The notes beneath the pieces were generated by a model, which was not told where the DNA came from, searched no databases, and saw only the letters and a list, made by a program, of their open reading frames with translations. The translations under genes and the position numbers were made by a program. 64,000 bases of DNA from Ornithinimicrobium cerasi. Its GTDB lineage: Bacteria > Actinomycetota > Actinomycetes > Actinomycetales > Dermatophilaceae. Shown one piece after another: positions 1 to 64,000 of this stretch (positions within the stretch are counted from its first letter, which is position 1; each line of letters begins with the position of its first letter). The stretch spans positions 302,274 to 366,273 of the forward strand of contig NZ_QZMN01000003.1 in the NCBI RefSeq assembly GCF_003702705.1. The letters are read 5' to 3'.

Positions 1-2
1 GC

Positions 3-905
3 ACGGTCCAGGGGTGGACGGTCGAGGACCGGGTCTACGCGCTGCCGTTCTCCGTCGGCGTCGTGGGCTTCTGGTACAACACCGAGATGTTCGAGGAGGC
101 CGGGATCACCGAGCCGCCCGCCACCTGGGACGAGATGTACGAGGCCATCGACCAGCTCAAGGCCGCCGGCATGGAGCCGATCTCGGTCGGGGCGGGCGAC
201 GGCTGGCCGGCCGCGCACTACTGGTACCAGTTCGCGCTGCGGCACTGCGCCGAGGACGTGCTCACCAGCGCCGTCCAGTCCCTCGACTTCTCCGACCAGT
301 GCTTCATCAGCGCCGGGGAGGACGTCGAGCGGCTGATCGCCGCCGAGCCGTTCAACCGCGGGTTCCTGTCCACCCCCGCCCAGTCCGGTCCGACCAGCGC
401 CTCGGGCCTGCTCGCGACGGAGCAGGTGGCGATGGAGATGCAGGGCCACTGGGAGCCGGGCGTGATGGCCGGCCTGACGGAGGACGGCGAGGGGCTGGGC
501 GACAAGCTCGGCTGGTTCCCGTTCCCGCAGGTCGAGGGTGGCCAGGGTGATCCCGAGGCCCAGCTCGGCGGCGGCGACGCGTGGGGCGTCTCCGCCGACG
601 CGCCGGACGAGGCCGTCGACTTCGTGCGCTTCCTGCTCTCCGACGAGGTCCAGAGGGGCTTCGCCGAGCGGGACATGGGCCTGCCGACCAACCCCAACGT
701 CGGCGACGCGGTCCAGGACCCGGCACTGGCCGGTCTGCTCGAGGTGCGCGACAGCGCCCCCTACGTCCAGCTCTACTTCGACACCGCCTTCGTCCAGTCC
801 GTCGGCGGGGCCATGAACGACGCGATCGAGCTGATGTTCGCCGGTCAGGCGACCCCGCAGGACATCGTGGCCGACACCCAGGCCGCGGCGGACTCCGCGG
901 GCTGA
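3..905 (+). CDS. ABC sugar transporter substrate-binding protein (C-terminal part, cut by window edge)
   Basis: The reading frame is open from the left edge and ends at the TGA at 903-905, so the start and the lipoprotein signal lie outside the window. About 300 residues are visible. They look like a family 1 extracellular solute-binding protein: an early VGFWYNTEMFEEAG segment, a mid-protein GLLATEQVAMEMQGHWEPG segment, and a late GGGDAWGVSADAPDEAVDF segment followed by a conserved helix (FLLSDEVQRGFAERDMGLPT). These proteins capture oligosaccharides outside the membrane and pass them to two permeases, which follow directly downstream. A GH3 glycosidase and an acetyl esterase nearby suggest a xylan- or glucan-derived oligosaccharide as ligand; this is inference from context. 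The ATPase subunit is not encoded here and may be a shared MsiK-type protein elsewhere. Confidence 0.9.
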   Translation, partial: TVQGWTVEDRVYALPFSVGVVGFWYNTEMFEEAGITEPPATWDEMYEAIDQLKAAGMEPISVGAGDGWPAAHYWYQFALRHCAEDVLTSAVQSLDFSDQCFISAGEDVERLIAAEPFNRGFLSTPAQSGPTSASGLLATEQVAMEMQGHWEPGVMAGLTEDGEGLGDKLGWFPFPQVEGGQGDPEAQLGGGDAWGVSADAPDEAVDFVRFLLSDEVQRGFAERDMGLPTNPNVGDAVQDPALAGLLEVRDSAPYVQLYFDTAFVQSVGGAMNDAIELMFAGQATPQDIVADTQAAADSAG

Positions 906-919
906 CCGCCCGCCTGACG

Positions 920-1903
920 ATGACCGTCCTCCCCGTCGCCCCCCGGGCGACCACGGATCCCTCCGCCGGCCGCGCCTCGCGGCCGGCGGGGGCCCGGGGT
1001 CGCGACTGGCGCATGGCGCTGGAGATCGTGGGCTTCACCGCCCCGGCCCTGCTGCTCTTCGCCGTCTTCGTGGTCTGGCCGATCCTGCGTGCCGTCCAGT
1101 TCTCCGTCTACCGCTGGAAGGGCTTCGGCCCCCTCGTCGACTTCGTCGGCCTGCAGAACTACGTCAGCGTGCTCACCGACGACGTCTTCACCGGTGCGGT
1201 CGGGCACAACCTGCTCATCGTGGTGCTCTCGATCCTCGTGCAGCTGCCGCTCGGCCTGGCCATCGCGCTGCTGCTCAACCGCCGGATGCGCGGTCAGGGC
1301 GTGCTCCGGACGATCATCTTCGTCCCGTACGTGCTGTCGGAGGTCATCGCCGGTGTCGTCTGGTTCCAGCTGCTGCAGCCGGGCCGCGGCGTCGTCGAGA
1401 CGCTGCTCGGCACGGTCGGTCTCGAGGGGCCCTTCCAGGGGTTCCTCGGCACCCCGGAGCTGGCCATGCCCACCCTCATCGTGGTGCTGACCTGGAAGTA
1501 CGTCGGCCTCGCGGTCCTGCTCTTCCTCGCCGGCCTGCAGGGCGTGCCGGCCGAGCTCTCCGAGGCGGCCCAGATCGACGGGGCCACCTGGTGGCAGACC
1601 CAGTGGCGGGTCACCATCCCGCTGCTCGGTCCGACCATCCGGATGTGGGCCTTCCTGTCGATGATCGGCTCGCTGCAGCTCTTCGACATGGTGTGGATCC
1701 TGACCGGCGGCGGACCCGCCAACGCGACGACGACCATGGCCACCTTCCTCGTCAACGAGGGCACGAAGCGGCAGAACTACGGCATCGCCGCCGCCGCGTC
1801 GGTCGTCCTCTTCGTCATCGCCCTGGTGATGGCTCTCCTCTACCAGCGGTTCGTGCTCCGGCGCGACACCGACGACGCCGACGTCGTCCGGGGGGTCCGA
1901 TGA
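920..1903 (+). CDS. ABC sugar transporter permease 1 (MalF-like)
   Basis: A 327-residue inner-membrane permease of the binding-protein-dependent MalF type. The ATG at 920 is 15 bases after the stop of the binding protein and gives a short charged N-terminus before the first hydrophobic segment (IVGFTAPALLLFAVFVVWPI). Several further hydrophobic helices follow. The cytoplasmic EAA loop that contacts the ATPase is seen near residue 214 (SEAAQIDGATWWQTQWRVT, then IPLLGPT). The stop overlaps the start of the second permease in an ATGA, implying translational coupling and a heterodimeric channel. Substrate is probably an oligosaccharide, inferred from the adjoining glycosidase. Confidence 0.93.
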   Translation: MTVLPVAPRATTDPSAGRASRPAGARGRDWRMALEIVGFTAPALLLFAVFVVWPILRAVQFSVYRWKGFGPLVDFVGLQNYVSVLTDDVFTGAVGHNLLIVVLSILVQLPLGLAIALLLNRRMRGQGVLRTIIFVPYVLSEVIAGVVWFQLLQPGRGVVETLLGTVGLEGPFQGFLGTPELAMPTLIVVLTWKYVGLAVLLFLAGLQGVPAELSEAAQIDGATWWQTQWRVTIPLLGPTIRMWAFLSMIGSLQLFDMVWILTGGGPANATTTMATFLVNEGTKRQNYGIAAAASVVLFVIALVMALLYQRFVLRRDTDDADVVRGVR

Positions 1904-2760
1904 GCGCCGTTCCCGTCACCCGAGGCTCCCGCGAGGGCAGCGGCCGCCGCGAGGGCGGCGTGCTGGTCTACCTCGCCGCGCTGCTCGTCGTGATCATCAC
2001 CCTGGGCCCGGTCCTGTATGCCGTGCTCGGCGGCTTCCGCAGCAACGCGCAGCTGGCCGCCGACCCCGCCGGCCTGCCCGACCCCTGGCTGCTGGACAGC
2101 TACCGCCGCGTCGTCACCGAGGGCGCCTTCTGGACCTATGCCCTCAACTCCGTGGCAGTGGCCGTGATCACCACGGTGGTCACCGTCGTCCTCGGCCTGA
2201 TGGCCGCCTACCCGCTGGCCCGCTACCAGTTCCGGTGGCGCGAGCCGCTGTTCATGGTCTTCGTCGTCGGCCTGCTCTTCCCGGCCACCGTCGCGATCAT
2301 CCCGCTCTTCATCCTCGTCACCCGTGACCTGAGCCTCGGCAACACCTGGTGGGGCGTCGCGCTGCCCCAGGCGGCGTTCGCGCTGCCGATGACCATCGTC
2401 ATCCTGCGCCCGTTCCTGATGGCCATCCCGCGCGAGCTGGAGGAGGCCGCGACCGTGGACGGCGCCTCACGGCTGCAGTTCTTCTGGCGGATCCTGCTGC
2501 CGCTGTCGGCGCCGGGCGCGATCACCGTCGGGGTGCTGGCCTTCGTCGGCTCCTGGAACGCCTACCTGCTGCCCCTGCTCCTGCTGCGGGGAGACATGAA
2601 GACGCTGCCCCTGGGCGTGGCCGACTTCTCCTCGCAGTACTCCTCGGACACCGCCGGCGTCTTCGCCTTCACCACGCTGGCGATGATCCCCGCGCTGATC
2701 TTCTTCCTCGCCATGCAGAAGCGGATCGTCAGCGGCCTGCAGGGCGCGGTCAAGGGCTGA
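1900..2760 (+). CDS. ABC sugar transporter permease 2 (MalG-like)
   Basis: A 286-residue permease of the MalG/CUT1 type, started by the ATG that overlaps the stop of the first permease (ATGA at 1900-1903). The first hydrophobic helix (VYLAALLVVIITLGPVLYAV) follows a short basic N-terminus. The EAA loop is near residue 180 (EEAATVDGASRLQFFWRILL, then PLSAP). The C-terminus ends in KRIVSGLQGAVKG, which closely matches the usual end of CUT1 permeases. It forms the sugar pore together with the upstream permease. A GH3 enzyme starts 83 bases downstream, so uptake and hydrolysis are probably co-transcribed. Confidence 0.94.
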   Translation: MSAVPVTRGSREGSGRREGGVLVYLAALLVVIITLGPVLYAVLGGFRSNAQLAADPAGLPDPWLLDSYRRVVTEGAFWTYALNSVAVAVITTVVTVVLGLMAAYPLARYQFRWREPLFMVFVVGLLFPATVAIIPLFILVTRDLSLGNTWWGVALPQAAFALPMTIVILRPFLMAIPRELEEAATVDGASRLQFFWRILLPLSAPGAITVGVLAFVGSWNAYLLPLLLLRGDMKTLPLGVADFSSQYSSDTAGVFAFTTLAMIPALIFFLAMQKRIVSGLQGAVKG

Positions 2761-2843
2761 CCGTCCTCGACCGCCCCTGACCCGCCCGTGACCCTGCCGA
2801 CCCGCCCGGCCCCCCCACACCTCCGCCCAGAGAGACCTGCCCC

Positions 2844-5156
2844 ATGAGCCAGACCACCGCGCAGCCCGACACCAGCACCAGCACCGTCGCGGTCCCCGAG
2901 GACCCCACCGACGTGGCGGGCCTCGTCGCGTCGATGACCCTGGAGGAGAAGCTGGCCCAGATCGTCGGCTTCTGGGACAAGGGTGACGGTGACGCGGTCG
3001 CGCCGCTGCAGGGCGCCTTCGTCGAGCCGAAGAGCCTCCACGACGTCGCCGCCTCCGGACTGGGCCACCTGACCCGGGTCTACGGCACCCGGCCGGTGGA
3101 CCCGCTCGAGCGGGCCCGCTGGCTGTGGGACTTCCAGCGCTGGATCGTGAGCAGCACGCGGCACGGCATACCGGCGCTGGTCCACGAGGAGTGCCTGACG
3201 GGGCTGTCCGCGTGGGGCGCGGCCACCTACCCGACCCCGCTCGCCTGGGGTGCCACCTTCGACCCCGACCTCGTCACCGAGGCGGCGGCCCTGGTCGGCC
3301 GCTCGATGCGGCAGCTCGGTGTGCACCAGGGGCTGGCGCCCGTGCTCGACGTCGTCCGCGACCCCCGCTGGGGGCGGGTCGAGGAGGCGATCTCCGAGGA
3401 CCCCTACCTCGTCGCCACCGTCGGGACCGGGTATGTCGTGGGCCTGCAGTCCGCAGGGATCCACGCCACCCTCAAGCACTTCGTCGGCTACTCCGCCTCG
3501 CAGGCCGGGCGCAACTTCGCCCCCGTCCACGCCGGGCCGCGCGAGCTCGAGGACGTGCTGTTGGTGCCCTTCGAGATGGCTGTCGTCGAGGGCGGCGCGC
3601 GGTCGGTCATGCATTCCTACAGCGAGATCGACGGCGTCCCCGTCGCCGCCGACCCGACCCTGCTCACCGGGGTGCTGCGCGAGCGGTGGGGCTTCGACGG
3701 CACCGTCGTCGCCGACTACTTCGGGGTCGCCTTCCTCGCGCTGCTCCACCACGTCGCCGCGGACCTCGGCGACGCCGCCGGTCAGGCGCTGCTCGCCGGC
3801 GTCGACGTCGAGCTGCCCACCGGTGACGCCTACCTCGGCCCGCTCGCGGCCGCGGTGCGCTCCGGTGCGGTCGACGAGTCCCTCGTCGACCGGGCCTGCA
3901 CCCGGGCGCTGGAGCAGAAGGCCGAGCTCGGGCTGCTCGGGGCCACCTTCGAGGACGAGCCGCCGACCGAGGTCGACCTCGACGGTCCCGAGCACCGGGC
4001 GCTCGCCGCCCGGCTGGCCGAGGAGTCCGTGGTGCTGCTGTCCAACGACGGGACGCTCCCGCTCGCGGCTCCGCGCCGGGTCGCGGTCCTGGGCCCGAAC
4101 GCCGACCGGCTGGCGGCCCTCCTCGGCTGCTACGCGTTCGTCAACCATGTCATCCCGCAGCACCCCGGCACCGAGCCGGGCATCGAGGTCCCGACGGTCC
4201 TCGAGGCGCTCACGGGCGAGTGGCCGGACGTCCAGGTGCGGTTCGCACGAGGCTGCGAGGTGGACTCCGACGACGTCACCGGCATCGAGGAGGCGGTCAC
4301 CGCGGCGCGGGAGGCCGAGGTGGCGGTCCTCGTCGTGGGTGACTCCTCGGGGCTCTTCGGGCGCGGCACCTCCGGGGAGGGCTGCGACCGCGACGACCTC
4401 GAGCTGCCGGGCGTGCAGCGCCGCCTCGTCGAGGAGGTCGTGGCGACCGGCACCCCCGTCGTCCTCGTCCTCGTCACCGGGCGCCCCTACGCCGTGGACT
4501 GGGCCCTGGGCTCGTGCGCCGCCGTGGTCCAGGCCTTCTTCCCGGGCGAGGAGGGCGCCGGCGCGGTCGCGGGGGTGCTCTCGGGCCGGGTCAACCCCTC
4601 CGGGCACCTGCCGGTCAGCATGCCGCGGTCGGCCGGCAGCCAGCCCTACACCTACCTCCACCCCGCGCTGGGCGGCGACTCCGACGTCACGAACCTCTCG
4701 AGCCGACCGGCGCTGCCGTTCGGGCACGGGTTGTCCTACACGACCTTCGAGCTCACCGACCTCGACGTCCTCGCCGGCTCGACCGCCGACGACGTCGTCG
4801 TGCGGGTCCGCGTGCACAACACGGGGGACCGCCCCGGGGACGACGTCGTCCAGCTCTACGCCCGCGACCTGGTGGCCTCCGTGACACGCCCGGTGGCCCA
4901 GCTCGTGGGCTACGCCCGCGTCCGGCTGGCCGCCGGTGAGTCCCGCACCCTGACGCTGCGGGTGCCGCCCTCCCGCCTCTCGTTCACCGTCCGCGACGGG
5001 CGGCGGGTCGTCGAGCCTGGGGAGGTGGAGGTGTGGGTCGGCGACTGCGTCACCGACCGCCGCCAGCTGCGCACCGTCATGCTGACCGGCGGCGTGCACG
5101 AGGTGGCGCTGCACGACCCGCGCCGCACCACCGTGGAGGTCGGGACGGGGATCTGA
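2844..5156 (+). CDS. Glycoside hydrolase family 3 beta-glucosidase/beta-xylosidase
   Basis: A 770-residue GH3 enzyme with no evident signal peptide, so probably intracellular, acting on the oligosaccharides imported by the upstream transporter. The N-terminal TIM-barrel domain carries the family signatures KHFVGYSASQAGRNFAPVH and MHSYSEIDGVPVAADP. The catalytic nucleophile is most likely Asp291 in VVADYFGV. The alpha/beta sandwich domain follows (VAVLGPNADRLAALLGCYAF), then a C-terminal fibronectin-III-like domain (LPFGHGLSYTTFEL onward). The GYSAS-GRNxAPV pattern is commonest in bacterial beta-xylosidases, so xylo-oligosaccharides are a plausible substrate, but GH3 specificity cannot be fixed from sequence alone. 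The ATG at 2844 follows an AGAGAG ribosome-binding stretch. Confidence 0.93.
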   Translation: MSQTTAQPDTSTSTVAVPEDPTDVAGLVASMTLEEKLAQIVGFWDKGDGDAVAPLQGAFVEPKSLHDVAASGLGHLTRVYGTRPVDPLERARWLWDFQRWIVSSTRHGIPALVHEECLTGLSAWGAATYPTPLAWGATFDPDLVTEAAALVGRSMRQLGVHQGLAPVLDVVRDPRWGRVEEAISEDPYLVATVGTGYVVGLQSAGIHATLKHFVGYSASQAGRNFAPVHAGPRELEDVLLVPFEMAVVEGGARSVMHSYSEIDGVPVAADPTLLTGVLRERWGFDGTVVADYFGVAFLALLHHVAADLGDAAGQALLAGVDVELPTGDAYLGPLAAAVRSGAVDESLVDRACTRALEQKAELGLLGATFEDEPPTEVDLDGPEHRALAARLAEESVVLLSNDGTLPLAAPRRVAVLGPNADRLAALLGCYAFVNHVIPQHPGTEPGIEVPTVLEALTGEWPDVQVRFARGCEVDSDDVTGIEEAVTAAREAEVAVLVVGDSSGLFGRGTSGEGCDRDDLELPGVQRRLVEEVVATGTPVVLVLVTGRPYAVDWALGSCAAVVQAFFPGEEGAGAVAGVLSGRVNPSGHLPVSMPRSAGSQPYTYLHPALGGDSDVTNLSSRPALPFGHGLSYTTFELTDLDVLAGSTADDVVVRVRVHNTGDRPGDDVVQLYARDLVASVTRPVAQLVGYARVRLAAGESRTLTLRVPPSRLSFTVRDGRRVVEPGEVEVWVGDCVTDRRQLRTVMLTGGVHEVALHDPRRTTVEVGTGI

Positions 5157-5279
5157 CGCCTCGCGGGAGCGTCCGTGCCGGGACCGGCGAGGCCGGTCGA
5201 CAGCCGCCCCGGCCGGCCGTAGTCTCCGCTGCGTGACTCCTGTGCCGGTGGACCGCGCCGACGACCCGCGGACCGGCTG

Positions 5280-6659
5280 ATGCACGTCGAGGTCGAGCAC
5301 ACGCCCGGCAGGGTGACCTTCACGCTGGAGCCGGGCGCCGCCGAGCGCACCGGCCGGCGCGTCGAGCTCGCACGCCGCAGCGCCAGCTTCCTGCTCGACG
5401 TCCCGCCGGGGCAGGTGCACCCGGACCTCCTCGTCGTCAGCGCGCTCCTCTGCGCCCGCCCGTGGGTGCACCGGTCCACCCCCTTCTCCTGCTCCGTCCC
5501 GGCGAGCCGGGAGCTGGCCGACGCCGTCCGCTCCGGTCCTCGGTTGAGGCTGGCGCACGTGGGGGAGGGCTCCCCCCGCCCGGCCCCGCAGGACGGTAGC
5601 CCCGGCCTCTGCTTCAGCGGGGGCACGGACAGCGTCGCGGCCCTCGTCCTGATGCCGGGCACCACCCAGAGCTACCACCTCTCCCGGCAGACGCCGGAGG
5701 ACGAGCGTCGGGCCACGATGATGGACGGACGGGCGGCGTTGCAGTCGTGCGAGGTCCTGCGGCGGCACAGGCGCCCGGTGACCGTCGTGCCGAGCGACGT
5801 CGAGTACCTCCGGAACCCCACGGGTTTCCCGCACGACCTGACCACGGCCGTCCCCCTGCTGCTGCACGCCGACGTCCGCCGCCTCGACGCCGTCGCCTGG
5901 GGCGCGCCCCTGGAGGCCACCTACCGGCTGCAGCGGGGCCGGTACCGCGACTACGCCCAGTCGCCGTTCGTCGCCGAGTGGGGACCGGTGCTCGACGTCC
6001 TGGGCCTGCCCGTGTGCGTGCCGGTCGCCGGGGTGTCGGAGGTGGTGACCAGCGCGATCGTCCACCAGCACCCGCTCGGGGAGGCCGCCCAGTCCTGCGT
6101 GCGCGGCCCCCGCCTGGGGCGCCCGTGCGGACGGTGCCCCAAGTGCACCCGCAAGACGCTGCTGGCCGCCACGGTGAGCGGCAGGTGGCCCGGCGACAGT
6201 GCGCTGGAGCGGCAGTGGCGTGATCGGGAGGCACGTCAGCACCTCCTGGCCGAGCCGATGAAGGTCGAGCCGGTGCTGGCCCACGGCGTGCACCGCTACC
6301 TGGCCCAGGGCGGTCGCAGCGACCTCCTGCGGCTGGTGGCGGCCAAGGCCGGCCCCGATCCGCGCGACTGGCTCGTCCGCTCCTACGAGCCGGCGCTCCA
6401 GCTCCTCCCGGAGCGCTACCGCCCCGCCATCACCGAGGAGGTCCACCGGTTCGCCCCGCCCATGAGCGCGGACGAGGAGGCGGCCGTCCGCGCCTACGAC
6501 GTCACCGTGCCGGACGACCGGCGGGCCGCCGCCCAGGTCGAGCTGGAGCGCTGGATGGCGGCGCACCCTCCTCGTGATCGGGCGCGCCGGGCCTGGAACC
6601 GGGCGCGCCGCGAGGTGCGCGCCCGGCTCGGGCGGCGCCGGTCGGCACCGGCGCGCTGA
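5280..6659 (+). CDS. PP-loop ATP-pyrophosphatase-like protein of unknown role
   Basis: A 459-residue protein I cannot assign to a pathway. Around residues 110-121 it has LCFSGGTDSVAAL, the SGGxDS motif of PP-loop ATP pyrophosphatases, which adenylate a substrate. Near residues 272-293 is a cysteine cluster, CVRGPRLGRPCGRCPKCTRK, which looks like a zinc site, as in QueC-like enzymes. The C-terminal third is helical and Arg-rich. QueC-like proteins make 7-deazaguanines and related nucleosides, and some act in antiviral clusters, but no partner genes of either kind are adjacent. The gene starts 123 bases after the GH3 gene and probably has its own promoter. The ATG at 5280 is the first start that keeps the hydrophobic core intact. 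Confidence 0.6.
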   Translation: MHVEVEHTPGRVTFTLEPGAAERTGRRVELARRSASFLLDVPPGQVHPDLLVVSALLCARPWVHRSTPFSCSVPASRELADAVRSGPRLRLAHVGEGSPRPAPQDGSPGLCFSGGTDSVAALVLMPGTTQSYHLSRQTPEDERRATMMDGRAALQSCEVLRRHRRPVTVVPSDVEYLRNPTGFPHDLTTAVPLLLHADVRRLDAVAWGAPLEATYRLQRGRYRDYAQSPFVAEWGPVLDVLGLPVCVPVAGVSEVVTSAIVHQHPLGEAAQSCVRGPRLGRPCGRCPKCTRKTLLAATVSGRWPGDSALERQWRDREARQHLLAEPMKVEPVLAHGVHRYLAQGGRSDLLRLVAAKAGPDPRDWLVRSYEPALQLLPERYRPAITEEVHRFAPPMSADEEAAVRAYDVTVPDDRRAAAQVELERWMAAHPPRDRARRAWNRARREVRARLGRRRSAPAR

Positions 6660-6693
6660 CCCGCGATTGGACCGTCGCCCGGTCCGGACGCGG

Positions 6694-7710
6694 TCAGAGC
6701 CGGCCGGGTGCGGGCGGGCCGGTGGAGGCGCGCTCGACCAGCCGGGTGTCCAGGCGCACGTGCGGCTGGGCCAGCTCCTCGCCCGCGAGCAGCGAGAGCA
6801 GCAGGTCGAGAGCGCAGCGGCCCATCTCCCGCAGCGGCTGCGCCACCGTCGTCAGCGCGGGCTGGGCCAGCGCCGACTCCGGGATGTTGTCGAAGCCGAC
6901 CACGGAGAGGTCCGCGGGGACCTGCAGCCCCAGCGTCCGGGCCACCTCGACGGTCCGGATCGCCATCAGGTCGTTGGCGGCGAAGACCGCCGTCGGGCGG
7001 TCGCGCCGGTCGAGCAGCAGCAGCGCCGGTGCGACGGCCGACTCGGACCGGTAGGACCCCGTCGCCAGCAGGGTCTCGTCGACCTCGAGGCCGGCCGCCG
7101 CCATCGCCTGCCGGAAACCGTGCTCGCGGAGGCGGGCCGACTCCAGGTCCTCCCGCCCCCGGATCATCCCGATCCTGGTGTGCCCCAGGCCGATCAGGTG
7201 CTCGACGGCCGACCGTGCCCCACCGACGTTGTCGGAGTCGACGGTCGGCACGTCGCTGCTGCCGGTGTGCGGGTCGATGGCCACGACCGGTACCGCAGCA
7301 CCGGGCTCGATGACGGTGGGGGTGACGACGATCGCCCCGTCCAGGAGGGTGCCGCCCAGGCGGCGCAGCGACCGGCGCTCCCAGCCCACCGTCTCGCCGT
7401 GGGTCGCCCCGGCGAAGGCCATCAGCTCGTAGTCCGTGTCGGCCATCGCGCCGGACACCCCCTTGAGCAGCTCGGTGCTGAACGGCTCGAACTCCGCGAC
7501 CAGCACCCCGAGGATGCCGGTCCGCGTGCTGCGCAGGCTGCGCGCCCCCAGGCTGGCCTCGTAGCCCAGCTCGGAGATGACGTCGGCGACGCGCGCGGTG
7601 GTGGTGGCGGACACGCCATACCTGCCGTTGACGACCTTGGAGACGGTGGCGACGGACACGCCGGCCTGTCGCGCGACGTCCTCCATCCGGACGCGGCCGT
7701 AGGTCACCAT
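6694..7710 (-). CDS. LacI family transcriptional regulator
   Basis: A 338-residue LacI/GalR repressor. The ATG at 7710 gives VRMEDVARQAGVSVATVSKV close to the N-terminus, the typical helix-turn-helix plus hinge of the family. Starts further upstream only add low-complexity sequence. The periplasmic-binding-protein-like effector domain follows, with GILGVLVAEFEPFSTELLKG and the late VVGFDNIPESALAQPALTTV signature that contacts the sugar ligand. It lies between the sugar-uptake genes and the ROK/esterase genes and is transcribed away from the latter. The likely targets are the transporter-GH3 operon and itself. The inducer is inferred to be an imported oligosaccharide or its product. Confidence 0.92.
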   Translation of the reverse strand: MVTYGRVRMEDVARQAGVSVATVSKVVNGRYGVSATTTARVADVISELGYEASLGARSLRSTRTGILGVLVAEFEPFSTELLKGVSGAMADTDYELMAFAGATHGETVGWERRSLRRLGGTLLDGAIVVTPTVIEPGAAVPVVAIDPHTGSSDVPTVDSDNVGGARSAVEHLIGLGHTRIGMIRGREDLESARLREHGFRQAMAAAGLEVDETLLATGSYRSESAVAPALLLLDRRDRPTAVFAANDLMAIRTVEVARTLGLQVPADLSVVGFDNIPESALAQPALTTVAQPLREMGRCALDLLLSLLAGEELAQPHVRLDTRLVERASTGPPAPGRL

Positions 7711-7825
7711 GGCGCCATTATCGCGACGACCGTGCGGGACGTGCGCAGGTGGTGGGCGGCAGCCCCGCTCGTCCCTGACCGGTCGGTGGAGCACGGAGGA
7801 GGTTCCGCGCTCCCCGTCGTTGCGG

Positions 7826-7849
7826 CACAAAACTTTCGTCACAAAACTT
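7826..7849. promoter_or_regulatory. Direct repeat CACAAAACTT x2 in the LacI/ROK divergent promoter region
   Basis: CACAAAACTT occurs at 7826-7835 and again at 7840-7849, so the two copies are 14 bases apart and on the same face of the helix within about 1.5 turns. The stretch is strikingly AT-rich for this chromosome. It lies between the divergent LacI gene (start 7710) and ROK gene (start 7901), about 50 bases upstream of the ROK start. It could be an operator for either regulator or a core promoter. ROK repressors of sugar genes often bind AT-rich repeated half-sites of this sort. Confidence 0.55.
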
Positions 7850-7900
7850 ATCTCGGGTCGGCGGGGCCCGCACGGCGCGCGGGTGCGTACGCTGGGCCGC

Positions 7901-9103
7901 ATGCTCCCGGTGTCCGACGCGGCCGCGCCGCTCCTGGCCCACCAGTCGACGCTGCGCGAGACCAACCTCGCGGTCGTGCTGAGGTGCGTGTCCGGCGCCG
8001 CCGAGCCGCCTTCCCGGGCGGGGGTCGCGGCCGCGACCGGCCTGACCCGCTCGACCGTCTCGCGCCTGGTCGACGAGCTCGTCGCCGGCGGTCTGGTCGA
8101 GGAGGGCGCTGCCCTGCTCGCCGGTCCGGGGCGGCCGGCGACACCCCTGCGGCCCTCGGGTCGCGTCTGCGCGCTGGGCCTGCAGGTCAACGCCGCCCAC
8201 GTGGCCGCCCGGCTCATCGACCTGGGCGGACGGATGCTGTCCGAGTCGCGGTCCGAGCCCGACCTCGTCGGCTCCGAACCGGCCGTGGCGCTCGACCTGC
8301 TCGCCGACCACCTGCGCGAGGTCCTCGCCCGCACGCCCGAGGGCGGCCGGGTCGTCGGCGCGGGGCTTGCCCTGCCCGGCGTGGTCGACGGGTCCGGCGA
8401 GCGGCTGCTGCGTGCGCCCAACCTCGGCTGGCGGGACCTGGCCCCCGGCACCGGCCTGCGCGAACAGCTCCACGGCATACCCCTGAGCCTGGGGAACGAG
8501 GCCAACCTCGCGGCGCACGCGTTCGTCCAGCCCGCGCCGGGCCGCCTCGGACGTGCCGGCCACTTCGTCTACGTCTCGGGCGAGATCGGGATCGGGGGTG
8601 CCGTCGTCACCGACCACCGCGTCCAGACCGGCCGGCACGGCTTCGCCGGCGAGATCGGGCACATGCCCTTCCGCCCCGGCGGCGACCCGTGCCCGTGCGG
8701 CTCGGACGGCTGCCTGGAGCGGTATGCCGGTCGCCTCGCCCTCACCCGTCGCGCCGGTCTGCCCCCGACCACGACGCTCGCCGAGCTGGACCGGCTGGCG
8801 GAGGACGGGCACGCGGCCAGCCGGGCGGCCATCGACCTCGCCGCCGAGGCGCTCGGCGTCGTCCTCGCCGGGGTCGTCAACCTGCTGGACGTCCCCACGA
8901 TCGTGCTCGGCGGCGAGATCGGCGACCTCGCGGACCGGATCACCCCGACCGTCCAGGCCCGGCTCCGCGCCCGGGTGATGGCCGCCGACTGGATGCCGCT
9001 GGAGGTCGTCCGCGACCCCGACGACGTCGCCGGGGCCAGCGGTGGCGCGCTGCTGCACCTGTCCCGCGTCGTGACCGCACCGGTCGCCTTCCTGGCGGCC
9101 TGA
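7901..9103 (+). CDS. ROK family transcriptional regulator/sugar-kinase-fold protein
   Basis: A 400-residue ROK protein. The N-terminal winged helix is clear (SRAGVAAATGLTRSTVSRLV), followed by the actin-like ROK fold with GAGLALPGVVDGSGERLLRA and the zinc-binding GGDPCPCGSDGCLERYAG. The DNA-binding domain marks it as a repressor of the XylR/NagC type rather than a kinase. The ATG at 7901 is the first start consistent with the family. Upstream sequence contains the CACAAAACTT repeats, suggesting autoregulation. An acetyl-xylan esterase-like gene starts 12 bases downstream, so the two are probably one transcript. Together with the LacI gene this gives the locus two sugar-responsive repressors. 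Confidence 0.9.
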   Translation: MLPVSDAAAPLLAHQSTLRETNLAVVLRCVSGAAEPPSRAGVAAATGLTRSTVSRLVDELVAGGLVEEGAALLAGPGRPATPLRPSGRVCALGLQVNAAHVAARLIDLGGRMLSESRSEPDLVGSEPAVALDLLADHLREVLARTPEGGRVVGAGLALPGVVDGSGERLLRAPNLGWRDLAPGTGLREQLHGIPLSLGNEANLAAHAFVQPAPGRLGRAGHFVYVSGEIGIGGAVVTDHRVQTGRHGFAGEIGHMPFRPGGDPCPCGSDGCLERYAGRLALTRRAGLPPTTTLAELDRLAEDGHAASRAAIDLAAEALGVVLAGVVNLLDVPTIVLGGEIGDLADRITPTVQARLRARVMAADWMPLEVVRDPDDVAGASGGALLHLSRVVTAPVAFLAA

Positions 9104-9114
9104 GGAGGAGGACC

Positions 9115-10077
9115 GTGCTCGTCGACCTGCCCCTGGACCAGCTCCGGGACTACCGGCCCGAGGTGCCGGAGCCGGACGACTTCGACGACTTCTGGGCGAC
9201 CACCCTCGCGCAGGCGCGGTCGGCCCCGACCGTCGCCACCAGCGAGCCCGCCGACACCCCCGTGACGGCCCTGCGGGTCGAGGACGTCACGTTCCCGGGG
9301 TTCGGGGGCGAGCCGGTGCGGGCGTGGTTCGTGGCCCCACCGGTCCCCGGCCCGCTGCCCTGCGTGGTCGAGCTCATCGGCTACGGGGGCGGGCGGGGGT
9401 TGCCGCACGAGCGGCTGGGCTGGGCGGCGGCCGGCTACGCCTCCCTCGTCATGGACACGCGCGGCCAGGCCTCGACCTGGGGCAGCGGTGGCGGCACGCC
9501 CGACCCGCACGGGTCCGGACCCGCTCACCCCGGCGTGATGACCCGCGGGATCGAGTCCCCGCAGACCTACTACTACCGCCGCCTCGTCACCGACGCCGTC
9601 CGGGCCGTGGACCACGTCCTCACCCGTCCCGACGTGGACCCGGACCGGGTGGCGGTGGTCGGCACCAGCCAGGGCGGCGGGCTGGCGCTCGCCACGGGGG
9701 CGCTGCACGGGCGGGTGGCGGCGGTGGTCGCCGACGTGCCGTTCCTGTGCCACCTGGAGCGGGCGGTCTCGATCACCGACGCGGCGCCCTACTCCGAGGT
9801 CGCGTCCTACCTCGCCGTCCACCGGGGAGCGGCGGAGCAGGTCTTCCGGACGCTGTCCTACGTCGACGGCGTGGTCATGGCGCGCCGCATCTCGGCCCCG
9901 ACGATGGTCTCGGTCGCCCTCATGGACGACGTCTGCCCGCCCTCGACCGTCTTCGCGGCGGCCAACGCGATCCCCGTCCCGCCCACCGTCGAGGTCTACC
10001 CCTTCAACGGTCACGAGGGCGGCGGGCAGGAGCAGTGGCTGCGGTCGGTCCGCTGGCTGGGGGAGGTGCTCGCGTGA
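9115..10077 (+). CDS. Acetyl-xylan esterase / cephalosporin-C deacetylase family (AXE1)
   Basis: A 320-residue serine esterase, close to the about 318 residues usual for this family. Catalytic residues can be placed: Ser185 in VVGTSQGGGLAL, an Asp in SVALMDDVCPPS, and His300 in FNGHEGGG. This spacing is near that of the characterised Bacillus pumilus enzyme. There is no signal peptide, so it likely deacetylates imported acetylated xylo-oligosaccharides in the cytoplasm. The GTG at 9115 has a strong GAGGAGGAG ribosome-binding site at 9103-9110. The downstream oxidase overlaps its stop (GTGA). The enzyme supports a xylan-type substrate for the whole locus. Confidence 0.92.
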   Translation: MLVDLPLDQLRDYRPEVPEPDDFDDFWATTLAQARSAPTVATSEPADTPVTALRVEDVTFPGFGGEPVRAWFVAPPVPGPLPCVVELIGYGGGRGLPHERLGWAAAGYASLVMDTRGQASTWGSGGGTPDPHGSGPAHPGVMTRGIESPQTYYYRRLVTDAVRAVDHVLTRPDVDPDRVAVVGTSQGGGLALATGALHGRVAAVVADVPFLCHLERAVSITDAAPYSEVASYLAVHRGAAEQVFRTLSYVDGVVMARRISAPTMVSVALMDDVCPPSTVFAAANAIPVPPTVEVYPFNGHEGGGQEQWLRSVRWLGEVLA

Positions 10078-11285
10078 GCACCCGCACCAACTGGGGTGGC
10101 AATCTCCGGTATGCCGCCACCCGCCTCGTCGAGCCCGTCTCGGTCGCGCAGCTGCAGGAGGTGCTGCCGACGCTCGGGGCGGCGCGGGCACTGGGCTCGC
10201 GCCACTCCTTCAGCAGGGTGGCCGACACCCCCGGCGTGCAGGTGTCCACGGCGTCGCTGCCCAGGTCCGCCTCGGTCGACCGGGACCGCGGCGTGCTCCG
10301 TGTCGAGGGCGGCGCGCGCTACAGCGACCTCGTGCCCGAGCTGGACCGGACCTGCACGGCCCTTGCCAACCTCGCCTCGCTGCCGCACATCACGGTCGCG
10401 GGCGCGGTCGCGACCGGCACCCACGGCTCGGGCGACGCCCTGGGGTCGCTGGCCACCCAGGTCACCGCGCTCGAGATCGTCGGCTGGGACGGTGAGCTGC
10501 GGCGGCTCGCGGCGGGGCACCCCGACCTGCCCGGCGCCGTGGTGAGCCTGGGACGCCTCGGCGTCGTCACGGCCCTCGAGCTGGCGGTGGAGCCGACCTA
10601 CGAGGTGGGCCAGACGGTGGTGGAGCAGGTCCCCCTCGACGCGGTCCTGGACGACCTGGACGCCGCGACCTCGCTCGGGCACAGCGTCTCCCTGTTCACC
10701 ACCTGGGCCGACCCCGACGTCCTGGACCAGGTGTGGGTCAAGCGCCGCACCGACCGGCCCGCCGGTCCCGACCCGGCCACCGCGCTCGGGGGACGGCCCG
10801 CGGACGGGCCGCGCCACCCCATACCGGGGGTCGACCCCGCCCCGGCCACCCGGCAGGGCGGTGTGCCCGGGCCCTGGTGGTCCCGGCTCCCGCACTTCCG
10901 GGCCGACCACGTGCCCTCCGCGGGCCGCGAGATCCAGAGCGAGTGGCTGCTGCCCCGGCCGCACGCGGTCGCAGCGCTGGAGGCGGTGCGGGGTCTGGCG
11001 GACCGGCTCGCACCCCTGCTCCAGGTGTGCGAGATCCGGACCGTCGCCGCCGACGACCTGTGGCTCAGCGGCGCCTCCGGCACCGACGTCGTGGGCCTGC
11101 ACCTCACCTGGCACCTCGACCCCGAGGGGGTGGCCGCCGTGCTGCCCGCCCTGGAGGCGCGGCTGGCGCCGTTCGCGGCGCGCCCGCACTGGGGCAAGGT
11201 CCACCGTGAGGAGGAGCTCGACGCGGCAGCCCTCTACCCGCGGTGGGCGGACTGGCAGGACCTGCTCCGGCGCTGGGGCGGCTGA
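10074..11285 (+). CDS. FAD-linked alditol/xylitol oxidase-like protein
   Basis: A 403-residue oxidase of the vanillyl-alcohol-oxidase FAD superfamily. The N-terminus NWGGNLRYAA and ALGSRHSF closely resemble actinobacterial alditol oxidase; His44 in GSRHSF is the expected covalent FAD attachment point. The PP-loop-like FAD site is at ITVAGAVATGTHGSGDALGS. The C-terminus (FAARPHWGKVHREEELD) matches the sugar-1,4-lactone oxidase group. Such enzymes oxidise xylitol or sorbitol with oxygen, giving aldose and hydrogen peroxide. Start is the GTG overlapping the esterase stop at 10074-10077. Its role next to a xylan locus may be use of pentitols; that is inference. Confidence 0.85.
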   Translation: MSTRTNWGGNLRYAATRLVEPVSVAQLQEVLPTLGAARALGSRHSFSRVADTPGVQVSTASLPRSASVDRDRGVLRVEGGARYSDLVPELDRTCTALANLASLPHITVAGAVATGTHGSGDALGSLATQVTALEIVGWDGELRRLAAGHPDLPGAVVSLGRLGVVTALELAVEPTYEVGQTVVEQVPLDAVLDDLDAATSLGHSVSLFTTWADPDVLDQVWVKRRTDRPAGPDPATALGGRPADGPRHPIPGVDPAPATRQGGVPGPWWSRLPHFRADHVPSAGREIQSEWLLPRPHAVAALEAVRGLADRLAPLLQVCEIRTVAADDLWLSGASGTDVVGLHLTWHLDPEGVAAVLPALEARLAPFAARPHWGKVHREEELDAAALYPRWADWQDLLRRWGG

Positions 11286-11299
11286 CCCAGCTCAGCGCG

Positions 11300-14200
11300 T
11301 CAGTCGTCCGGGTCCCCGATCGGCGCCGGTCGGGATGTCGGCGCCGGCGTCCCGGCGGTCCGGAAGACGAAGCGTCGCACCGCCTCGGCGGCCGGGCGGA
11401 GCGACCCGGCCGTCCACGTCGACCACGTCCGCAGCTCGACCGGCACCGTACCCGTGAACCACTCCCGGTCCTCCGGCGGCCAGGCCCTGACGAGCGTCTC
11501 GAGCGTCACCCCAGGCTCCGCGCCGGCGATCTGGTCGAGCAGCCGCTCGCCCGTCCGGGGACGCCCGGTCGCGACCGCCAGCATGAGCCTGGCCGCCTCC
11601 AGGTCCTCCTCGTCGACGAGTCCCTTGAGCAGCCGGTACGTGTTGAGATAACGCTTGAGCGCCCTCGGTGACCGCGCCAGCATCGGTGCCAGCGCGGCGA
11701 TCGACGTCGCCTCGCCCTCCAGGAGAGTGACCGGGGCAGGTGGGCTGGTGGCGAGCGGCGCGCCGACCCCCTCGCCCGCACCCGACGCAGACCCACCGGG
11801 GTATGCCGTCCCCTCCCCGTCCGTCGCAGCCTCCGCTGATCCTTGCGTGGCGTCGGGTTCCGGACGGGTGCCCGACGCGGGTCCGGCACCTCCCTCACCA
11901 CGTCCCGTCGCGGCGGCTTGGCCGAGCAGGTGGCGGGCCATCGAGGTGGCGGCCTCGGGCCCGGGGCGGTCGAGCCACACCGGCAGCTGGAAGATCTTCT
12001 CCAGGTAGTTGTCTGCCGTGACCTCGCCCCCCTCGAGCAAGGTCGGGTAGACCGTGGACAGCGACGTCGACACCCAGTGCGCGTCCACCGCGACGACCAC
12101 CACGAAGAGTTCGAACGACAGGAGCATCGAGACCGCCTCGAGCACCCGCACGACGGTCTTCGGGGGGCAGCGGTCCAGGTCGTCGATGTAGAGGACGACC
12201 CGGTTGACCGCGTCCGCGCCCTCCTCCCGACTGGCCTCGGGCGCCTCCAGCAGCCTGCGGTTGTGGCGGGTGACCCCGTCGGAGATGACCCGCAGGTCGC
12301 GGTGCACCGTGCCGATCAGACCGAGCTGGCTGCGGTAGTCGTCGGTGGTGACGCGACCCTCGAGGTACTCGTTGAGGAGTCGACCGACGCTCGCGGGCCG
12401 GGCCTGCTCCCGGGCTGCCTCGAGGTTCGCCTGCGCCTCCTCGAGGAGCTGCTGCGCGGCCGTGACCGACTCGACCCTGGCCGCGTACTGCTGGACCTTC
12501 TCCCGCACCCAGGTAGCCGCTCCGGCTGCGGCGCTGACCAGGGCGGCAATGGGTCCCCACGTCATCGTCCTCACGTCCGTCCAGCGCAGCAGGAGCAGGA
12601 GCACCCCGAGGACGACGGCGAACACGGCACCGACCTTTCCCGAGGTGACGAGGAGCTGCCTGCGGGTCCCCGGGGTGAGCCAGCCCACCTGGCGGAGCTT
12701 CTCGCGGGTGGCGACCACCTCGGTGAGGGTGGTGCTCAGGTCCTTCTCCAGCTTCAGATCGGCGCCGTCGAGGTTCCTCCGCAAGGTTTCGAGGGTGCTC
12801 GTGGACGCGAGCTCGAAGAGACCCTCGGCCCCCTGCCGCTCCGCCTCGGCCAGGGCCTCCGCACGGGTCCGGACCTCGGCCTCCGCGTCGGCAAGTCGCC
12901 GCACGCGCGCCTCCTCCGCAGCCGAGAGTCCGGGCGGCAGCGGCAGCTCGACGTCGCGTGCGGCGCCGTCGACGCTGATCCCGGCGATCAGCTGCTCGAG
13001 CATCCCCGCCCAGACGTCGGCGGAAGCGTAGTGCCAGGCGTTGAACCGCACCTGACGGACGTTGCGCCAGGCCCACAGCTGCGACTGCGTGCGGCCGGAG
13101 GTCCGGGCGGTGCCGGTGATCTCCTCGACCTTGGCGTGCAGCTGCTCCATGAAGAAGCTCTTACCGGAACCCCAGGACCCGAACAGCCCGATCGCCAGCG
13201 GAGGCTGCACGACGTGCGCGCAGACCACGGCGGCGAGGGCCTTCACGGTGGGGGTGATGTCCAGCAGGTCCTCGCCCTGCGGCGTGTCCGCGAGGTAGCC
13301 CGTCAGGCGCAGCTCCGGCTGGCTGTCCACCCGCCACATCCGGACGAGTCCGTCCGCGCAGATCCCGAGCGAGCGACCGTCCGGGCTCAGCGCAACGACC
13401 TGCGGTCCGCCACCCTGGGTGCTGCGCCACCGGCACACCAGAGCCCCGTCCCGCAGCACGGCGACCGACGTGCCCGAGGCGGCGACGACCAGCCCCCCGC
13501 CGCAGGCCAGGTGCTCGATCCGCTCGCCGGGCAGCGCCACCGTGGGCGCGGTGGCCGACCCGTCGGGGGTGAAGGACCCCACAGACCCGGTGTCCGTGCC
13601 GAACCAGCTCGTGGTGAGCTGCTGGGCGATCGCGGTCACGCCCGCGGTGCCCGACCCGCCCGGGTACCACGGCCCGTCGACCCGGGTGAGGTCGACAGCC
13701 CGGACGGTGCCGTCCGGGAGGAGAGCGGTGACCGTCCGTCCCGAGGCGGCGAGCCGCACAGGCTGCGGCCCCGGCGGAGCCAGGACCACCGGGGCGCCGT
13801 CGTCGACGTTGCCCCAGAGGATCTTCCCGTCCTCCCCCTGACCGGGCACCAGCGCCACACCCCCCTCGCCCACAGCGGCCACCGTGCCGTGCGGCCAGCT
13901 CTTCCCGAGCGGGAGCACGGCCTCCTGCGCCGCGTCCCACCGCACCACGCCGCCGTCCGGCCCGTCGGCCAGGATGACCCACAGCGTCCCCCGCCGGGAC
14001 CACCCGAGGGCCGAGACGTCGACGTGCACGGGCGGATCCGTGTCTCCTGGCGGGGACGGTGGGTAGACCCGTTCCGACTCCGTCCCCCGGCCCACGCTCA
14101 CGCGTGCCGGAAAGCCCATGGCCCAGCGCCCGACGCCGCGGTCGGTGCTCGAGGGTCCGCGGAGCGCCAGGTGACGCACCGGGTCCTCCGGGTCCAGGGG

Positions 14201-14749
14201 ACCCTCCACGGACACGGGCAGCAGACCCTCCTGGAGCGCGATGAGCGGAGCCCGGCGGCGCAGGAGGTCGCGCCCGCCCGCGGAGAGGTGGTCGGCCAGC
14301 GACGGACTGACCTCCGCGGCCAGGGCGCCCAGCAGCCCGCTGGCGACCGACTCCTCGGCCACGTCGTCGTCCAGGAGGCACCATGCCACCACGGCGACCC
14401 GGCCGAAGACCAGCCCCTCGGACCGCAGCAGCGAACGTGCCTCCGCCAACCAGTCCTGCGCCGGCTGCCGCGGGCCGTCCTCCGGCCACGCGGGGTCACG
14501 CCGTGGCCAGGTGCGGGCGTAGTCGCGGCGGTGCCGGTCCAGGACGCCGTCGACCAGGGTCGTCACCAGCACGAGGCCCGGACCTGCGTCCCGCACCGCA
14601 CCGGCCACCGTCCCGGTGACGGTCCCGGCGCCGGTGACGGCAACCTCCACGGCGACGGACCCGCTCCCGCTGACGACGGGCACGTCATACCCCCGCGCGG
14701 GATCGGCCCCGACCGACCCTGGCCCCGCCTCCCGATCAGGTCCAGCCAC
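11300..14749 (-). CDS. Beta-propeller/KAP-family P-loop NTPase with membrane helices
   Basis: A 1149-residue protein from the GTG at 14749. Residues about 1-230 form a hydrolase-like or adaptor region I do not recognise. Residues about 235-480 contain repeated WD40/propeller-like strands (VDVSALGWSRRGTLWVILAD, VVALSPDGRSLGICADGLVR). A KAP NTPase follows: Walker A GLFGSWGSGKSF near residue 525, two membrane-type helices around 697-755 interrupting the domain, Walker B VVLYIDDLDRCPP near 850, then NYLEKIFQLPVWLDRPG and SPRALKRYLNTYRLL, both typical of KAP. KAP ATPases sit at the inner membrane and often belong to conflict or defence systems. It is transcribed divergently from a lipase-like gene and a Het-C-like gene, with a shared palindrome between. 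The acidic/Gly-rich linker near residues 955-1010 is low complexity. Confidence 0.82.
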   Translation of the reverse strand: MAGPDREAGPGSVGADPARGYDVPVVSGSGSVAVEVAVTGAGTVTGTVAGAVRDAGPGLVLVTTLVDGVLDRHRRDYARTWPRRDPAWPEDGPRQPAQDWLAEARSLLRSEGLVFGRVAVVAWCLLDDDVAEESVASGLLGALAAEVSPSLADHLSAGGRDLLRRRAPLIALQEGLLPVSVEGPLDPEDPVRHLALRGPSSTDRGVGRWAMGFPARVSVGRGTESERVYPPSPPGDTDPPVHVDVSALGWSRRGTLWVILADGPDGGVVRWDAAQEAVLPLGKSWPHGTVAAVGEGGVALVPGQGEDGKILWGNVDDGAPVVLAPPGPQPVRLAASGRTVTALLPDGTVRAVDLTRVDGPWYPGGSGTAGVTAIAQQLTTSWFGTDTGSVGSFTPDGSATAPTVALPGERIEHLACGGGLVVAASGTSVAVLRDGALVCRWRSTQGGGPQVVALSPDGRSLGICADGLVRMWRVDSQPELRLTGYLADTPQGEDLLDITPTVKALAAVVCAHVVQPPLAIGLFGSWGSGKSFFMEQLHAKVEEITGTARTSGRTQSQLWAWRNVRQVRFNAWHYASADVWAGMLEQLIAGISVDGAARDVELPLPPGLSAAEEARVRRLADAEAEVRTRAEALAEAERQGAEGLFELASTSTLETLRRNLDGADLKLEKDLSTTLTEVVATREKLRQVGWLTPGTRRQLLVTSGKVGAVFAVVLGVLLLLLRWTDVRTMTWGPIAALVSAAAGAATWVREKVQQYAARVESVTAAQQLLEEAQANLEAAREQARPASVGRLLNEYLEGRVTTDDYRSQLGLIGTVHRDLRVISDGVTRHNRRLLEAPEASREEGADAVNRVVLYIDDLDRCPPKTVVRVLEAVSMLLSFELFVVVVAVDAHWVSTSLSTVYPTLLEGGEVTADNYLEKIFQLPVWLDRPGPEAATSMARHLLGQAAATGRGEGGAGPASGTRPEPDATQGSAEAATDGEGTAYPGGSASGAGEGVGAPLATSPPAPVTLLEGEATSIAALAPMLARSPRALKRYLNTYRLLKGLVDEEDLEAARLMLAVATGRPRTGERLLDQIAGAEPGVTLETLVRAWPPEDREWFTGTVPVELRTWSTWTAGSLRPAAEAVRRFVFRTAGTPAPTSRPAPIGDPDD

Positions 14750-14783
14750 GCCCGCAGCGTCCCGCCGCCTGGCCGGTTCGTCA

Positions 14784-14801
14784 ATAGGTACAACTACCTA
14801 T
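14784..14801. promoter_or_regulatory. AT-rich palindrome ATAGGTA-caac-TACCTAT between KAP NTPase and hydrolase genes
   Basis: A perfect inverted repeat with 7-base arms and a 4-base centre lies 35 bases before the KAP start codon and 66 bases before the hydrolase start. The surrounding DNA is very GC-rich, so an 18-base stretch of this composition stands out. Its position fits an operator or core promoter shared by both arms of the divergent locus. No dedicated DNA-binding protein is encoded in the locus, so the regulator is unknown. Confidence 0.5.
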
Positions 14802-14866
14802 CCCCACGGAGCACGCCGGGCTGCTAGACCAAGCAGGACCGCGACCCGACGGCTCAGGGGAGAGAC

Positions 14867-16507
14867 ATGGACGAGCAGAGCACCCGACCGCTGATCCTGG
14901 TGCGCGGCTTCGGCGGCCTGGACATCGGCTCCGAGCAGGCCAACGCCTACCAGGGGTTCAACGAGGGGACGGTCTACCCGGGGCGGCGGGGCGACAACTA
15001 CATCTACGAGGGCTTCCTGCTGCGGGCCCTGAAGTCGACGGACTACCCCTACGCCGACGCCACCAACGTCGTCGGCTACTACTCCACCCCCGTCTCCTCG
15101 CCCGGGGGAGACCTCGGCGGCTGGACGGCCGAGGACACCGAGGGGACCGTGGTCATCGACGCGCAGGTGGCCCGTCGGGTGCTGCGGGAGGCGGCCAAGG
15201 GGACGCTGTGGGTCTACCGCTTCTACGACCTGTCGCCCCGGTCCCTGCGCACCTACGGCGAGGGGCTGGTGCGCCTCGTCAAGCTCATCCGCAAGGCGGT
15301 GGAGTCGCGTCAGGTTGGGAGCTTCGACGGCGTCGACCTGGTGTGCCACAGCATGGGCGGCCTGGTGATGCGCGAGGCGCTCCTGGCCATGCACGAGCAG
15401 CAGGAGGGGTCGGCCGCCGACCTGGTGCACCGCGTCGTCACGCTGGGGACCCCGCACCGGGGCATCGCCTTCCAGCGGCTGCCCCGCTGGCTCGTGGACT
15501 CCCTGCCGGGGGTGAGCGGCGGCTCCGACGAGCTGGAGTCGTTCTCCCCGCGGTCGACGCGGTTCCTGGAGCTGGAGAAGGCGTTCCCGCTGGACCGGAT
15601 CCTCACCGTCGTGGGCACCAACTACCGCAGCTACTCCGTCGGGCCGGCGAGCGTGCTCAACCGGCTCTCCACGCTCCTCGACGAGGGCAACCTGGCCACC
15701 AACCGCAGCGACGGGCTCGTGAAGCACTCCTCGGCCCAGCTGCCCGGTGCGCCCCGCACCTTCGTCCACAAGAGCCACGGCGGCAGCGACTCGGTCGTCA
15801 ACTCCCGCGAGACCTACGAGATCGCCATGCGGTTCCTGCACGGGACGCACAAGGTCAGCCTGTGGATGGAGCAGGCCGAGATCACGCGGGGCAAGGACTG
15901 GTTCGGGGACAGCGAGTTCTACTTCGGCGTCAGCATCAAGCCGCGCTACGTCGACTTCGAGCTGTTCCACCAGAGCGCGGAGGCGGAGAACTGCTACGGC
16001 CCGTTCGCCAGGGCCGACCTCAGCGACGGTCCACCCGACCTGGACACCGAGCTGCGCCGTCCGCTCGCCGACAAGGGAGACCGGACGACCGGCTGGGCGG
16101 GGCCGGACCGGCTCATCTGGGAGGGCTGGATCGACGGGCGGATCCGGCCGGGGCAGGACGCCCAGGGCATGGTCTTCCGGCTCGACGTCTACGTCGGCGA
16201 GCGGGACACCCGCGGCATCGGCTTCTCGGACAACGTCATCTTCCGCAAGCAGTACTACGTGCAGGTCTTCCCGGGCACCCACGCCGAGCTGTTCCTGCAC
16301 ACCGGTGAGCAGTACCTCAGCGAGCGTGACCCGAAGGACGCCGCCGCGCTGCGGGAGCTCGCGGCCGCCGACGCCCACCTGGGGGTCAAGGCGACGGTGC
16401 AGCGGCTGGAGGAGATCAGGTCGCGCCCCGGCTGGTTCCTCGACGTCGAGGGCACCGGCTTCTCGGCCCGGCTGCGGGTGGCCATCGCCAAGAACCGCGA
16501 GCACTGA
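14867..16507 (+). CDS. PGAP1-like alpha/beta hydrolase (predicted lipase) with C-terminal beta-rich domain
   Basis: A 546-residue protein. The N-terminal 310 residues form an alpha/beta hydrolase: nucleophile Ser162 in LVCHSMGGLVMRE, the flanking TLGTPHRGIAFQRLP typical of lipases and PGAP1-type esterases, and a likely catalytic His304 in KSHGGSDS. There is no signal peptide. From about residue 325 a second domain begins (VSLWMEQAEITRGKDWFGDS), rich in beta strands, resembling a stretch of the next gene. The protein should cleave an ester bond, plausibly in membrane lipids. It begins 117 bases from the divergent KAP NTPase, and the Het-C-like gene starts 4 bases after its stop, so it is co-transcribed with it. 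The ATG at 14867 has a GGGGAGAG site just upstream. Confidence 0.82.
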   Translation: MDEQSTRPLILVRGFGGLDIGSEQANAYQGFNEGTVYPGRRGDNYIYEGFLLRALKSTDYPYADATNVVGYYSTPVSSPGGDLGGWTAEDTEGTVVIDAQVARRVLREAAKGTLWVYRFYDLSPRSLRTYGEGLVRLVKLIRKAVESRQVGSFDGVDLVCHSMGGLVMREALLAMHEQQEGSAADLVHRVVTLGTPHRGIAFQRLPRWLVDSLPGVSGGSDELESFSPRSTRFLELEKAFPLDRILTVVGTNYRSYSVGPASVLNRLSTLLDEGNLATNRSDGLVKHSSAQLPGAPRTFVHKSHGGSDSVVNSRETYEIAMRFLHGTHKVSLWMEQAEITRGKDWFGDSEFYFGVSIKPRYVDFELFHQSAEAENCYGPFARADLSDGPPDLDTELRRPLADKGDRTTGWAGPDRLIWEGWIDGRIRPGQDAQGMVFRLDVYVGERDTRGIGFSDNVIFRKQYYVQVFPGTHAELFLHTGEQYLSERDPKDAAALRELAAADAHLGVKATVQRLEEIRSRPGWFLDVEGTGFSARLRVAIAKNREH

Positions 16508-16511
16508 GCCC

Positions 16512-19500
16512 ATGCCGCTCCCGCTGCCGCTGTCGGTGCGCGCGGTCCTCACCTCCGCCCGGACGGTGCTGCGGCACGTCGTCGCGGTCCAGCTCCCGCT
16601 GCACGTCGCGGCCGTGTCCCTGCTGCGTTTCGGCGGGGAAGACCCCCTCCTGGAGGCCGACGACCTCGAGAACTGGCACCACCGTCGGCTCTCCTTCGAG
16701 GCCGCCCGGGCCTCCGGCTGGGCCGAGGACGCGGCCATGGAGATGTCGTGGCACACCGACTACGTCGACAGCTACCTCTACAACCCGCTGTGGTGGTTCC
16801 AGGGAGGTCTGGACCGGGTCAAGACGGCCCTGTCGCTGGCGCCCACCCTGACCAAGATCCACTTCGACGACCTCACCGACGTCCGCCAGATCGAGGTGAT
16901 GTGGCACCGCTACCGGGGCGGGCTGCTGGCCGGCGTGCTCTGGGCGGCCGACCTGCCGCTGCCGCTGCCGGCCCGGGTCGCGGCCGCCCGGCACGTCGTC
17001 GGGGTGGCGCTGCACCCGGTGCAGGACTTCTACTCCCACTCCTCCTGGGTGGACGACCCGTCGCGGCGCGGCCTGCTGTGGACCGACCCCCACGAGCTGG
17101 CCGGGGACCACCCGATCTACACCGGCAACTACGAGCTGTCCCCGGTGACCGGCATCGCCCACCACGGCCGGTTCGCCCCGGAGTGCACCGTGCTGCGCAT
17201 GGACCCCGGCCTGCTCGAGGTCCTCTGCCATCCGGTGTCCCCGCTGACCAAGAACGCCGTCTGCGACATGTACCGCGCGTGCCAGGACGGCGTGGCGCTC
17301 GGCTCCACCACCGTGTATGGCGTGCCCGTCCCCGCCGGGCTCGTCCACCTCGCCCCGCCCGGCATCGCGCTCGACTCCCGGTGGGTCGCGCCGATCGGGG
17401 CCCAGCAGCGCGGCTTCCCCCAGGCGGACGCGGAGATGCTGTTCACGACGGCGCTGCGGCTGGCCGGGCGGCAGAGCGCCGAGATCCTCTGCGGGCTGAC
17501 CCGGGCGCTGGTCGCGCCCGATCTGGCGACCTTCTGGCAGCACGTCCGGTCCGACCCGGCCGGGGACGAGGAGGGGTGGCAGGCGGAGTTCGAGGACTTC
17601 CACCGCCAGGGTGTGCGCTTCCTCGGCACCGGCGAGTACCCGCCGAAGCCTGCGCCCGTCGCGGAGGAGTGGTACGTCCGCCTGCGCCTGGTCACGGCGG
17701 ACGAGACGGGTGCCGGCACCGACGCCGACATCTACGCCTCGGTCGACAGCGGGCCCGGGGAGCACCTGCTCGACAACATGCCCGACGCCGGTCCGCTGCT
17801 GGCCTACGACGACTTCGAGAAGGGCGACGACCAGGTGTTCCACATCGGTCCGTTCGACTCCTTCCCCTCCGAGCTGGTGCTGCGCAACGCCGACGCCGAC
17901 CTGGGCGACGTGCTGGAGGCCCTCGGCCGGACGTTCGTCAACGCGGTGAGGGACGCCGTCTACGCGATCGGGGACCTGCTGCTCAGCCTGATCGGGGGTC
18001 ACGCCGACCACGTGGCGACCGAGCACCGGGTGTGGACGCCGGCGCAGCTGGCCGGCCTGACCGGCTCCGCCAGCCCGTTCAGCGTGGACCTGAACGGCGG
18101 CGGCGAGGGTCACTACCGCGTGCACGGGACGATCCGCCGCTCCCGCCGTCACCAGCTCGGCCACGTCCACGTCTCGGACTGGGAGGTGCGGCTGGACGCC
18201 CTGGAGGCGGTCGAGGAGTCGGACTGGGACCGCGGCTCTGACTCCGACGAGCCGTTCCTCATCGCGATGCTGGTCAACCAGGCGTCCCGGACCGCCGACC
18301 ACCACCTCTTCGGGCCCTGGTCCGACGTGGACACCGGCGAGCGCCGGGGGCTGGGCCGCACGTTCCGGGCCACCGGCGTGCCGGACCGCCACGGTCACCT
18401 CACCCTCGCGCTGCAGCTGTGGGAGAGCGACGACGAGGGTGGTCCCGGTCGCAGGAACGCCTACCAGGAGTTCACCAAGGAGTTCCAGGAGCGGACGGCG
18501 CCCGCGCGCGACGGCTTCCTGGACACCCTCGGCCGCTCGCTCGGCTCGGCCTGGACCGTGGAACGCCTCGAGGCGCACACCTACGGGTTCACGCCCGACG
18601 GCACGGTCCGCTACGGGCGCTCCCTCGAGGTCCGACCCGGGACGATCGAGGGTGGTGAGACCCGGCGCTGGCGGCTCGGGGTCAACCACGAGTCGGTCTC
18701 CTGGACCGGCCGGGTCTGTCCCCGCGACGAGCTGCGCAGGCTCGACACCGACGGGGACGGGGCGGGGGAGATCCTGGTCAGCAGCCCCTGGGGGGTGGGG
18801 CTGCTCGGCGACGACGGCAACGCCGGCCTGACGAGCCGCTCGATGGCACCGAACGGGACCGCCTTCGGGGCGTGGACCGTCGACACCTCGGCCGACCGGT
18901 TCGGGCCGAGCGGCCGCTTCGACCCCACGGTGCCGGTGGACCAGGTGTGGGTGCGCGGCCCGGCGGGGCTCAGCGTGGTGACGGGCGACGGGCCGGGGTT
19001 CGCCGAGCTGGCGCACCTGCCGGAGGGGTCCGAGCGGGCGGAGCTGGTGCCCGGTCGCGAGCTGCGCGCCGGTCCGGGCGGGTGGCTCGTCGAGGCACAG
19101 CGTGACGACGCGGTGTTCCTCACCGACGACGCGCTGTCGGTGCTCGGTGCCGACGGCGGCCGCGTGCTGCTGCGCGCCCGTGCCGTCGCCGGCGAGGACC
19201 TCGGTGGCTGGACCCTCGATCCCCGCGCGGACCGGGTGGTGGCCGCGGGCGACCTGGACGGCGACGGGCTGGACGAGCTGGTCCTGCACGGCGCGCAGGG
19301 GCTGGCCATGGTCAAGGTCGTCGACGGGGTGCTCCGGGTGGTCGCCCGGCTGCACCCGGGGCAGGACCTCGGCCTGGGTGACCCGCTCGACCCCGAGCTC
19401 GTGCGCGTGGGCCCGGCGGCCGACCTGCGTGCCTCGGGCCGGCTGGGCGTCCTCGTCACGACGCCCGCGGTCCACGGCTTCCTCGAGCTGGAGGACGGAC

Positions 19501-19910
19501 GGTGGCGCAGCACCGCCTACGCCAACCACGACACGAGGGCCGGCGACTGGGTGGTGGACGTCCGGGCCGACCGGTTCGGGCCCGTCGGACCGCTGCGCCG
19601 CTCGGACCACGACCTCTGGCTGAGCTCGCCCACCACGATCGGCGTCCTCGTCGCGGACGGCTACCACCTGACCGCTGAGTGCTGCCACCCCGTCGGCGAG
19701 ATGTTCGACGACTGGACGCCGACCCCGGACACCCGCTACGGCACGGGCCGTGCGGTCCAGGGGCGGGAGGGTCTTGTCCTGGCGGCCGACGACTGGGGGG
19801 TCGTGCTGATCGAGGCTCGCGGCGACCGACCGCACGTCGTCGCCCGCGTCGCGCAGGCCGACCGGGCCGGCGGCTGGGTGGTCGACACCAGGGTCAACGC
19901 GTTCCAGTGA
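16512..19910 (+). CDS. Giant Het-C / PLAT-like / FG-GAP repeat protein, predicted membrane-lipid effector
   Basis: An 1132-residue protein. Residues about 40-300 resemble the Het-C domain, which shares the helical zinc phospholipase C fold: WHTDYVDSYLYNPLWW and, diagnostically, His168-PVQDFYS-His176-SSW. Residues about 384-465 look like a PLAT/LH2 lipid-binding domain (YVRLRLVTADETGAGTDADI, then FEKGDDQVFHIGPFD). A beta-rich segment around 545-640 resembles the C-terminal domain of the preceding hydrolase. The last 400 residues contain FG-GAP-like propeller repeats with Asp-rich loops (DTDGDGAGEILVSS, GDLDGDGLDELVLHG), which may bind calcium. The combination suggests an enzyme that attacks phospholipids at membranes. 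No signal peptide is seen. Start chosen is the ATG 4 bases after the hydrolase stop. The 3' end overlaps the convergent CDP-alcohol transferase by 17 bases. Confidence 0.72.
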   Translation: MPLPLPLSVRAVLTSARTVLRHVVAVQLPLHVAAVSLLRFGGEDPLLEADDLENWHHRRLSFEAARASGWAEDAAMEMSWHTDYVDSYLYNPLWWFQGGLDRVKTALSLAPTLTKIHFDDLTDVRQIEVMWHRYRGGLLAGVLWAADLPLPLPARVAAARHVVGVALHPVQDFYSHSSWVDDPSRRGLLWTDPHELAGDHPIYTGNYELSPVTGIAHHGRFAPECTVLRMDPGLLEVLCHPVSPLTKNAVCDMYRACQDGVALGSTTVYGVPVPAGLVHLAPPGIALDSRWVAPIGAQQRGFPQADAEMLFTTALRLAGRQSAEILCGLTRALVAPDLATFWQHVRSDPAGDEEGWQAEFEDFHRQGVRFLGTGEYPPKPAPVAEEWYVRLRLVTADETGAGTDADIYASVDSGPGEHLLDNMPDAGPLLAYDDFEKGDDQVFHIGPFDSFPSELVLRNADADLGDVLEALGRTFVNAVRDAVYAIGDLLLSLIGGHADHVATEHRVWTPAQLAGLTGSASPFSVDLNGGGEGHYRVHGTIRRSRRHQLGHVHVSDWEVRLDALEAVEESDWDRGSDSDEPFLIAMLVNQASRTADHHLFGPWSDVDTGERRGLGRTFRATGVPDRHGHLTLALQLWESDDEGGPGRRNAYQEFTKEFQERTAPARDGFLDTLGRSLGSAWTVERLEAHTYGFTPDGTVRYGRSLEVRPGTIEGGETRRWRLGVNHESVSWTGRVCPRDELRRLDTDGDGAGEILVSSPWGVGLLGDDGNAGLTSRSMAPNGTAFGAWTVDTSADRFGPSGRFDPTVPVDQVWVRGPAGLSVVTGDGPGFAELAHLPEGSERAELVPGRELRAGPGGWLVEAQRDDAVFLTDDALSVLGADGGRVLLRARAVAGEDLGGWTLDPRADRVVAAGDLDGDGLDELVLHGAQGLAMVKVVDGVLRVVARLHPGQDLGLGDPLDPELVRVGPAADLRASGRLGVLVTTPAVHGFLELEDGRWRSTAYANHDTRAGDWVVDVRADRFGPVGPLRRSDHDLWLSSPTTIGVLVADGYHLTAECCHPVGEMFDDWTPTPDTRYGTGRAVQGREGLVLAADDWGVVLIEARGDRPHVVARVAQADRAGGWVVDTRVNAFQ

Positions 19911-20625
19911 GGGCGGGGCGGCGGCTCAGCGTGAGGTGCAGGCTGAGCCCGGTGTAGTAGACGACGTAGGCGAGCGAGAGGGCGACCAGCCACGGCTCCG
20001 GCGACGGGGAGCGGGCGAGGATGACGGCATACAGGACCAGCCATCCGGTGGTCAGCGCCATGGTGAGCCGCCAGGCCGTCGCCGTCCGCGACGGGTAGAC
20101 GTAGCGGACCGGCACGAAGACCAGCACCGCGAGGACGAGCAGCACCGCCGTGACGACGGGGGCGCCCGCGTCCAGCACGACCAGGTAGAACGCCGCGACG
20201 TTCCAGTAGCTGGGGAACCCGAGGAAGAAGTGATCCTCGGTCTTGGCGTCGGTGCGGCAGAACTGGACGCAGGACGCGAGCACCGGCACCGCGGCCACGA
20301 CGCCGCCGAGCCAGCCGTCCGGCAGGTAGCCCGCGCTCCACAGCAGCACCATCGGCGCGAACGCGTAGGTGATGAAGTCGACGATGTTGTCGAGCAGCGC
20401 GCCGTCGAAGCCGGGCAGCACCTCCTTGACGCGGAAGCGGCGGGCGAGGAAGCCGTCGGTGCCGTCGACGACCATCGCCACGAGGAAGAGCCACAGCACC
20501 GCGGTGACCTCGCCGGCGTAGGACAGGTGGACCATGAGCAGCGCCAGCACCGACCCGAGAGCCGTGTAGGCGTGCACCGCGGCCGCCGCCAGCCGCTGCG
20601 CGGTGCTCGGTCGCGGGGGGCTCAT
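19894..20625 (-). CDS. pcs: CDP-alcohol phosphatidyltransferase, phosphatidylcholine synthase-like
   Basis: A 243-residue integral membrane enzyme with about seven hydrophobic segments. The CDP-alcohol phosphotransferase active site reads DGTDGFLARRFRVKEVLPGF followed by DGALLDNIVD. The gap between the DG-AR half and the G-D-D half is longer than the usual eight residues, which is how phosphatidylcholine synthase (CDP-diacylglycerol plus choline) differs from phosphatidylglycerolphosphate synthase; FITYAFAPMVLL also fits that family. The enzyme would make phosphatidylcholine in one step. It overlaps the tail of the Het-C-like gene and is divergent from the ATP-grasp pair (75 bases between starts). 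A link to either neighbour is not shown. The choline specificity is my inference from motif spacing. Confidence 0.7.
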   Translation of the reverse strand: MSPPRPSTAQRLAAAAVHAYTALGSVLALLMVHLSYAGEVTAVLWLFLVAMVVDGTDGFLARRFRVKEVLPGFDGALLDNIVDFITYAFAPMVLLWSAGYLPDGWLGGVVAAVPVLASCVQFCRTDAKTEDHFFLGFPSYWNVAAFYLVVLDAGAPVVTAVLLVLAVLVFVPVRYVYPSRTATAWRLTMALTTGWLVLYAVILARSPSPEPWLVALSLAYVVYYTGLSLHLTLSRRPALTGTR

Positions 20626-20699
20626 GGCCGCACACCCTAGGCGACCCGGGACCTCGCCCGCTCCCGGCGGGCGGGGCGCCCACCTGGTTACGATCGGCC

Positions 20700-21929
20700 A
20701 TGGTCACCGCCGCCTTCGTCGCCCCGTTCCTCCTCGAGGCGACCCGGAGGTTCGTGCTGTCGGCCGCGCGCGTCCCGGGCGTCCGCCTCGCCGTCGTCAC
20801 CGCCACCCCCGCGGACCGTCTCGACCCCGAGCTGCGCGAGGCGATCGCCGGCCACTGGCAGGTCGCCGACGCCCTGGACCCCCAGCAGGTGGCCGACGCG
20901 GTCCGCGGTCTGGGCGCGCGGCTGGGGCCGGTCGAGCGGCTCGTCGGGATCCTCGAGCAGCTGCAGGTGCCGCTCGCCCAGGTCCGGGACGCGCTCGGCA
21001 TACCGGGCATGGACGAGGAGACAGCCCGCAACGTGCGCGAGAAGGCGCGGATGAAGACCGTGCTCGGCCGGGCCGGCGTGCCCTGCGCGCGCCACCGGCT
21101 CGTCACCCGCACCGAGGAGGCGATCGACTTCCTGGAGCTGGTGGGGCTGCCCGTCGTCGCCAAGCCGCCGGACGGGGCGGGGGCCGTCGCGACCTTCCGC
21201 CTCGACACCTGGGCGGACGTGGACGCCTGGCTGCAGATGGCGCGCGGCGAGGCGGGGGAGGCCTGGCTGCTGGAGGAGTTCCTCACCGGCCGCGAGCACA
21301 CCTTCGACTCGGTGACGATCGACGGCGAGACGGTCTTCTCCTCGGTCGCCGACTACCACCCCACCCCGCTGGAGGTGCTGCGCAACCCGTGGGTGCAGTG
21401 GCAGGTCGTGCTGCCGCACGCGGTCGACGGGCCGGAGTGCCGCGAGATCCACCGCGTCGGACCCGCCGCCCTCGCCGCGCTCGGGGTGCGGACGAGCATC
21501 TCGCACATGGAGTGGTTCGCCCGGCCCGACGGCACCGTCGCCATCTCCGAGGTCGGCGCCCGGCCGCCCGGCGCGCAGCTGGCCTCGATGATCGGCCTCG
21601 CCCACGACGTCGACTTCTTCGACCTCTGGGCGCGGCTGATGATCCTCGAGGAGTTCACCCGGCCCGAACGCTCCTGGGCGTGCGGCACGGCATACCTGCG
21701 GGGTCTGGGGCGCGGACGCGTCCGCGCCGTGCACGGCCTCGAGGAGGTATGGCGTGAGCTGGGGGACCTGGTCGTGGACTCACGCCTGCCACGGCCGGGG
21801 GCACCCTCGTCGACGGGCTACGAGGGGGAGGGGTTCATCACCGTGCGCCACCGCGACACCGACGCCGTCCGCGAGGCCCTCGACCTCATCGTCTCCCGGG
21901 TCCGCGTCGAGCTGGTCGAGGAGGCGTGA
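20700..21929 (+). CDS. ATP-grasp ligase (first of tandem pair)
   Basis: A 409-residue ATP-grasp protein. The N-terminal Rossmann-like lobe covers about residues 1-110. The nucleotide-binding lobes are visible at LVGLPVVAKPPDGAGAVATF and AWLLEEFLTGREHTFDSVTI. The metal-binding end is at AISEVGARPPGAQLASMIGL. ATP-grasp enzymes activate a carboxylate as an acyl-phosphate and join it to an amine or thiol. The sequence is of the carbamoyl-phosphate-synthase-like/carnosine-synthase-like branch, so amino-acid or dipeptide ligation is plausible but the substrate is unknown. Its neighbour is a paralogue on the same strand whose start overlaps or abuts this stop, so the two are probably translated together. 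Confidence 0.85.
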   Translation: MVTAAFVAPFLLEATRRFVLSAARVPGVRLAVVTATPADRLDPELREAIAGHWQVADALDPQQVADAVRGLGARLGPVERLVGILEQLQVPLAQVRDALGIPGMDEETARNVREKARMKTVLGRAGVPCARHRLVTRTEEAIDFLELVGLPVVAKPPDGAGAVATFRLDTWADVDAWLQMARGEAGEAWLLEEFLTGREHTFDSVTIDGETVFSSVADYHPTPLEVLRNPWVQWQVVLPHAVDGPECREIHRVGPAALAALGVRTSISHMEWFARPDGTVAISEVGARPPGAQLASMIGLAHDVDFFDLWARLMILEEFTRPERSWACGTAYLRGLGRGRVRAVHGLEEVWRELGDLVVDSRLPRPGAPSSTGYEGEGFITVRHRDTDAVREALDLIVSRVRVELVEEA

Positions 21930-21934
21930 GGGGG

Positions 21935-23146
21935 ATGAACGTCGTCCTGCTGTCCCCGGGCTTCCCGCTCGACGTCTCATCCTTCACGCGGGCCCTGGCC
22001 CGCACCGGCGCACGGGTCATCGGCATCGGCGACCAGCCGGTCGGCGCGCTGCCGGCGACGGTGCGCGACCACCTCGTCCACTACGAGCACGTGCCGCTCG
22101 CCGACACCGCGGCGGTCCTGGCCGCGCTCCGGGGGCTGGCGCGCCACGTGCGCATCGACCAGGTCGAGTGTCTCTGGGAGCCCTACGTCGTGCTCGCCGC
22201 CACCATCCGGGAGCACCTCGACCTGCCGGGCATGCGGGTGGAGGAGGCGACGTGGTTCCGTGACAAGGAGGTGATGAAGCGGGTGCTCGACGCCGCCGGG
22301 GTCCGCACGCCGCGGCACGCCGGCGCGACCACGGTCGCCGAGGTGTGGGAGGCGGCGGAGCAGGTCGGCTACCCGCTCATCGTCAAGCCGGTCGCCGGCG
22401 CGGGCTCGGCCGACACCTACCGTGTGGACACGCCGGCCCGGCTGGCCGAGGTGCAGCAGATGATCCAGCACGTGCCGCGGGTCAGCGTGGAGGAGTTCGT
22501 CGAGGGGGAGGAGTTCACCTACGACACGGTCTGCGGGGACGGGGAGGTGCTCTTCGAGAACGTCAGCTGGTACCAGCCCCGGCCGCTGGAGCAGCGCAGC
22601 CACGAGTGGGTCAGCCCGATGACGATCGCGCTGCGGGACAAGGACGACCCCGCTCTGGCCGGTGGTCTGGACATGGGGCGTCGCGTCCTCACGGCGCTCG
22701 GCTTCACCTCGGGGTTCACGCACATGGAGTGGTACCGCACCGCGGACGGCGAGGTGGTCTTCGGCGAGATCGGGGCCCGGCCGCCCGGCGCGCGGACGGT
22801 CGACGTCATGAACTACGCGACCGACGGGGACCTCTTCGACACCTGGGCGCTCGCGGTGACGACGGGGCAGGCGCCGCCGCTCACGCACCGGTTCAACGCG
22901 GCCAGCATGTTCAAGCGGGCGCAGGGGTCGGGGCGGATCACCCGGGTCGAGGGCCTTGAGCGGCTGCTGCGCGAGGAGGGCGAGCACGTCTGCGTCGTCG
23001 ACCTGCTGCCCGTCGGCACCCCCCGCCGCGACTGGCGGGCGACCCTGCTCTCGGACGGCATGGTCATCGCCCGCCACCCCGAGCTGCCCGAGCTGATGCG
23101 GGTGCTGGGGCGCTTCGCGACCGAGCTGGAGATGTTCGCGGAGTAG
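21935..23146 (+). CDS. ATP-grasp ligase (second of tandem pair)
   Basis: A 403-residue ATP-grasp protein, paralogous to the preceding one. Key segments are YPLIVKPVAGAGSADTYRV, VSVEEFVEGEEFTYDTV, HMEWYRTADGEVVFGEIGAR and PPGARTVDVMNYA. The start was placed at the ATG at 21935 because the GAGGAGG at 21918-21924 lies about ten bases upstream. A GTG at 21926, overlapping the previous stop, is the alternative and would add three residues. Two consecutive ATP-grasp ligases suggest stepwise ligation in one pathway or a heterodimer. No dedicated amino-acid-metabolism gene is next to them. Downstream begins a decayed region. Confidence 0.85.
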   Translation: MNVVLLSPGFPLDVSSFTRALARTGARVIGIGDQPVGALPATVRDHLVHYEHVPLADTAAVLAALRGLARHVRIDQVECLWEPYVVLAATIREHLDLPGMRVEEATWFRDKEVMKRVLDAAGVRTPRHAGATTVAEVWEAAEQVGYPLIVKPVAGAGSADTYRVDTPARLAEVQQMIQHVPRVSVEEFVEGEEFTYDTVCGDGEVLFENVSWYQPRPLEQRSHEWVSPMTIALRDKDDPALAGGLDMGRRVLTALGFTSGFTHMEWYRTADGEVVFGEIGARPPGARTVDVMNYATDGDLFDTWALAVTTGQAPPLTHRFNAASMFKRAQGSGRITRVEGLERLLREEGEHVCVVDLLPVGTPRRDWRATLLSDGMVIARHPELPELMRVLGRFATELEMFAE

Positions 23147-23185
23147 GGCGCACGTCGGTCGGCCCGTCCCGGGGCGACCCCGGGG

Positions 23186-23690
23186 TCACCAGCGGTGGTG
23201 CACGTGCTCCCGGGCGTAGCGGTCGTAGATGTCGGCGTAGGCGGCCTCGGCCCCGGGGGTGGTCGGGGCGAGCGAGGCCGCGGCGGCGTTGGCCCGCGCC
23301 TGGTCCGGCGAGCTGGCGCCCGGGATCGTGGTGGTGACGCCGGGCTGGTCGACGATCCACCGCAGCGCGCGCTGCGCCGGGGTGCCGGCCGCCCCGTCAC
23401 CACCCACGGCCGCGAACTCGCGGGCCGCCCGGACCCCGACCTCGTAGGGCACGCCGGCGAACGTCTCACCCACGTCGAACGCCTCGCCGTGCCGGTTGTA
23501 CTGACGGTGGTCGTCGGCGGCGAACGTCGAGGTCTCCTCGAACCGGCCGGTGAGCAGGCCCGAGGCCAGCGGGACGCGCGCGATGATGCCGACGCCCGCC
23601 TCCTGCGCCGCCGCCGTCACCTGCTCCAGCGGCTTGCGGCGCAGGACGTTGAGGATGATCTGCACCGTCGCGACGTGCGGGCGGGCGATC
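23186..23690 (-). pseudogene. Aldo/keto reductase, C-terminal half only (decapitated)
   Basis: The minus strand encodes about 165 residues that match only the second half of an aldo/keto reductase, normally about 320-330 residues. Recognisable segments are IARPHVATVQIILNVLRRKP, IARVPLASGLLTGRF, and ALRWIVDQPGVTTTIPGASS. The similarity begins abruptly near 23690 and there is no N-terminal barrel, so the catalytic Tyr/Lys region and NADPH contacts are missing. The GTG at 23665 could start translation, but the product would be an incomplete barrel. It abuts, head to head, a fragment of an oxidoreductase on the other strand that also lacks its N-terminus. Confidence 0.8.
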
Positions 23691-23691
23691 G

Positions 23692-24003
23692 CCCCGCTTC
23701 CGGGTGGTCGGCTCGGAGGCCGGCTTCACGTCATACGGGCTGGAACCGCTGGAGGGGGCCCTCAAGGAGGGCGCGCGCCCCGCCGACCCCGGGTTCGCCG
23801 AGGTCACCGGCGGCCGCACCGGCGTGGTCGGGGTGCCGGGCGCGCAGCGGGAGGTGCCGCTCGAGCGCGGTCGCTACGACCTGTTCTACCGCGGGGTCGC
23901 GGCCAGCCTGCTCGACGGCGCACCGCCCCCGGTCGACCCCCGCGACAGCGTGGCGGTCATCGAGCTCGTCGAGCGCCTGCACCGCGACGTGCCGGTGCGC
24001 TGA
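23692..24003 (+). pseudogene. Gfo/Idh/MocA oxidoreductase, C-terminal fragment only (decapitated)
   Basis: About 100 residues read like the C-terminal end of a Gfo/Idh/MocA dehydrogenase: RFRVVGSEAGFTSYGLEPLE, then RGRYDLFYRGVAASLLDG and the terminal PPPVDPRDSVAVIELVERLH. The family's NAD-binding N-terminal Rossmann fold and most of the substrate domain (about 230 residues) are absent. Similarity begins at about 23695, within a few bases of where the opposing aldo/keto reductase fragment begins. One deletion spanning the starts of two divergent genes explains both. The stop codon is TGA at 24001-24003. Confidence 0.78.
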
Positions 24004-24039
24004 CGCCGCGGCGGCGGTGCCGCGCTGCCCGATCCGCGG

Positions 24040-24230
24040 ATGCAGCAGGACGCACCCCGGACCAGGTCGACGGCGCTGCACGGGGTGGATCCTGCTGCGC
24101 CTGCTGCGGCGTGCAGCAGAACGCACTCCGAGCAGGGTCGACGGCACGGCTTCGGGTGGATCCTGCTGCGCCGGCTGCGGCGTGCAGCAGAACGCACGCC
24201 GGGCGAGGCCGACGGCACGGTTTCGGGCCC
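24040..24230. repeat. 71-base tandem repeat (2 full copies plus a partial third)
   Basis: Units start at 24040, 24111 and 24182, an exact 71-base period with a few substitutions. Each starts with a TGCAGCAG-A-CGCAC block, contains GTCGACGGC or its variant, and the two full copies end with TGGATCCTGCTGCGCC. The GCAGCAGG/CCTGCTGC pair inside a unit is an inverted repeat, so each unit can fold into a hairpin. No reading frame in it resembles a protein family. It sits between the decapitated genes and the palindromic repeat array. Confidence 0.85.
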
Positions 24231-24317
24231 CCGCCCGCCTGCAGGACCGCCCCCCAGCTGCCAGACCAGGCGCCGACCCCGGGCCGCTGCCTCAGGACGG
24301 GTGGGTGCGTGCACGCA

Positions 24318-24440
24318 CCACTCACGTGAGGGGGTCGGGCACGGCAACGGGCGGTATGGCGTGCACCCGCCACTCACGTGAGTGGGTCGGGCACGGCCCG
24401 TGCCGGTATGGCGTCCACGCGCCACTCACGTGAGTGGCGC
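24318..24440. repeat. 52-base repeat array built on the palindrome CCACTCACGTGAGTGG (3 copies)
   Basis: The palindrome occurs at 24318-24333 (two mismatched end bases), 24370-24385 and 24422-24437, an exact 52-base spacing. The last copy extends to a perfect 22-base palindrome at 24419-24440. Between copies lies GGTCGGGCACGGC followed by GGTATGGCGT, also repeated. The CACGTG core and dyad symmetry look like multiple binding sites for a dimeric DNA-binding protein, or a repeated extragenic palindrome. The array ends 110 bases upstream of a small unknown gene on the plus strand. Confidence 0.88.
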
Positions 24441-24550
24441 CTGCGGGGCAGGCGGGCAGCGGGATCGCCAGCATCCCGTCGAGGTCTGTCGTGGTCGTTG
24501 ACACCCGTCACACGACGGCGGGATGCTGAGGGTCTCGGGAGGAGCGACCC

Positions 24551-24787
24551 ATGGCCATCAACATCGTCACCGACGAGACCGATCCGGACGGCTGGCCGAT
24601 CCGCTACGTCTCGCTCACCCCGGACGTCACGCGGGGCGCGCTTGCGGAGTGGGCCAGGACCCAGCCGGACGACCTCGCCGTCCACGTCCTCGCCGAGGAG
24701 GGCGGCCTGTCCGCCACCGAGATCGTCGACGTGCTCGAGCCCCAGGTCGGCTCCGTCGAGGTGCGCATCACCGACACCGATGCCTGA
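24551..24787 (+). CDS. Small acidic protein of unknown function (78 residues)
   Basis: The ATG at 24551 follows a good GGGAGGAG site. The product is soluble and acidic (MAINIVTDETDPDGWPIRYV at the N-terminus, EIVDVLEPQVGSVEVRITDT near the end), with no cysteine pairs or membrane segment. It does not match a family I know. Its 3' end overlaps the start of the downstream membrane-protein gene by eight bases, so the two products are probably made in fixed proportion and may interact. Because of the upstream palindrome array, expression might be regulated there. Confidence 0.7.
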   Translation: MAINIVTDETDPDGWPIRYVSLTPDVTRGALAEWARTQPDDLAVHVLAEEGGLSATEIVDVLEPQVGSVEVRITDTDA

Positions 24788-25913
24788 CCTGGGCCGGATC
24801 CCGACGGCGGTCGCGGCCGCCTTACGGGTCCTCCGGCACGGGAAGGACGGCGCCGACGGCGGGGCTGCTCCGACGGCCGGCGGTGGCGCGGGAGGTGGCT
24901 CCAGCGGCGCGACGGCGGCCACGGCTGGTGGGGGTGGCGGTGGCGGATCGGGGGGCGACGCAGCACCGGTCAACCCGTTCGCCCGCGAGGACGAGCAGCT
25001 GCTCACCTCGGTCAAGTGGCTCATCGGCGCCCTGGCCGCCATCGCAGCGCTCCTCGTCGCGGGCACGCAGCTCTCCGACGTGGGCCAGCTGACCTGGCCG
25101 GACGACCGGGTGCGGATGGTCGCGGCGGGCGTCACGGTCGTCGTCGTCCTGGTCTGCGTGGTCGTCTCGCTCGGGCTGCTCGCCTGGGTCCAGACCCCCG
25201 GTCCCGGCAGCGACATCGAGCGGCTGCAGGAGATCGTCCGTTCCCGCAGGCCCGCCGAGGTGCTGGACTCGGTCAGCCGGGACTCGGCATACCACCGGGG
25301 CGAGGGCGACCTGGACACGCTGCTGCTCCGGCTCGAGGAGGCGAGCGAGCGGCACTACGCGGCGAAGGCCGAGGTGGTCCGGGCCAGGCTCGCGGCCGCC
25401 GGCGAGGTCGTGCCGGGTCCGGCGGTGCTGGAGGTCGGTCTCGCCCAGGACCGTGCGGCCGCCCGGACGGCCGCGTACGCGAACCTGCGCGACGGCGTGC
25501 GGCGGGCCTCCCAGCTCGACCGGCACCTGCGCATCGGCGGCCGTGCCAGGCGGGTGTCCGCGGTCGTGCTGGGCCTCTCGCTCCTCTCGGCCCTGTCCCT
25601 CGTCGTCTTCGCCTGGGCCTCGCACCCTCCCGCGGACCCGGCGGAGGAGGCGGACGCGCTGCCGGCCAGGCCCGTCGGGGCGACTCTCGTCCTGCCGGAG
25701 GGGGAGGACCTGTGGGCGGACCGGCTGGGGGACGCCTGCGCCGACCGGGCCCGGCTCGGCGGGGTGCCGGTGGTGGCGCTCGCCACCTCCGAGGACGGCG
25801 TCGAGGTGGTGACCGTCCCGTCAGAGGACTGCCCGGAGCCGGTGCGGGTGCTCGTGCCCGTCGACGAGGGCACCGTGGTGGCCGACGAGCAGGTGCAGCC
25901 CGCCGGCGGCTAG
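24780..25913 (+). CDS. Membrane protein of unknown function with Gly/Ala-rich N-terminal linker
   Basis: A 377-residue protein starting within the preceding gene (ATG at 24780). After a short cationic N-terminus comes a low-complexity Gly/Ala/Thr linker, then two close membrane helices (LIGALAAIAALLVAGTQ and VTVVVVLVCVVVSLGLLAW). A helical cytoplasmic region follows with Arg/Glu-rich stretches, and a third membrane helix (VVLGLSLLSALSLVVFAW) near residue 270. The C-terminal 90 residues have two cysteines (ACADRARLGG and EDCPEPVRVLVP) and would be outside the membrane, where they could pair. No family recognised. It forms a two-gene unit with the 78-residue protein. Confidence 0.72.
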   Translation: MPDLGRIPTAVAAALRVLRHGKDGADGGAAPTAGGGAGGGSSGATAATAGGGGGGGSGGDAAPVNPFAREDEQLLTSVKWLIGALAAIAALLVAGTQLSDVGQLTWPDDRVRMVAAGVTVVVVLVCVVVSLGLLAWVQTPGPGSDIERLQEIVRSRRPAEVLDSVSRDSAYHRGEGDLDTLLLRLEEASERHYAAKAEVVRARLAAAGEVVPGPAVLEVGLAQDRAAARTAAYANLRDGVRRASQLDRHLRIGGRARRVSAVVLGLSLLSALSLVVFAWASHPPADPAEEADALPARPVGATLVLPEGEDLWADRLGDACADRARLGGVPVVALATSEDGVEVVTVPSEDCPEPVRVLVPVDEGTVVADEQVQPAGG

Positions 25914-26041
25914 ACGGGGCACGTGTGTCGGCAATCCGACGCTGGTGCACCGCCTCGATCTCCGACTGCCATCATCCCACGTCCGCTGTCTGCGACAAGC
26001 ACCGTGCTCCCCGAGGAGGTCGGGAGGGGACTGCATACCCG

Positions 26042-27280
26042 TCACCGCGTCTCGTCCCGCCGACGGGCGAGATACGTCTTCTCGGCCACGTTGCCGGTGA
26101 GACCGATCGCCCGGTCGTAGGCGGCGCGCGCCTCGCGGGCGCGGCCGAGGCGCCTCAGCAGGTCAGCGCGGGTGGCGTGCAGCGGGTGGTAGCCGTCGAG
26201 ACGGTCGGCGATCGCCTCCACCTCGGCGAGCCCCGCCTCCGGCCCGTCGGTCTCCGCGACGGCCACCGCCCGGTTGAGCCGCACGATGGGCGAGGGGTCG
26301 AGGTCCAGCAGGCGGTCGTAGAGGGAGACGACCTGTGCCCAGTCGGTGTCCCCGGCCGACGGGGCGCCGGTGTGGACGGCGCTGATCGCGGCGAGCAGCT
26401 GGTAACGCCCGGGCCGCTCGCCACCCGTCGCGACCACCACCGCCCGCTCCCGCACGATCGCGAGACCCTCGCCGACCAGCTCGGCGTCCCACGCGCCGCG
26501 GTCCTGCTCGGCCAGCGTGACCAGCTCACCGGTGCCGGAGAAGCGCGCCGGGCGCCGGGCGTCGGTGAGGAGCATGAGCGCCAGCAGACCGGCGACCTCG
26601 CGGTCCTGAGGGAGCAGCGTCCGGAGCAGCCGGGTGAGCCGGATCGCCTCGTCCGAGAGGTCGACCCGCACCGGGTCCTCGCCCGCGCCGGCCAGGTAGC
26701 CCTCGTTGAAGACCAGGTACAGCACCGCCAGCACCCCGGCCAGCCGCTCCCGGACGTCCGCCGCCGACGGCACCCGGTAGGGGATGGAGGCTGCCCTGAT
26801 CTTCCCCTTGGCCCGGGTGATCCGCTGCGCCATCGTCGTCTTCTGCACGAGGAACGCCCGGGCGATGTCGGCGACGCTGAGGCCGCCGAGCATCCGCAGC
26901 GTCAGCGCCACCCGCGCCTCCATCGCGAGCGCCGGGTGGCAGCAGGTGAAGACGAGCCGCAGCCGGTCGTCCTCGACCGGGCCCTTCGGCTCGGCGGGGG
27001 TGTCGTCGTGCAGCATGAGGGCCGCCTCGTGCTTGGCGTCGCGGCGGGACTCGCGGCGCAGCCGGTCGATCGCCCGGCGGGTGGCGGTGGTGACCAGCCA
27101 CCCACCGGGATTCGGAGGTATGCCGTCGCGCGGCCAGCGCTCGACCGCCGCCGCGAACGCCTCGGCCGCGGCCTCCTCGGCGACGTCGAGGTCGCCGAAG
27201 CGGCGGGCCAGGCCGGCGACCACCCGCGCCCACTCCTCGTGGTGGACGCGGGCGATCGCCTCGGACAGCGGGTCGGTCAC
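26042..27280 (-). CDS. ECF sigma factor of the YCII-associated type (ECF42-like)
   Basis: A 412-residue sigma factor, far longer than a normal ECF protein. Region 2 (VVAGLARRFGDLDVAEEAAA) and region 4 (LTLRMLGGLSVADIARAFLV) occupy the first 190 residues. The remaining 220 residues are a helical, TPR-like C-terminal domain (LNRAVAVAETDGPEAGLAEV; THADLLRRLGRAREARAAYD-like). This layout, with YCII/DGPF genes alongside, matches the ECF42 group, which works without a classical anti-sigma factor and depends on the C-terminal domain. The GTG at 27280 overlaps the stop of the upstream YCII gene (GTGA), making a three-gene operon with it and the next. Target promoters and inducing signal are unknown. 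Confidence 0.9.
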   Translation of the reverse strand: MTDPLSEAIARVHHEEWARVVAGLARRFGDLDVAEEAAAEAFAAAVERWPRDGIPPNPGGWLVTTATRRAIDRLRRESRRDAKHEAALMLHDDTPAEPKGPVEDDRLRLVFTCCHPALAMEARVALTLRMLGGLSVADIARAFLVQKTTMAQRITRAKGKIRAASIPYRVPSAADVRERLAGVLAVLYLVFNEGYLAGAGEDPVRVDLSDEAIRLTRLLRTLLPQDREVAGLLALMLLTDARRPARFSGTGELVTLAEQDRGAWDAELVGEGLAIVRERAVVVATGGERPGRYQLLAAISAVHTGAPSAGDTDWAQVVSLYDRLLDLDPSPIVRLNRAVAVAETDGPEAGLAEVEAIADRLDGYHPLHATRADLLRRLGRAREARAAYDRAIGLTGNVAEKTYLARRRDETR

Positions 27281-27663
27281 GACTCCAGCAGCGCCCGCAC
27301 GGACTCCTCGGACTGGAAGGGGCGCACCTCGACGGTGCCGCGGCAGGCCCGTGACCCCTCGGCCGCGAGTGCGAGCGCCTCGTCGAGGTCGGCGGCCTCG
27401 ATGACCCAGAAGCCGCCGAGGCACTCCTTGGTCTCCAGGTAGGGGCCGTCGGTGAGGACCGGTCGCTCCCCCTGAGCGTCGACGGTCGTCGCGGTCGAAC
27501 CTGGGTCCAGTCCGTCGGCGAAGACGAGGCGGCCCTCTCGCTCCAGTCTGTCGTTGAAGGCGCCGGTGTCGGCGAACGCCTCGAGCATGGCCTCCTTGGA
27601 GGGGTAGGGGCCGAACGGCTGGCGCTCGACCGGGCCGAACACGGACAGCAGGTACCTGGGCAT
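27277..27663 (-). CDS. YCII-related (DGPF) protein 2
   Basis: A 128-residue YCII/DGPF protein. The start ATG at 27663 gives MPRYLLSVFGPVE; upstream in-frame sequence overlaps the other YCII gene and is not needed. The signature TDGPYLETKECLGGFWVIEA is the DGPF motif of the family, and ALALAAEGSRACRGTVEVRP closes the ferredoxin-like fold. These small proteins are always found with ECF42-type sigma factors. Their biochemical role, perhaps binding a small molecule or modulating the sigma factor, has not been settled as far as I know. It is translationally coupled to the sigma factor. Confidence 0.9.
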   Translation of the reverse strand: MPRYLLSVFGPVERQPFGPYPSKEAMLEAFADTGAFNDRLEREGRLVFADGLDPGSTATTVDAQGERPVLTDGPYLETKECLGGFWVIEAADLDEALALAAEGSRACRGTVEVRPFQSEESVRALLES

Positions 27664-27664
27664 C

Positions 27665-28051
27665 TCAGACCTCCCCGGACCCGGCACGGGTGCTGTCGTG
27701 GGGCATGCGCGGCGGGAACCGGTGCACCTCCTGCGGCCACTCGAGGGCGACCGCGAGCCGACCGGCCCAGTGCCGCGCCGCCTCGTCGTCGGCCACGTCC
27801 ACGACGGCGAAGCCGCCGAGGTGCTCCTTCGTCTCCGCGTACGGCCCGTCGGTGAACACCGGCTCGCCGCCGGAGGCTTCGACGCTGCACAGCGCGGTCG
27901 AGCCGTCGATGCCGCCGTGGCTATAGACGAGGACGCCCTGCGCCTGCATGTCCTCGATCACCGGCCACACCGCCTCGCTCTTGGCGGTCAGCTGCTCCGG
28001 GGAGTGCTCGGGCACCCATTCGTCGTTGAAGGCGATGAGGTATTCCGTCAA
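27665..28051 (-). CDS. YCII-related (DGPF) protein 1
   Basis: A 128-residue YCII protein of the same fold as its neighbour. It begins with a TTG codon (MTEYLIAFNDEWVPEHSPEQ), preceded by an AGGAGAGGAG stretch at good spacing. Motifs are GEPVFTDGPYAETKEHLGGF and AVVDVADDEAARHWAGRLA. Its stop lies one base before the next YCII start. It is the first gene of the operon, so the promoter should lie just upstream, at 28052-28180. Confidence 0.88.
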   Translation of the reverse strand: MTEYLIAFNDEWVPEHSPEQLTAKSEAVWPVIEDMQAQGVLVYSHGGIDGSTALCSVEASGGEPVFTDGPYAETKEHLGGFAVVDVADDEAARHWAGRLAVALEWPQEVHRFPPRMPHDSTRAGSGEV

Positions 28052-28182
28052 CGTCGTCTCCTCTCCTCGTCGGTGACGGGGTCACCGTGCTCCACCGGGC
28101 GACCGGTCGGCCGCCCCCTGTACCTCTTCCACGAACGCGAGGGCCGGCATACGACACCGTGCCCGACCCTCATGCTCTCGCG

Positions 28183-28662
28183 TCAGGGGTATGCCGTCCC
28201 GGCGCGGCCGAGCGCGGTGAAGAAGGTCGACTTGCGCTCCTCGTAGTCCGCCTCGTCCGACGCCTCCCGCTTGAGGCGGTTGTACTCCTCCAGGAGCTCG
28301 GGGCGGCCGCTCAGCTCGCGCCAGCCGGTGACGAAGCGCACGTCGTGCTCGGAGCCGACCGGGGTGACGGCCAGCCCGGTCGGCAGGGTGCCCGGGATGC
28401 CGAAGACCGCCAGGGTCGCGGCCCAGGCGGTCGGGCTGGCGATCGGGTAGGCCGTCCGCAGGAGCCGCACCGTCTCGTCGAAGAGGTCGGCCGGCACGCG
28501 TAGGTGCAGGTCCACGTCACCCCTGGTCAGGGCGCCGGGGACGGACGTGGCGCCGGTCAGCTCCAGCTCGCCGGCGACGCCGAGGGCCGCCAGCTCGGCG
28601 GCGACGAGGTCGCGGGTCCGTCGGGCCTCCGCCTGCAGGTCGTCGGAGCGGAGGAGGTCCAT
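28183..28662 (-). CDS. GrpB-like nucleotidyltransferase-fold protein
   Basis: A 159-residue protein. The core TGATSVPGALTRGDVDLHLR corresponds to the GrpB signature (GSTSVPGL-x-K-P-x-x-D) with an altered loop, and the C-terminus has the family's typical EEYNRLKREASDEADYEERK. GrpB proteins have a nucleotidyltransferase fold; their substrate is not known. The conserved metal-binding position is kept as GDVDLHL. The gene is divergent from an ABC-F ATPase gene 62 bases away, so the two share a promoter region. Confidence 0.8.
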   Translation of the reverse strand: MDLLRSDDLQAEARRTRDLVAAELAALGVAGELELTGATSVPGALTRGDVDLHLRVPADLFDETVRLLRTAYPIASPTAWAATLAVFGIPGTLPTGLAVTPVGSEHDVRFVTGWRELSGRPELLEEYNRLKREASDEADYEERKSTFFTALGRAGTAYP

Positions 28663-28724
28663 CCGGGTGACGCTACGCCGTGCTGGCGGTCGGCGTCGGC
28701 CCCGTCGGCTGGGAGGATGGCGTG

Positions 28725-30449
28725 GTGACCGCGACGATCCAGGCCCGGGACGTGGCCGTCGGCCACGGGGCGACCATCCTCTTCTCCGGGCTCGACCTGG
28801 TGGTCGCGCCGGGTGACGTCGTGGGGCTCGTCGGGCCCAACGGTGCCGGGAAGTCCACCCTCCTGCACGTGCTGGCCGGTCGACGGGCCCCGGAGGCCGG
28901 CGAGGTCGTCGTCTCGCCCCGGACCGCGCACCTCGGGCTGCTCACCCAGGAGTCCGACGCGCGGGCCGGGGAGACGATCCGGCAGTCGCTCGCCCGCCGC
29001 ACGGGGGTCGGCGCCGCGGGGGAGGCGATGGAGGCCGCGGCCCAGCTGCTGGCCGACCACCCGGAGGAGGAGGCGAGCGGGACGGCATACTCGACCGCTC
29101 TGGAGGGCTGGCTCGCGCTGGGTGGCGCCGACCTCGACGAGCGGGCCGAGGAGGTCGCCGCCCGCCTGGGTCTGGCGGTGGACCTCGACCGCGAGGTGCG
29201 CACCCTCTCGGGCGGCCAGGCGGCGAGGGTGGGGCTGGCCGGGCTGCTGCTGTCGCGCTACGACGGCTACCTGCTCGACGAGCCGACCAACGACCTCGAC
29301 GTCGCGGGGCTGGACCTGCTGGAGGAGTTCGTCGTCGGGCTCGACGCCCCGGTGGTGCTCGTCAGCCACGACCGGGCGTTCCTCTCCGCCACGGTCACGA
29401 CGGTCGTCGAGATCGACCGCAGCCTGCAGCGGGTGGTGGCCTACGGGGGTGGCTACGACGCCTACCTGGAGGAGCGGTCGATCACCCGTCGGCACGCGCG
29501 CGAGGCCTACGAGGAGTATGCCGAGCGTCGCCGCGGCCTGGAGTCGCGCGCCCGGATGCAGCGTGACTGGATGAGCAAGGGGGTGCGGGCGGCCAACAGC
29601 AAGCTGGCGAGGCGCAAGGAGAGCGACAAGCACATCCGCTTCCACCAGCAGGCCACCTCGGAGAAGCAGGCGGCCAAGGCGCGGCAGACCCAGCGGATGA
29701 TCGAGCGGCTCGACGTGGTCGAGGAGCCGCGCAAGGAGTGGTCGCTGCAGTTCACCATCGCGCAGGCGCCGCGGTCGGGGGACGTGGTGGCGGTGGCCCG
29801 CGAGGCGGTGGTGCGGCGCACGGGGTCCTCGCCGGCGGGCGCCTTCGTCCTCGGGCCGGTCGACCTGCAGCTCGACCTCGGCGACCGGGTGGCGATCACC
29901 GGCCCGAACGGGTCCGGGAAGACGACGCTGCTGGCGCTGCTGCTCGGCCGGGAGGCGCCGGACGAGGGGAGCGTCACGTCCGGGTCGCGGGTCGTCGTCG
30001 GGGAGGTGGACCAGGCGCGCCGGCTGCTGGAGGCGGTGGACACGCCCCTGGCCCGGGTGCTCGCGACGGAGCTGCCGGAGTGGACCGACGCGGACCGACG
30101 GACGCTGCTGGCGAAGTTCGGGCTGGCAGGCGGGCACGTCGGGAGGCCGGCGTCGACCCTCTCGCCCGGTGAGCGGACCAGGGCGGCGCTGGCGCTGCTT
30201 CAGGCGCGCGGGGTCAACCTGCTCGTGCTCGACGAGCCGACGAACCACCTCGACCTGCCGGCGATCGAGCAGCTCGAGCAGGCGCTCGACGCGTTCGAGG
30301 GCACCCTGCTGCTGGTGACCCACGACCGGCGGATGCTGGAGACGGTGCGGCTGACGCGGCGGTGGGAGGTCGCGGACGGGGTGGTCACCGAGGTGCTGCC
30401 CGGTGCCGACACGGGTGCCGATCCTGCGGCCGGCGGAGGGGCACCCTGA
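28725..30449 (+). CDS. ABC-F family ATPase (ribosome protection / translation factor type)
   Basis: About 574 residues with two ABC domains and no membrane segments. Domain 1 has GLVGPNGAGKSTLLHVLAG, LSGGQAARVGLAGLLL and LLDEPTNDLD. The inter-domain linker (around residues 250-340) is charged and helical, as needed to reach the ribosomal P/E site. Domain 2 has GPNGSGKTTLLALLLG, LSPGERTRAALALLQA (Pro in place of the usual second Gly of the signature) and LVLDEPTNHLD. The GTG at 28725 follows GGGAGGA at good spacing; a GTG at 28722 is also possible. It could protect ribosomes from a macrolide-type drug or act as a housekeeping factor; the sequence does not decide. Confidence 0.9.
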   Translation: MTATIQARDVAVGHGATILFSGLDLVVAPGDVVGLVGPNGAGKSTLLHVLAGRRAPEAGEVVVSPRTAHLGLLTQESDARAGETIRQSLARRTGVGAAGEAMEAAAQLLADHPEEEASGTAYSTALEGWLALGGADLDERAEEVAARLGLAVDLDREVRTLSGGQAARVGLAGLLLSRYDGYLLDEPTNDLDVAGLDLLEEFVVGLDAPVVLVSHDRAFLSATVTTVVEIDRSLQRVVAYGGGYDAYLEERSITRRHAREAYEEYAERRRGLESRARMQRDWMSKGVRAANSKLARRKESDKHIRFHQQATSEKQAAKARQTQRMIERLDVVEEPRKEWSLQFTIAQAPRSGDVVAVAREAVVRRTGSSPAGAFVLGPVDLQLDLGDRVAITGPNGSGKTTLLALLLGREAPDEGSVTSGSRVVVGEVDQARRLLEAVDTPLARVLATELPEWTDADRRTLLAKFGLAGGHVGRPASTLSPGERTRAALALLQARGVNLLVLDEPTNHLDLPAIEQLEQALDAFEGTLLLVTHDRRMLETVRLTRRWEVADGVVTEVLPGADTGADPAAGGGAP

Positions 30450-30624
30450 GACGGATATCGCGGATCGTCGATCACCCCGGCAGGTGACAGGGGACCGACG
30501 GCCGCGGGCATGCCGTGGCGCACCCCGCCCGAACCGGCCGCAGGTGCAGGCCGCCGGTCGCGGCGAGGCGATCGCGCGGGCGAGGAGGGTCGGGCTGGGG
30601 CGGGAGTGAGCCGGCCCAGCCCCC

Positions 30625-31143
30625 TCACGACCGCCTGGCGACCCCGGAGTACGTCCCACCCACGGCCACCTGCGCGTCGGCGCGGACCACCGCCCGCGCA
30701 CCGTCGTCGCCGTCGAGGATGACCGTGGCGTCGATGGCGCCCCCCACCCGGGTGACGCCGGCATAGCTGAGCGCCCCCGACGTCGGGTCACCGAGCACCT
30801 CCCCGGAGAAGACCCCCTCGAAGCGGAAGACGTCGAAGGAGGTCCCGGGCGGCGACGCGAGCGCGTCGGAGCACGGGGCGAAGATCACGGCGGTCGTCGT
30901 GCCGACCGCCTCGCCGACCACGTCCCCGGAGAACGTCAGCGTGCCCTCGACCGTGAACTCGCACTTGTTGCCCCGCACGTCACGCGCCTGCAGCGTCGGG
31001 AAGTCGACGGAGGCCACGAACGACCCCTCGGCCCGCTGCGCCCCCGCGTCGGTGCCGGCGGCGGCGACCGCCGCGGTCGCCGGCACGAGCAGGAGGCCCG
31101 CCACGAGCGTGCTGGTGATCGTCCGTGCTCGCGTCGTCCTCAT
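30625..31143 (-). CDS. Secreted protein of unknown function (172 residues)
   Basis: The ATG at 31143 is inside the stop of the upstream transporter gene (ATGA). A signal peptide is clear: MRTTRARTITSTLVAGLLLV, ending near ATAAVAAAG. The mature part is beta-rich and contains two cysteines (NKCEFTVEG and FAPCSDALA) that may pair. No enzyme motif is evident. It is the last gene of a minus-strand run that begins with the WYL regulator, followed by the nickel/cobalt transporter. A metal-related role is possible by association only. Confidence 0.75.
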   Translation of the reverse strand: MRTTRARTITSTLVAGLLLVPATAAVAAAGTDAGAQRAEGSFVASVDFPTLQARDVRGNKCEFTVEGTLTFSGDVVGEAVGTTTAVIFAPCSDALASPPGTSFDVFRFEGVFSGEVLGDPTSGALSYAGVTRVGGAIDATVILDGDDGARAVVRADAQVAVGGTYSGVARRS

Positions 31144-32234
31144 GGCCGTTCCCCTCTCGTTCGCCGCACCCGTTCCGGTATGCCGAGCACGTGCCCCTCG
31201 AGTGTGGCACCGAGCCGCCGGGCGCGGGTCACGGTGAGCCGTAGCAGCGTCGCCAGCAGGACGGCGGCGAGCGCCCAGCCCCAGTAGTCGGTCGCCAGGG
31301 TGGTGGTCCACGCCAGCGGGTCCGGCCAGCCGCCCCAGGTCGACAGAGCGCCGGAGAGCGAGACCAGCCCGACGACACCGGCCACCACGACCGAGACCGC
31401 CGTGACCCCGACGTTGTACCGCCGCAGGCGCTCGGGCCGCTCGGCCGCACGGCCGTAGGCCAGCCGCGCCACCCACCCCTCCAGCAGGTCGAACGTCGAC
31501 ATGCCCGCCGCGAAGAGCACGGGCAGCGTCATCACGGCCCACCACGGCAGCTGGGCCACCCCTGCCGAGCCGGCGAGGACGAGCAGGCTCACCTCGGTGG
31601 CCGTGTCGAACCCGAGACCGAAGAGGAGTCCCACGACATACATCTGACGAGGTGTGCGGATCCGGGTGCCGATGCGGTCCAGCACCGCGGTCACCGGCCC
31701 GGCGGGGCCATGACCGCCGGAGGACCGCAGCGACACGACGTTGACCGCGGCGATCACGAGCAGGAAGACCCCGGCGACGAGCGGACCCCACACACTGGTG
31801 AACCGGTTCCACGTCGACTCGGCGCTCGTGGCCTCACGCACGAGGGTGGACAGCCCGGCCGCCACCAGCCCGGCCAGCACGACGACCACGGTGGAGTGGC
31901 CGAGGGAGAACCAGAACCCCACGTTCGTCGCCGGCCGGCCCTCCGCGACGAGCCGCCGGGTGGTGTTGTCGATCGCCGCGATGTGGTCCGCGTCGAACGC
32001 GTGCCTGGCCCCGAGGGTGAAAGCGGTGATGCCGACGGCGACGCCGAGGACCTGACCCTCCACGCCGCCCAGCTCCAGCCGGGCCGGCGCCACGAGCAGC
32101 ATCAGGCCACCCCAGCCGACGAGGTGGAGGAGGAGGACCGCGAGCGCGGCCAGGACCATGCTGCGGCGCTCGACCGCACTGAGGGTATGCCGTGGTGCCA
32201 CGTCGGTGCCAGACCTCGCGATGGCGCTGCTCAC
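31140..32234 (-). CDS. Nickel/cobalt transporter, HoxN/HupN/NixA (NiCoT) family
   Basis: A 364-residue permease with about eight membrane helices. The family signature in helix II is present as GARHAFDADHIAAIDNTTRR, with NVGFWFSLGHSTVVVVLAG in the next helix and LLFGLGFDTATEVSLLVLAG further on; all three contain the metal-contacting residues. NiCoT permeases import Ni2+ or Co2+ for urease, hydrogenase or cobalamin. Start is a GTG at 32234, only 22 bases after the WYL regulator stop, so it is probably co-transcribed with it. No riboswitch was recognised in the short gap. Confidence 0.92.
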   Translation of the reverse strand: MSSAIARSGTDVAPRHTLSAVERRSMVLAALAVLLLHLVGWGGLMLLVAPARLELGGVEGQVLGVAVGITAFTLGARHAFDADHIAAIDNTTRRLVAEGRPATNVGFWFSLGHSTVVVVLAGLVAAGLSTLVREATSAESTWNRFTSVWGPLVAGVFLLVIAAVNVVSLRSSGGHGPAGPVTAVLDRIGTRIRTPRQMYVVGLLFGLGFDTATEVSLLVLAGSAGVAQLPWWAVMTLPVLFAAGMSTFDLLEGWVARLAYGRAAERPERLRRYNVGVTAVSVVVAGVVGLVSLSGALSTWGGWPDPLAWTTTLATDYWGWALAAVLLATLLRLTVTRARRLGATLEGHVLGIPERVRRTRGERP

Positions 32235-32256
32235 CCGTCCGATCGTACGTGCGACC

Positions 32257-33231
32257 TCAGCCGGGTCCCTGGCCGGCCGAGGCCCGCGCCGCCCGGGCCA
32301 CGCGGGCGGTGATGTCCTCCAGGGCCGTCACCAGCTCCGGCGGGTCGAGCACCTCGAAGTCGGCCTCGAACATCAGCAGCCAGGCCGCCAGCGACGGCCA
32401 CGACCACGACCCGACCTCCACGGTGCACGAGCCGTCGCCGCGGGGGGTGACCGTGCCCTGGTCTGGCCGCACCCAGCGGGCGACCTGGGCGGCGGGGGCG
32501 TGCAGGACCACCCGCCCGCGGGCCGGCCACGCGTCCTCGTCCGGCGGCCGGACCAGGTCGGCGACCACCGCGTCCGAGAGCTCCCGGGCGGTGAAGCGCG
32601 GACCGACCGGCGCCCGCGGCCGCATCCGGTCCACCCGGAAGGTGCGCCAGCCGTCCCGGTCGAGGTCCCAGCCCACGGCATACCAGCGGCGCCCCCGGCT
32701 CACCAGCCGGTGCGGCTCCACCCGGCGCAGCGACGCGATCCCCTCCTTGTCGGTGTAGTCGAAGCGCAGCACCTGGTGGTCCCGGCAGCACTCGCCGACC
32801 TGCAGCAGCACGCCGGGGTCGACCGCGACCGTCGGGGCTGACGTCGGTGGCACGGCGAGCACCTGGAGGGCGTCGACCCGGTGCCGCAGCCGTGAGGGCA
32901 TCACCTGGCGGATCGTCGCGAGCGCCCGCACCGCGGCCTCCTCCACCCCGACCACGCCGAGCGCCGCGGTCTGCAGCGCGACCGCGACGGCGACCGCCTG
33001 CTCGTCGTCGAGCAGCAGCGGCGGCAGGTCGGCGCCGGGGGCCAGCCGGTAGCCGCCGGCCGGCCCCTTGGTCGTCTGCACCGGGTAGCCCAGCTCGCGC
33101 AGCCGGTCCACGTCGCGGCGCACGGTGCGCCGGCTCACCCCGAGCCGGTCGGCGAGCGCCTCGCCGGGCCAGTCCCGCCGCGCCTGGAGCAGGGAGAGCA
33201 GGCTGAGCAGCCGTCCGGACGGGGTGGTCAT
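32257..33231 (-). CDS. WYL-domain transcriptional regulator (HTH plus WYL/WCX)
   Basis: A 324-residue regulator. The N-terminal winged helix includes WPGEALADRLGVSRRTVRRD and VDRLRELGYPV. The WYL domain follows, with VLRFDYTDKEGIASLRRVEP, HRLVSRGRRWYAVGWDLDRD, and the C-terminal WCX extension. WYL regulators sense ligands or nucleic acid and control stress and defence genes. The gene is divergent from a DrrAB-type exporter (122 bases apart), with a perfect 12-base-arm palindrome between the two starts. This strongly suggests it controls both the exporter and itself. It also lies ahead of the NiCoT permease, which may share its transcript. Confidence 0.92.
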   Translation of the reverse strand: MTTPSGRLLSLLSLLQARRDWPGEALADRLGVSRRTVRRDVDRLRELGYPVQTTKGPAGGYRLAPGADLPPLLLDDEQAVAVAVALQTAALGVVGVEEAAVRALATIRQVMPSRLRHRVDALQVLAVPPTSAPTVAVDPGVLLQVGECCRDHQVLRFDYTDKEGIASLRRVEPHRLVSRGRRWYAVGWDLDRDGWRTFRVDRMRPRAPVGPRFTARELSDAVVADLVRPPDEDAWPARGRVVLHAPAAQVARWVRPDQGTVTPRGDGSCTVEVGSWSWPSLAAWLLMFEADFEVLDPPELVTALEDITARVARAARASAGQGPG

Positions 33232-33250
33232 GTCCTCGAGTATGCCGGGA

Positions 33251-33277
33251 GGTAGAGGTCAGGATCTGACCTCTACC
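33251..33277. promoter_or_regulatory. Palindromic operator GGTAGAGGTCAG-gat-CTGACCTCTACC
   Basis: A perfect inverted repeat with 12-base arms and a 3-base centre lies 19 bases from the WYL gene start and 75 bases before the DrrA start. It sits in a divergent promoter region rather than after a gene, so it is not a terminator. It is followed within a few bases by AT-richer CTTCTATCGTC, which could hold a -10 element for the exporter genes. The obvious ligand is the adjacent WYL-family protein, binding as a dimer. Confidence 0.75.
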
Positions 33278-33352
33278 GCTTCTATCGTCGGGAGGGAAGG
33301 GAGCCGGACGACGGACAGCGACGGCTGACAGCGGACACGGGAAGGGCGGACC

Positions 33353-34348
33353 ATGATCGAGGCGAGGGGGCTGACGAAGGACTTCGTCAGCCGCAAGGAG
33401 ACGGTGCACGCGGTGCGGGGCGTCGACCTGGACGTCGGGCGCGGCGAGACCGTGGCGGTCCTCGGGCCGAACGGCGCCGGGAAGACGACGACGATGCGCA
33501 TGCTCACCACCCTGATCGCCCCGACGGCGGGCACCGCCCGCGTCGCGGGGTATGACGTGGTGGCCGACCCCGCGCAGGTGCGCCGCCGCCTGGGTTACGT
33601 CGGGCAGGGCAACGGCGCTGGCCACGGCCAGCGGGCGCTGGACGAGCTCTACGTGCAGGGGGTGACGTTCGGCCTGGAGCGGCGGGCGGCGCGCTCCCGG
33701 GCGCAGGAGCTGATGGCGGGCCTGGACCTCGCCGGCAAGGAACGCACCAAGGTCTCCGAGCTGTCCGGTGGGCAGCGTCGCCGCCTCGACGTCGCGATGG
33801 GGCTCATGCACGCACCCGACCTGCTCGTCCTCGACGAGCCGTCGACCGGCCTCGACCCCCACAACCGGGCCAACCTGTGGGAGCACATCAGCGCGCTGCG
33901 CACCGAGCACGACATCACGCTGCTGCTGACCACCCACTACCTCGACGAGGCGGACACGATGGCGGCGCGGGTGGTCATCGTCGACGACGGGCGGATCATC
34001 GCCGACGACACCCCCGAGGTGCTTAAGACCCGGCACGCCGGTGACCGGCTCATCGTCACCACCGCGACGGCGGAGCAGACGGCCCGCCTGGCCGCCCGGC
34101 TGGAGGCCCGGCTGGAGGCGTGGGAGGGCACGAGCGGGGTCGAGCTGACCGGCACGACGCTGCGCGCCGGCATCGTCGCCGGGTCCACCCGGGTGACCGA
34201 GCTCGTGCGGACGGCGGACGCGGACGGCATACAGGTCACCGACGTGCAGGTGCGCAGACCCACGCTGGACGACGTCTTCCTCGCCCTCACCGGCCGCAGC
34301 CTGCGCGAGGCCGACACCGCGACCACGGGCGAGGGGGCGGCGGCATGA
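33353..34348 (+). CDS. ABC transporter ATP-binding protein, DrrA-type
   Basis: A 331-residue ATPase of the daunorubicin-resistance (DrrA) group. Walker A is GPNGAGKTTTMRMLTTL, signature is LSGGQRRRLDVAMGL, Walker B is LLVLDEPSTGLD, and the C-terminal DrrA-specific domain follows (TDVQVRRPTLDDVFLALTGR). It powers export of hydrophobic molecules with the permease encoded next, whose ATG overlaps its stop (ATGA). The WYL regulator and palindrome upstream suggest ligand-induced expression. Exported compound unknown. Confidence 0.94.
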   Translation: MIEARGLTKDFVSRKETVHAVRGVDLDVGRGETVAVLGPNGAGKTTTMRMLTTLIAPTAGTARVAGYDVVADPAQVRRRLGYVGQGNGAGHGQRALDELYVQGVTFGLERRAARSRAQELMAGLDLAGKERTKVSELSGGQRRRLDVAMGLMHAPDLLVLDEPSTGLDPHNRANLWEHISALRTEHDITLLLTTHYLDEADTMAARVVIVDDGRIIADDTPEVLKTRHAGDRLIVTTATAEQTARLAARLEARLEAWEGTSGVELTGTTLRAGIVAGSTRVTELVRTADADGIQVTDVQVRRPTLDDVFLALTGRSLREADTATTGEGAAA

Positions 34349-35157
34349 GCACCACGACCCTGACCCCCACGGGCACCGCCACCCAGGGACCGCCGCGACG
34401 TTCCCTGGTGCGGGACACCACGATCGTCCTGGCCCGCGAGCTGCGGCCGACCCTGCACGACCCCTTCTCGGTCGTGTTCTCCCTCGTGCAGCCGATCTTC
34501 TTCCTCGCGCTGTTCGGGCCGCTGCTGGCCGGCAACCTCGGCGGCGGGCTGCCCGGCGGCGACGTCTGGCAGTGGTTCGTCCCGGCCATCCTGGTGATGA
34601 TCTCGCTCTTCGGCTCGAGCACGGTCGGGGCCAACCTGCTCTACGAGATGCAGACCGGCGCCCACGAGCGGATGCTCGTCACCCCGCTCGCCCGCTCGTC
34701 GCTGCTCGTCGGGCGGGCGCTGAAGGAGATCGTCACGCTCGTCGCCCAGGCGGCGGTCATCGTGCTGGTGATGCTGCCCTTCGGCTTCCGGCTGCACCCG
34801 CTCGGCGCGCTGACGGGTCTGGTGCTGCTGGCGGTGCTCGGCGTCGGCATCAGCTCGTTCAGCTACGCCCTGGCGCTGGCAGTCCGCAAGCAGGACTGGA
34901 TGTTCTGGGTCGTGCAGCAGACGGTGCTCTTCCCGGTGATGATCCTCTCCGGGATGCTGCTGCCGCTCGAGGGCGGCCCGGGCTGGATGCGCGCTCTCGC
35001 GCGCCTCAACCCGCTGACGTATGTCGTGGACGCCGAGCGGGCGCTGTTCGCCGGGGACCTGCTGGCGGCGCCGGTGCTGTGGGGCTTCGGAGCGGCCGGG
35101 GTGACCGCCGCTCTCGGGCTGGCACTCGGGATACGCTCGATGCGGCGCAGCGACTGA
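34345..35157 (+). CDS. ABC-2 type permease, DrrB-type
   Basis: A 270-residue membrane protein with about six helices (IFFLALFGPLLAGNLGGG, FVPAILVMISLFGSSTVGAN, AVIVLVMLPFGFRLHPLGAL and so on) and the conserved LLYEMQTGAHERMLVTPLAR segment of the ABC-2 family. The C-terminus LNPLTYVVDAERALFAGDL is typical of DrrB-type exporters. Start ATG at 34345 overlaps the DrrA stop. Its TGA at 35155-35157 is immediately followed by the stop of the convergent glycosyltransferase gene, with no intergenic space for a terminator. Confidence 0.93.
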   Translation: MSTTTLTPTGTATQGPPRRSLVRDTTIVLARELRPTLHDPFSVVFSLVQPIFFLALFGPLLAGNLGGGLPGGDVWQWFVPAILVMISLFGSSTVGANLLYEMQTGAHERMLVTPLARSSLLVGRALKEIVTLVAQAAVIVLVMLPFGFRLHPLGALTGLVLLAVLGVGISSFSYALALAVRKQDWMFWVVQQTVLFPVMILSGMLLPLEGGPGWMRALARLNPLTYVVDAERALFAGDLLAAPVLWGFGAAGVTAALGLALGIRSMRRSD

Positions 35158-36228
35158 TCAGGCGCTGACCCTGGGCCCGACGTCGGCGACCAGGTCGCGG
35201 TAGATGCCGACCAGGCGCTCGGCCGCCGCCGAGCTGTCGAACCGCTCGGCGATGCGCGCCGAGGCCTGCTGCCAGGTCGCGTACACGGAGGGGTCGTCCC
35301 GCAGGAGGGCGACGGCGTCGGCGAACGTCGCGTCCTCGCAGCGGAGGACGTCGTCGCCGAAGGTGTCGTCGTACTCCGGCAGGTCGCGCGCGACGACCGG
35401 CAGGCCGACGCCGGCGGCCTCGAGGATGCACATCGGGTGGTTCTCCTGCTCGGCGGGCAGGCAGAACACGTCGGCGGCCTGCAGGTAGCGCCTCACCTCC
35501 GGGTGGGGCACCACGCCCGGGAAGAGCAGGTTGCCCGGCGCCCGCTCCATGAGGCGACGCATCGCGCCATACTCGGCCCCCAGGTGCTTGAACGGGACCC
35601 CGCCCACCCAGATGAGCACGACGTCCGGGTGCCGGCGCGCGAGCTGCTCGAAGACGTCGATCCGCTTGCGCGGCTGGACCTGGCCGACGCCGACGACGAC
35701 GAACGCGTCGTCGGCGATGCCCAGGTGCCGTCGCGCGGCGGTCCGGTCCGCCGGCGTCGTCCGGTAGGCCCGCATGTCGACGGTGTTGTGCAGGACCTCG
35801 ATCCGCTCCGCGGGCACCCTGAGCTCGTCCTGCAGGACCCGTGCCACCGTGCCCGAGACCGCGAGCACCCGGTCGGCCCGGCCGTAGAACCACCGCATGT
35901 AGCGCCGCGCGAGGGGGCGCCAGTACCTCGCCAGCCGGATGGAGCCGACCAGGGAGTCGGGGATGACGTGGGCCGACACGACCTTCCTGGCCCTCGGGTC
36001 GAGGATCTTGCGCCACATGGCCGACCCGAGCGTGTGGAGGTGGTACACGTCGCACTCCACCGACTCGCCGTAGCCGCCCCGCACCAGCGTGACGTCGTCA
36101 CGACGCTCCAGCGCCAGAGCCAGCTCGACGTAGGCCGTGTGCACTCCGTGCCCCTGCACCGAGACGTCGCTCTCGCTCGCCATGTTGACGACGAGGGGGG
36201 TGTCCTCCTCCGTCTGCCTCGCGCTCAC
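35158..36228 (-). CDS. Glycosyltransferase family 4 (GT-B fold)
   Basis: A 356-residue GT4 enzyme. The start is the GTG at 36228 (VSARQTEEDTPLVVNMASES), overlapping the stop of the VTT-domain gene (GTGA). Donor-site motifs are FVVVGVGQVQPRKRIDVFEQ, VVPHPEVRRYLQAADVFCLP and AEQENHPMCILEAAGVGLPV, where the E-x7-E pattern contacts the nucleotide sugar. It is cytoplasmic and membrane-facing and should add a hexose to a lipid or glycan acceptor. It is last in a three-gene operon with a membrane protein and another glycosyltransferase, suggesting synthesis of a glycolipid or surface glycan. Acceptor and sugar are unknown. Confidence 0.9.
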   Translation of the reverse strand: MSARQTEEDTPLVVNMASESDVSVQGHGVHTAYVELALALERRDDVTLVRGGYGESVECDVYHLHTLGSAMWRKILDPRARKVVSAHVIPDSLVGSIRLARYWRPLARRYMRWFYGRADRVLAVSGTVARVLQDELRVPAERIEVLHNTVDMRAYRTTPADRTAARRHLGIADDAFVVVGVGQVQPRKRIDVFEQLARRHPDVVLIWVGGVPFKHLGAEYGAMRRLMERAPGNLLFPGVVPHPEVRRYLQAADVFCLPAEQENHPMCILEAAGVGLPVVARDLPEYDDTFGDDVLRCEDATFADAVALLRDDPSVYATWQQASARIAERFDSSAAAERLVGIYRDLVADVGPRVSA

Positions 36229-36875
36229 GGGGCGAGCCAGGGCACGAAGGCCCGCACGAGCGCGAGCACCCCGAAGATGTAGGCCAGGAGCGCCCACGGC
36301 TTGAGCGCCAGGACGATGAGGAGGAAGGAGCGGAAGCTCATCCTCGACACCCCGGCGAGGTAGCAGAGGAGGTCGTCCGGCCCGACGGGCATCGCGATGG
36401 CGACCGCGAACCACCGGGGGAAGTGCCGGTGCCGGACCCGGCGCAGCCACCTGTCGACGGTGGCCGGACGGAACCGGGCGGCGAGCAGGTCAGCACCGAC
36501 ATGGCGCGACAGGAGGAAGACGGCGACCGAGCCCAGGCAGGTGGCGGCGTAGGCCGCGAGCGTCCCGACCACCGGGCCGAAGAGCAGGGGTGCGGCGATG
36601 ATCGTGATCGAGCCCGGGAAGACCGGGAAGAGCGCCTCGCTGGCCCCGACCAGTGCGAAGACCGCGGCCGCCCAGAGCCCGAAGCCGGCGAGGAAGGCCT
36701 GCAGCTGCCCGACCGAGGTCAGGACCCCTGACTGCACCCCCCACGCCACGAGCAGCGCGCACCCCAGCCAGCCGGCGACGGTGGCGCGGCGTGACCAGCG
36801 CAGGAAGGTGGTCGCCGTCGGTGTCGGCCGGGCGGAGAGGGTCGGGTGCGGGCCGGCGACCGCGACGGTGCTCAT
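36225..36875 (-). CDS. VTT/DedA-like membrane protein
   Basis: A 216-residue protein with the VTT (SNARE-associated Golgi) domain. After an N-terminal helix (ATVAGWLGCALLVAWGVQSG) come GLWAAAVFALVGASEALFPV, FPGSITIIAAPLLFGPVVGT and the amphipathic IAMPVGPDDLLCYLAGVSRM motif of the family, then two C-terminal helices. DedA/VTT proteins move phospholipids or undecaprenyl phosphate across the membrane. Placed between two glycosyltransferase genes with overlapping stops and starts on both sides, it may flip the glycolipid or its carrier. That is inference from context. Confidence 0.85.
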   Translation of the reverse strand: MSTVAVAGPHPTLSARPTPTATTFLRWSRRATVAGWLGCALLVAWGVQSGVLTSVGQLQAFLAGFGLWAAAVFALVGASEALFPVFPGSITIIAAPLLFGPVVGTLAAYAATCLGSVAVFLLSRHVGADLLAARFRPATVDRWLRRVRHRHFPRWFAVAIAMPVGPDDLLCYLAGVSRMSFRSFLLIVLALKPWALLAYIFGVLALVRAFVPWLAP

Positions 36876-38071
36876 GCCGCCCACCTCGCCGTGCCGACGC
36901 AGCCGCGGGCCCGGTCGTAGGTCGCGCAGACGGCGTCCACGAAGGCGGCCCGCCCGAACCCGGAGGCCGTCTGCACGGCCCCGGAGGACCACCGACGGCG
37001 CAGCGCGGGGTCGCGCAGCAGCCAGGTCATCGCCGCGACGAACTCCTCCGGCTGGCGGTAGCGGCGGCCGTTGTAGCCGTCCAGGACGACCCCGTCGAGC
37101 GAGCCGTCGTCGCGGCAGATCACCGGGACCCCGCTGGCCAGGGCCTCCAGGAAGGTCAGCCCCTGGGTCTCGCTGCGGGAGGCGGAGACGAAGACGTCGG
37201 CGAGTCGGTAGTAGTCGGGCACGTGGGCCGGGTCGACGGCACCCACGAAGCGGACCCGGTCGCTCAACCCGAGACGCTCCACCTGCTGGCGCAGGGTCCC
37301 GGCCTGCGGCCCGTCGCCGGCGACCACCAGCTGCCACCGCTCGTCGCGGACGCGCGCGAGCAGGTCGACGACCTCGGTCACGCTCTTCTCCGCGGCGAGC
37401 CGGCCCAGGCTCAGGATCACGGGTATGCCGGGGGTCAGGCCGAGCGAGTCCCGCAAGGTCTGCGAGGGGGTCCCGGGGGTGAACCGGGACAGGTCGACGC
37501 CGGTGGGCACGACCGCGATCGGGACGCGGACGTCATACCCGCGGAGCAGCTGCTCGACCTTGGCGGTCGGCGCGATCACGGTGGTCGTCCGGTTGAGCGT
37601 CTGCCGCGCGAAGCCGGCGCACAGGGCGCGGCCGGTGCGCTGGTGCGGGAAGAAGTAGTGGGTGTAGTCGGCGTAGAGCGTGTGGTAGGTGTGCACGTGC
37701 GGCGCCCCGAGCCGGTGGGCCAGGCGGCGGGCCCACCAGAAGGCGACGAACTCGGTGTGCGAGTGGAGCACGTCCGGCCGCCAGGCGACGAGGTCGGCGA
37801 AGGTCTCGGCGTCGACGGGGCGTCCGAGCCGCGCCTGCGGGTAGATGTGACGCGCGTCCACGGACGGGAGGCGGTAGACGCTGCCGTCGAAGGTGGTGCG
37901 CCGCACCGGACCGACGGTGAGGACCCGGACGTCGTGGCCGGCCTCGATCAGACCCTTGCGGAGCTCGTCGATGGAGGTGACCACTCCGTTGACGGTCGGC
38001 CGGTAGCAGTCGCTCAGCAGCAGCACGCGGCGTGGCCGGACGGCACGCCGACGCGCGCCGGGGCGGCTCAT
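36872..38071 (-). CDS. Glycosyltransferase family 4, mannosyltransferase-like
   Basis: About 399 residues from the ATG at 38071; ATGs at 38077 and 38083 would add two or four residues. N-terminal RVLLLSDCYRPTVNGVVTSI and HSHTEFVAFWWARRLAHRL are typical of actinobacterial PimB/MgtA-type mannosyl- or glucosyltransferases. The donor site has VVPTGVDLSRFTPG, ILSLGRLAAEKSVTEVVDLL, and VSASRSETQGLTFLEALASG. It is the first gene of the operon with the VTT protein (ATGA overlap) and the second GT4. Its product is probably a lipid-linked glycan, as in phosphatidylinositol mannosides or diacylglycerol glycolipids. Confidence 0.9.
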   Translation of the reverse strand: MSRPGARRRAVRPRRVLLLSDCYRPTVNGVVTSIDELRKGLIEAGHDVRVLTVGPVRRTTFDGSVYRLPSVDARHIYPQARLGRPVDAETFADLVAWRPDVLHSHTEFVAFWWARRLAHRLGAPHVHTYHTLYADYTHYFFPHQRTGRALCAGFARQTLNRTTTVIAPTAKVEQLLRGYDVRVPIAVVPTGVDLSRFTPGTPSQTLRDSLGLTPGIPVILSLGRLAAEKSVTEVVDLLARVRDERWQLVVAGDGPQAGTLRQQVERLGLSDRVRFVGAVDPAHVPDYYRLADVFVSASRSETQGLTFLEALASGVPVICRDDGSLDGVVLDGYNGRRYRQPEEFVAAMTWLLRDPALRRRWSSGAVQTASGFGRAAFVDAVCATYDRARGCVGTARWAA

Positions 38072-38083
38072 GGACATCCCCAT

Positions 38084-38521
38084 GCCCTGATGGTGTCGGA
38101 TAAGGGGCCTTTGCTGCATCATCCTGGGGTCGACGGCGAGTCCGACCAGGGGATGAGGTGTGCGCCGAACGGGTGGATCGGCAGGCTGGGTGCGGGAGGC
38201 AGCGGCGAGCGGCATGTCCCCAGACTGGCGGGGAGGGGGAGGGCGGACCAGGGTGGAGGCGGCCCGGTCGCAGGGGGGACAACCCCCGCGGCGGCGGGGG
38301 CGGCGCGGCCACGGCAGCACCGTGACCGATCGTGGTGGTCATCACGACCACGATCGGTCACCCTGGCATACCACCGCGTGGCCGGGAGGGAGCGCATCAC
38401 CGAGCTGCCGTGAGGTCGTGGACTGCCCAAGTCTTGACCTGCGCCATACCCCGTCTTGACCGGGACCGGCCTAGCGTGACGAGGGCGCCTCCCGCCAGTT
38501 CCGTCCGACGAAGGGTCCCGC
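38084..38521. other. Long intergenic region with a 40-base inverted repeat
   Basis: This 438-base gap separates the glycosyltransferase operon (minus) from the secreted cyanophycinase-like gene (plus). At 38322-38361 there is an inverted repeat with 15-base arms (GTGACCGATCGTGGT and its complement) around a 10-base loop. GTCTTGACC is repeated at 38431-38439 and 38453-38461, 22 bases apart; the TTGAC core could be a -35 element for the plus-strand gene. A reading frame spanning the region shows no family resemblance. I see no other gene here. Confidence 0.6.
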
Positions 38522-40366
38522 ATGTCCCGCACCACACGCCTGCCCCTGGTCGGGCTCACCGGCCTCGCCCTCGCTGCGGGAGCCCTGACTCCCGGCCTGG
38601 CCGCAGCCCAGGAGGACCCACCGCAGCGCTACGTGCCGATCGGTGGGGGCTACGACGTCTCCACCCTGGAGGGGTTCGGTGCCGGGGCCGCGGAGCACGC
38701 CACGGACGGCACGGTCGACATCTACGTCATCCCGGCCACCTACGGCGACGACCCGGCCGATCGCGAGGAGAACCTCGAGCTCGCCCAGGAGCGCGCCGAC
38801 CAGATCGACGCCGCGTGCGAGAGCGTGGTCACCGCACCGACGACGTGCGCGACCACGCTGCTGCCGATCCTGCAACGCTCGGACGCGATGGACCCGGCCG
38901 TCTCGGCACCGCTGCGCGAGCCGGGCGTGGACGGCATGTACGTCCTCGGCGGCGACCAGGTCCTGGCCATGCAGGTCCTGGCCAACAGCCCAGCGGAGGA
39001 GGCGACGGAGACCGCCTTCGAGCGCGGCGCCATCGTCGGCGGCACCAGCGCCGGCAACGCCGTCGAGTCCCGCTCGATGGGCGCCGGCTACCCCGCGCCC
39101 GGTTGGCCCTACAACGCGCTCGAGCGCGACATGTCGATCATCTTCTGGGGCGACGACCTGGCCTCCGACGAGCGCGGCCTCTCCTTCGGCTCGGAGCAGA
39201 TCATCTTCGACCAGCACTTCTACGAGCGGGGGCGGTTCGGCCGTCTCCTGTCCTGGGTCGGTCAGTCGGTGGAGCGGTATGGCGAGCCCGGCAAGCTGGG
39301 CATCGGGGTGGACTGGGGCACCGGCCTGGTCGTGACCGACGACGCGCTGGCCGCCGATGCGTTCGGCGTGAGCTCCAGCGCGATCATCGACGCGAGCCGC
39401 GCGACGGGTCTGGACTGGGTCGGGCCTCGCGACACGCTGTCGGCCGACGACGTCCTGACCCACCTGCTCGCACCTGGCACGGGCCTGACCTACGACGTGA
39501 CCGGCCGGTCGGTCTCGGTGGACGGCACGGTCGTCGAGCCGGGCGACCGCGCGGCCCTGCCGGACCTGTCGATCGGCGGCCGGGGCAGCCTGTGGCTGGG
39601 CGGCGGGCAGAACAACCGGGCGACGTCCGAGCCGCTGGCCGAGTTCGTCGACGCCGCCCGGAGCGCGCGGCCGGGGTCGCGCGGGGGCCCGATCCTGCTG
39701 GCCACCGTGGCCTACGCCGACGCCGACGCGCGGGACCGGGCGGTCACGTCATACTCCTCCGCCCTGCGCGCGGTCGGCTGGACCGGTGCGATCGAGGTGG
39801 TCGACGCCGGAGACCTGTCCAGCTCTGCGGTGGCTCGTGCCGCCGGGCTGCTCGTCGTCGGGGGCGACCAGTCCCTGCTCGGCGACGCGGTCTCGGACCG
39901 GACCCTGGGCCGGGTCCTGGCCCAGGCGGTCCAGCAGCCGGGACCGGTGATGACCGACGACGCCGCCACCGCGCTCCTGGGCAGCACGTATGTCGCCGAC
40001 CCCACCCCGGGAGAGGCCGACCGCAGCTTCGCCGACGACGCGATCGCGATGTTCCGTGCCGACGAGGTCGACACGCGGGAGGGGCTCGGCCTGGTCGACG
40101 GCTACCAGCTCGAGCCGTGGCTGACCTACGACTACCGGTGGGGCCGGCTCTACGGTGCGGCCTACGACCGCCCGGACGTGGTCTCGCTCGGGATCAGCGA
40201 GCAGACCGCGCTGCGCGTCGACCGCGATGGGGCCCAGCTGACCGGGCTGCGCTCGGCGATCGTGGTGGACGGCCGTTCCGCCGACTGGATGGTCGGGAGC
40301 AACGGTGCCCTCGGTGCGGCGAACGTCTGGATGGACGTGCTGGGTCCGGGCGACCCGATGCCGTGA
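38522..40366 (+). CDS. Secreted cyanophycinase-like (peptidase S51) protein with two tandem domains
   Basis: A 614-residue exported protein. A signal peptide is visible (MSRTTRLPLVGLTGLALAAG, cleaving near LAAAQEDPP). The first S51 domain has GMYVLGGDQVLAM, the nucleophile Ser176 in GGTSAGNAVES, and SFGSEQIIFDQHFYERGRFG, all hallmarks of cyanophycinase. A second copy begins near residue 355: LLVVGGDQSLLGDAV aligns with the GGDQ motif, but the nucleophile position reads VMTDDAATALLGS, so Ser-Ala-Gly is lost. The second half is therefore likely an inactive, perhaps binding, domain. Cyanophycinases cut multi-arginyl-polyaspartate or related isoaspartyl polymers; extracellular forms scavenge it as a nitrogen source. 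The ATG at 38522 follows an AAGGG stretch. Confidence 0.86.
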   Translation: MSRTTRLPLVGLTGLALAAGALTPGLAAAQEDPPQRYVPIGGGYDVSTLEGFGAGAAEHATDGTVDIYVIPATYGDDPADREENLELAQERADQIDAACESVVTAPTTCATTLLPILQRSDAMDPAVSAPLREPGVDGMYVLGGDQVLAMQVLANSPAEEATETAFERGAIVGGTSAGNAVESRSMGAGYPAPGWPYNALERDMSIIFWGDDLASDERGLSFGSEQIIFDQHFYERGRFGRLLSWVGQSVERYGEPGKLGIGVDWGTGLVVTDDALAADAFGVSSSAIIDASRATGLDWVGPRDTLSADDVLTHLLAPGTGLTYDVTGRSVSVDGTVVEPGDRAALPDLSIGGRGSLWLGGGQNNRATSEPLAEFVDAARSARPGSRGGPILLATVAYADADARDRAVTSYSSALRAVGWTGAIEVVDAGDLSSSAVARAAGLLVVGGDQSLLGDAVSDRTLGRVLAQAVQQPGPVMTDDAATALLGSTYVADPTPGEADRSFADDAIAMFRADEVDTREGLGLVDGYQLEPWLTYDYRWGRLYGAAYDRPDVVSLGISEQTALRVDRDGAQLTGLRSAIVVDGRSADWMVGSNGALGAANVWMDVLGPGDPMP

Positions 40367-40400
40367 GCGAACCCCAGGGTGCGCGGTGGGGAACGCAGCC

Positions 40401-40656
40401 CTAGGGTCGTCCGTCCCCGAGGGCCTCTTCCTTGATGACCTGCGCCGCCTCCTGGGGGGCCCCCGGGGCGTTCCCATGCGTCAGCCAGCTCCTGTCGACG
40501 GGCGCGGTCCCGGGCGAGAGCGCCCGAGGCCAGGGCGAGCGTCAGCGCCTCCTCGAGCCAGGCGAGGCGCTCGCCCGGTGTCGACGCGGAGCGCGCCCGG
40601 ATCACGGCGCGGGCGTCTGAGGTGCCGCGCCACAGATCCTCAGCCTCGGTGCTCAT
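40401..40656 (-). pseudogene. Small DLWRGTSD-family protein with a frameshift (second paralogue at 50 kb)
   Basis: The minus strand from the ATG at 40656 encodes MSTEAEDLWRGTSDARAVIR, clearly paralogous to the intact 66-residue protein at 49978-50178 (MSTTETEDLWRGTSD). After about 60 residues it reaches a G/C homopolymer region near 40455-40475 and then reads on without a stop into the antisense strand of the cyanophycinase gene. Shifting frame at that tract gives a sensible tail (APGAPQEAAQVIKEEALGDG) ending at TAG, 40401-40403. I interpret this as a one- or two-base indel in a homopolymer, either real or a sequencing error. No nucleotidyltransferase partner is next to this copy. Confidence 0.6.
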
Positions 40657-40711
40657 CGTCGTCCAGCGTAGGAAGGCCCGTCGTGGGGTTTTCGACCATC
40701 ACGTCGAGCAG

Positions 40712-41303
40712 TACGACGCCATCGTCACCTACGGCGTGACCTGGGACCTGCACGGCAGCCCAACCCTGCTGGCCAGCAACCCGGGGAACGACGGGGACTC
40801 TTTCCCCCGTGTGATCAACGACGCCGGTCAGGCCGCGGGGGGTGCTTGGTACGGCGACTTCTTCGAGGGTCACTTCGCGGCGGCGCGCTGGCCGTCGCCG
40901 GACGTCATCGAGCCGCTGGGCCTGCTGCCCGGGGGTGGCTACAGCGAGGTCTACGGGCAGTCCGAGGGCGGCTGGACCGTCGGACTGGCTGACCACTTCG
41001 ACCCCGACAGCCCCGGCGCGCTGCCGTGGGGGGCCGTCGACCACAGCGTGCTCTGGACCGACGACCCCGACGCGGCGCGGGTGCTGCCCAGCCCGTACGC
41101 GGTGGCGGAGGGGGCAGGACGACGGCGGGGAGCTCGTGCCGACGACGCACACGGCGTTCTGGGAGGAGCCCGCGGACGAGGGTGTGGCGCTGAGCAGCCT
41201 GTCGTCCGAGGAGAGCACCAGCCGCGTGGCGCAGGACGGGTCCGGCCAGCCGAAGGCATACCACCGCGACCTGGTGCGGGAGCGGGTCACCGGGCGCCCG
41301 TGA
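40712..41303 (+). pseudogene. HAF-repeat-type protein remnant with a frameshift
   Basis: A fragment of about 195 residues starting abruptly (YDAIVTYGVTWDLHGSPTLL) with no signal peptide. The segment VIEPLGLLPGGGYSEVYGQS, then EGGWTVGLADHF and later VDHSVLWTDDP, follows the HAF extracellular repeat pattern. The frame breaks in a run of G near 41108-41116: before it the frame reads PSPYAVAEG, and one base later it continues sensibly as QDDGGELVPTTHTAFWEEPA to the TGA at 41301-41303. The upstream part overlaps the start of the opposing DLWRGTSD gene. I regard it as a decayed secreted protein. Confidence 0.55.
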
Positions 41304-41327
41304 GGAGCGGCCGGCGACCCGCCCGTC

Positions 41328-42932
41328 TCACAGCTCGTCGCGCCGCAGGAGGTCGACGACGTGGTCGGCCTGCCGCATGGCCAGCGCCACGATGGTCAGC
41401 GTCGGGTTGGCCGCGCCGCCGGTGGTCATCACCGACCCGTCGCTGACGAAAAGGCCGGGGACGTCGTGGGCCTGGCCCCACGCGTCCAGCGGCCCGTCCT
41501 CGGGGCGCTCGGCCATCCGGCAGGTGCCCAGGTTGTGGGTCGCGGGGTACGGAGGCGTGTGGTGGACGCCCCTGGCCCCGACGGCGCGGTAGAGCTCGTC
41601 GGCCGCCCGGTAGGCGTAGCGCCGCATGGCCGCGTCGTTGGGGTGGTCGTCGAAGTGCACGTTGGGCACGGGGAGGCCGTGCTGGTCCTTGACGTCGGTG
41701 TTGAGGGTGACCCGGTTGGAGGCCTGCGGCATGTCCTCGCCGACGATCCACATCCCGGCGGTGTTCCGGTAGGCCTCGAGCAACTGGGTGAACTCGCGCC
41801 CCCAGGAGCCGGGCTCGACGAAGCTGGCGAGGAAGGCCGGCCCCAGCGAGAGGGTCTCCATGTAGAAGCCCCCGACGAAGCCGCGGGCGGGGTTGTGGGA
41901 CGCCTCGTCGGCGATGATCCCGGCCATGGTCTCGCCGCGGTACATCCGCACCGGCTCGTCGAAGCGGGCGTAGGCCGAGCCGGTGAGGTGGCGCATGTAG
42001 TTGCGCCCGACCTGGCCGGAGGAGGAGTTGGCCAGCCCGTCGGGGTGGAGCGGGGAGTCGCTCATGAGCAGTAGGCGCGCGGTCTCGATGGAGTTGCCGG
42101 CCACGCAGACGACGCGGGCGGCCTGCCGGTGCAGGGCCCCGTCGGCGTCGAGGTACTCCACCGCGTCGACCTTGCCGGCCGGGTCGTGGGTGATACGCAC
42201 GGCATGGCACTGGGGGCGGAGGTCGACGTTGCCGGTCTCCAGGGCCCGGGGGATCTCACGGACCGCGATCGACCACTTCGCGCCCGACTTGTCGCCCTGG
42301 AAGTTGAAGCCGTCCTGGATGGAGGCCGGACGGCCGTCGTAGGGCTCGGCGTTGGTGCCGTAGGGGCCGGTGGCGTAGTACTTGTAGCCCACCCGCTCGG
42401 CCCCGTTGGCGAAGACCTTGTAGTTGTTGTTGGCCGGCAGCGGCGGGCGGCCGTGCCGGTGCGTGGACCCGATCGCCTTCTCCGCCCGGTCGTAGTAGGG
42501 CTCGAGGTCCGCCAGGGTGATCGGCCAGTCCAGCAGGTTGGCCCCCTCGACCGGCCCGTAGGTGGACAGGGCCTTGAACTCGTGGGCCATGAACCGCGGG
42601 GTCGCGCCCGACCAGTGCGTGGTGGTGCCCCCGACGGCCTTGACGATCCAGGCCGGCAGGTTGGGGAAGTCCCGGGCGATGCGCCAGGAGCCCGACGTGG
42701 TGCGCATGTCGAGCCAGGCCATCTGCGAGAAGGCCTCCCATTCGTCGTTGACGTAGTCCTCGCGCTGCAGGAACGGCCCGGCCTCGAGGACGACGCAGCG
42801 GACCCCGTTGGTGGCCAGCTCGTGGGCCATCGTGCCGCCGCCTGCGCCGGAGCCGATGATCACGACGACCGGGTCGCCGTGCTCGATCGGCTTGCCGTGC
42901 TGGGTCGGACGGGCGTCGGTGATCTCGCTCAT
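41328..42932 (-). CDS. GMC-family FAD dehydrogenase (gluconate/sorbitol dehydrogenase-like large subunit)
   Basis: A 534-residue flavoprotein. The N-terminal ADP-binding motif is VVVIIGSGAGGGTMAHELAT followed by VVLEAGPFL. The C-terminal GMC signature is NLGTCRMAERPEDGPLDAWG and SDGSVMTTGGAANPTLTIVA, with the conserved Asn. It belongs to the branch that includes the large subunits of membrane-bound gluconate-2-dehydrogenase and related sugar-alcohol dehydrogenases. The start ATG at 42932 overlaps the stop of the upstream small-subunit gene (ATGA). No cytochrome subunit is encoded alongside, so the electron acceptor is unknown. Confidence 0.92.
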   Translation of the reverse strand: MSEITDARPTQHGKPIEHGDPVVVIIGSGAGGGTMAHELATNGVRCVVLEAGPFLQREDYVNDEWEAFSQMAWLDMRTTSGSWRIARDFPNLPAWIVKAVGGTTTHWSGATPRFMAHEFKALSTYGPVEGANLLDWPITLADLEPYYDRAEKAIGSTHRHGRPPLPANNNYKVFANGAERVGYKYYATGPYGTNAEPYDGRPASIQDGFNFQGDKSGAKWSIAVREIPRALETGNVDLRPQCHAVRITHDPAGKVDAVEYLDADGALHRQAARVVCVAGNSIETARLLLMSDSPLHPDGLANSSSGQVGRNYMRHLTGSAYARFDEPVRMYRGETMAGIIADEASHNPARGFVGGFYMETLSLGPAFLASFVEPGSWGREFTQLLEAYRNTAGMWIVGEDMPQASNRVTLNTDVKDQHGLPVPNVHFDDHPNDAAMRRYAYRAADELYRAVGARGVHHTPPYPATHNLGTCRMAERPEDGPLDAWGQAHDVPGLFVSDGSVMTTGGAANPTLTIVALAMRQADHVVDLLRRDEL

Positions 42933-43489
42933 GCGTCCGCTCCCTGGGTGTCGGAGGTGATGATGTCGGGGCGGGGCTCGCCGTCGTACTCCTCGATCCG
43001 GGGGTCCGGCAGCCAGTCCAGGTCGTCGAAGCCGCGGTGCAGGTAGCCGCCCTGGTCCACGCTGGGGCCCTCGTAGCCGAGCAGCTCCCAGACCTCGTGG
43101 TCGTCGTAGAGGGCGACGACCGCGATCCCGCGGATGGCGCGGAAGTAGGGCTCCTCGGAGTACTCCCGCAGCCAGTGGGTGACGGTCTGCTCGTCGACCG
43201 AGCAGAAGTCGCCACCCGCGATGACGTCGAGCTGGTCGAGGTCGGGGCCCAGGGTCCGGGCCAAGCGCTGGTCGTCGGCCGTGGCGGCGATCACGGCGTC
43301 GGCGGTGCGCTCGTAGGGCCCGTCCGGGAACGAGTCGTGCGGGTATGCCGCGCGCAGCAGTCTGACCAGGATCGCCCTCTGCCGCTCGGTCAGCTGCGCC
43401 GGCTCCCCGGCCACCGCCGCGCTGGTGTCGCGCTTGATGTCGTCGGGATCCTTGGCGCCTCGTCGGTCTGCCTCGTGCCTCTGGCTCAC
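42929..43489 (-). CDS. Gluconate 2-dehydrogenase subunit 3 family protein
   Basis: A 186-residue protein from the GTG at 43489 (VSQRHEADRRGAKDPDD). The segments ERQRAILVRLLRAAYPHDSF and DFCSVDEQTVTHWLREYSEE, plus IAVVALYDDHEVWELLGYEG, fit the small subunit of gluconate-2-dehydrogenase-type complexes. In many members an N-terminal Tat signal brings the complex to the membrane; none is obvious here, so the complex may be cytoplasmic or cross by other means. It is translationally coupled to the GMC large subunit. Confidence 0.82.
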   Translation of the reverse strand: MSQRHEADRRGAKDPDDIKRDTSAAVAGEPAQLTERQRAILVRLLRAAYPHDSFPDGPYERTADAVIAATADDQRLARTLGPDLDQLDVIAGGDFCSVDEQTVTHWLREYSEEPYFRAIRGIAVVALYDDHEVWELLGYEGPSVDQGGYLHRGFDDLDWLPDPRIEEYDGEPRPDIITSDTQGADA

Positions 43490-43627
43490 GGACTGCCTCC
43501 TTGCAGGTCGACCACCTCTGTGTGACCTGCGCCACGCTAGCAACGCCCACCGACACCGCCAACCCCCCGACGGGGTGAGGGACGGGTGGCCTTGCGGCCC
43601 GGCGGCAGGCTCGGGAGGATGCCGTGC

Positions 43628-43948
43628 ATGTACTTCATCGTGGTGAAATTCCCCGTCAAGCCCGAGTCGGCCGACCGCTGGATGGACATCGTCGCCGACT
43701 ACACGTCCGCCTGCCGCTCCGAGGAGGGGAACCTCTTCTTCGAGTGGGCGCGCAGCGTGGAGGACCCCAACGAGTTCGTCCTCATCGAGGCCTTCACGGA
43801 CGAGGGTGCCGCCGCCCACGTCCAGAGCCCCCACTTCCAGCAGGGCATCGACGCCATGCGCCCGCACATCACGGCGACCCCCAAGATCGTCTCCCGCCAG
43901 GTGGACGGCGACGGGTGGGACGCGATGGGTGAGCTCCAGGTCGACTGA
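43628..43948 (+). CDS. Antibiotic biosynthesis monooxygenase (ABM/YgiN) domain protein
   Basis: A 106-residue ferredoxin-like protein: MYFIVVKFPVKPESADRWMD, RSEEGNLFFEWARSVEDPNE and SPHFQQGIDAMRPHITATPK are the typical YgiN/ABM strands, with the central His-containing segment AHVQSPHFQQ. I chose the ATG at 43628, because GGGAGG lies about nine bases upstream; an ATG at 43619 would sit right on it. Such proteins oxidise quinols or small aromatics without cofactor, or act as heme- or quinone-binding proteins. It converges with a BphB-like dehydrogenase 24 bases away. Confidence 0.9.
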   Translation: MYFIVVKFPVKPESADRWMDIVADYTSACRSEEGNLFFEWARSVEDPNEFVLIEAFTDEGAAAHVQSPHFQQGIDAMRPHITATPKIVSRQVDGDGWDAMGELQVD

Positions 43949-43972
43949 GGGCGGGGACCGCGTCGCGGGCGG

Positions 43973-44776
43973 TCACCCCGGTGGCGGCCCCATCCCGCGC
44001 ACGGCGAAACCACCGTCGCAGTCCACGACGACCCCCGTGGTGGCCGCGGCGTTGGCCCGCGAGGCGAGCTGGACGTAGTGCCCGGTGTAGTCGGCCGGGT
44101 CCGGCAGGAACTGCAGGGGGAGCACGGCCCGGGCCAGCTCGTCGAGGTCCGGGAACGAGGCCAGCGTCCGGTCGTCCAGGCCCAGGGCGCGCGGTCCGCG
44201 GATGTCGGTGCGCATGAACCCCGGCGACACCGCGTTGACCCGGACCCGGGGGGCGAGCTCGAGGGCCAGCTGCCCGACGAGGCCGACGACGGCGTGCTTG
44301 GAGGCCGTGTAGACCGCGCCCCCGATGCCGGCGCTGCGCGCCGCCAGCGACGCCGTCAGCACGACGCTGCCCGACGTCTCGACCAGCGCGTCGAGGGCAG
44401 CCTTGACGCCGAGGAGACAGCCCTTGACGTTGACCGCGAAGAGCTCGTCGAAGCCCCGGCTCAGCGCCTCCGCCGGCGTGTCGGCCACCCGGGCGCCGTA
44501 GTCGTAGAGGCCGGCGTTGCCGACGAACGTGTCCAGCCGCCCGAACTGCGCCAGCGCCCTGGCCACCGCCCGCTCGTTGTCCTCGACGACCGTGACGTCC
44601 CCGGCCACCCCGACCACGGACCCCTCGTGCGCGGCCTGCACGGCCGCCGCCCGGTCGGCGCTGCGGTCGAGGGCCACCACCCGCGCACCCTCGGCCACGA
44701 AGCGGTCGACCAGCGCCCTGCCCAGCCCCGACCCGGCACCGGTGATCAGTGCCACGTCACCCTCGAGCCAACCCAT
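43973..44776 (-). CDS. Short-chain dehydrogenase, BphB/HcaB-like (cis-dihydrodiol type)
   Basis: A 267-residue SDR. The cofactor motif is ALITGAGSGLGRALVDRFVA, the NAG motif is FVGNAGLYDYGAR, and the active site is YTASKHAVVGLV. The N-terminus MGWLEGDVALITGAGSGLGR and DNERAVARALAQFGRLDTFV closely resemble cis-dihydrodiol dehydrogenases of aromatic-ring catabolism (BphB, HcaB). No ring-hydroxylating dioxygenase is nearby, so the substrate is uncertain. The ATG at 44776 lies inside the end of the large regulator gene (20-base overlap), suggesting co-transcription. Confidence 0.9.
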   Translation of the reverse strand: MGWLEGDVALITGAGSGLGRALVDRFVAEGARVVALDRSADRAAAVQAAHEGSVVGVAGDVTVVEDNERAVARALAQFGRLDTFVGNAGLYDYGARVADTPAEALSRGFDELFAVNVKGCLLGVKAALDALVETSGSVVLTASLAARSAGIGGAVYTASKHAVVGLVGQLALELAPRVRVNAVSPGFMRTDIRGPRALGLDDRTLASFPDLDELARAVLPLQFLPDPADYTGHYVQLASRANAAATTGVVVDCDGGFAVRGMGPPPG

Positions 44777-47700
44777 GTCCTTCTCCCTTCTCGTCAGCGT
44801 CCTGCTCCCGTGTCAGCGCCTCGACAGCCCGGAGCGCGGCCTCGGCCCGCGCCTCCGCCTCGTCCTCGTCCTCGTCCTCCGGTATGCCGCGCGCGTGCGC
44901 CGAGGTCATCTCGACCAGCTCGTGGCCCACCAGCGCCGGGACTGACGCGAGGTCGGCCGCCAGCCGCGGGGTGAGCGCGGCGCCGAGCCGGTTCAGCAGC
45001 CGCTCGGCAGCCCCGACCAGGACGGCCGCTGTCGCTGCGTCGGCGGTGGCCACGACCTCGGCGGACCCCAGGAGCGACTCCGCCACGCCGAGCCGGTCGC
45101 CGACGCGGCGGCGGAGGACGAGGGCCTCCCGGTGCAGCCGCGCCGCCTGGCCCAGGTCGCCCGCGGCGGCGCTGACCCTGGCCAGCCCCCACCGGCTGGC
45201 GGCCTGGTGTCGTGGTGCGCCGCCGGAGGCACTCTGGTTGACGGCGTCCCAGAACAGACTGGAGGCGACCTCGAGGTCACCGTCCACCAGGGCCGCCACC
45301 CCCAGCACCCACTGCGGGAAGACCAGGCGCAGGGTGTGCTGGAGCGCCGACAGCCCGGCCGCGGCCGTCGCGTGGGCCCTCGCCTCGTCGAGGTGCAGCT
45401 GCTCGAGGGCGGCGTACGCCAGCGAGCAGCGCACGCCCGAGATCTCGGCCGGGTCCCCCTGCCGCTCGGCCAGCGGCAGCGCCCGCGTCAGGTCGCGGTC
45501 CGCCTCGTCAGGTCGGTCCTGCCGGGCCTTCGCCTCGGCGCGCACCCGGAGCGCGCTGGCGAGGACCCGCGGGTTCTCCAGGTCCTCCGCGCTCGCGACC
45601 GCCTGGTTGGCCAGCCGGACGGCGGTTGTGACGTCCCCGGCGAGGAGGGCCACCCAGCCGAGCTCGGCCAGGAGCAGGGCCTGACCCGGGCGGTCCTCCA
45701 GGCCGACGGCGAGGTCGAGGGCCTGGGTGTAGAGGTCCTGGGCCGCGGCATACCGGCCCAACCAGATCTGCGCCTCCGCCTTGGACGACAGGACGAGGCG
45801 GAGCTGCTGGTCGTCCTGGGCTCGCTCGGCCGCGCCGATCGCCCGGTCGAGCAGCGCGCTCGCGCCCTCCTGGTCGTGCCGGCTCGCGACCGCGATCGCC
45901 AGGCTGCGCAGGATCCCGGCCACGACGCGCTCGTCGCCCGCCCGCTCCGCGTGCAGCAGGGCCTCGCGCCAGCGGGTCTCCGCCACGTCCAGCTCCGACC
46001 TGCGGAAGGCGACGTAGCCGAGCCCCGACAGGGACCTGGCGAGCGTGACATGGTCGCCGAGCGAGCGGGCGACCGCCTCCGCCTCGAGCAGGGCGTCCTC
46101 GGCGTCGGGCACGCTGCCGCGCAGCATGAGGAGGCTGCCCAGGGCGTCGAGCGCGGGCGCCCGGAGACGGTCGGCGCCACCGGGCAGGGCGAGCGCCTGC
46201 TGCAGGTGGCCGACCCCGGCGCTCCAGTCCCCCCGCGACATCCAGAACCGCGTCATGCCTGTGGCGAGCCGCAGGCAGCGGTCCGTGTCCGCTGCTTCCA
46301 CCCCGGTCGCGAGGGCGCGGCGGACGTTGTCGAGGTCGGCGAGCAGGGCGGTGACCACGGCCCGACGTCCGCGCAGCCCCACCTGGGGGCCGAGCGTCTC
46401 GGCACGGCTCGCGAACCGCTCACGGTGCCGCTCGGCCACCACCGCGGCCTCGCCGGTGCACCGGGCCTCCCACCCGGCCAGCTCCTGGACCGACTCGAGC
46501 ATCGACCAGCGCTCGTGGTCGTCCGCGAGGGTGAGGAGCGAGGCGCGCACCAGCCGACGGAGCAGCCGGGGCACCTCCGCCGCGGAGAGGGGGGCGGCAC
46601 CGCATACCTCGCTGGTGTCCTCGATCGTGCCGGTCCGCGCGAAGGCCCCCAGCCGCGCGAAGAGGAGGCGTTCCTCCGCGCAGAGGAGGTCCAGGCTCCA
46701 CACGAGCGCGGAGCGGAGGGCTTGGTGACGCTCCGGCGCGGTGCGGCGCCCGTCCACGAGCAGCGCGAAGCGGTCGGCCAGGCCCGCCAGCACCGACTCG
46801 GGGCTCCGGTCGGCCAGTGCCGCGGCGGCGAGCTCGATGGCGAGGGGTATGCCGTCCACGTGCGCCACGATCCGTGCCACGGTCCCGGCGTTGTCGTCCG
46901 TCACGGTGAACCCGGGCCGGACGAGGGTGGCGCGCTCGGCGAAGAGCCGGACGCCGTCCAGGTCGACCAGCTGGGCCGCCCGGGTGACCTCGGCCGGGTG
47001 GGGGACGGGCAGGGGGCCGAGCCGCCAGACCACCTCGCCCTCGACACCCAGCGGCTCGCGGCTGGTGGCGACCAGGACCACCCTCGGGGCGCGCTGCGCC
47101 AGCTCCTCGGCGAAGCCGGCCACGGTGTCCGCCACCTGCTCGCAGTTGTCAAGCACGACCAGCGCCGACCGGGTGGAGAGCTCGTCCAGCACGGCCTCCT
47201 CCAGGCTGGCGCCGGGGCGTCCCGTGACGTGCAGGACCCCCGCGACCGCGCTCGCCACGTCCTGCCGGCCGGTGGCGGAGGCGAGCTCCACCAGCCAGGT
47301 GCCGTCCTCGAAGTCGTCCATGACGTCGAAGGCGACCTGCACCGCCAGGCGGGTCTTGCCCACGCCGCCGGTGCCGACGACGGTGACGATCCCGGTCTGG
47401 TGGATGGCCCGGGCGAGCGCGGCCCGCTCGCCGGCGCGACCGACGAGCCCGGCCCGGTGGAAGGGCAGGTTGTGGTGGACGACACCCTGGGCCCGCAGCG
47501 GCGGGAAGTCGACCGGGAGGGCCGGGTGGGCGACCTGGAAGAGGCGGGTCGGCTCCGCGAAGCCGCGCAGCTGGAAGCGACCCAGCGCGGTCACCATGAC
47601 GTCGGAGGGGAGCCTGCCCCGCACCTCGACCGCGGTGGTCTCCGAGAGCAGGACCTGGCCCCCGTGCCCGCCGGCGCAGATCCGGGACGCGCGGTGCAGC

Positions 47701-48062
47701 GCGAGGGACACGTACTGACCGTCGACCGGGGCGGCGTCGGCCGTGTCCAGGCCCATGCGCACACGGATCGCGGCCCCGGGGGGCCACGGGTGCTCGCGCA
47801 GCGCGACCTGACCCTCGACGCACGCCACCACCGCCTCGGTGGGGTCGGCGAAGGCGACGATCAGCGCGTCGCCCTCGGTGTCGAGCTCGGCCCCGCCGTG
47901 GCGCGCGAACGCCGCCCGGAGCAGGGCGTTGTGCTGGGCGAGGAGCGCGACATAGTCGCGGCCCAGGCCCTGGAAGAGCCGGGTCGACCCCTCGATGTCC
48001 GTCATCAGGAACGTCACGCGGCCGGAGGGCAGCGCGGGTCCCGGTTGAGGGGCAGCTGTCAC
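44757..48062 (-). CDS. Adenylate-cyclase/NB-ARC-like/TPR regulator (AfsR-type)
   Basis: An 1101-residue protein from the GTG at 48062 (VTAAPQPGPALPSGRV). The first about 170 residues form a class III nucleotide cyclase domain, with both metal-binding Asp positions (TFLMTDIEGSTRLF and LDTEGDALIVAFAD). An AAA+/NB-ARC-like ATPase follows: Walker A VVGTGGVGKTRLAVQVA and LVVLDNCEQVADTV. The last 500 residues are TPR-like helical repeats (LARSLSGLGYVAFRRSELDV and others). No C-terminal LuxR domain is seen, so it may signal through the cyclase or bind a partner. It precedes, and overlaps, the BphB-like dehydrogenase, which it may control. Confidence 0.88.
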   Translation of the reverse strand: MTAAPQPGPALPSGRVTFLMTDIEGSTRLFQGLGRDYVALLAQHNALLRAAFARHGGAELDTEGDALIVAFADPTEAVVACVEGQVALREHPWPPGAAIRVRMGLDTADAAPVDGQYVSLALHRASRICAGGHGGQVLLSETTAVEVRGRLPSDVMVTALGRFQLRGFAEPTRLFQVAHPALPVDFPPLRAQGVVHHNLPFHRAGLVGRAGERAALARAIHQTGIVTVVGTGGVGKTRLAVQVAFDVMDDFEDGTWLVELASATGRQDVASAVAGVLHVTGRPGASLEEAVLDELSTRSALVVLDNCEQVADTVAGFAEELAQRAPRVVLVATSREPLGVEGEVVWRLGPLPVPHPAEVTRAAQLVDLDGVRLFAERATLVRPGFTVTDDNAGTVARIVAHVDGIPLAIELAAAALADRSPESVLAGLADRFALLVDGRRTAPERHQALRSALVWSLDLLCAEERLLFARLGAFARTGTIEDTSEVCGAAPLSAAEVPRLLRRLVRASLLTLADDHERWSMLESVQELAGWEARCTGEAAVVAERHRERFASRAETLGPQVGLRGRRAVVTALLADLDNVRRALATGVEAADTDRCLRLATGMTRFWMSRGDWSAGVGHLQQALALPGGADRLRAPALDALGSLLMLRGSVPDAEDALLEAEAVARSLGDHVTLARSLSGLGYVAFRRSELDVAETRWREALLHAERAGDERVVAGILRSLAIAVASRHDQEGASALLDRAIGAAERAQDDQQLRLVLSSKAEAQIWLGRYAAAQDLYTQALDLAVGLEDRPGQALLLAELGWVALLAGDVTTAVRLANQAVASAEDLENPRVLASALRVRAEAKARQDRPDEADRDLTRALPLAERQGDPAEISGVRCSLAYAALEQLHLDEARAHATAAAGLSALQHTLRLVFPQWVLGVAALVDGDLEVASSLFWDAVNQSASGGAPRHQAASRWGLARVSAAAGDLGQAARLHREALVLRRRVGDRLGVAESLLGSAEVVATADAATAAVLVGAAERLLNRLGAALTPRLAADLASVPALVGHELVEMTSAHARGIPEDEDEDEAEARAEAALRAVEALTREQDADEKGEGHGLARG

Positions 48063-48215
48063 GGTCGGGTCCTCTGCACGTCGCGCCGGCGTCAGGGCTC
48101 CGCCCGTGCGGACGGGGGCCGGCGCCGTCAGATCCGACGATAGACCTGGACGGGGGAGGCCGGGGTGCGCACGGCGGGCAGGCTCGCGACCGGGCCGGCG
48201 CACGGTGGCCCCCGG

Positions 48216-49256
48216 CTAGCCGGTCACCCCGGCCTCCCGCACCGTGCGCTCGATGACCGTCTGCGTCGCGGGTGGGAAGACGGGCCAGTACACCGCCTCC
48301 CCATCGTCGTCGAAGCCTGTGCTCACGCACCGGACAAGACCGACGTCCTCCTCGCCTGTGGACCTGGTGGCGCTGATCTCCACGAGGGCGTTGCGGTAGG
48401 GGCACTCACGGGACGGGCGCGGCTCGCCCCTCTCGCCCTGGGACATCTCCCGGGTGACCGTCTCCAGCTCCGCGCCCTCGAGGACGGAGGCGCGGACCGG
48501 GTGGTAGGTCGGCACCTGGTCGACAAGCTCCGATTGCCACGGGTGGACGCAGATCGTCACCTCGACGTAGTCCCCCGTCAGCGGTTCGCTCGGGCCGAGG
48601 CCACCATGGGTCCCCATGGGTGAGCAGTGCTGCGCCGTGTCACTGTCGGGCTGCGTGACCATGGCCTCCTGGGCCACCGCCGCGAAGTAGGAGCGGATCT
48701 GGTGCCACCTGCGGCAGCCATCGGCGGTGATGAGCCGCAGGGCCGACCCGTCGTCCTCGCGCACCCCCACGAGGGCGAACGGCGGTGCGGCCGCCAGCCC
48801 GTCGCCGCAGCGCTCGACCGGTGGGCCGCTGAAGTCGTAGGACACGACGAACACGCGCTCACCCGTCACGAGGGTGTCCGGCAGCTCGTCCCAGACCGGG
48901 TCCTCCGGGTCCGCGGGGCACAGCGTCACGGCGGACAGGGGGCTGGTGAGCGATCCGGCGGCGTCGAGGCCGACCACCGCCTCCTCGAAGAGGGGAAGGC
49001 CCGATGGAACGCCGCACAGCTCCCGCCACTCCGGGGTCGGTGTCGGGATCGCCGGCTGGGGCGACGCCTCAGGCTCGTCCAGCGCGAGAAGCGTGCCGCT
49101 CACCGACAGCGCGGCCACGACGGCCAGCACGGACGCGACGGCGGTGCGGCGGGTGCGGGCCGCCCGGCGACGGGCGCCCCGAGCGAGCGAGGGCCCGTCG
49201 ACCGGCAGGTCCGAGACGGCAGCCAGGTCGCGTAGTCGGTCCTGCAGGTGTGTCAT
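48216..49256 (-). CDS. Membrane protein, likely cognate partner of the SigE-family sigma factor
   Basis: A 346-residue protein. The N-terminus is cytoplasmic (MTHLQDRLRDLAAVSDLPVD and an Arg-rich GARRRAARTRRTAV), followed by one membrane helix (ASVLAVVAALSVSGTLLAL) and an extracytoplasmic region with paired cysteines (ELCGVPSGLPLFE, TLCPADPEDP, DGCRRWHQIRSYF, ICVHPWQSE). The ATG overlaps the stop of the sigma-factor gene (ATGA), the usual arrangement for an anti-sigma or sensor partner. It lacks the zinc-binding anti-sigma motif, so the control mechanism is inferred. Confidence 0.72.
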   Translation of the reverse strand: MTHLQDRLRDLAAVSDLPVDGPSLARGARRRAARTRRTAVASVLAVVAALSVSGTLLALDEPEASPQPAIPTPTPEWRELCGVPSGLPLFEEAVVGLDAAGSLTSPLSAVTLCPADPEDPVWDELPDTLVTGERVFVVSYDFSGPPVERCGDGLAAAPPFALVGVREDDGSALRLITADGCRRWHQIRSYFAAVAQEAMVTQPDSDTAQHCSPMGTHGGLGPSEPLTGDYVEVTICVHPWQSELVDQVPTYHPVRASVLEGAELETVTREMSQGERGEPRPSRECPYRNALVEISATRSTGEEDVGLVRCVSTGFDDDGEAVYWPVFPPATQTVIERTVREAGVTG

Positions 49257-49792
49257 CGGAGGTCACCGTCCTCGGCGAGCAGGGGGTTGCGCCGCAGGGC
49301 GGCGAGGCCGCGCGAGCACTGGCTCTTGACCGTGCCGACCGAGCAGCCCATGATCTCGGCGGTGCGCGCCTCGGAGAGATCTTCGACGTGGCGCAGCACC
49401 ACGGCCGCGCGCTGGCCGCGGGGGAGCTGGGCGAGCGCCCGGAGCAGGTCCAGCCGGTCGGCGGAGCGCCGGTCGACGAGCGGTTCCGGCTCGGGCAGCG
49501 CGTCCACGGGCCGCTCGCCGTTCCACCGCCGGCGCCACCAGGCGAGGTATGTCGTCGTCATCACCCGCCGGACGTAGGCGTGCGGCTCTCCACATTCGCT
49601 GATCTGCCGCCACCGGGGCCAGACCTTGGCCAGGGCGGTCTGCACGAGGTCCTCGGCGGTCTGGCGGTCGCCGGTGAGGAAGAACGCGGTGCGAACCAGA
49701 TCGGACGCCCGCGAGACGACATACTCGTCGAATCCCGTCGCGGCGTTCTCGGGGACGGCGGAGGTCGCCGTGCCGTACGCGTCCACGCTCAT
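49253..49792 (-). CDS. SigE-family ECF RNA polymerase sigma factor
   Basis: A 179-residue ECF sigma factor. Region 2 includes ASDLVRTAFFLTGDRQTAED, LVQTALAKVWPRW; region 4 includes LAQLPRGQRAAVVLRHVEDL and SEARTAEIMGCSVGTVKSQC. It resembles the SigE/SCO family found widely in actinobacteria. The ATG at 49792 follows a TGAGCGT stretch with no strong Shine-Dalgarno. The downstream membrane protein is translationally coupled and should restrain or sense for it. Confidence 0.93.
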   Translation of the reverse strand: MSVDAYGTATSAVPENAATGFDEYVVSRASDLVRTAFFLTGDRQTAEDLVQTALAKVWPRWRQISECGEPHAYVRRVMTTTYLAWWRRRWNGERPVDALPEPEPLVDRRSADRLDLLRALAQLPRGQRAAVVLRHVEDLSEARTAEIMGCSVGTVKSQCSRGLAALRRNPLLAEDGDLR

Positions 49793-49916
49793 ACCCTCTG
49801 ACAGCGGTCAGGTGGCTGCCAAGGTTGTCACGGAGAGTCGGAAACGCTGCCCGTGGTCTCGCTCGCGCGGGCGCAAGACGTGCTCCGGCCGGACCGACGC
49901 GTCGTTGGTCGAGACA

Positions 49917-49950
49917 GCTCAGAAGGCCCAGACGCTCAGAAGGCCCAGAG
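49917..49950. repeat. 17-base tandem duplication
   Basis: GCTCAGAAGGCCCAGAC at 49917-49933 is followed directly by GCTCAGAAGGCCCAGAG at 49934-49950. It lies in the intergenic region between the small DLWRGTSD gene and the sigma-factor gene. No coding role is apparent; it may be a slippage duplication. Confidence 0.85.
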
Positions 49951-49977
49951 GCTCCTAGCGAGGGTGACCCGGAGACG

Positions 49978-50178
49978 TCAGCGGGGCGAGGCCCACTCCT
50001 CGGCCTGACGCTGCCGCCGGGCCCGGTCCCGCGCCAGGGCCCCGGACGCCTGCGCGAGCAGAAGGCTCTCCTCGAGCCAGACGAGCCGTTGCGCCGGGGT
50101 CGTCGCCGCACGCGCCCGGATGGCGGACCCCGTGTCCGAGGTGCCGCGCCAGAGGTCCTCAGTCTCCGTGGTGCTCAT
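49978..50178 (-). CDS. Small DLWRGTSD-family protein, partner of a nucleotidyltransferase
   Basis: A 66-residue charged, helical protein: MSTTETEDLWRGTSDTGSAI, then AATTPAQRLVWLEESLLLAQ and GALARDRARRQRQAEEW. The ATG at 50178 lies 20 bases inside the end of the nucleotidyltransferase gene, so the two are co-translated. It is paralogous to a frameshifted copy at 40.4-40.7 kb, which shows the family is duplicated in this genome. Small proteins in this position are often antitoxins or regulatory partners of nucleotidyltransferases; I infer that role. No known domain was recognised. Confidence 0.75.
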   Translation of the reverse strand: MSTTETEDLWRGTSDTGSAIRARAATTPAQRLVWLEESLLLAQASGALARDRARRQRQAEEWASPR

Positions 50179-50680
50179 CGCCGTCCACCATAGGTGGGCC
50201 CGCCAGCTGCGACAACGCCTCGATATCGGCCAGGTCCTGCGCGCGCCCGGACACACGCTTCATGGCCACCAGGTGCTCGATCGACGCGACGCGCACGGGG
50301 ACGCCGTCGACATCGACGAGGTCCGAGGACGCGAGGAGGGTGGCGAACGGCAGGGGGGTGGCCGCCAGCAGGTCCACCTCGCGCAGGGCGTCCGAGGGGT
50401 CGTGCAGCGGGAACGCCACCAGGTTGCGCTGCTCCACCCAGGAGCGCCGGACGTCGGGGTCGGCGAACTGCTCGGGCGCGACCGGGAGCCTGGGCACGAG
50501 CCCCTGGTTCTTCAGGACATCCAGCGCAGCGGTGACGTTGCCGGTCGTGAGGTCGAGCGCCAGGTCGAGGTCGACCGTCATCCGGGCATGCCCGCGCAGG
50601 ACCACCGCGACGCCGCCGACCACCACGTAGTCGACCCCCGCGTCGTTGAGGGCGGCCAGGAGATCCAGGATCCGGCGCAC
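50159..50680 (-). CDS. Nucleotidyltransferase (AbiEii/MNT-like)
   Basis: A 173-residue protein of the minimal nucleotidyltransferase type. The active-site region is YVVVGGVAVVLRGHARMTVD, continuing LDLALDL, with the GG-x-R-x-T-x-D-x-D pattern. The C-terminal half (VRVASIEHLVAMKRVSGRAQ) is the helical region typical of AbiEii-like proteins. Such enzymes add nucleotides to tRNA or proteins and often act as toxin halves of toxin-antitoxin or phage-exclusion systems. The gene has a GTG start at 50680 and overlaps a small downstream gene, which may be the partner. Confidence 0.85.
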   Translation of the reverse strand: MRRILDLLAALNDAGVDYVVVGGVAVVLRGHARMTVDLDLALDLTTGNVTAALDVLKNQGLVPRLPVAPEQFADPDVRRSWVEQRNLVAFPLHDPSDALREVDLLAATPLPFATLLASSDLVDVDGVPVRVASIEHLVAMKRVSGRAQDLADIEALSQLAGPPMVDGDEHHGD

Positions 50681-50741
50681 GTCATCACCCTATCTGCGCC
50701 ATGACGCGGTATGCCGTGACCCCGCGGGCGTCGTACGCGAG

Positions 50742-51386
50742 CTAGGCCGGAGGGAAGGCGGTGGCCAGCCGCTGATGGAGCGCTGCGATCTGCTCCTCGG
50801 TCAGCGGACCGGGCCGGTCGATCGTGACGGCCAGCTTCCTCGGCCAGGTGACGGTGACGTCGCGGACCACGAAGTCACCGCCGAGCAACGGCCAGTCGGC
50901 CTCGACGAAGCAGAGCACGCTGCGCACCTCGACGGCGTCATCCGACAGCGCTTCCCGCACGAGCTCTGCCTGCTTCAACCCGGCCTCCACGAGCTTGGTG
51001 CAGTCCCGTCGGCCGACGAGCAGCTTCTCCGTGCGGGGCGTGAACAGGCCACCCTCGACGACGCGGCGCGGCCGGCCCTGGTAGCGCTTCGCGTCCACGA
51101 CGAAGACCCCGGTCGGGCAGACCACCAGGTGGTCGAGGTTGGCGCGGCTCCCCGGGATGCCCCGGTCGTGCAGCACCCGCACCAGCGGGCCGGCAGTGGC
51201 GTCGAGCCGACGCCCGAGTCGTTCCTCGCCGGCCGCGCGGGTCGCCCAGGCCTTGGTGGTCTGCGGGTCGTCGGAGATCGCGAGGATGAGCCCGCCGAGC
51301 CTGGGGTGCCTGCTGCGGATCCGTTCCTCCCGTTTGGCGACGCGGCTCGTGCTCGCGACGGGCGGACGAGCCTGCCACTCCTACCG
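50742..51386 (-). pseudogene. NERD-domain protein, 5'-truncated and frameshifted at island boundary
   Basis: The minus strand carries the NERD (nuclease-related) core: VRVLHDRGIPGSRANLDHLV, VCPTGVFVVDAKRYQGRPRR and KLLVGRRDCTKLVEAGLKQA. Upstream of the GTG at 51182 the same frame continues with good family-like sequence (HPRLGGLILAISDDPQTTKA, WATRAAGEERL) but contains no start codon up to a TAG at 51383, which is also the stop of the next gene. A neighbouring frame holds GVAGSSARREHEPRR, which fits just before AKREERIRSRHPRLGG, so a two-base deletion near 51335 seems likely. Full-length relatives have an N-terminal zinc-ribbon that is missing here. I think the gene was cut when the island to the right inserted. 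Confidence 0.7.
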
Positions 51387-51743
51387 GCCTGGTGGCGCCT
51401 TGTCTAGCGCTATCTCGTCATACTTCGCCGCTGAACCACGTGCGCGGTCTACCGGATAGCGCTCTCGATTGACTGCCAACTTGTCGAGGGCTACCTGTGT
51501 CAGATCAACGTCAAGAGAGTCCGCCAGGAGGACAAGGTAGGTGTAGACGTCCGCGAGCTCTGACGTGAGCTTCTCACGAGGTGGCAACTCATCCGGACCG
51601 AGCCACTGGAACAGAGCCAGGAGTTCGCCGGCTTCGCCGCCTAGCGCCATGGCTAGGTTCTTGGCTGTATGGAACTGTCCCCAGTCCCGTTCTCGAACGA
51701 ACTGTCTAAGGGCTTCTTGCACCTGGTCTGGGCTATCCGTCAC
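51381..51743 (-). CDS. MazG-like nucleotide pyrophosphohydrolase
   Basis: A 120-residue all-alpha NTP pyrophosphohydrolase of the MazG/RS21-C6 (dCTPase) group. The metal-binding helices are visible: NLAMALGGEAGELLALFQWL and ELADVYTYLVLLADSLDVDL, with the E-x-x-E and E-x-x-D pairs. It hydrolyses (d)NTPs to monophosphates, and MazG-like enzymes in islands often act as house-cleaning or anti-phage nucleotidases. It uses a GTG start and overlaps the end of the upstream helicase-like gene by 11 bases. Lower GC and codon use set it apart from genes to the left. Its last few codons may come from the disrupted NERD gene. Confidence 0.88.
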   Translation of the reverse strand: MTDSPDQVQEALRQFVRERDWGQFHTAKNLAMALGGEAGELLALFQWLGPDELPPREKLTSELADVYTYLVLLADSLDVDLTQVALDKLAVNRERYPVDRARGSAAKYDEIALDKAPPGR

Positions 51744-53664
51744 TCTCAGCCTCCTTCGTGATCAGTTCGCGCAACAGTTCGCGAACGTCGGGGTCGACTG
51801 CGTAGATGATCACCCCCCTCATGGCTCGCGTAAGGAGGACCCGGTACTGATTCCGGATGTAATCCACCTTACTGGCGTTCTTGCTGGCGGCCGTCACTAG
51901 CTTGCGGTACTTGGAGGCGGACACGTCAGGCTCCAGTTTCTCGCCTGTCGCGTCGAGACGGAGATCCGGTCCAATGATTACCGCGCAGTAATCGAACTCG
52001 AATCCTTGGGCGGTGAACACAGAGCCGACCTGGCCCTGCCCCGAGGGGGTCAACGCCCAGAGATCTTTGCCGGGGAGATCCGCGACTGGTTGCTGAAGGT
52101 TCCAGGGCATGCTCCACTCGCCGATGGCTACCTCTCTGGGCAGATCGGCGACGTCTGGGCTCGTTGGCTTCTGCCACGCCCAGGTGAAGCCTGCAAGGAT
52201 CCGCTTGGACTCGGAGTCTTTCGAAAGGAGGCTCTCCTCCATCTCCTCTGGAGTCTCAACAAGCTCTACTGTGAAGTTGTCGTCGCCACTCCAGGTCTGC
52301 GGTGTTCCGGCCACGAGTGAATCCACCCACTCTTCGTACCTCTTCGAACCTCCAGAGCGGTGTTGTTCCGTGAGCTCCAGTTCCACGAAGTCTGACCCGA
52401 CGAGCGTTGCCAGGTCACGCGCTTGGACGCTGGTGAGGTGGTCGCTGGCGGTCGTCGCCTGCCCCTCGTCGATCATCAGGACCACGATCGAGGCTGACTT
52501 CTTCAGTTCGAAGAGCTGAGTGATGCCTTTCGACTCGAGATGCTCCTGAACATGACGCCGATTCGCGTGCCCCGTTCGGACCGTGAACTCAGAAATGCGC
52601 TGTGCCTCATCGACGACGAGCAGGTCCAAGGGGGATGACCAGCGATCTGTATTCCAGTAAGAACGGGCGGATGTCACCATTCCGGCGATCGCCCGAGTGG
52701 CAGCGGTCTGCCTGGCGATGCGGGTGAGCGTCTGACGCAGTGCTGTCGAGTTCGTCGCAAACGCGACCTGAGACTGGGCGGCGGCAAGACGGCCCATGAG
52801 GTGGAGACAGATCCACGTCTTCCCACTCCCTGGCGCCCCCTTCACCACTACAATTGCTGAGTTCTTTGCGGCCGTTGGATCCTGTACCTCCCGCACGATG
52901 TCGAGAATCCGATCGACGACCGAGTTCTGTTCGTCAGTGAGCGGGAAAGCTTCGGGGTCTTGGAAGGTCTTGGCGGCGACCTTGAGGATGTTGGCGCTCT
53001 GCAGGAACTTGGCACGAAGCAGGTCGCGTGCCACGTCCAGCCCGTTGCTGGGGTCCATCGTCTCCTGGAGGAACGTCTTGAAGCGCAGCCGACCGGTCGC
53101 GTCCCCAGAAAAGGTGTTTGACGCTTCGTCAGCGCCAGCTGTGCGAAGGGTCTGGATAGCTTCCTCGTTGGCGTTGTGAAGGAAAGCGCAGGCCTCCACC
53201 CTCGCAAGGTCTGCCTCAAACCCCTCCGTATAGTTTGCGATGAATGCCGCGTAGTCGGCGGCCTGACGGTACGGGTGACGGGAGGTTGAATATTTCGCCT
53301 GGAAGTCGGTCACCTTCTGCGCCTCTGCGTTCCAGGTTGCCTGACTCCATTGCTTGAGCTCCACCACGAGCACTACTGACTGGCTGTTCTTCGTTCCCGT
53401 GACGACGACGTCGGCTCGACCGTTCCCAGCTTGGTACGGGTTGTACTCAAGGAGCACGCCGGCCTTGGCCAAACCGGCCTCCATGAGTAGTTCGGCTATC
53501 GTCGGGAGACTGTTGATCCAGGAGCCTTCCTCGCCGGTCAGCGCGGGAGCTGCTCCCTCTAGGGCTGCCTTCTGCTTGAGCTTGGCCAAGAGCGTCGGTA
53601 GCGCTCCTGGGCGCGACTGCTCGAAGAAGTCTCGGACCGTGCCCTCGTACCTCGCCTTTGACAT
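51733..53664 (-). CDS. DUF2075-like nuclease-helicase protein A (foreign composition)
   Basis: A 643-residue protein with a predicted PD-(D/E)xK nuclease-like N-terminus: Glu73 in LLEYNPYQ, Asp85 in NGRADVVVTG, and Glu102/Lys104 in VVELKQWSQATW. A DNA/RNA helicase-type ATPase follows: Walker A VVVKGAPGSGKTWICLHL near residue 278, Walker B LLVVDEAQRISE, a Q/R-finger region (ELTEQHRSGGSKRYEEWVDS) and VGSVFTAQGFEFDYCAVIIG. This matches DUF2075/Schlafen-like helicases of phage-defence islands. It is followed, overlapping, by the MazG-like gene, so the two may be a unit. The base composition is clearly lower in GC than the host core and than its paralogue to the right. Confidence 0.85.
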   Translation of the reverse strand: MSKARYEGTVRDFFEQSRPGALPTLLAKLKQKAALEGAAPALTGEEGSWINSLPTIAELLMEAGLAKAGVLLEYNPYQAGNGRADVVVTGTKNSQSVVLVVELKQWSQATWNAEAQKVTDFQAKYSTSRHPYRQAADYAAFIANYTEGFEADLARVEACAFLHNANEEAIQTLRTAGADEASNTFSGDATGRLRFKTFLQETMDPSNGLDVARDLLRAKFLQSANILKVAAKTFQDPEAFPLTDEQNSVVDRILDIVREVQDPTAAKNSAIVVVKGAPGSGKTWICLHLMGRLAAAQSQVAFATNSTALRQTLTRIARQTAATRAIAGMVTSARSYWNTDRWSSPLDLLVVDEAQRISEFTVRTGHANRRHVQEHLESKGITQLFELKKSASIVVLMIDEGQATTASDHLTSVQARDLATLVGSDFVELELTEQHRSGGSKRYEEWVDSLVAGTPQTWSGDDNFTVELVETPEEMEESLLSKDSESKRILAGFTWAWQKPTSPDVADLPREVAIGEWSMPWNLQQPVADLPGKDLWALTPSGQGQVGSVFTAQGFEFDYCAVIIGPDLRLDATGEKLEPDVSASKYRKLVTAASKNASKVDYIRNQYRVLLTRAMRGVIIYAVDPDVRELLRELITKEAESDG

Positions 53665-53764
53665 GCGAGTGCCTCGTGTGCTGCTGTCACGGGGGAGGCG
53701 TGTCCTCTTGCGGAAGCCTGTCGGTCCGTTGTTGTCGGATGGGGTTGATGCGCGCTCTTGTTGT

Positions 53765-55639
53765 TCAGCCTCTAACTAGGTGTCGAAGAAATCCCCTCGT
53801 CTGCGGGTCTGTGGAGTAGATCCAGGCGCTCTGCATGCCCCGCGTCAGCAGCACCTTGTAGACGTTGCGCACCAGCCGGTCGAAGTCGCGGTCCGACACC
53901 TTCGTGCGGTTTCGCAACACCGGGTCCCGGTTGCCCTCACGCACTGCGCGCCACCGCCCGTCGCGCCACACGAGATCGGGCCCGATGATGATCCCGGCGT
54001 GGTCGTACTCGAAGCCCTGCGCCGTGTAGATGCACCCCACCTGCCCGAACCCGGCAGGGTCGGTCGCCCAGAGCGCCGACGCCGGCGCACCGCCCACGGA
54101 CCGGTCTCCTTTGAGGTTCCACGGCCGCGACCAGTCGCCGATCCGCACATCCGGCACCAGCGTCCCGTCCGGCTCGGGGTCCGACCACGGCCAGCAGTAG
54201 CCGGCCGCCATGCGCGCCGTATAGCCGTCCGCCTGCCGGAGCGCCAGCACGTGCTCGAGCTCCTCGGGGGAGTCCACGACGTCCAGCTGGAACGCTCGGT
54301 CGCCCTCCCACACGAACGGCCCGCCGGGCGCGAGCCCCAGCAGCCGCTCGACCCACTCGACATACAGCGCCGACCCGCCGCACCTGAACTGGTCGTCGAG
54401 GTCGATCTCGTGCACGTCCATGCCCAGCGACTCGGCATACTCGGTGATCGCCTGGACCGTCCCCATCTCCCCGGGCCGCACGACCTGGTTCTGGTCCAGC
54501 AGGAACACCGGCACGCGCGCCGCGCTCAGCAGCTCGTCCAGCTGCGGCCGGCCGGTCCGGTGCTCCTTGCGGGTGAACCGCGACTCCGACGTCTCCCGGA
54601 TCCGGTGCGCCTCGTCGAGGATGAGGCACTCCAGCCCGTTGGGCTCGGCGGCCATGAAGCTGTTGAAGTAGCTGAACATCTTGCGCACGCGCGGCGCCCG
54701 CGCGGCCGCGACCTTGCGCAGGGTTTGGGTGAACGACTGCGAGCCGGTCGCGTGCATGACGGCACGTCCCTGCCGCGACAGCTCGCCCATCAGCGACAGA
54801 GCGATGACGCTCTTGCCGCTCCCCGGACCGCCGCTGACGACGACAGCTGTCTTGGTGCTGCCCCGCCGCGCCTTCTCGACCGCGTGCAGCACCAGCTCGT
54901 AGGCGTCGCGCTGCCCGTCGAGCAGGACGAACTGCTCGCGGCGCTGCACCTCGTCCGCCGCCAGGGCCAGCAGCTGCTTGGAGGGGGCGATGCGACTGGC
55001 CAGCAGCCGGTCGGCATACCCCGCACCCGACACCCCGGACGCGAAGCGGCTCTTCAGGTAGTCGAGGAACTCACCCCTGTCCTGCCCGCTGAACATCCGC
55101 GCGGGCCTTGCGGGATCGGGGGAGGCCATGTCCCGCAGGTCCGCGACCCCCAGGTTGGTCGCGTTGTGTAGGTATGCCGTGCCGGCGAGCTCGTGCTCGT
55201 CCTCGGTCATCGTGACGACGAAGTCGGTCAGGTAGTCGCAGTAGCCGCGAACCTGCTCCAGCGGGTGCAGCACCGGGTGGTTGCCGTAACCGTCGATCCG
55301 CACGAGCACGTCGCTGTCCTCATAGCGCTCGGCCACACTCCACTGCTTGAGCTCGACCACGAGGTATGACGGGCGCCCCGTCTGCGGGTGCTGCCCGGCG
55401 AGGACCACGTCGGCGCGCTTGCTGGTGAGGGGCAGCTGGTACTCGACCAGCATCTCGACGTCGCCGAGCCCGGCGTCGATGAGGTCGGCGCGCAGGCGGG
55501 GGAGACTGCGCTCCCACGAGCGGCGCTCGGACGGGGAGGCCGACCGGCCTGTGGTGATGGCCATCTGCTCCGCGATGTGCTGGGCGAGCTGTGCCTCGGC
55601 AACCGACAGCCCTTGCACGGACGACCGAAGCAGGAACAC
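53765..55639 (-). CDS. DUF2075-like nuclease-helicase protein B (host-like composition)
   Basis: A 624-residue paralogue of the previous gene, starting at GTG 55639. It has the same architecture: Glu66 in LVEYQLPL, Asp77 in SKRADVVLAG, Glu96/Lys98 in LVVELKQWS, then Walker A VVSGGPGSGKSVIALSLMGE near residue 270, Walker B CLILDEAHRIRE, and CIYTAQGFEYDHAGIIIGPD. The overall identity with protein A appears modest, so these are anciently diverged rather than a recent duplication. Its high GC and TATGNC context match the chromosome, unlike protein A. No MazG partner follows it. The role is inferred to be antiviral. Confidence 0.85.
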   Translation of the reverse strand: MFLLRSSVQGLSVAEAQLAQHIAEQMAITTGRSASPSERRSWERSLPRLRADLIDAGLGDVEMLVEYQLPLTSKRADVVLAGQHPQTGRPSYLVVELKQWSVAERYEDSDVLVRIDGYGNHPVLHPLEQVRGYCDYLTDFVVTMTEDEHELAGTAYLHNATNLGVADLRDMASPDPARPARMFSGQDRGEFLDYLKSRFASGVSGAGYADRLLASRIAPSKQLLALAADEVQRREQFVLLDGQRDAYELVLHAVEKARRGSTKTAVVVSGGPGSGKSVIALSLMGELSRQGRAVMHATGSQSFTQTLRKVAAARAPRVRKMFSYFNSFMAAEPNGLECLILDEAHRIRETSESRFTRKEHRTGRPQLDELLSAARVPVFLLDQNQVVRPGEMGTVQAITEYAESLGMDVHEIDLDDQFRCGGSALYVEWVERLLGLAPGGPFVWEGDRAFQLDVVDSPEELEHVLALRQADGYTARMAAGYCWPWSDPEPDGTLVPDVRIGDWSRPWNLKGDRSVGGAPASALWATDPAGFGQVGCIYTAQGFEYDHAGIIIGPDLVWRDGRWRAVREGNRDPVLRNRTKVSDRDFDRLVRNVYKVLLTRGMQSAWIYSTDPQTRGFLRHLVRG

Positions 55640-56422
55640 AGACAGGACTCCCCAGGCAGCACGAAACTCGTGCGGGTGGGGGCGTGTCCGGAGAGGAAGC
55701 CCGTCGGGCCGCGTATGACGTGGACACTCTAGGTGGCGCGGACGATCCTGCGAGAGGGAGGTTGGGGTAACCCAGTGAACGTCGATGAACTGCCCGCTGA
55801 TGCGACCGTTGTCCAGCGGGTGGGCGGGAGGGCAAGGACAGTCCGATCAGGCCCATGACAACGCTGCATGAACGGCGGACGCGCACTCCGAGACAGCGGA
55901 CCTTGTGAAGCGCAATCGTCGCGGTCCGGAGGATCGAGGCGCGACGAGGTCGGAACTCGACGATGCGCTAGGGGTTCAGCAGGCGGGTGATCGTGTCATT
56001 CCAGGGTGTCGAGAGCGACGCGTCCACCGCGTTCGCCTGACCCGGGCGTAACACGCTGACTCCCTGGATGAGCGGTCGTCCTCAGGGGCGTCCTGGGTGG
56101 CGTCATTCCGCCCAGAATGGGTCACCGGCGCGTCCGGTGGTGCGCGCACCCCGGTCTCGGCCCCCAGGGGGCGTGACATTGCGATTCCGCCGATGTCCGG
56201 ATGCCCGCACCAGCCACTCGGAAGCGGCCGAACGCGCGAGACTCGATGTCCGTGTATGAACCTCCGGGCAGTTCCGCAGCAGCGCTTTCGCCTGACCGCG
56301 ACTGCAAACGGCAGGCAGAGCCGCCCACCGCGTCTCGGATTATCGCCGCAGTTGGGCGGCCTGAGGGCAACTCAGGTGCTTGCACAAGGGGACGCGCGGC
56401 GGTGGCGAGGTAGGCTGCGGTT
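55640..56422. other. 783-base region without a recognisable gene
   Basis: Between the second nuclease-helicase gene and the DUF2971 gene I see no frame with family resemblance. There are short inverted motifs such as CATTC-CGCCCA-GAATG near 56103-56118, and the GC content falls gradually toward the right. It may be the promoter region of both divergent genes or the scar of an earlier insertion. Confidence 0.5.
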
Positions 56423-57262
56423 ATGCGCGAGTTCTTCACTGATTCCGGCGAAGCGGAACTGCCACATCATCTGGCTCACTACACCAGTGGAGCGGGCTTG
56501 CTTTCCATCCTTAGCAGTCACACGCTATGGGGAAGTTCAATCTCATATATGAATGACTCACAAGAATATCACTACGTTTTCGCCCAAGCCAAGCACTACC
56601 TGTCGATAGGCTGGCAGGAGTTGGGCCCTCTAAGGGCCGCGCACCCAGAAACAGCTGCGCTCTTCGAGCAGGGCCTCGGCTGGCCCTATTCCAATGCTCC
56701 GGCTGTTTACATCATCGCCCTGACCGACGATGACGACGACCTTAACCTTTGGCGCGCCTACACGAATCCTGGGGACGGATATTCAATCGCCCTTCACCCT
56801 CAGCAACTGAGGGATCAAGCAGAACAGGAGGGCTGGAGGCTAGCACCCGTCCTCTATGGAATTGGCTGCCTCCCATACGTAGTGGACATCCTGAGCAGGG
56901 CCTTCGCGGTTGCCCAGTCTGGCCCCGGGCCCGCCACGGCGCTGCGGGGAGCAAACGACGATTTGCAAGCGATTGCCCCATTTTTCAAGCACGAAGCGTT
57001 TGCCGGCGAACGTGAGTGGCGCCTGATGAAAAAGCAAGGGGATCTCCGTCAACCAGGTATGAAATTCCGCGCTGGGCGGAGTTTCCTCGTTCCATACCAG
57101 GAGTTCGACTTCGGCGAGCCCTCGACGCGACCCCTGTACTCAGTACGCTGCGGCCCAGGCCCGAACCAGAAACTTGCCTTTGATGCCATGGATTGGTTGG
57201 TTGATACGCTCGACTACAATCCGGCCCGAGGTATGTCGAATGTGCCCTATCGGCCTTGGTGA
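56423..57262 (+). CDS. DUF2971 family protein
   Basis: A 279-residue protein. The N-terminus LAHYTSGAGLLSILSSHTLW followed by SSISYMNDSQEYHYV is the typical DUF2971 start, and YIIALTDDDDDLNLWRAYTN with DGYSIALHPQQL, then FFKHEAFAGEREWRLMKKQ, are its later conserved blocks. The family is common in defence islands and near restriction-modification genes; its activity is not known to me. GC content and codon use are lower than the host average (many AT-ending codons). It is transcribed alone, away from the helicase-like genes and toward the convergent protease pair. Confidence 0.85.
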   Translation: MREFFTDSGEAELPHHLAHYTSGAGLLSILSSHTLWGSSISYMNDSQEYHYVFAQAKHYLSIGWQELGPLRAAHPETAALFEQGLGWPYSNAPAVYIIALTDDDDDLNLWRAYTNPGDGYSIALHPQQLRDQAEQEGWRLAPVLYGIGCLPYVVDILSRAFAVAQSGPGPATALRGANDDLQAIAPFFKHEAFAGEREWRLMKKQGDLRQPGMKFRAGRSFLVPYQEFDFGEPSTRPLYSVRCGPGPNQKLAFDAMDWLVDTLDYNPARGMSNVPYRPW

Positions 57263-57550
57263 CCGTATCTAAGACGCCAGCGCATTCCGCTGCCATGGGC
57301 GCGTTAGCGCTGCATCGCACGCGCTGTCGGGCACATCTGCAGACAGAATCACAGCGCCTATCGTGACCATTGCTCGAGAGGCCCCCGTCGCGCTTGCTGT
57401 CGGAATCGTCCTGCACCTATTGCCGCTGGTGGGCCGGTGGCTTCAAACGGTGCGCGCCAGGGAGACTCCTGGCCGATCCGCGTCCACCCCCAAGTTTCGC
57501 AGGCCATGGCAACTCGGCCGAGGAAGAGGTTGATGCGATGGCGCCCGCGC

Positions 57551-58045
57551 TCACTCCTGGCTTTGGGCGGACTCACGCCGGGCCAGCATTTCGTTCAGTT
57601 GCTGGCAAGCCGTAGCTTTCCCGGCGTTGCTCAGCAGTGCCAGTGTGAGGGCCACGGCTGGGCCGATGAAAGCTGCGGCAGCGCCGATGTGGGGCGCAAT
57701 TGCAGTACAAACCACGCCAACTATCATCAACTGTCCAGTACCGCTCGCCTTCTGTAACTGGCTTCGCTCTTCTACATATGCATCTGGATCGCAGAACAAT
57801 CTCTGCAACTCACGGAGGAGATTTTCGTAGAAACTCGCCCCTGCGGCCTTCACGCCGCCATAGGGCGCGGTGTCGCTGGGCCCTAAACTGCCAAGCCAAC
57901 TAGCGGCCACATCCTCAGGGGTGCCATGTTCCAGCATAGCCTGAACATGCCTTCGTTGGTATGCTGGCAGTGCGTTTAGCCACTCATCCAGCCCACCCTC
58001 GAAAATGTGCTGCAGGTTCGGCGACGCCGGCTCTGTGGCTGTCAC
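57551..58045 (-). CDS. Small two-helix membrane protein coupled to a trypsin-like protease
   Basis: A 164-residue protein from the GTG at 58045 (VTATEPASPNLQHIFEGGLD), overlapping the stop of the protease gene in a GTGA. The first 110 residues are helical, with a death-like or effector-associated feel (WLNALPAYQRRHVQAMLEHG, PEDVAASWLGSLGPSDTAPY), and the C-terminal part has hydrophobic helices (GQLMIVGVVCTAIAPHI and GAAAAFIGPAVALTLALLSN). No known family. It could be the membrane-acting target or partner of the protease. Lower GC, foreign-looking. Confidence 0.7.
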   Translation of the reverse strand: MTATEPASPNLQHIFEGGLDEWLNALPAYQRRHVQAMLEHGTPEDVAASWLGSLGPSDTAPYGGVKAAGASFYENLLRELQRLFCDPDAYVEERSQLQKASGTGQLMIVGVVCTAIAPHIGAAAAFIGPAVALTLALLSNAGKATACQQLNEMLARRESAQSQE

Positions 58046-58686
58046 AGCATCTCCCGCAGGTACTCGGCCGAGATTGCATGAGTCGTTTGATGCAAAGTAG
58101 CTGGGTCGACTCCGCCGAGGCTGATTCCCCCGCCACCGCCAGGCGCATAACTGCCAATCAATACGGCGACGACGCTGTTTGATGACGGGTCCAGGACGGG
58201 GCCTCCAGACTGCCCTTCGCGCGCCTGTGTGTTCAAAACGATATGCTTGCTCTTTGCGCCAGCACTTTCGATGAGGATGCGAGCGCCCACATGCGCTTGT
58301 TGTTGTGTGAGCACCAAGCGTCCAAAATTGGCGTGCGGGAATCCCCATGTTACAACTGGAGTCCCAGGGGGTACAGAGTCGGTTCCGTCGAGTGAGTAGG
58401 GAAAACTCATGCGGTATTGCTCTACCTCCAGAATGCACAGATCACGCACTGGATCTGGAGCGGCCATTCTGGCAGAAACGGCGCGTAGTTGGCGGTCAGA
58501 CGTATCCTGGTACTGGGAAAGGTCCTGGTACCTCGGTAGCGCAACAACGAGATTCTCATCGCTCGGACCCACTACGTGAAAAGCTGTTGCGATCCTCGTG
58601 GTCGAGACGGCGAAGCCCGTGCCAAGCAGTTGAACCCCCTCAGGCCCTTGCCGACCGATTGCGCAAACAACTTGACTCATGTCCAT
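58042..58686 (-). CDS. Trypsin-like serine protease (S1/S1C fold)
   Basis: A 214-residue chymotrypsin-fold protease with a complete triad: His37 in IATAFHVVG, Asp81 in VRDLCILEV and Ser159 in REGQSGGPVLD. It has no signal peptide, so it is cytoplasmic. Compact trypsin-like proteases of this size are common in bacterial conflict systems, where an effector-associated domain or a sensor activates them. The downstream small membrane protein is translationally coupled and may be its substrate or partner. Low GC places it inside the foreign island. Confidence 0.83.
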   Translation of the reverse strand: MDMSQVVCAIGRQGPEGVQLLGTGFAVSTTRIATAFHVVGPSDENLVVALPRYQDLSQYQDTSDRQLRAVSARMAAPDPVRDLCILEVEQYRMSFPYSLDGTDSVPPGTPVVTWGFPHANFGRLVLTQQQAHVGARILIESAGAKSKHIVLNTQAREGQSGGPVLDPSSNSVVAVLIGSYAPGGGGGISLGGVDPATLHQTTHAISAEYLREML

Positions 58687-58974
58687 GACTCTTCCCCCTT
58701 ATCGCGGAGCGGCGTCGGAGGCGACTACTTGCCGGCAGAGCAGCAGACGCCAGACTCCGCAGAGCATAGCGCTGGACGCCAGGTTCGGGGCGCTTACTGC
58801 GTGAGGAGCCAGCCAGTTGGTCGCGAAACGGCTTGTTTCGGCAGATTCTTCGCGCCCGTGGCTAAGACGGTGGCAACGACTCCTGGCGGCTGTTGGTGTC
58901 GACATCACAGCACCGCGTGACGACCCCTACTTGCGGAGTAGCAGGAACCCATCCGCTTCTGGCACCCCTCTATG

Positions 58975-60159
58975 TCAACAGGCCGCTGGGAGGGTGGTCG
59001 TAGGCTTGGCCGTGGCGGGTCCGGGAAGTGGCTTGTCCGAAGAGCCGGTGTTGGGTTGTGAGCCGGTCGCGCTGGAGTCAGAGTCGTCACCCCTTTGCCC
59101 TCCCGGGCCCGTCGTCGTGTGCCCGACGAGGTCGTCGAGCATCGCCTTGTACACCAGGTCGGACAGGCGCCGTTTGAGGCACCGCAGCGCTTCCATCGAC
59201 GTCTTCCCGGCGGCCTTCTTCCGGTCGTAGTAGGCGCGGCCCTCGGTGGTTCTGGTGCGGAGCTGGACGATGGCCATGACGTGCAGCACCCGGTTGATCT
59301 GCCGGTTCCCGCCGCGACTGAGCCGGTGGCGGACGTGCTCGCCGGAGGAGGCGTCGATGGGGGCGGTGCCGGTCCAGGAGGCGAAGTGGTTGCGGTCGGG
59401 GAAGCGGGTGATGTCACCGACCTCGACCAGCAACCGCGCGGCGCCGGAGGGTCCGATGCCGTGCAGGCCCATCAGGGAGCTGCCGCTCTCGACGACGAGG
59501 GCCTTGAGCTCCTTGTCCGCGGCCTTGGTGCGCGCGTAGATCTTGGCCAGGTCGGCCATCAACTCGGTCGCGTGGGCCTTGCGAACCTTCCCCGCCGCGG
59601 TGGTCGGGCGGACCGTGCGCAGCAGCTCCTTGGCCTGGGCCGCGGACAGGAACGTCTTGGCCCCACCGGGGATCAGCTCCAGCAGCAGCTTGTGCAGCTG
59701 GCACACCTTGCGGGTGTGCTCCTCACCCAGGGAGCGACGCCGGTCCACGCACATCCGCAGGATCTCGAGCTGCTCGTCGTTGACGACCGGGCGCAGCCCT
59801 GACATGCGCACCCCGACCAGGGCGATCGAGTGGGCGTCGGTGGCGTCAGTCTTACGACCCTGCCCGGTGGCGAAGATCCGCACCCGCGCCGACATCTTCG
59901 CCGGCACGTCCACCACCTCCTCGCCGTCGGCGACGAGGCGGTCGGCGACGTGCTTGCCGATGCCGGCGCACCCCTCGACCGCCCACACCCGCTCGGGCCA
60001 CGCCCGGGCGTACGCCAGCAACCGGGCGTACCCGTCGGCGTCCGTGGGAAAGCGGCCACCGCCGACGATGCTCTCGCCGGCGGTCATGACCTCGATCGTG
60101 ACGCTGCGCTTGTGCGGGTCCATCCCGATCACGACCCGCGGTGACTCCTGCTCGTCCAT
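58975..60159 (-). CDS. IS110-family transposase A
   Basis: A 394-residue recombinase. The N-terminal DEDD RuvC-like domain is seen in VVIGMDPHKRSVTIEVMTAG, VWAVEGCAGIG and GRKTDATDAHSIALVGVRMS. The C-terminal Tnp domain holds the helix-hairpin-helix LMGLHGIGPSGAARLLVEVG and the catalytic-Ser region GTAPIDASSGEHVRHRLSRG with GNRQINRVLHVMAI. The start is the ATG at 60159. IS110 elements move without inverted repeats, guided by a bridge RNA encoded beside the transposase. It points away from the second IS110 gene 487 bases to its right. Confidence 0.92.
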   Translation of the reverse strand: MDEQESPRVVIGMDPHKRSVTIEVMTAGESIVGGGRFPTDADGYARLLAYARAWPERVWAVEGCAGIGKHVADRLVADGEEVVDVPAKMSARVRIFATGQGRKTDATDAHSIALVGVRMSGLRPVVNDEQLEILRMCVDRRRSLGEEHTRKVCQLHKLLLELIPGGAKTFLSAAQAKELLRTVRPTTAAGKVRKAHATELMADLAKIYARTKAADKELKALVVESGSSLMGLHGIGPSGAARLLVEVGDITRFPDRNHFASWTGTAPIDASSGEHVRHRLSRGGNRQINRVLHVMAIVQLRTRTTEGRAYYDRKKAAGKTSMEALRCLKRRLSDLVYKAMLDDLVGHTTTGPGGQRGDDSDSSATGSQPNTGSSDKPLPGPATAKPTTTLPAAC

Positions 60160-60646
60160 CCCTCTGCTCCCTTGCTCGCGACGACAACGGTGATGTCGAG
60201 CTGGGAGGGCACCGCTACGTACGGCTGGGCATACCCCTCTTGAGCCTCTCGCAGCCCTGGCGGTGACCGGGACGACGCACGCCAAATGTGAGCCTCACAC
60301 CAGGAGCGTGGGCAGCCGCAAAGAGAACGACCGCCCCGGTCACCTAGGACCGAGCCTGGCCGGGCCCGATCCTGCCGTCAATGAAACACGTAGCCGCGTG
60401 GAGGACGGCTACGCTCGTCCGACATACATGATGGCAAGTGCTCCGGTGGTCGTGACTCTTCGTCTGACTGGCGCCCTGCTGGGTTGCCCTTGCAAAGATC
60501 GGTCCGGCCGCCGGGGCGCCTCACCTGGGCACCGCCCGGGCGGGTCATGACCTAATACGAGCCTGGCCGATGCAGGGCCTGGTGTATGTCCTGTCTGTCC
60601 CGGTCCGGACGGTGCCTACCCATCGGATCGAAGGGCAGCACCCATC
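60160..60646. ncRNA. Non-coding region between IS110 transposases; candidate bridge RNAs
   Basis: No protein-coding frame is convincing in this 487-base stretch. In IS110 elements the non-coding end next to the recombinase start encodes the structured bridge RNA that pairs with donor and target DNA. This interval should therefore contain up to two such RNAs, one for each element. Short paired segments such as GCCTGGCC / GGGCCTGG at 60561-60582 support folding. The exact RNA limits and loops need a covariance or folding calculation. The call is inference from family biology. Confidence 0.35.
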
Positions 60647-61855
60647 ATGACAAACCCCATCCCGCACGCTGGCCTCGTCGGCGGGATCGACTCCCACACC
60701 GACACCATCCACGTCGCGCTGATCGACAAGCTGGGCCGCGACGTCGCAGACCACGAGTTCGCCACCACCAACTCCGGGTACCGGGCCGCGGTGGCCTGGC
60801 TGGTTGGTCACGGGCAGGTCGCCCTCGTCGGGGTGGAGGGCACCAGCAGCTACGGCCGCGGCATCACCACCGCCCTGGCCGGTGCCGGCATCAGGGTCGT
60901 GGAGGTCAACCGCACCCGCCCGGCCGAGCGCCGCCGGGCCGGCAAGAGCGACCGTCTCGACGCCTACCGCGCGGCCCGCTCGGTCCTCTCCGGCGAGGCG
61001 ACCACCCCGCCCAAGGACGGCACGGTGGAGCCGCTGCGGGCGCTGATGGTGGCCCGACGCTCCGCCCTGAAGGCCCAGCAGGCCGCGTGGCGGCAGATCG
61101 GCGCCCTGCTCGTCAACGCCCCCGCCAGGATCCGTGACAGCCACCGGGACCTGCCCCCGGCCCGGCTGCTGGCCGCCCTTGTTGGCTGCCGACCGGCGCA
61201 GGTTGCCGACGCGGACCACGCCGACATCCTCTACGCGCTGCGGACCCTGGCCCGCCGCCACCGCGACCTGACCACCGAGATCGAGGAGCTCACCGGGCGG
61301 ATCGGCGCCCGGGCGGCCGCGGCGAACCCGGCCCTGCTGGCGATCAAGGGTGTCGGCCCCGTGATCGGCGCCCAGCTGCTGCTGACCGCCGGCGACAACC
61401 CCGAGCGGCTCCGCTCCGGGCCCTCCTTCGCCGCCCTGTGCGGGACCGCGCCGGTCCCGGTCAGCTCCGGACGCACCGACCGTCACCGCCTCTCCCGCGG
61501 CGGGGACCGGGCCGCGAACAGCGCCCTGCACCTGATCGTGAACAACCGCATGTCCAACGACGCCCGCACCCGGGCCTACCGCGACACCCACCTGGCCCGG
61601 AACTGGACGAAGAAGGACGTCTACCGTTCCCTCAAGCGCGCCGTCGCCCGCGAGATCTACCAAGCCCTCGTCGGCCGGAGCACCGTCCCGGACTACAGCG
61701 ACCTACGCCCCGCCCGGCACGCCAAGAACCTCACCCTGGCCGCCGCCGCGACCGACCTGCACGTCTGGCCCACCGCCATCTCCCAGCTCGAGCGCGGAAA
61801 GCGACGCGACGACCAGCTCGCCCAGGCCTACCGCCAATGGCTCAACGCCGCTTGA
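60647..61855 (+). CDS. IS110-family transposase B with HTH-like C-terminal tail
   Basis: A 402-residue recombinase. The N-terminal catalytic motifs are GGIDSHTDTIHVALIDKLGR, VGVEGTSSYGRG and KSDRLDAYRAARSVLSGEAT. The C-terminal domain has AIKGVGPVIGAQLLLTAGDN, FAALCGTAPVPVSSGRTDRH, and RLSRGGDRAANSALHLIVNN. After the usual end it carries a helix-turn-helix-like tail (NLTLAAAATDLHVWPTAISQ, then LERGKRRDDQLAQAYRQWL), an extension that occurs in several actinobacterial members. It differs clearly from transposase A, so they are separate insertions. The ATG at 60647 follows AAGGG-like sequence. Confidence 0.92.
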   Translation: MTNPIPHAGLVGGIDSHTDTIHVALIDKLGRDVADHEFATTNSGYRAAVAWLVGHGQVALVGVEGTSSYGRGITTALAGAGIRVVEVNRTRPAERRRAGKSDRLDAYRAARSVLSGEATTPPKDGTVEPLRALMVARRSALKAQQAAWRQIGALLVNAPARIRDSHRDLPPARLLAALVGCRPAQVADADHADILYALRTLARRHRDLTTEIEELTGRIGARAAAANPALLAIKGVGPVIGAQLLLTAGDNPERLRSGPSFAALCGTAPVPVSSGRTDRHRLSRGGDRAANSALHLIVNNRMSNDARTRAYRDTHLARNWTKKDVYRSLKRAVAREIYQALVGRSTVPDYSDLRPARHAKNLTLAAAATDLHVWPTAISQLERGKRRDDQLAQAYRQWLNAA

Positions 61856-61965
61856 CACCAATAGGAGCATCTTTGCCGCGGTTCGCAAGTAGCCGGCAGG
61901 CCTGGCTCCCGTACCGTGTCAGGCATCATGAGCGTGTCTCTTCCCGATTGCGGGGCGTTGCGGTG

Positions 61966-62640
61966 ATGCAGCTGTCGAAGCGGCAAGTCGCGTCCCTGCG
62001 ACGAGTCTGGAGTGACCTCGCTCTTGAACTCGACGCTGGAGACATTCCGGAGACGGACGACGCTGCTTGCCGCGATGGCCTTGATTCCTGGCTCGCCGGG
62101 GTCATCAGCAGCGATGGTCGAGTGGACGACTCTGCACTGGAGAACCTGCTCGACCTCGAACGCGGCACCGCCGGCGACAGCAAGGCGGCTGCATACCTCG
62201 CACGTGTGACCGCCGTTGTCATGCCATATCGAGACGCACTGCTGCGACGAGCCCCGCTTGCAGCAGTGGTCAAAGAGCACTGTTTCAAGCGGGGGTACCG
62301 CCTGCGCGACCGCACGCCGGACCGCCCGGGAGACATGGCGTGGACCATTGAGGTGCCAAGCCGTGAAGGCCAGGTCGATCTCGCTCTCAGCGGGGACCTC
62401 TTCGAACTGACCTTCCCCGGTGGCTACCTATGGATCGAGTTCGCCTACGAACCCGAGGACGAGCGGGAAGCCCTTGACGAGCAACTACGCATCTTGGATG
62501 CCTTCGCCGACCCGGCAACGACGATCGTCACGATCAAACGTGCTCTGCGCCGGCCAAGGACCGAACTACACCTCAGCGATGGCACGAGAATGTGGCGTGG
62601 CAGACGCAGTTTCGGAGGAGCAAGCCGCCCACGAGCGTGA
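61966..62640 (+). CDS. Protein of unknown function (224 residues)
   Basis: From the ATG at 61966, soluble and acidic: MQLSKRQVASLRRVWSDLAL, ETDDAACRDGLDSWLAGVIS and VDLALSGDLFELTFPGGYLW, then RTELHLSDGTRMWRGRRSFG. There are no membrane segments or catalytic motifs I know. A GTG one codon upstream is an alternative start. It lies right of the IS110 pair, in the same lower-GC accessory zone, so its neighbours do not help with function. Confidence 0.6.
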   Translation: MQLSKRQVASLRRVWSDLALELDAGDIPETDDAACRDGLDSWLAGVISSDGRVDDSALENLLDLERGTAGDSKAAAYLARVTAVVMPYRDALLRRAPLAAVVKEHCFKRGYRLRDRTPDRPGDMAWTIEVPSREGQVDLALSGDLFELTFPGGYLWIEFAYEPEDEREALDEQLRILDAFADPATTIVTIKRALRRPRTELHLSDGTRMWRGRRSFGGASRPRA

Positions 62641-62719
62641 ACCATCAGACCCTGCCGCTTGTCGCATCCTGGCCGGGGCCGGGTCTCACGGCGTACGGTG
62701 AAGGTTTGAGGAGGGACCG

Positions 62720-62929
62720 ATGATCCCCACGATGCTCTTGTTTGGGTTGGCCCTGGGCCGCTGGTGGAAGACCAGCCTCGTGGTTGGGACCCTGGGCTGG
62801 CCTCTGCTTCTGTGGTTCGACAACATCATCGAGTCATTCAATGCCTTCCTTGGAGCGGCTGGCCTCGCGGCTGTGAACACCGCTGTCGGAGTTGCAATTC
62901 ACCAGTCACTCCTCCATCTCTTCAGATGA
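62720..62929 (+). CDS. Small membrane protein (69 residues)
   Basis: The ATG at 62720 is preceded by a strong GAGGAGGGA site. The product has an N-terminal hydrophobic helix (MIPTMLLFGLALGRWW), a second (TSLVVGTLGWPLLLWFDNII) and a third (FLGAAGLAAVNTAVGVAIHQ). It resembles no family I know, but codon pattern and ribosome-binding site support expression. It stands between an unknown soluble protein and a lipoprotein on the same strand. Confidence 0.6.
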   Translation: MIPTMLLFGLALGRWWKTSLVVGTLGWPLLLWFDNIIESFNAFLGAAGLAAVNTAVGVAIHQSLLHLFR

Positions 62930-63053
62930 CTACGCAAGGACCCTCGGCCCCCGGACCGCGCAGCCGCCTGACGCACTGTTCTGCCGCATTTGGCATAGGG
63001 AACCATCGGGCTGCCTTCGTCGTCGGAGGCTCACTCGACCAGTGGAGGAAACT

Positions 63054-63899
63054 GTGAGCCGTAGCAGCGTGGCTGGGCGAAGCGGACTCCGGTGGCCGGT
63101 CCTAGGGACGGTCGTCGCCGCCGTCATCGGTTTGGGTCTGACGAGCTGTGGCAATCTCGAAAGCACGGTGGGCAGCCCTACAACCAAGACCGAGATCCCC
63201 CAAGACGCCGCGACCTGGCAGGTGATGGCGGCACCTGAACCGACCCCTAGGGGTGCGACCGTTCACCTGGGCGTCACCCGGCTTGGCTGCGCCAACGGCG
63301 TGACGGGGGAGGTACTGGAACCGACGGTCCTGGTGGAAGAGGAGCGGGTCGTCATCAGCACCCCGGTCGATCACTTTCCGGGTGGCGCGGACTGCCCGGC
63401 AAACGACGTGGAGTACCTCGATGTGGAGCTCCCGGCGGACGCTCTCGGCAAGGACCTGGTCGACGCGGCCTGCCTGAATGGCGGCGAGGCCTCCAGTACG
63501 GCCGCATGCTCGCTTGGGCCCGCCCGCTGGCACCTGCCAACGCTCGCTGGTGTCAACGAGGTGGTCGATTGGACAGCGCCAGCCGACTACAACTTCCAGG
63601 TCACCAGCCTGTGCGGTGAACGCGCCTTCCTGGGTACGTTCGATATCACGGTCTCAGCCGACACGGTCGCCAGCGTCGAGTCCCTGGACGGGCGGTCGCC
63701 CGACCTGACAGAGGACGACGCGATGACCGTCCAAGACATGCTGCAGGAGGCGAACGCGCGGCTCAGGGGTGGGGGAACAGTCAGGCTGTCGCTCGACGAA
63801 GAAGGAAATCCCCGATATATCTCCACTGGCGACAACCTCGCCCAATCAGATGGGGCCTCGTGCTACTTCATCCACAAACTGTCCGCTCCATCCTCCTGA
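63054..63899 (+). CDS. Lipoprotein with C-terminal DUF6174-like domain
   Basis: From the GTG at 63054, which has a GTGGAGGAAACT site. The signal peptide RSGLRWPVLGTVVAAVIGLG ends in the lipobox LTSCG, so the mature protein is anchored to the membrane outer face. The first domain (about residues 45-165) has paired cysteines (RLGCANG, GGADCPANDVE, DAACLNGGEASSTAACS). The second resembles DUF6174 (YNFQVTSLCGERAFLGTFDI, DDAMTVQDMLQEANARLRGG, VRLSLDEEGNPRYISTGD). Function unknown. It is the last complete gene of the window. Confidence 0.78.
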   Translation: MSRSSVAGRSGLRWPVLGTVVAAVIGLGLTSCGNLESTVGSPTTKTEIPQDAATWQVMAAPEPTPRGATVHLGVTRLGCANGVTGEVLEPTVLVEEERVVISTPVDHFPGGADCPANDVEYLDVELPADALGKDLVDAACLNGGEASSTAACSLGPARWHLPTLAGVNEVVDWTAPADYNFQVTSLCGERAFLGTFDITVSADTVASVESLDGRSPDLTEDDAMTVQDMLQEANARLRGGGTVRLSLDEEGNPRYISTGDNLAQSDGASCYFIHKLSAPSS

Positions 63900-63942
63900 C
63901 CTGAGAGCCCACTCCAAAACACCCTGTACTGCCGCGAATCGG

Positions 63943-64000
63943 TTATGCGCTGCCCAGGATTGGCGCGACTTTGTCGAAGTTGCGGGCGCGCAGGTCGCTG
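63943..64000 (-). CDS. C-terminal end of a minus-strand gene (partial at edge)
   Basis: Reading inward from the right edge, the minus strand ends with SDLRARNFDKVAPILGSA and a TAA at 63943-63945. Only 18 residues are visible and no family can be named, but the composition is plausible for a real C-terminus. The convergent lipoprotein gene stops 43 bases away. Confidence 0.35.
   Translation of the reverse strand, partial: SDLRARNFDKVAPILGSA

Follow-up and report, generated by a model that had tools for sequence, protein, structure and literature searches.

A KAP-family NTPase gene divergent from linked lipase-type hydrolase and Het-C-like genes in Ornithinimicrobium cerasi: a possible lipid-degrading effector operon

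A 64,000-nucleotide stretch of the Ornithinimicrobium cerasi genome (contig NZ_QZMN01000003.1, positions 302,274 to 366,273; hereafter the window) carries three real genes, according to open reading frame (ORF) analysis, comprising a KAP-family NTPase gene on the minus strand and, on the plus strand, a lipase-type hydrolase gene followed by a Het-C-like gene. Our tentative reading is that the two plus-strand genes form an effector operon for lipid degradation, which the KAP NTPase may control, and that the locus represents NTP-dependent conflict systems in a one-off form. This reading has somewhat less than an even chance of being correct, and it is nearly as likely that the KAP gene is a neighbour by chance. 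Here, we describe the locus, the genomic surroundings of relatives of its genes, and the explanations competing for it.

Gene layout and predicted active sites

The first-pass annotation placed three genes around a single divergent control region, and both the ORFs and their coordinates agree with this layout, the gene caller being a simple one that relies on how long an ORF is and on its GC content per codon position. The hydrolase gene (14867..16507, plus strand, 546 aa) ends 4 nt before the ATG of the Het-C-like gene (16512..19910, plus strand, 1132 aa; gap 16507-16512), and the two may well be co-transcribed. The KAP gene (11300..14749, minus strand) starts at GTG 14749 or GTG 14683 and is divergent from the hydrolase gene across 117-183 nt, depending on which start is used. 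Within this divergent region lies a perfect, unstranded 18-nt dyad (14784..14801; ATAGGTA-CAAC-TACCTAT, 7+4+7), which is a candidate operator. The 16-nt core pattern of the dyad had no other copy at one mismatch or fewer in the 3.83 Mb genome, and its reversed control had one match in the same genome.

The hydrolase scores above the Pfam cut-offs for PGAP1 (25.7 bits, cut-off 24.3) and DUF676 (24.9, cut-off 20.3), and its profile (A2) reaches bacterial lipases in PDB at E 1.2e-7. The serine of the CHSMGG motif noted in the first pass is indeed present and is the predicted nucleophile (S162, codon 15350..15352, plus strand), and together with the candidate partners D282 and H304 (codons 15710-15712 and 15776-15778, plus strand) it would form the catalytic triad. 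All three residues are invariant in 12/12 aligned sequences (alignment A6), so that no predicted catalytic residue is lost among the aligned relatives, and with this predicted triad and a nucleophile elbow the protein falls within the lipase-type alpha/beta-hydrolases. It would act as a serine lipase or esterase; among the titles and abstract openings that searches of open-licence papers listed, none reports testing such a lipase-type enzyme.

The third protein combines a Het-C/VWA7_N (zinc phospholipase C-like) part with PLAT-like and FG-GAP-like parts. The VWA7_N match spans HPVQDFYSHSSW (17013..17048, plus strand, aa 168-179), an HxxxDxxxH metal-site motif, and is borderline, with 27.0 against a cut-off of 27.5 in hmmscan and 29.1, above the cut-off, in the genome search. 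By reading of the alignment, the elements published for Tox-HET-C in the consulted part of PMC3482391 (H, [DE], here D, HxD, HxxxDxxxH, Nxx[DE] and [ST]G) can all be placed, the Nxx[DE] element with its first letter altered and its acidic residue present, and the zinc-site motif residues are preserved in the aligned Het-C relatives, again without loss of catalytic residues. Pfam Het-C (PF07217) does not match the protein up to E 10, and hence the Het-C likeness first proposed holds for the motif elements and, at the border, for VWA7_N, but not for Pfam Het-C itself. A kinship of Het-C, Tox-HET-C and VWA7_N with zinc phospholipase C and with S1-P1 nuclease has been proposed (PMC3482391, in part), and the window protein differs from Het-C and Tox-HET-C in the changed Nxx[DE] letter, the unmatched Pfam model and the added PLAT and FG-GAP parts. 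A PDB sequence search with the Het-C part found nothing.

The PLAT-like domain (17667..17891, plus strand, approximate bounds) is supported indirectly, by alignment with two relatives above the Pfam PLAT cut-off (L052 and L053) and by a profile (A5) reaching lipoxygenases at E 7.4e-5, but there is no direct Pfam PLAT match in the protein. Likewise, the degenerate FG-GAP-like tail (18609..19907, plus strand, approximate bounds, Pfam) scores below the cut-off in the window protein (E 0.015), whereas the only relative of full length matches strongly (2e-23), so that both domain calls of the first pass persist in this qualified form. The same FG-GAP repeat was also found on a subtilase in G055. 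Zinc phospholipases C of the clostridial alpha-toxin class carry a PLAT/C2-like domain, and the window protein resembles this class in having a predicted metal-dependent alpha-helical hydrolase followed by PLAT, but differs in its length, its FG-GAP tail and the lack of a sequence match to a solved enzyme of the class. It may be a phospholipase C-like enzyme that depends on a metal and attaches to membranes through PLAT.

The divergent gene encodes a clear KAP NTPase (PF07693; 99.8 bits, cut-off 20, E 2.2e-28), in which an N-terminal part of about 470 aa of unproven fold precedes the NTPase domain. As first described, the P-loop with Walker A GSWGSGKSF is intact (13154..13180, minus strand, aa 502-510 counted from 14683), and so is Walker B DDLDRC (12167..12184, minus strand, aa 834-839 from 14683); in an alignment with four other KAP proteins, G-x-WGSGK occurs in 5/5 and Walker B is identical in 5/5. 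The membrane helices reported earlier reduce to one strong hydrophobic segment between the Walker motifs, a candidate membrane helix (12569..12658, minus strand, peak Kyte-Doolittle 2.33 over 19 residues), and a second is not clear. The propeller that the first-pass annotation assigned to this protein was not recovered, and we reject a WD40 propeller as an established part of it, as no repeats rise above noise: Pfam WD40 reaches E 0.29, and a home-made WD40 profile from a Pseudonocardia plasmid WD40-KAP protein (L106) matches nothing, with 1/20 shuffled control copies reaching E 0.047. The Pseudonocardia protein likewise has a long N-terminal region before KAP, and the tblastn alignment extends back to query aa 315, but the plasmid protein carries 11 WD40 stretches, unlike that of the window. 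A PDB sequence search with the KAP protein gave a single match at E 0.5. The KAP domain, the Walker A and B motifs and the inserted hydrophobic segment recall QatA and PifA, and PADLOC matches QatA, PDC-S20 and PifA; however, the QatA score is 78.4 bits, far below the cut-off of 600, and no QatBCD-like gene was recognised among the scanned flanks, and membership in the Qat defence system was rejected.

Genomic surroundings of the three families

The hydrolase scan matched 33 other genomes of 296, of which the 8 with E 3e-13 or better were examined and the 25 weaker ones left; one match was left out (L112, about 100 residues with two stops, phmmer empty), and the plasmid record H2 duplicates H1 in both strain and plasmid. 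Among five close relatives, two adjoin EACC1-type caspases or sit one small gene away. The caspase lies directly upstream of the hydrolase in L117 and one small gene away in L116 (NCBIfam 'caspase, EACC1-associated type', 161.5 and 166.3, respectively; cut-off 140), and the L116 and L117 hydrolases are 69% and 62% identical to that of the window. A 126-aa gene next to the L116 hydrolase looks EACC1-like by position and by a central hydrophobic stretch, and has no Pfam or NCBIfam match. Two more of the five are near defence or candidate defence genes; the L111 hydrolase directly follows a TerD-domain gene near LmuA/B/C genes, and a candidate defence helicase (PDC-S28) comes after the L103 hydrolase. 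The genes around the close relative L125 (by eye) and the distant relative L104 (by annotation) look ordinary.

According to the consulted part of Kaur et al. 2020 (PMC7159879), VMAP systems with a caspase domain always have a neighbouring alpha/beta-hydrolase gene, while its EACC1 section names no hydrolase partner, and the link between EACC1 and the hydrolase therefore rests on the two loci above. The window does not show the caspase-hydrolase pairing of the VMAP systems or a caspase like those of the two-gene EACC1 systems, its hydrolase being accompanied instead by the Het-C-like gene and the KAP NTPase; a local profile of three caspases found no caspase in the window or in the available stretches around 12 distant hydrolase relatives, and the sole Pfam caspase match of the genome is a caspase-helicase on a different contig. 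Two viral hydrolase matches (L096 and L097, 62 and 103 residues) were excluded from the counts and were the only ones in a wider viral-contig scan. Scans of viral contigs with KAP, Het-C and the close hydrolase set gave no leads, and neither did phage records for the hydrolase.

For KAP, 11 other genomes of 149 matched and 6 were examined, one of which (L074, E 3.7e-4) was set aside when blastp detected no KAP relative in it; of six plasmid records, five were examined and H9 was left out. On the five plasmids, the KAP relatives sit among defence, toxin-antitoxin or restriction genes, adjoining SIR2 (L126), DUF4062 (L127) and DUF2971 (L128), with DarT also among the neighbours, and toxin-antitoxin-type genes adjoin the relatives in L106 and L129. 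KAP can replace STAND NTPases in such conflict systems, as stated in the consulted part of PMC8195603. The Het-C scan of genome contigs used two short peptide patterns only, and its single hit is thus a lower bound; searching plasmid records with L053, the FG-GAP tail or the Het-C part likewise gave no leads.

Searches with all three proteins (phmmer) found a second partner at 0/17 hydrolase loci (5/17 contexts being shorter than 2 kb to one or both sides), 0/3 Het-C-family loci and 0/6 KAP loci, in genome samples that overlap, and four further KAP plasmid loci, judged from annotation only, had none either. The only close Het-C relative is that of Salsipaludibacter albus, and the available sequence of this genome contains no close-type hydrolase. 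The new system first proposed is therefore not supported, as homologues of the three genes are rarely neighbours in everything examined and no second instance of any pair emerged; a conserved three-gene system was rejected. What survives of that proposal is that the parts are of conflict type, since some relatives of the hydrolase and of KAP have defence-type neighbours and the active-site residues are retained.

Competing explanations and significance

The enzymes of the two linked genes probably attack membrane lipids. In the mechanism that we tentatively favour, they would form a two-gene effector operon degrading the cell's own membrane lipids, and the KAP NTPase, sharing their control region, would most likely be a membrane-linked sensor or switch that frees them upon detection of an invader, the assembly being a one-off of known conflict-system parts rather than a conserved system. 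This is suggested by the 4-nt gap, the dyad region, the invariant triad, the retained zinc-site motifs and PLAT, and the defence-type surroundings in which some relatives of the hydrolase and of KAP are found. It is weakened by the lack of a second pair and of a window caspase, by the metabolic look of the window neighbours having a family match (flanking genes include an ALO oxidase, the synthase discussed below and ATP-grasp genes), and also by the signal-peptide-like starts of Het-C/PLAT relatives, the match of the reversed dyad control and the ordinary contexts of L125 and L104. Alternatively, and nearly as likely, the hydrolase and Het-C-like genes form an operon of their own beside an unrelated, solitary KAP gene, with each family travelling alone. 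The absence of other partners at the 17 hydrolase, 3 Het-C-family and 6 KAP loci would be expected in that case, as would the differing N-terminal parts and neighbours of the KAP relatives and the hydrolases of a Rhodococcus plasmid and of L125, which lack both Het-C-like and KAP genes, whereas the short divergent spacing with a dyad unique in the genome and the defence genes around several KAP and hydrolase relatives argue for a connection.

Two further explanations place the enzymes outside the cell or in ordinary lipid metabolism. FG-GAP repeats typically occur in exported proteins, and to the eye the canonical Het-C/PLAT relatives L052 and L053 begin with signal-peptide-like stretches, suggesting secretion rather than self-targeting. 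The third ORF also overlaps by 17 bp with a convergent phosphatidylcholine synthase-like gene (19894..20625, minus strand; Pfam CDP-OH_P_transf above cut-off; NCBIfam phosphatidylcholine synthase, five models between 6e-58 and 2e-38, each under cut-off), so that exported lipid-degrading enzymes serving the use of phosphate or of lipids, or a role in membrane turnover tied to this gene, could be envisaged. We consider this improbable, since the hydrolase has no hydrophobic segment at the threshold used, and in nine examined genomes out of 11 others of the genus that match the synthase, none of the three genes occurs in the 20 kb stretch examined. The link to the synthase was rejected on these nine relatives, and the synthase-like gene is probably not part of the locus; an empty-site comparison found both flanks retained in 0/9 of the genus relatives. 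Least likely of all, and very improbable, is an exported Het-C-PLAT-FG-GAP toxin directed at competing cells, as proposed for Tox-HET-C, which the consulted part of PMC3482391 counts among polymorphic toxins. The placeable Tox-HET-C motif elements agree with it, but no secretion-system gene, immunity gene or polymorphic-toxin leader was noticed alongside.

A bolder form of the self-targeting effector operon is unlikely. In it, a KAP NTPase would take the place of a caspase in controlling a conflict-type lipase together with a Het-C-PLAT-FG-GAP phospholipase C-like enzyme, and the two enzymes would make up a bacterial membrane-suicide arm whose Het-C-type domain also occurs in fungal incompatibility. 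Even if the three genes do not act together, the hydrolase family is a testable lead, as a lipase-type enzyme that in actinobacteria occurs twice near EACC1-type caspases and twice near other defence-type genes. If they do, the locus would link a KAP switch with a pair of enzymes directed at lipids, and the Het-C-type domain, known mainly from incompatibility in fungi, would take part in a bacterial cell-suicide pathway.

Locus layout and divergent region

All three open reading frames that the first-pass annotation had described are present as given. A KAP NTPase gene lies on the reverse strand (11300-14749, with a possible GTG start at 14749 or 14683), and is followed on the forward strand by a hydrolase gene (14867-16507) that matches its earlier description and by a gene for a 1132-aa protein with Het-C-like, PLAT-like and FG-GAP-like parts (16512-19910), the start of which is found 4 nt past the hydrolase stop. 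GC at third codon positions was 0.91, 0.98 and 0.96 for the three, compared with 0.96-0.98 in four flanking genes, and we therefore read all of them as genuine genes. Judging solely by the 4-nt gap, the hydrolase and Het-C genes are very likely co-transcribed. The divergent gap between the KAP and hydrolase genes measures 183 nt from GTG 14683 or 117 nt from GTG 14749, and includes a perfect 18-nt dyad (7+4+7; 14784-14801). A scan of the region found no sigma-70-type promoter. Across the whole 3.83 Mb genome, actinobacterial to judge by its relatives, no further copy of the 16-nt dyad core was detected at up to one mismatch, but a reversed control pattern also matched once, so the dyad is of interest for its position rather than its rarity.

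Elsewhere in the window, two adjacent genes with ATP-grasp-type matches and a 4-nt overlap (20700-23146), possibly a peptide or amide ligase pair, reside beside a phosphatidylcholine synthase-like gene. Two neighbouring Schlafen group 3 helicase-domain genes (51733-55639; Pfam 3e-68 and 5e-84) are located within a stretch of lower GC (0.62-0.70).

Hydrolase and its relatives

By its sequence, the hydrolase is a lipase-type alpha/beta-hydrolase. A profile built from seven sequences (A2) matched bacterial triacylglycerol lipases in the PDB across the nucleophile region (1.2e-7), and S162, D282 and H304 are without variation in 12 of 12 aligned hydrolases. In a midpoint-rooted tree of these 12, the window hydrolase and its close relatives at loci L103, L111, L116 and L117 split from seven distant sequences with full support; a further close relative, at L125, stands outside this alignment and tree.

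A caspase gene precedes the L117 hydrolase by 88 nt. At L116 the hydrolase is separated from a divergently oriented caspase gene by a gene for a 126-aa protein, and TIR and SLATT genes stand beyond. Both caspases score above the threshold that NCBIfam sets for its EACC1-associated type. The 126-aa protein (L116:10678-11058), upstream of the hydrolase, is EACC1-like in form and position, but no Pfam or NCBIfam model matched it at the thresholds used. At L111 the hydrolase is near LmuA/B/C genes and immediately after a TerD-domain gene, which has a VRR_NUC match below cut-off. On a Rhodococcus fascians plasmid (L103) it is followed by a helicase matching the candidate defence model PDC-S28, and at L125 the surrounding genes look ordinary by eye. 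No caspase was found in the examined stretches around 12 more distant relatives. According to Kaur et al. 2020 (PMC7159879), an alpha/beta-hydrolase gene always adjoins VMAP systems with a caspase domain and a related hydrolase is reported for GAP1-N1 systems; the paper's EACC1 section names no hydrolase, so the EACC1-hydrolase link stands on two loci. The only Pfam caspase match in the genome of the window is a caspase-DEAD helicase fusion on another contig (L119:7561-10569; C63).

Het-C/PLAT/FG-GAP protein and KAP NTPase

Close relatives of the third protein are rare. The closest, from Salsipaludibacter albus (54% identity), was also the single match in a coarse scan of genome contigs. Among 396 genomes of the phylum it was the one relative beyond the protein's own genome, with two more matching around the metal motif only, and among 149 genomes of the family its own genome alone, with one more matching the tail only. 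Alignment with S. albus and two PLAT-bearing relatives (L052 and L053, both also matching VWA7_N, one of the two above cut-off) made it possible to place the set of Het-C motifs that Zhang et al. 2012 had described (PMC3482391): H57, D83, H117-x-D119, H168-D172-H176, the acidic residue of Nxx[DE] and T204-G205; one element has a changed first letter. The authors of that paper propose that Het-C is related to zinc phospholipase C and to S1-P1 nuclease, from hits that they term borderline. The PLAT assignment is a predicted one, drawn from L052 and L053 and from a profile that matched lipoxygenases. A repeat found in the tail recurs in a subtilase (L120:2-2743, genome G055) with seven FG-GAP stretches of this kind; the tail may therefore be a module common to unrelated enzymes.

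The KAP protein matched Pfam KAP_NTPase with 99.8 bits, and Walker A and B are preserved in all five aligned KAP proteins. PADLOC models matched include QatA, PDC-S20 and PifA; Qat membership was rejected, since the QatA score of 78.4 is far below the NCBIfam cut-off (600). The propeller earlier attributed to this protein drew no support from profiles; by eye, the sequence looks like possible degenerate blades. N-terminal parts differ among KAP relatives, with WD40 in the plasmid-borne L106 and weak TPR matches below cut-off in L072. The Sinorhizobium plasmid protein (L127:3615-7109) has a start that appears TIR-like by eye and an adjoining DUF4062 gene.

Association of the three genes

Searches by phmmer with the three window proteins found a second partner at none of 17 hydrolase loci (14 plus L116, L117 and L125; five flanked on one side or both by less than 2 kb of sequence), 3 Het-C-family loci or 6 KAP loci, counts that cover the stronger hydrolase and KAP matches. 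The close hydrolase profile had no match in S. albus. Recurrence of the three families as neighbours, put up for checking in the first-pass annotation, was thus not seen at any tested locus, and the trio is a single observation.

What ties the KAP gene to the hydrolase-Het-C pair is layout alone, and none of the tested KAP loci carries either of the other two families; that the KAP gene is beside the pair by chance is a close second possibility, somewhat less than even. Export or metabolic uses of the locus take up most of what remains. The parts of the trio are kinds used in conflict systems, and we tentatively place first, somewhat short of an even chance, a one-off conflict-type locus under KAP control. 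Of six plasmid records with KAP matches, five were examined, and the neighbours annotated in them comprise SIR2 and a deoxyribosyltransferase (L126); DUF4062, macro, DarT and SIR2 (L127); DUF2971 and VapBC (L128); a RelE/ParE-family toxin, an ImmA/IrrE-family gene and a restriction subunit (L129); and Fic with an antitoxin gene (L106). DUF4062 is reported to be a TIR-like NADase of anti-phage defence (PMC13174449). Such varied company would fit a KAP switch coupled to diverse effectors.
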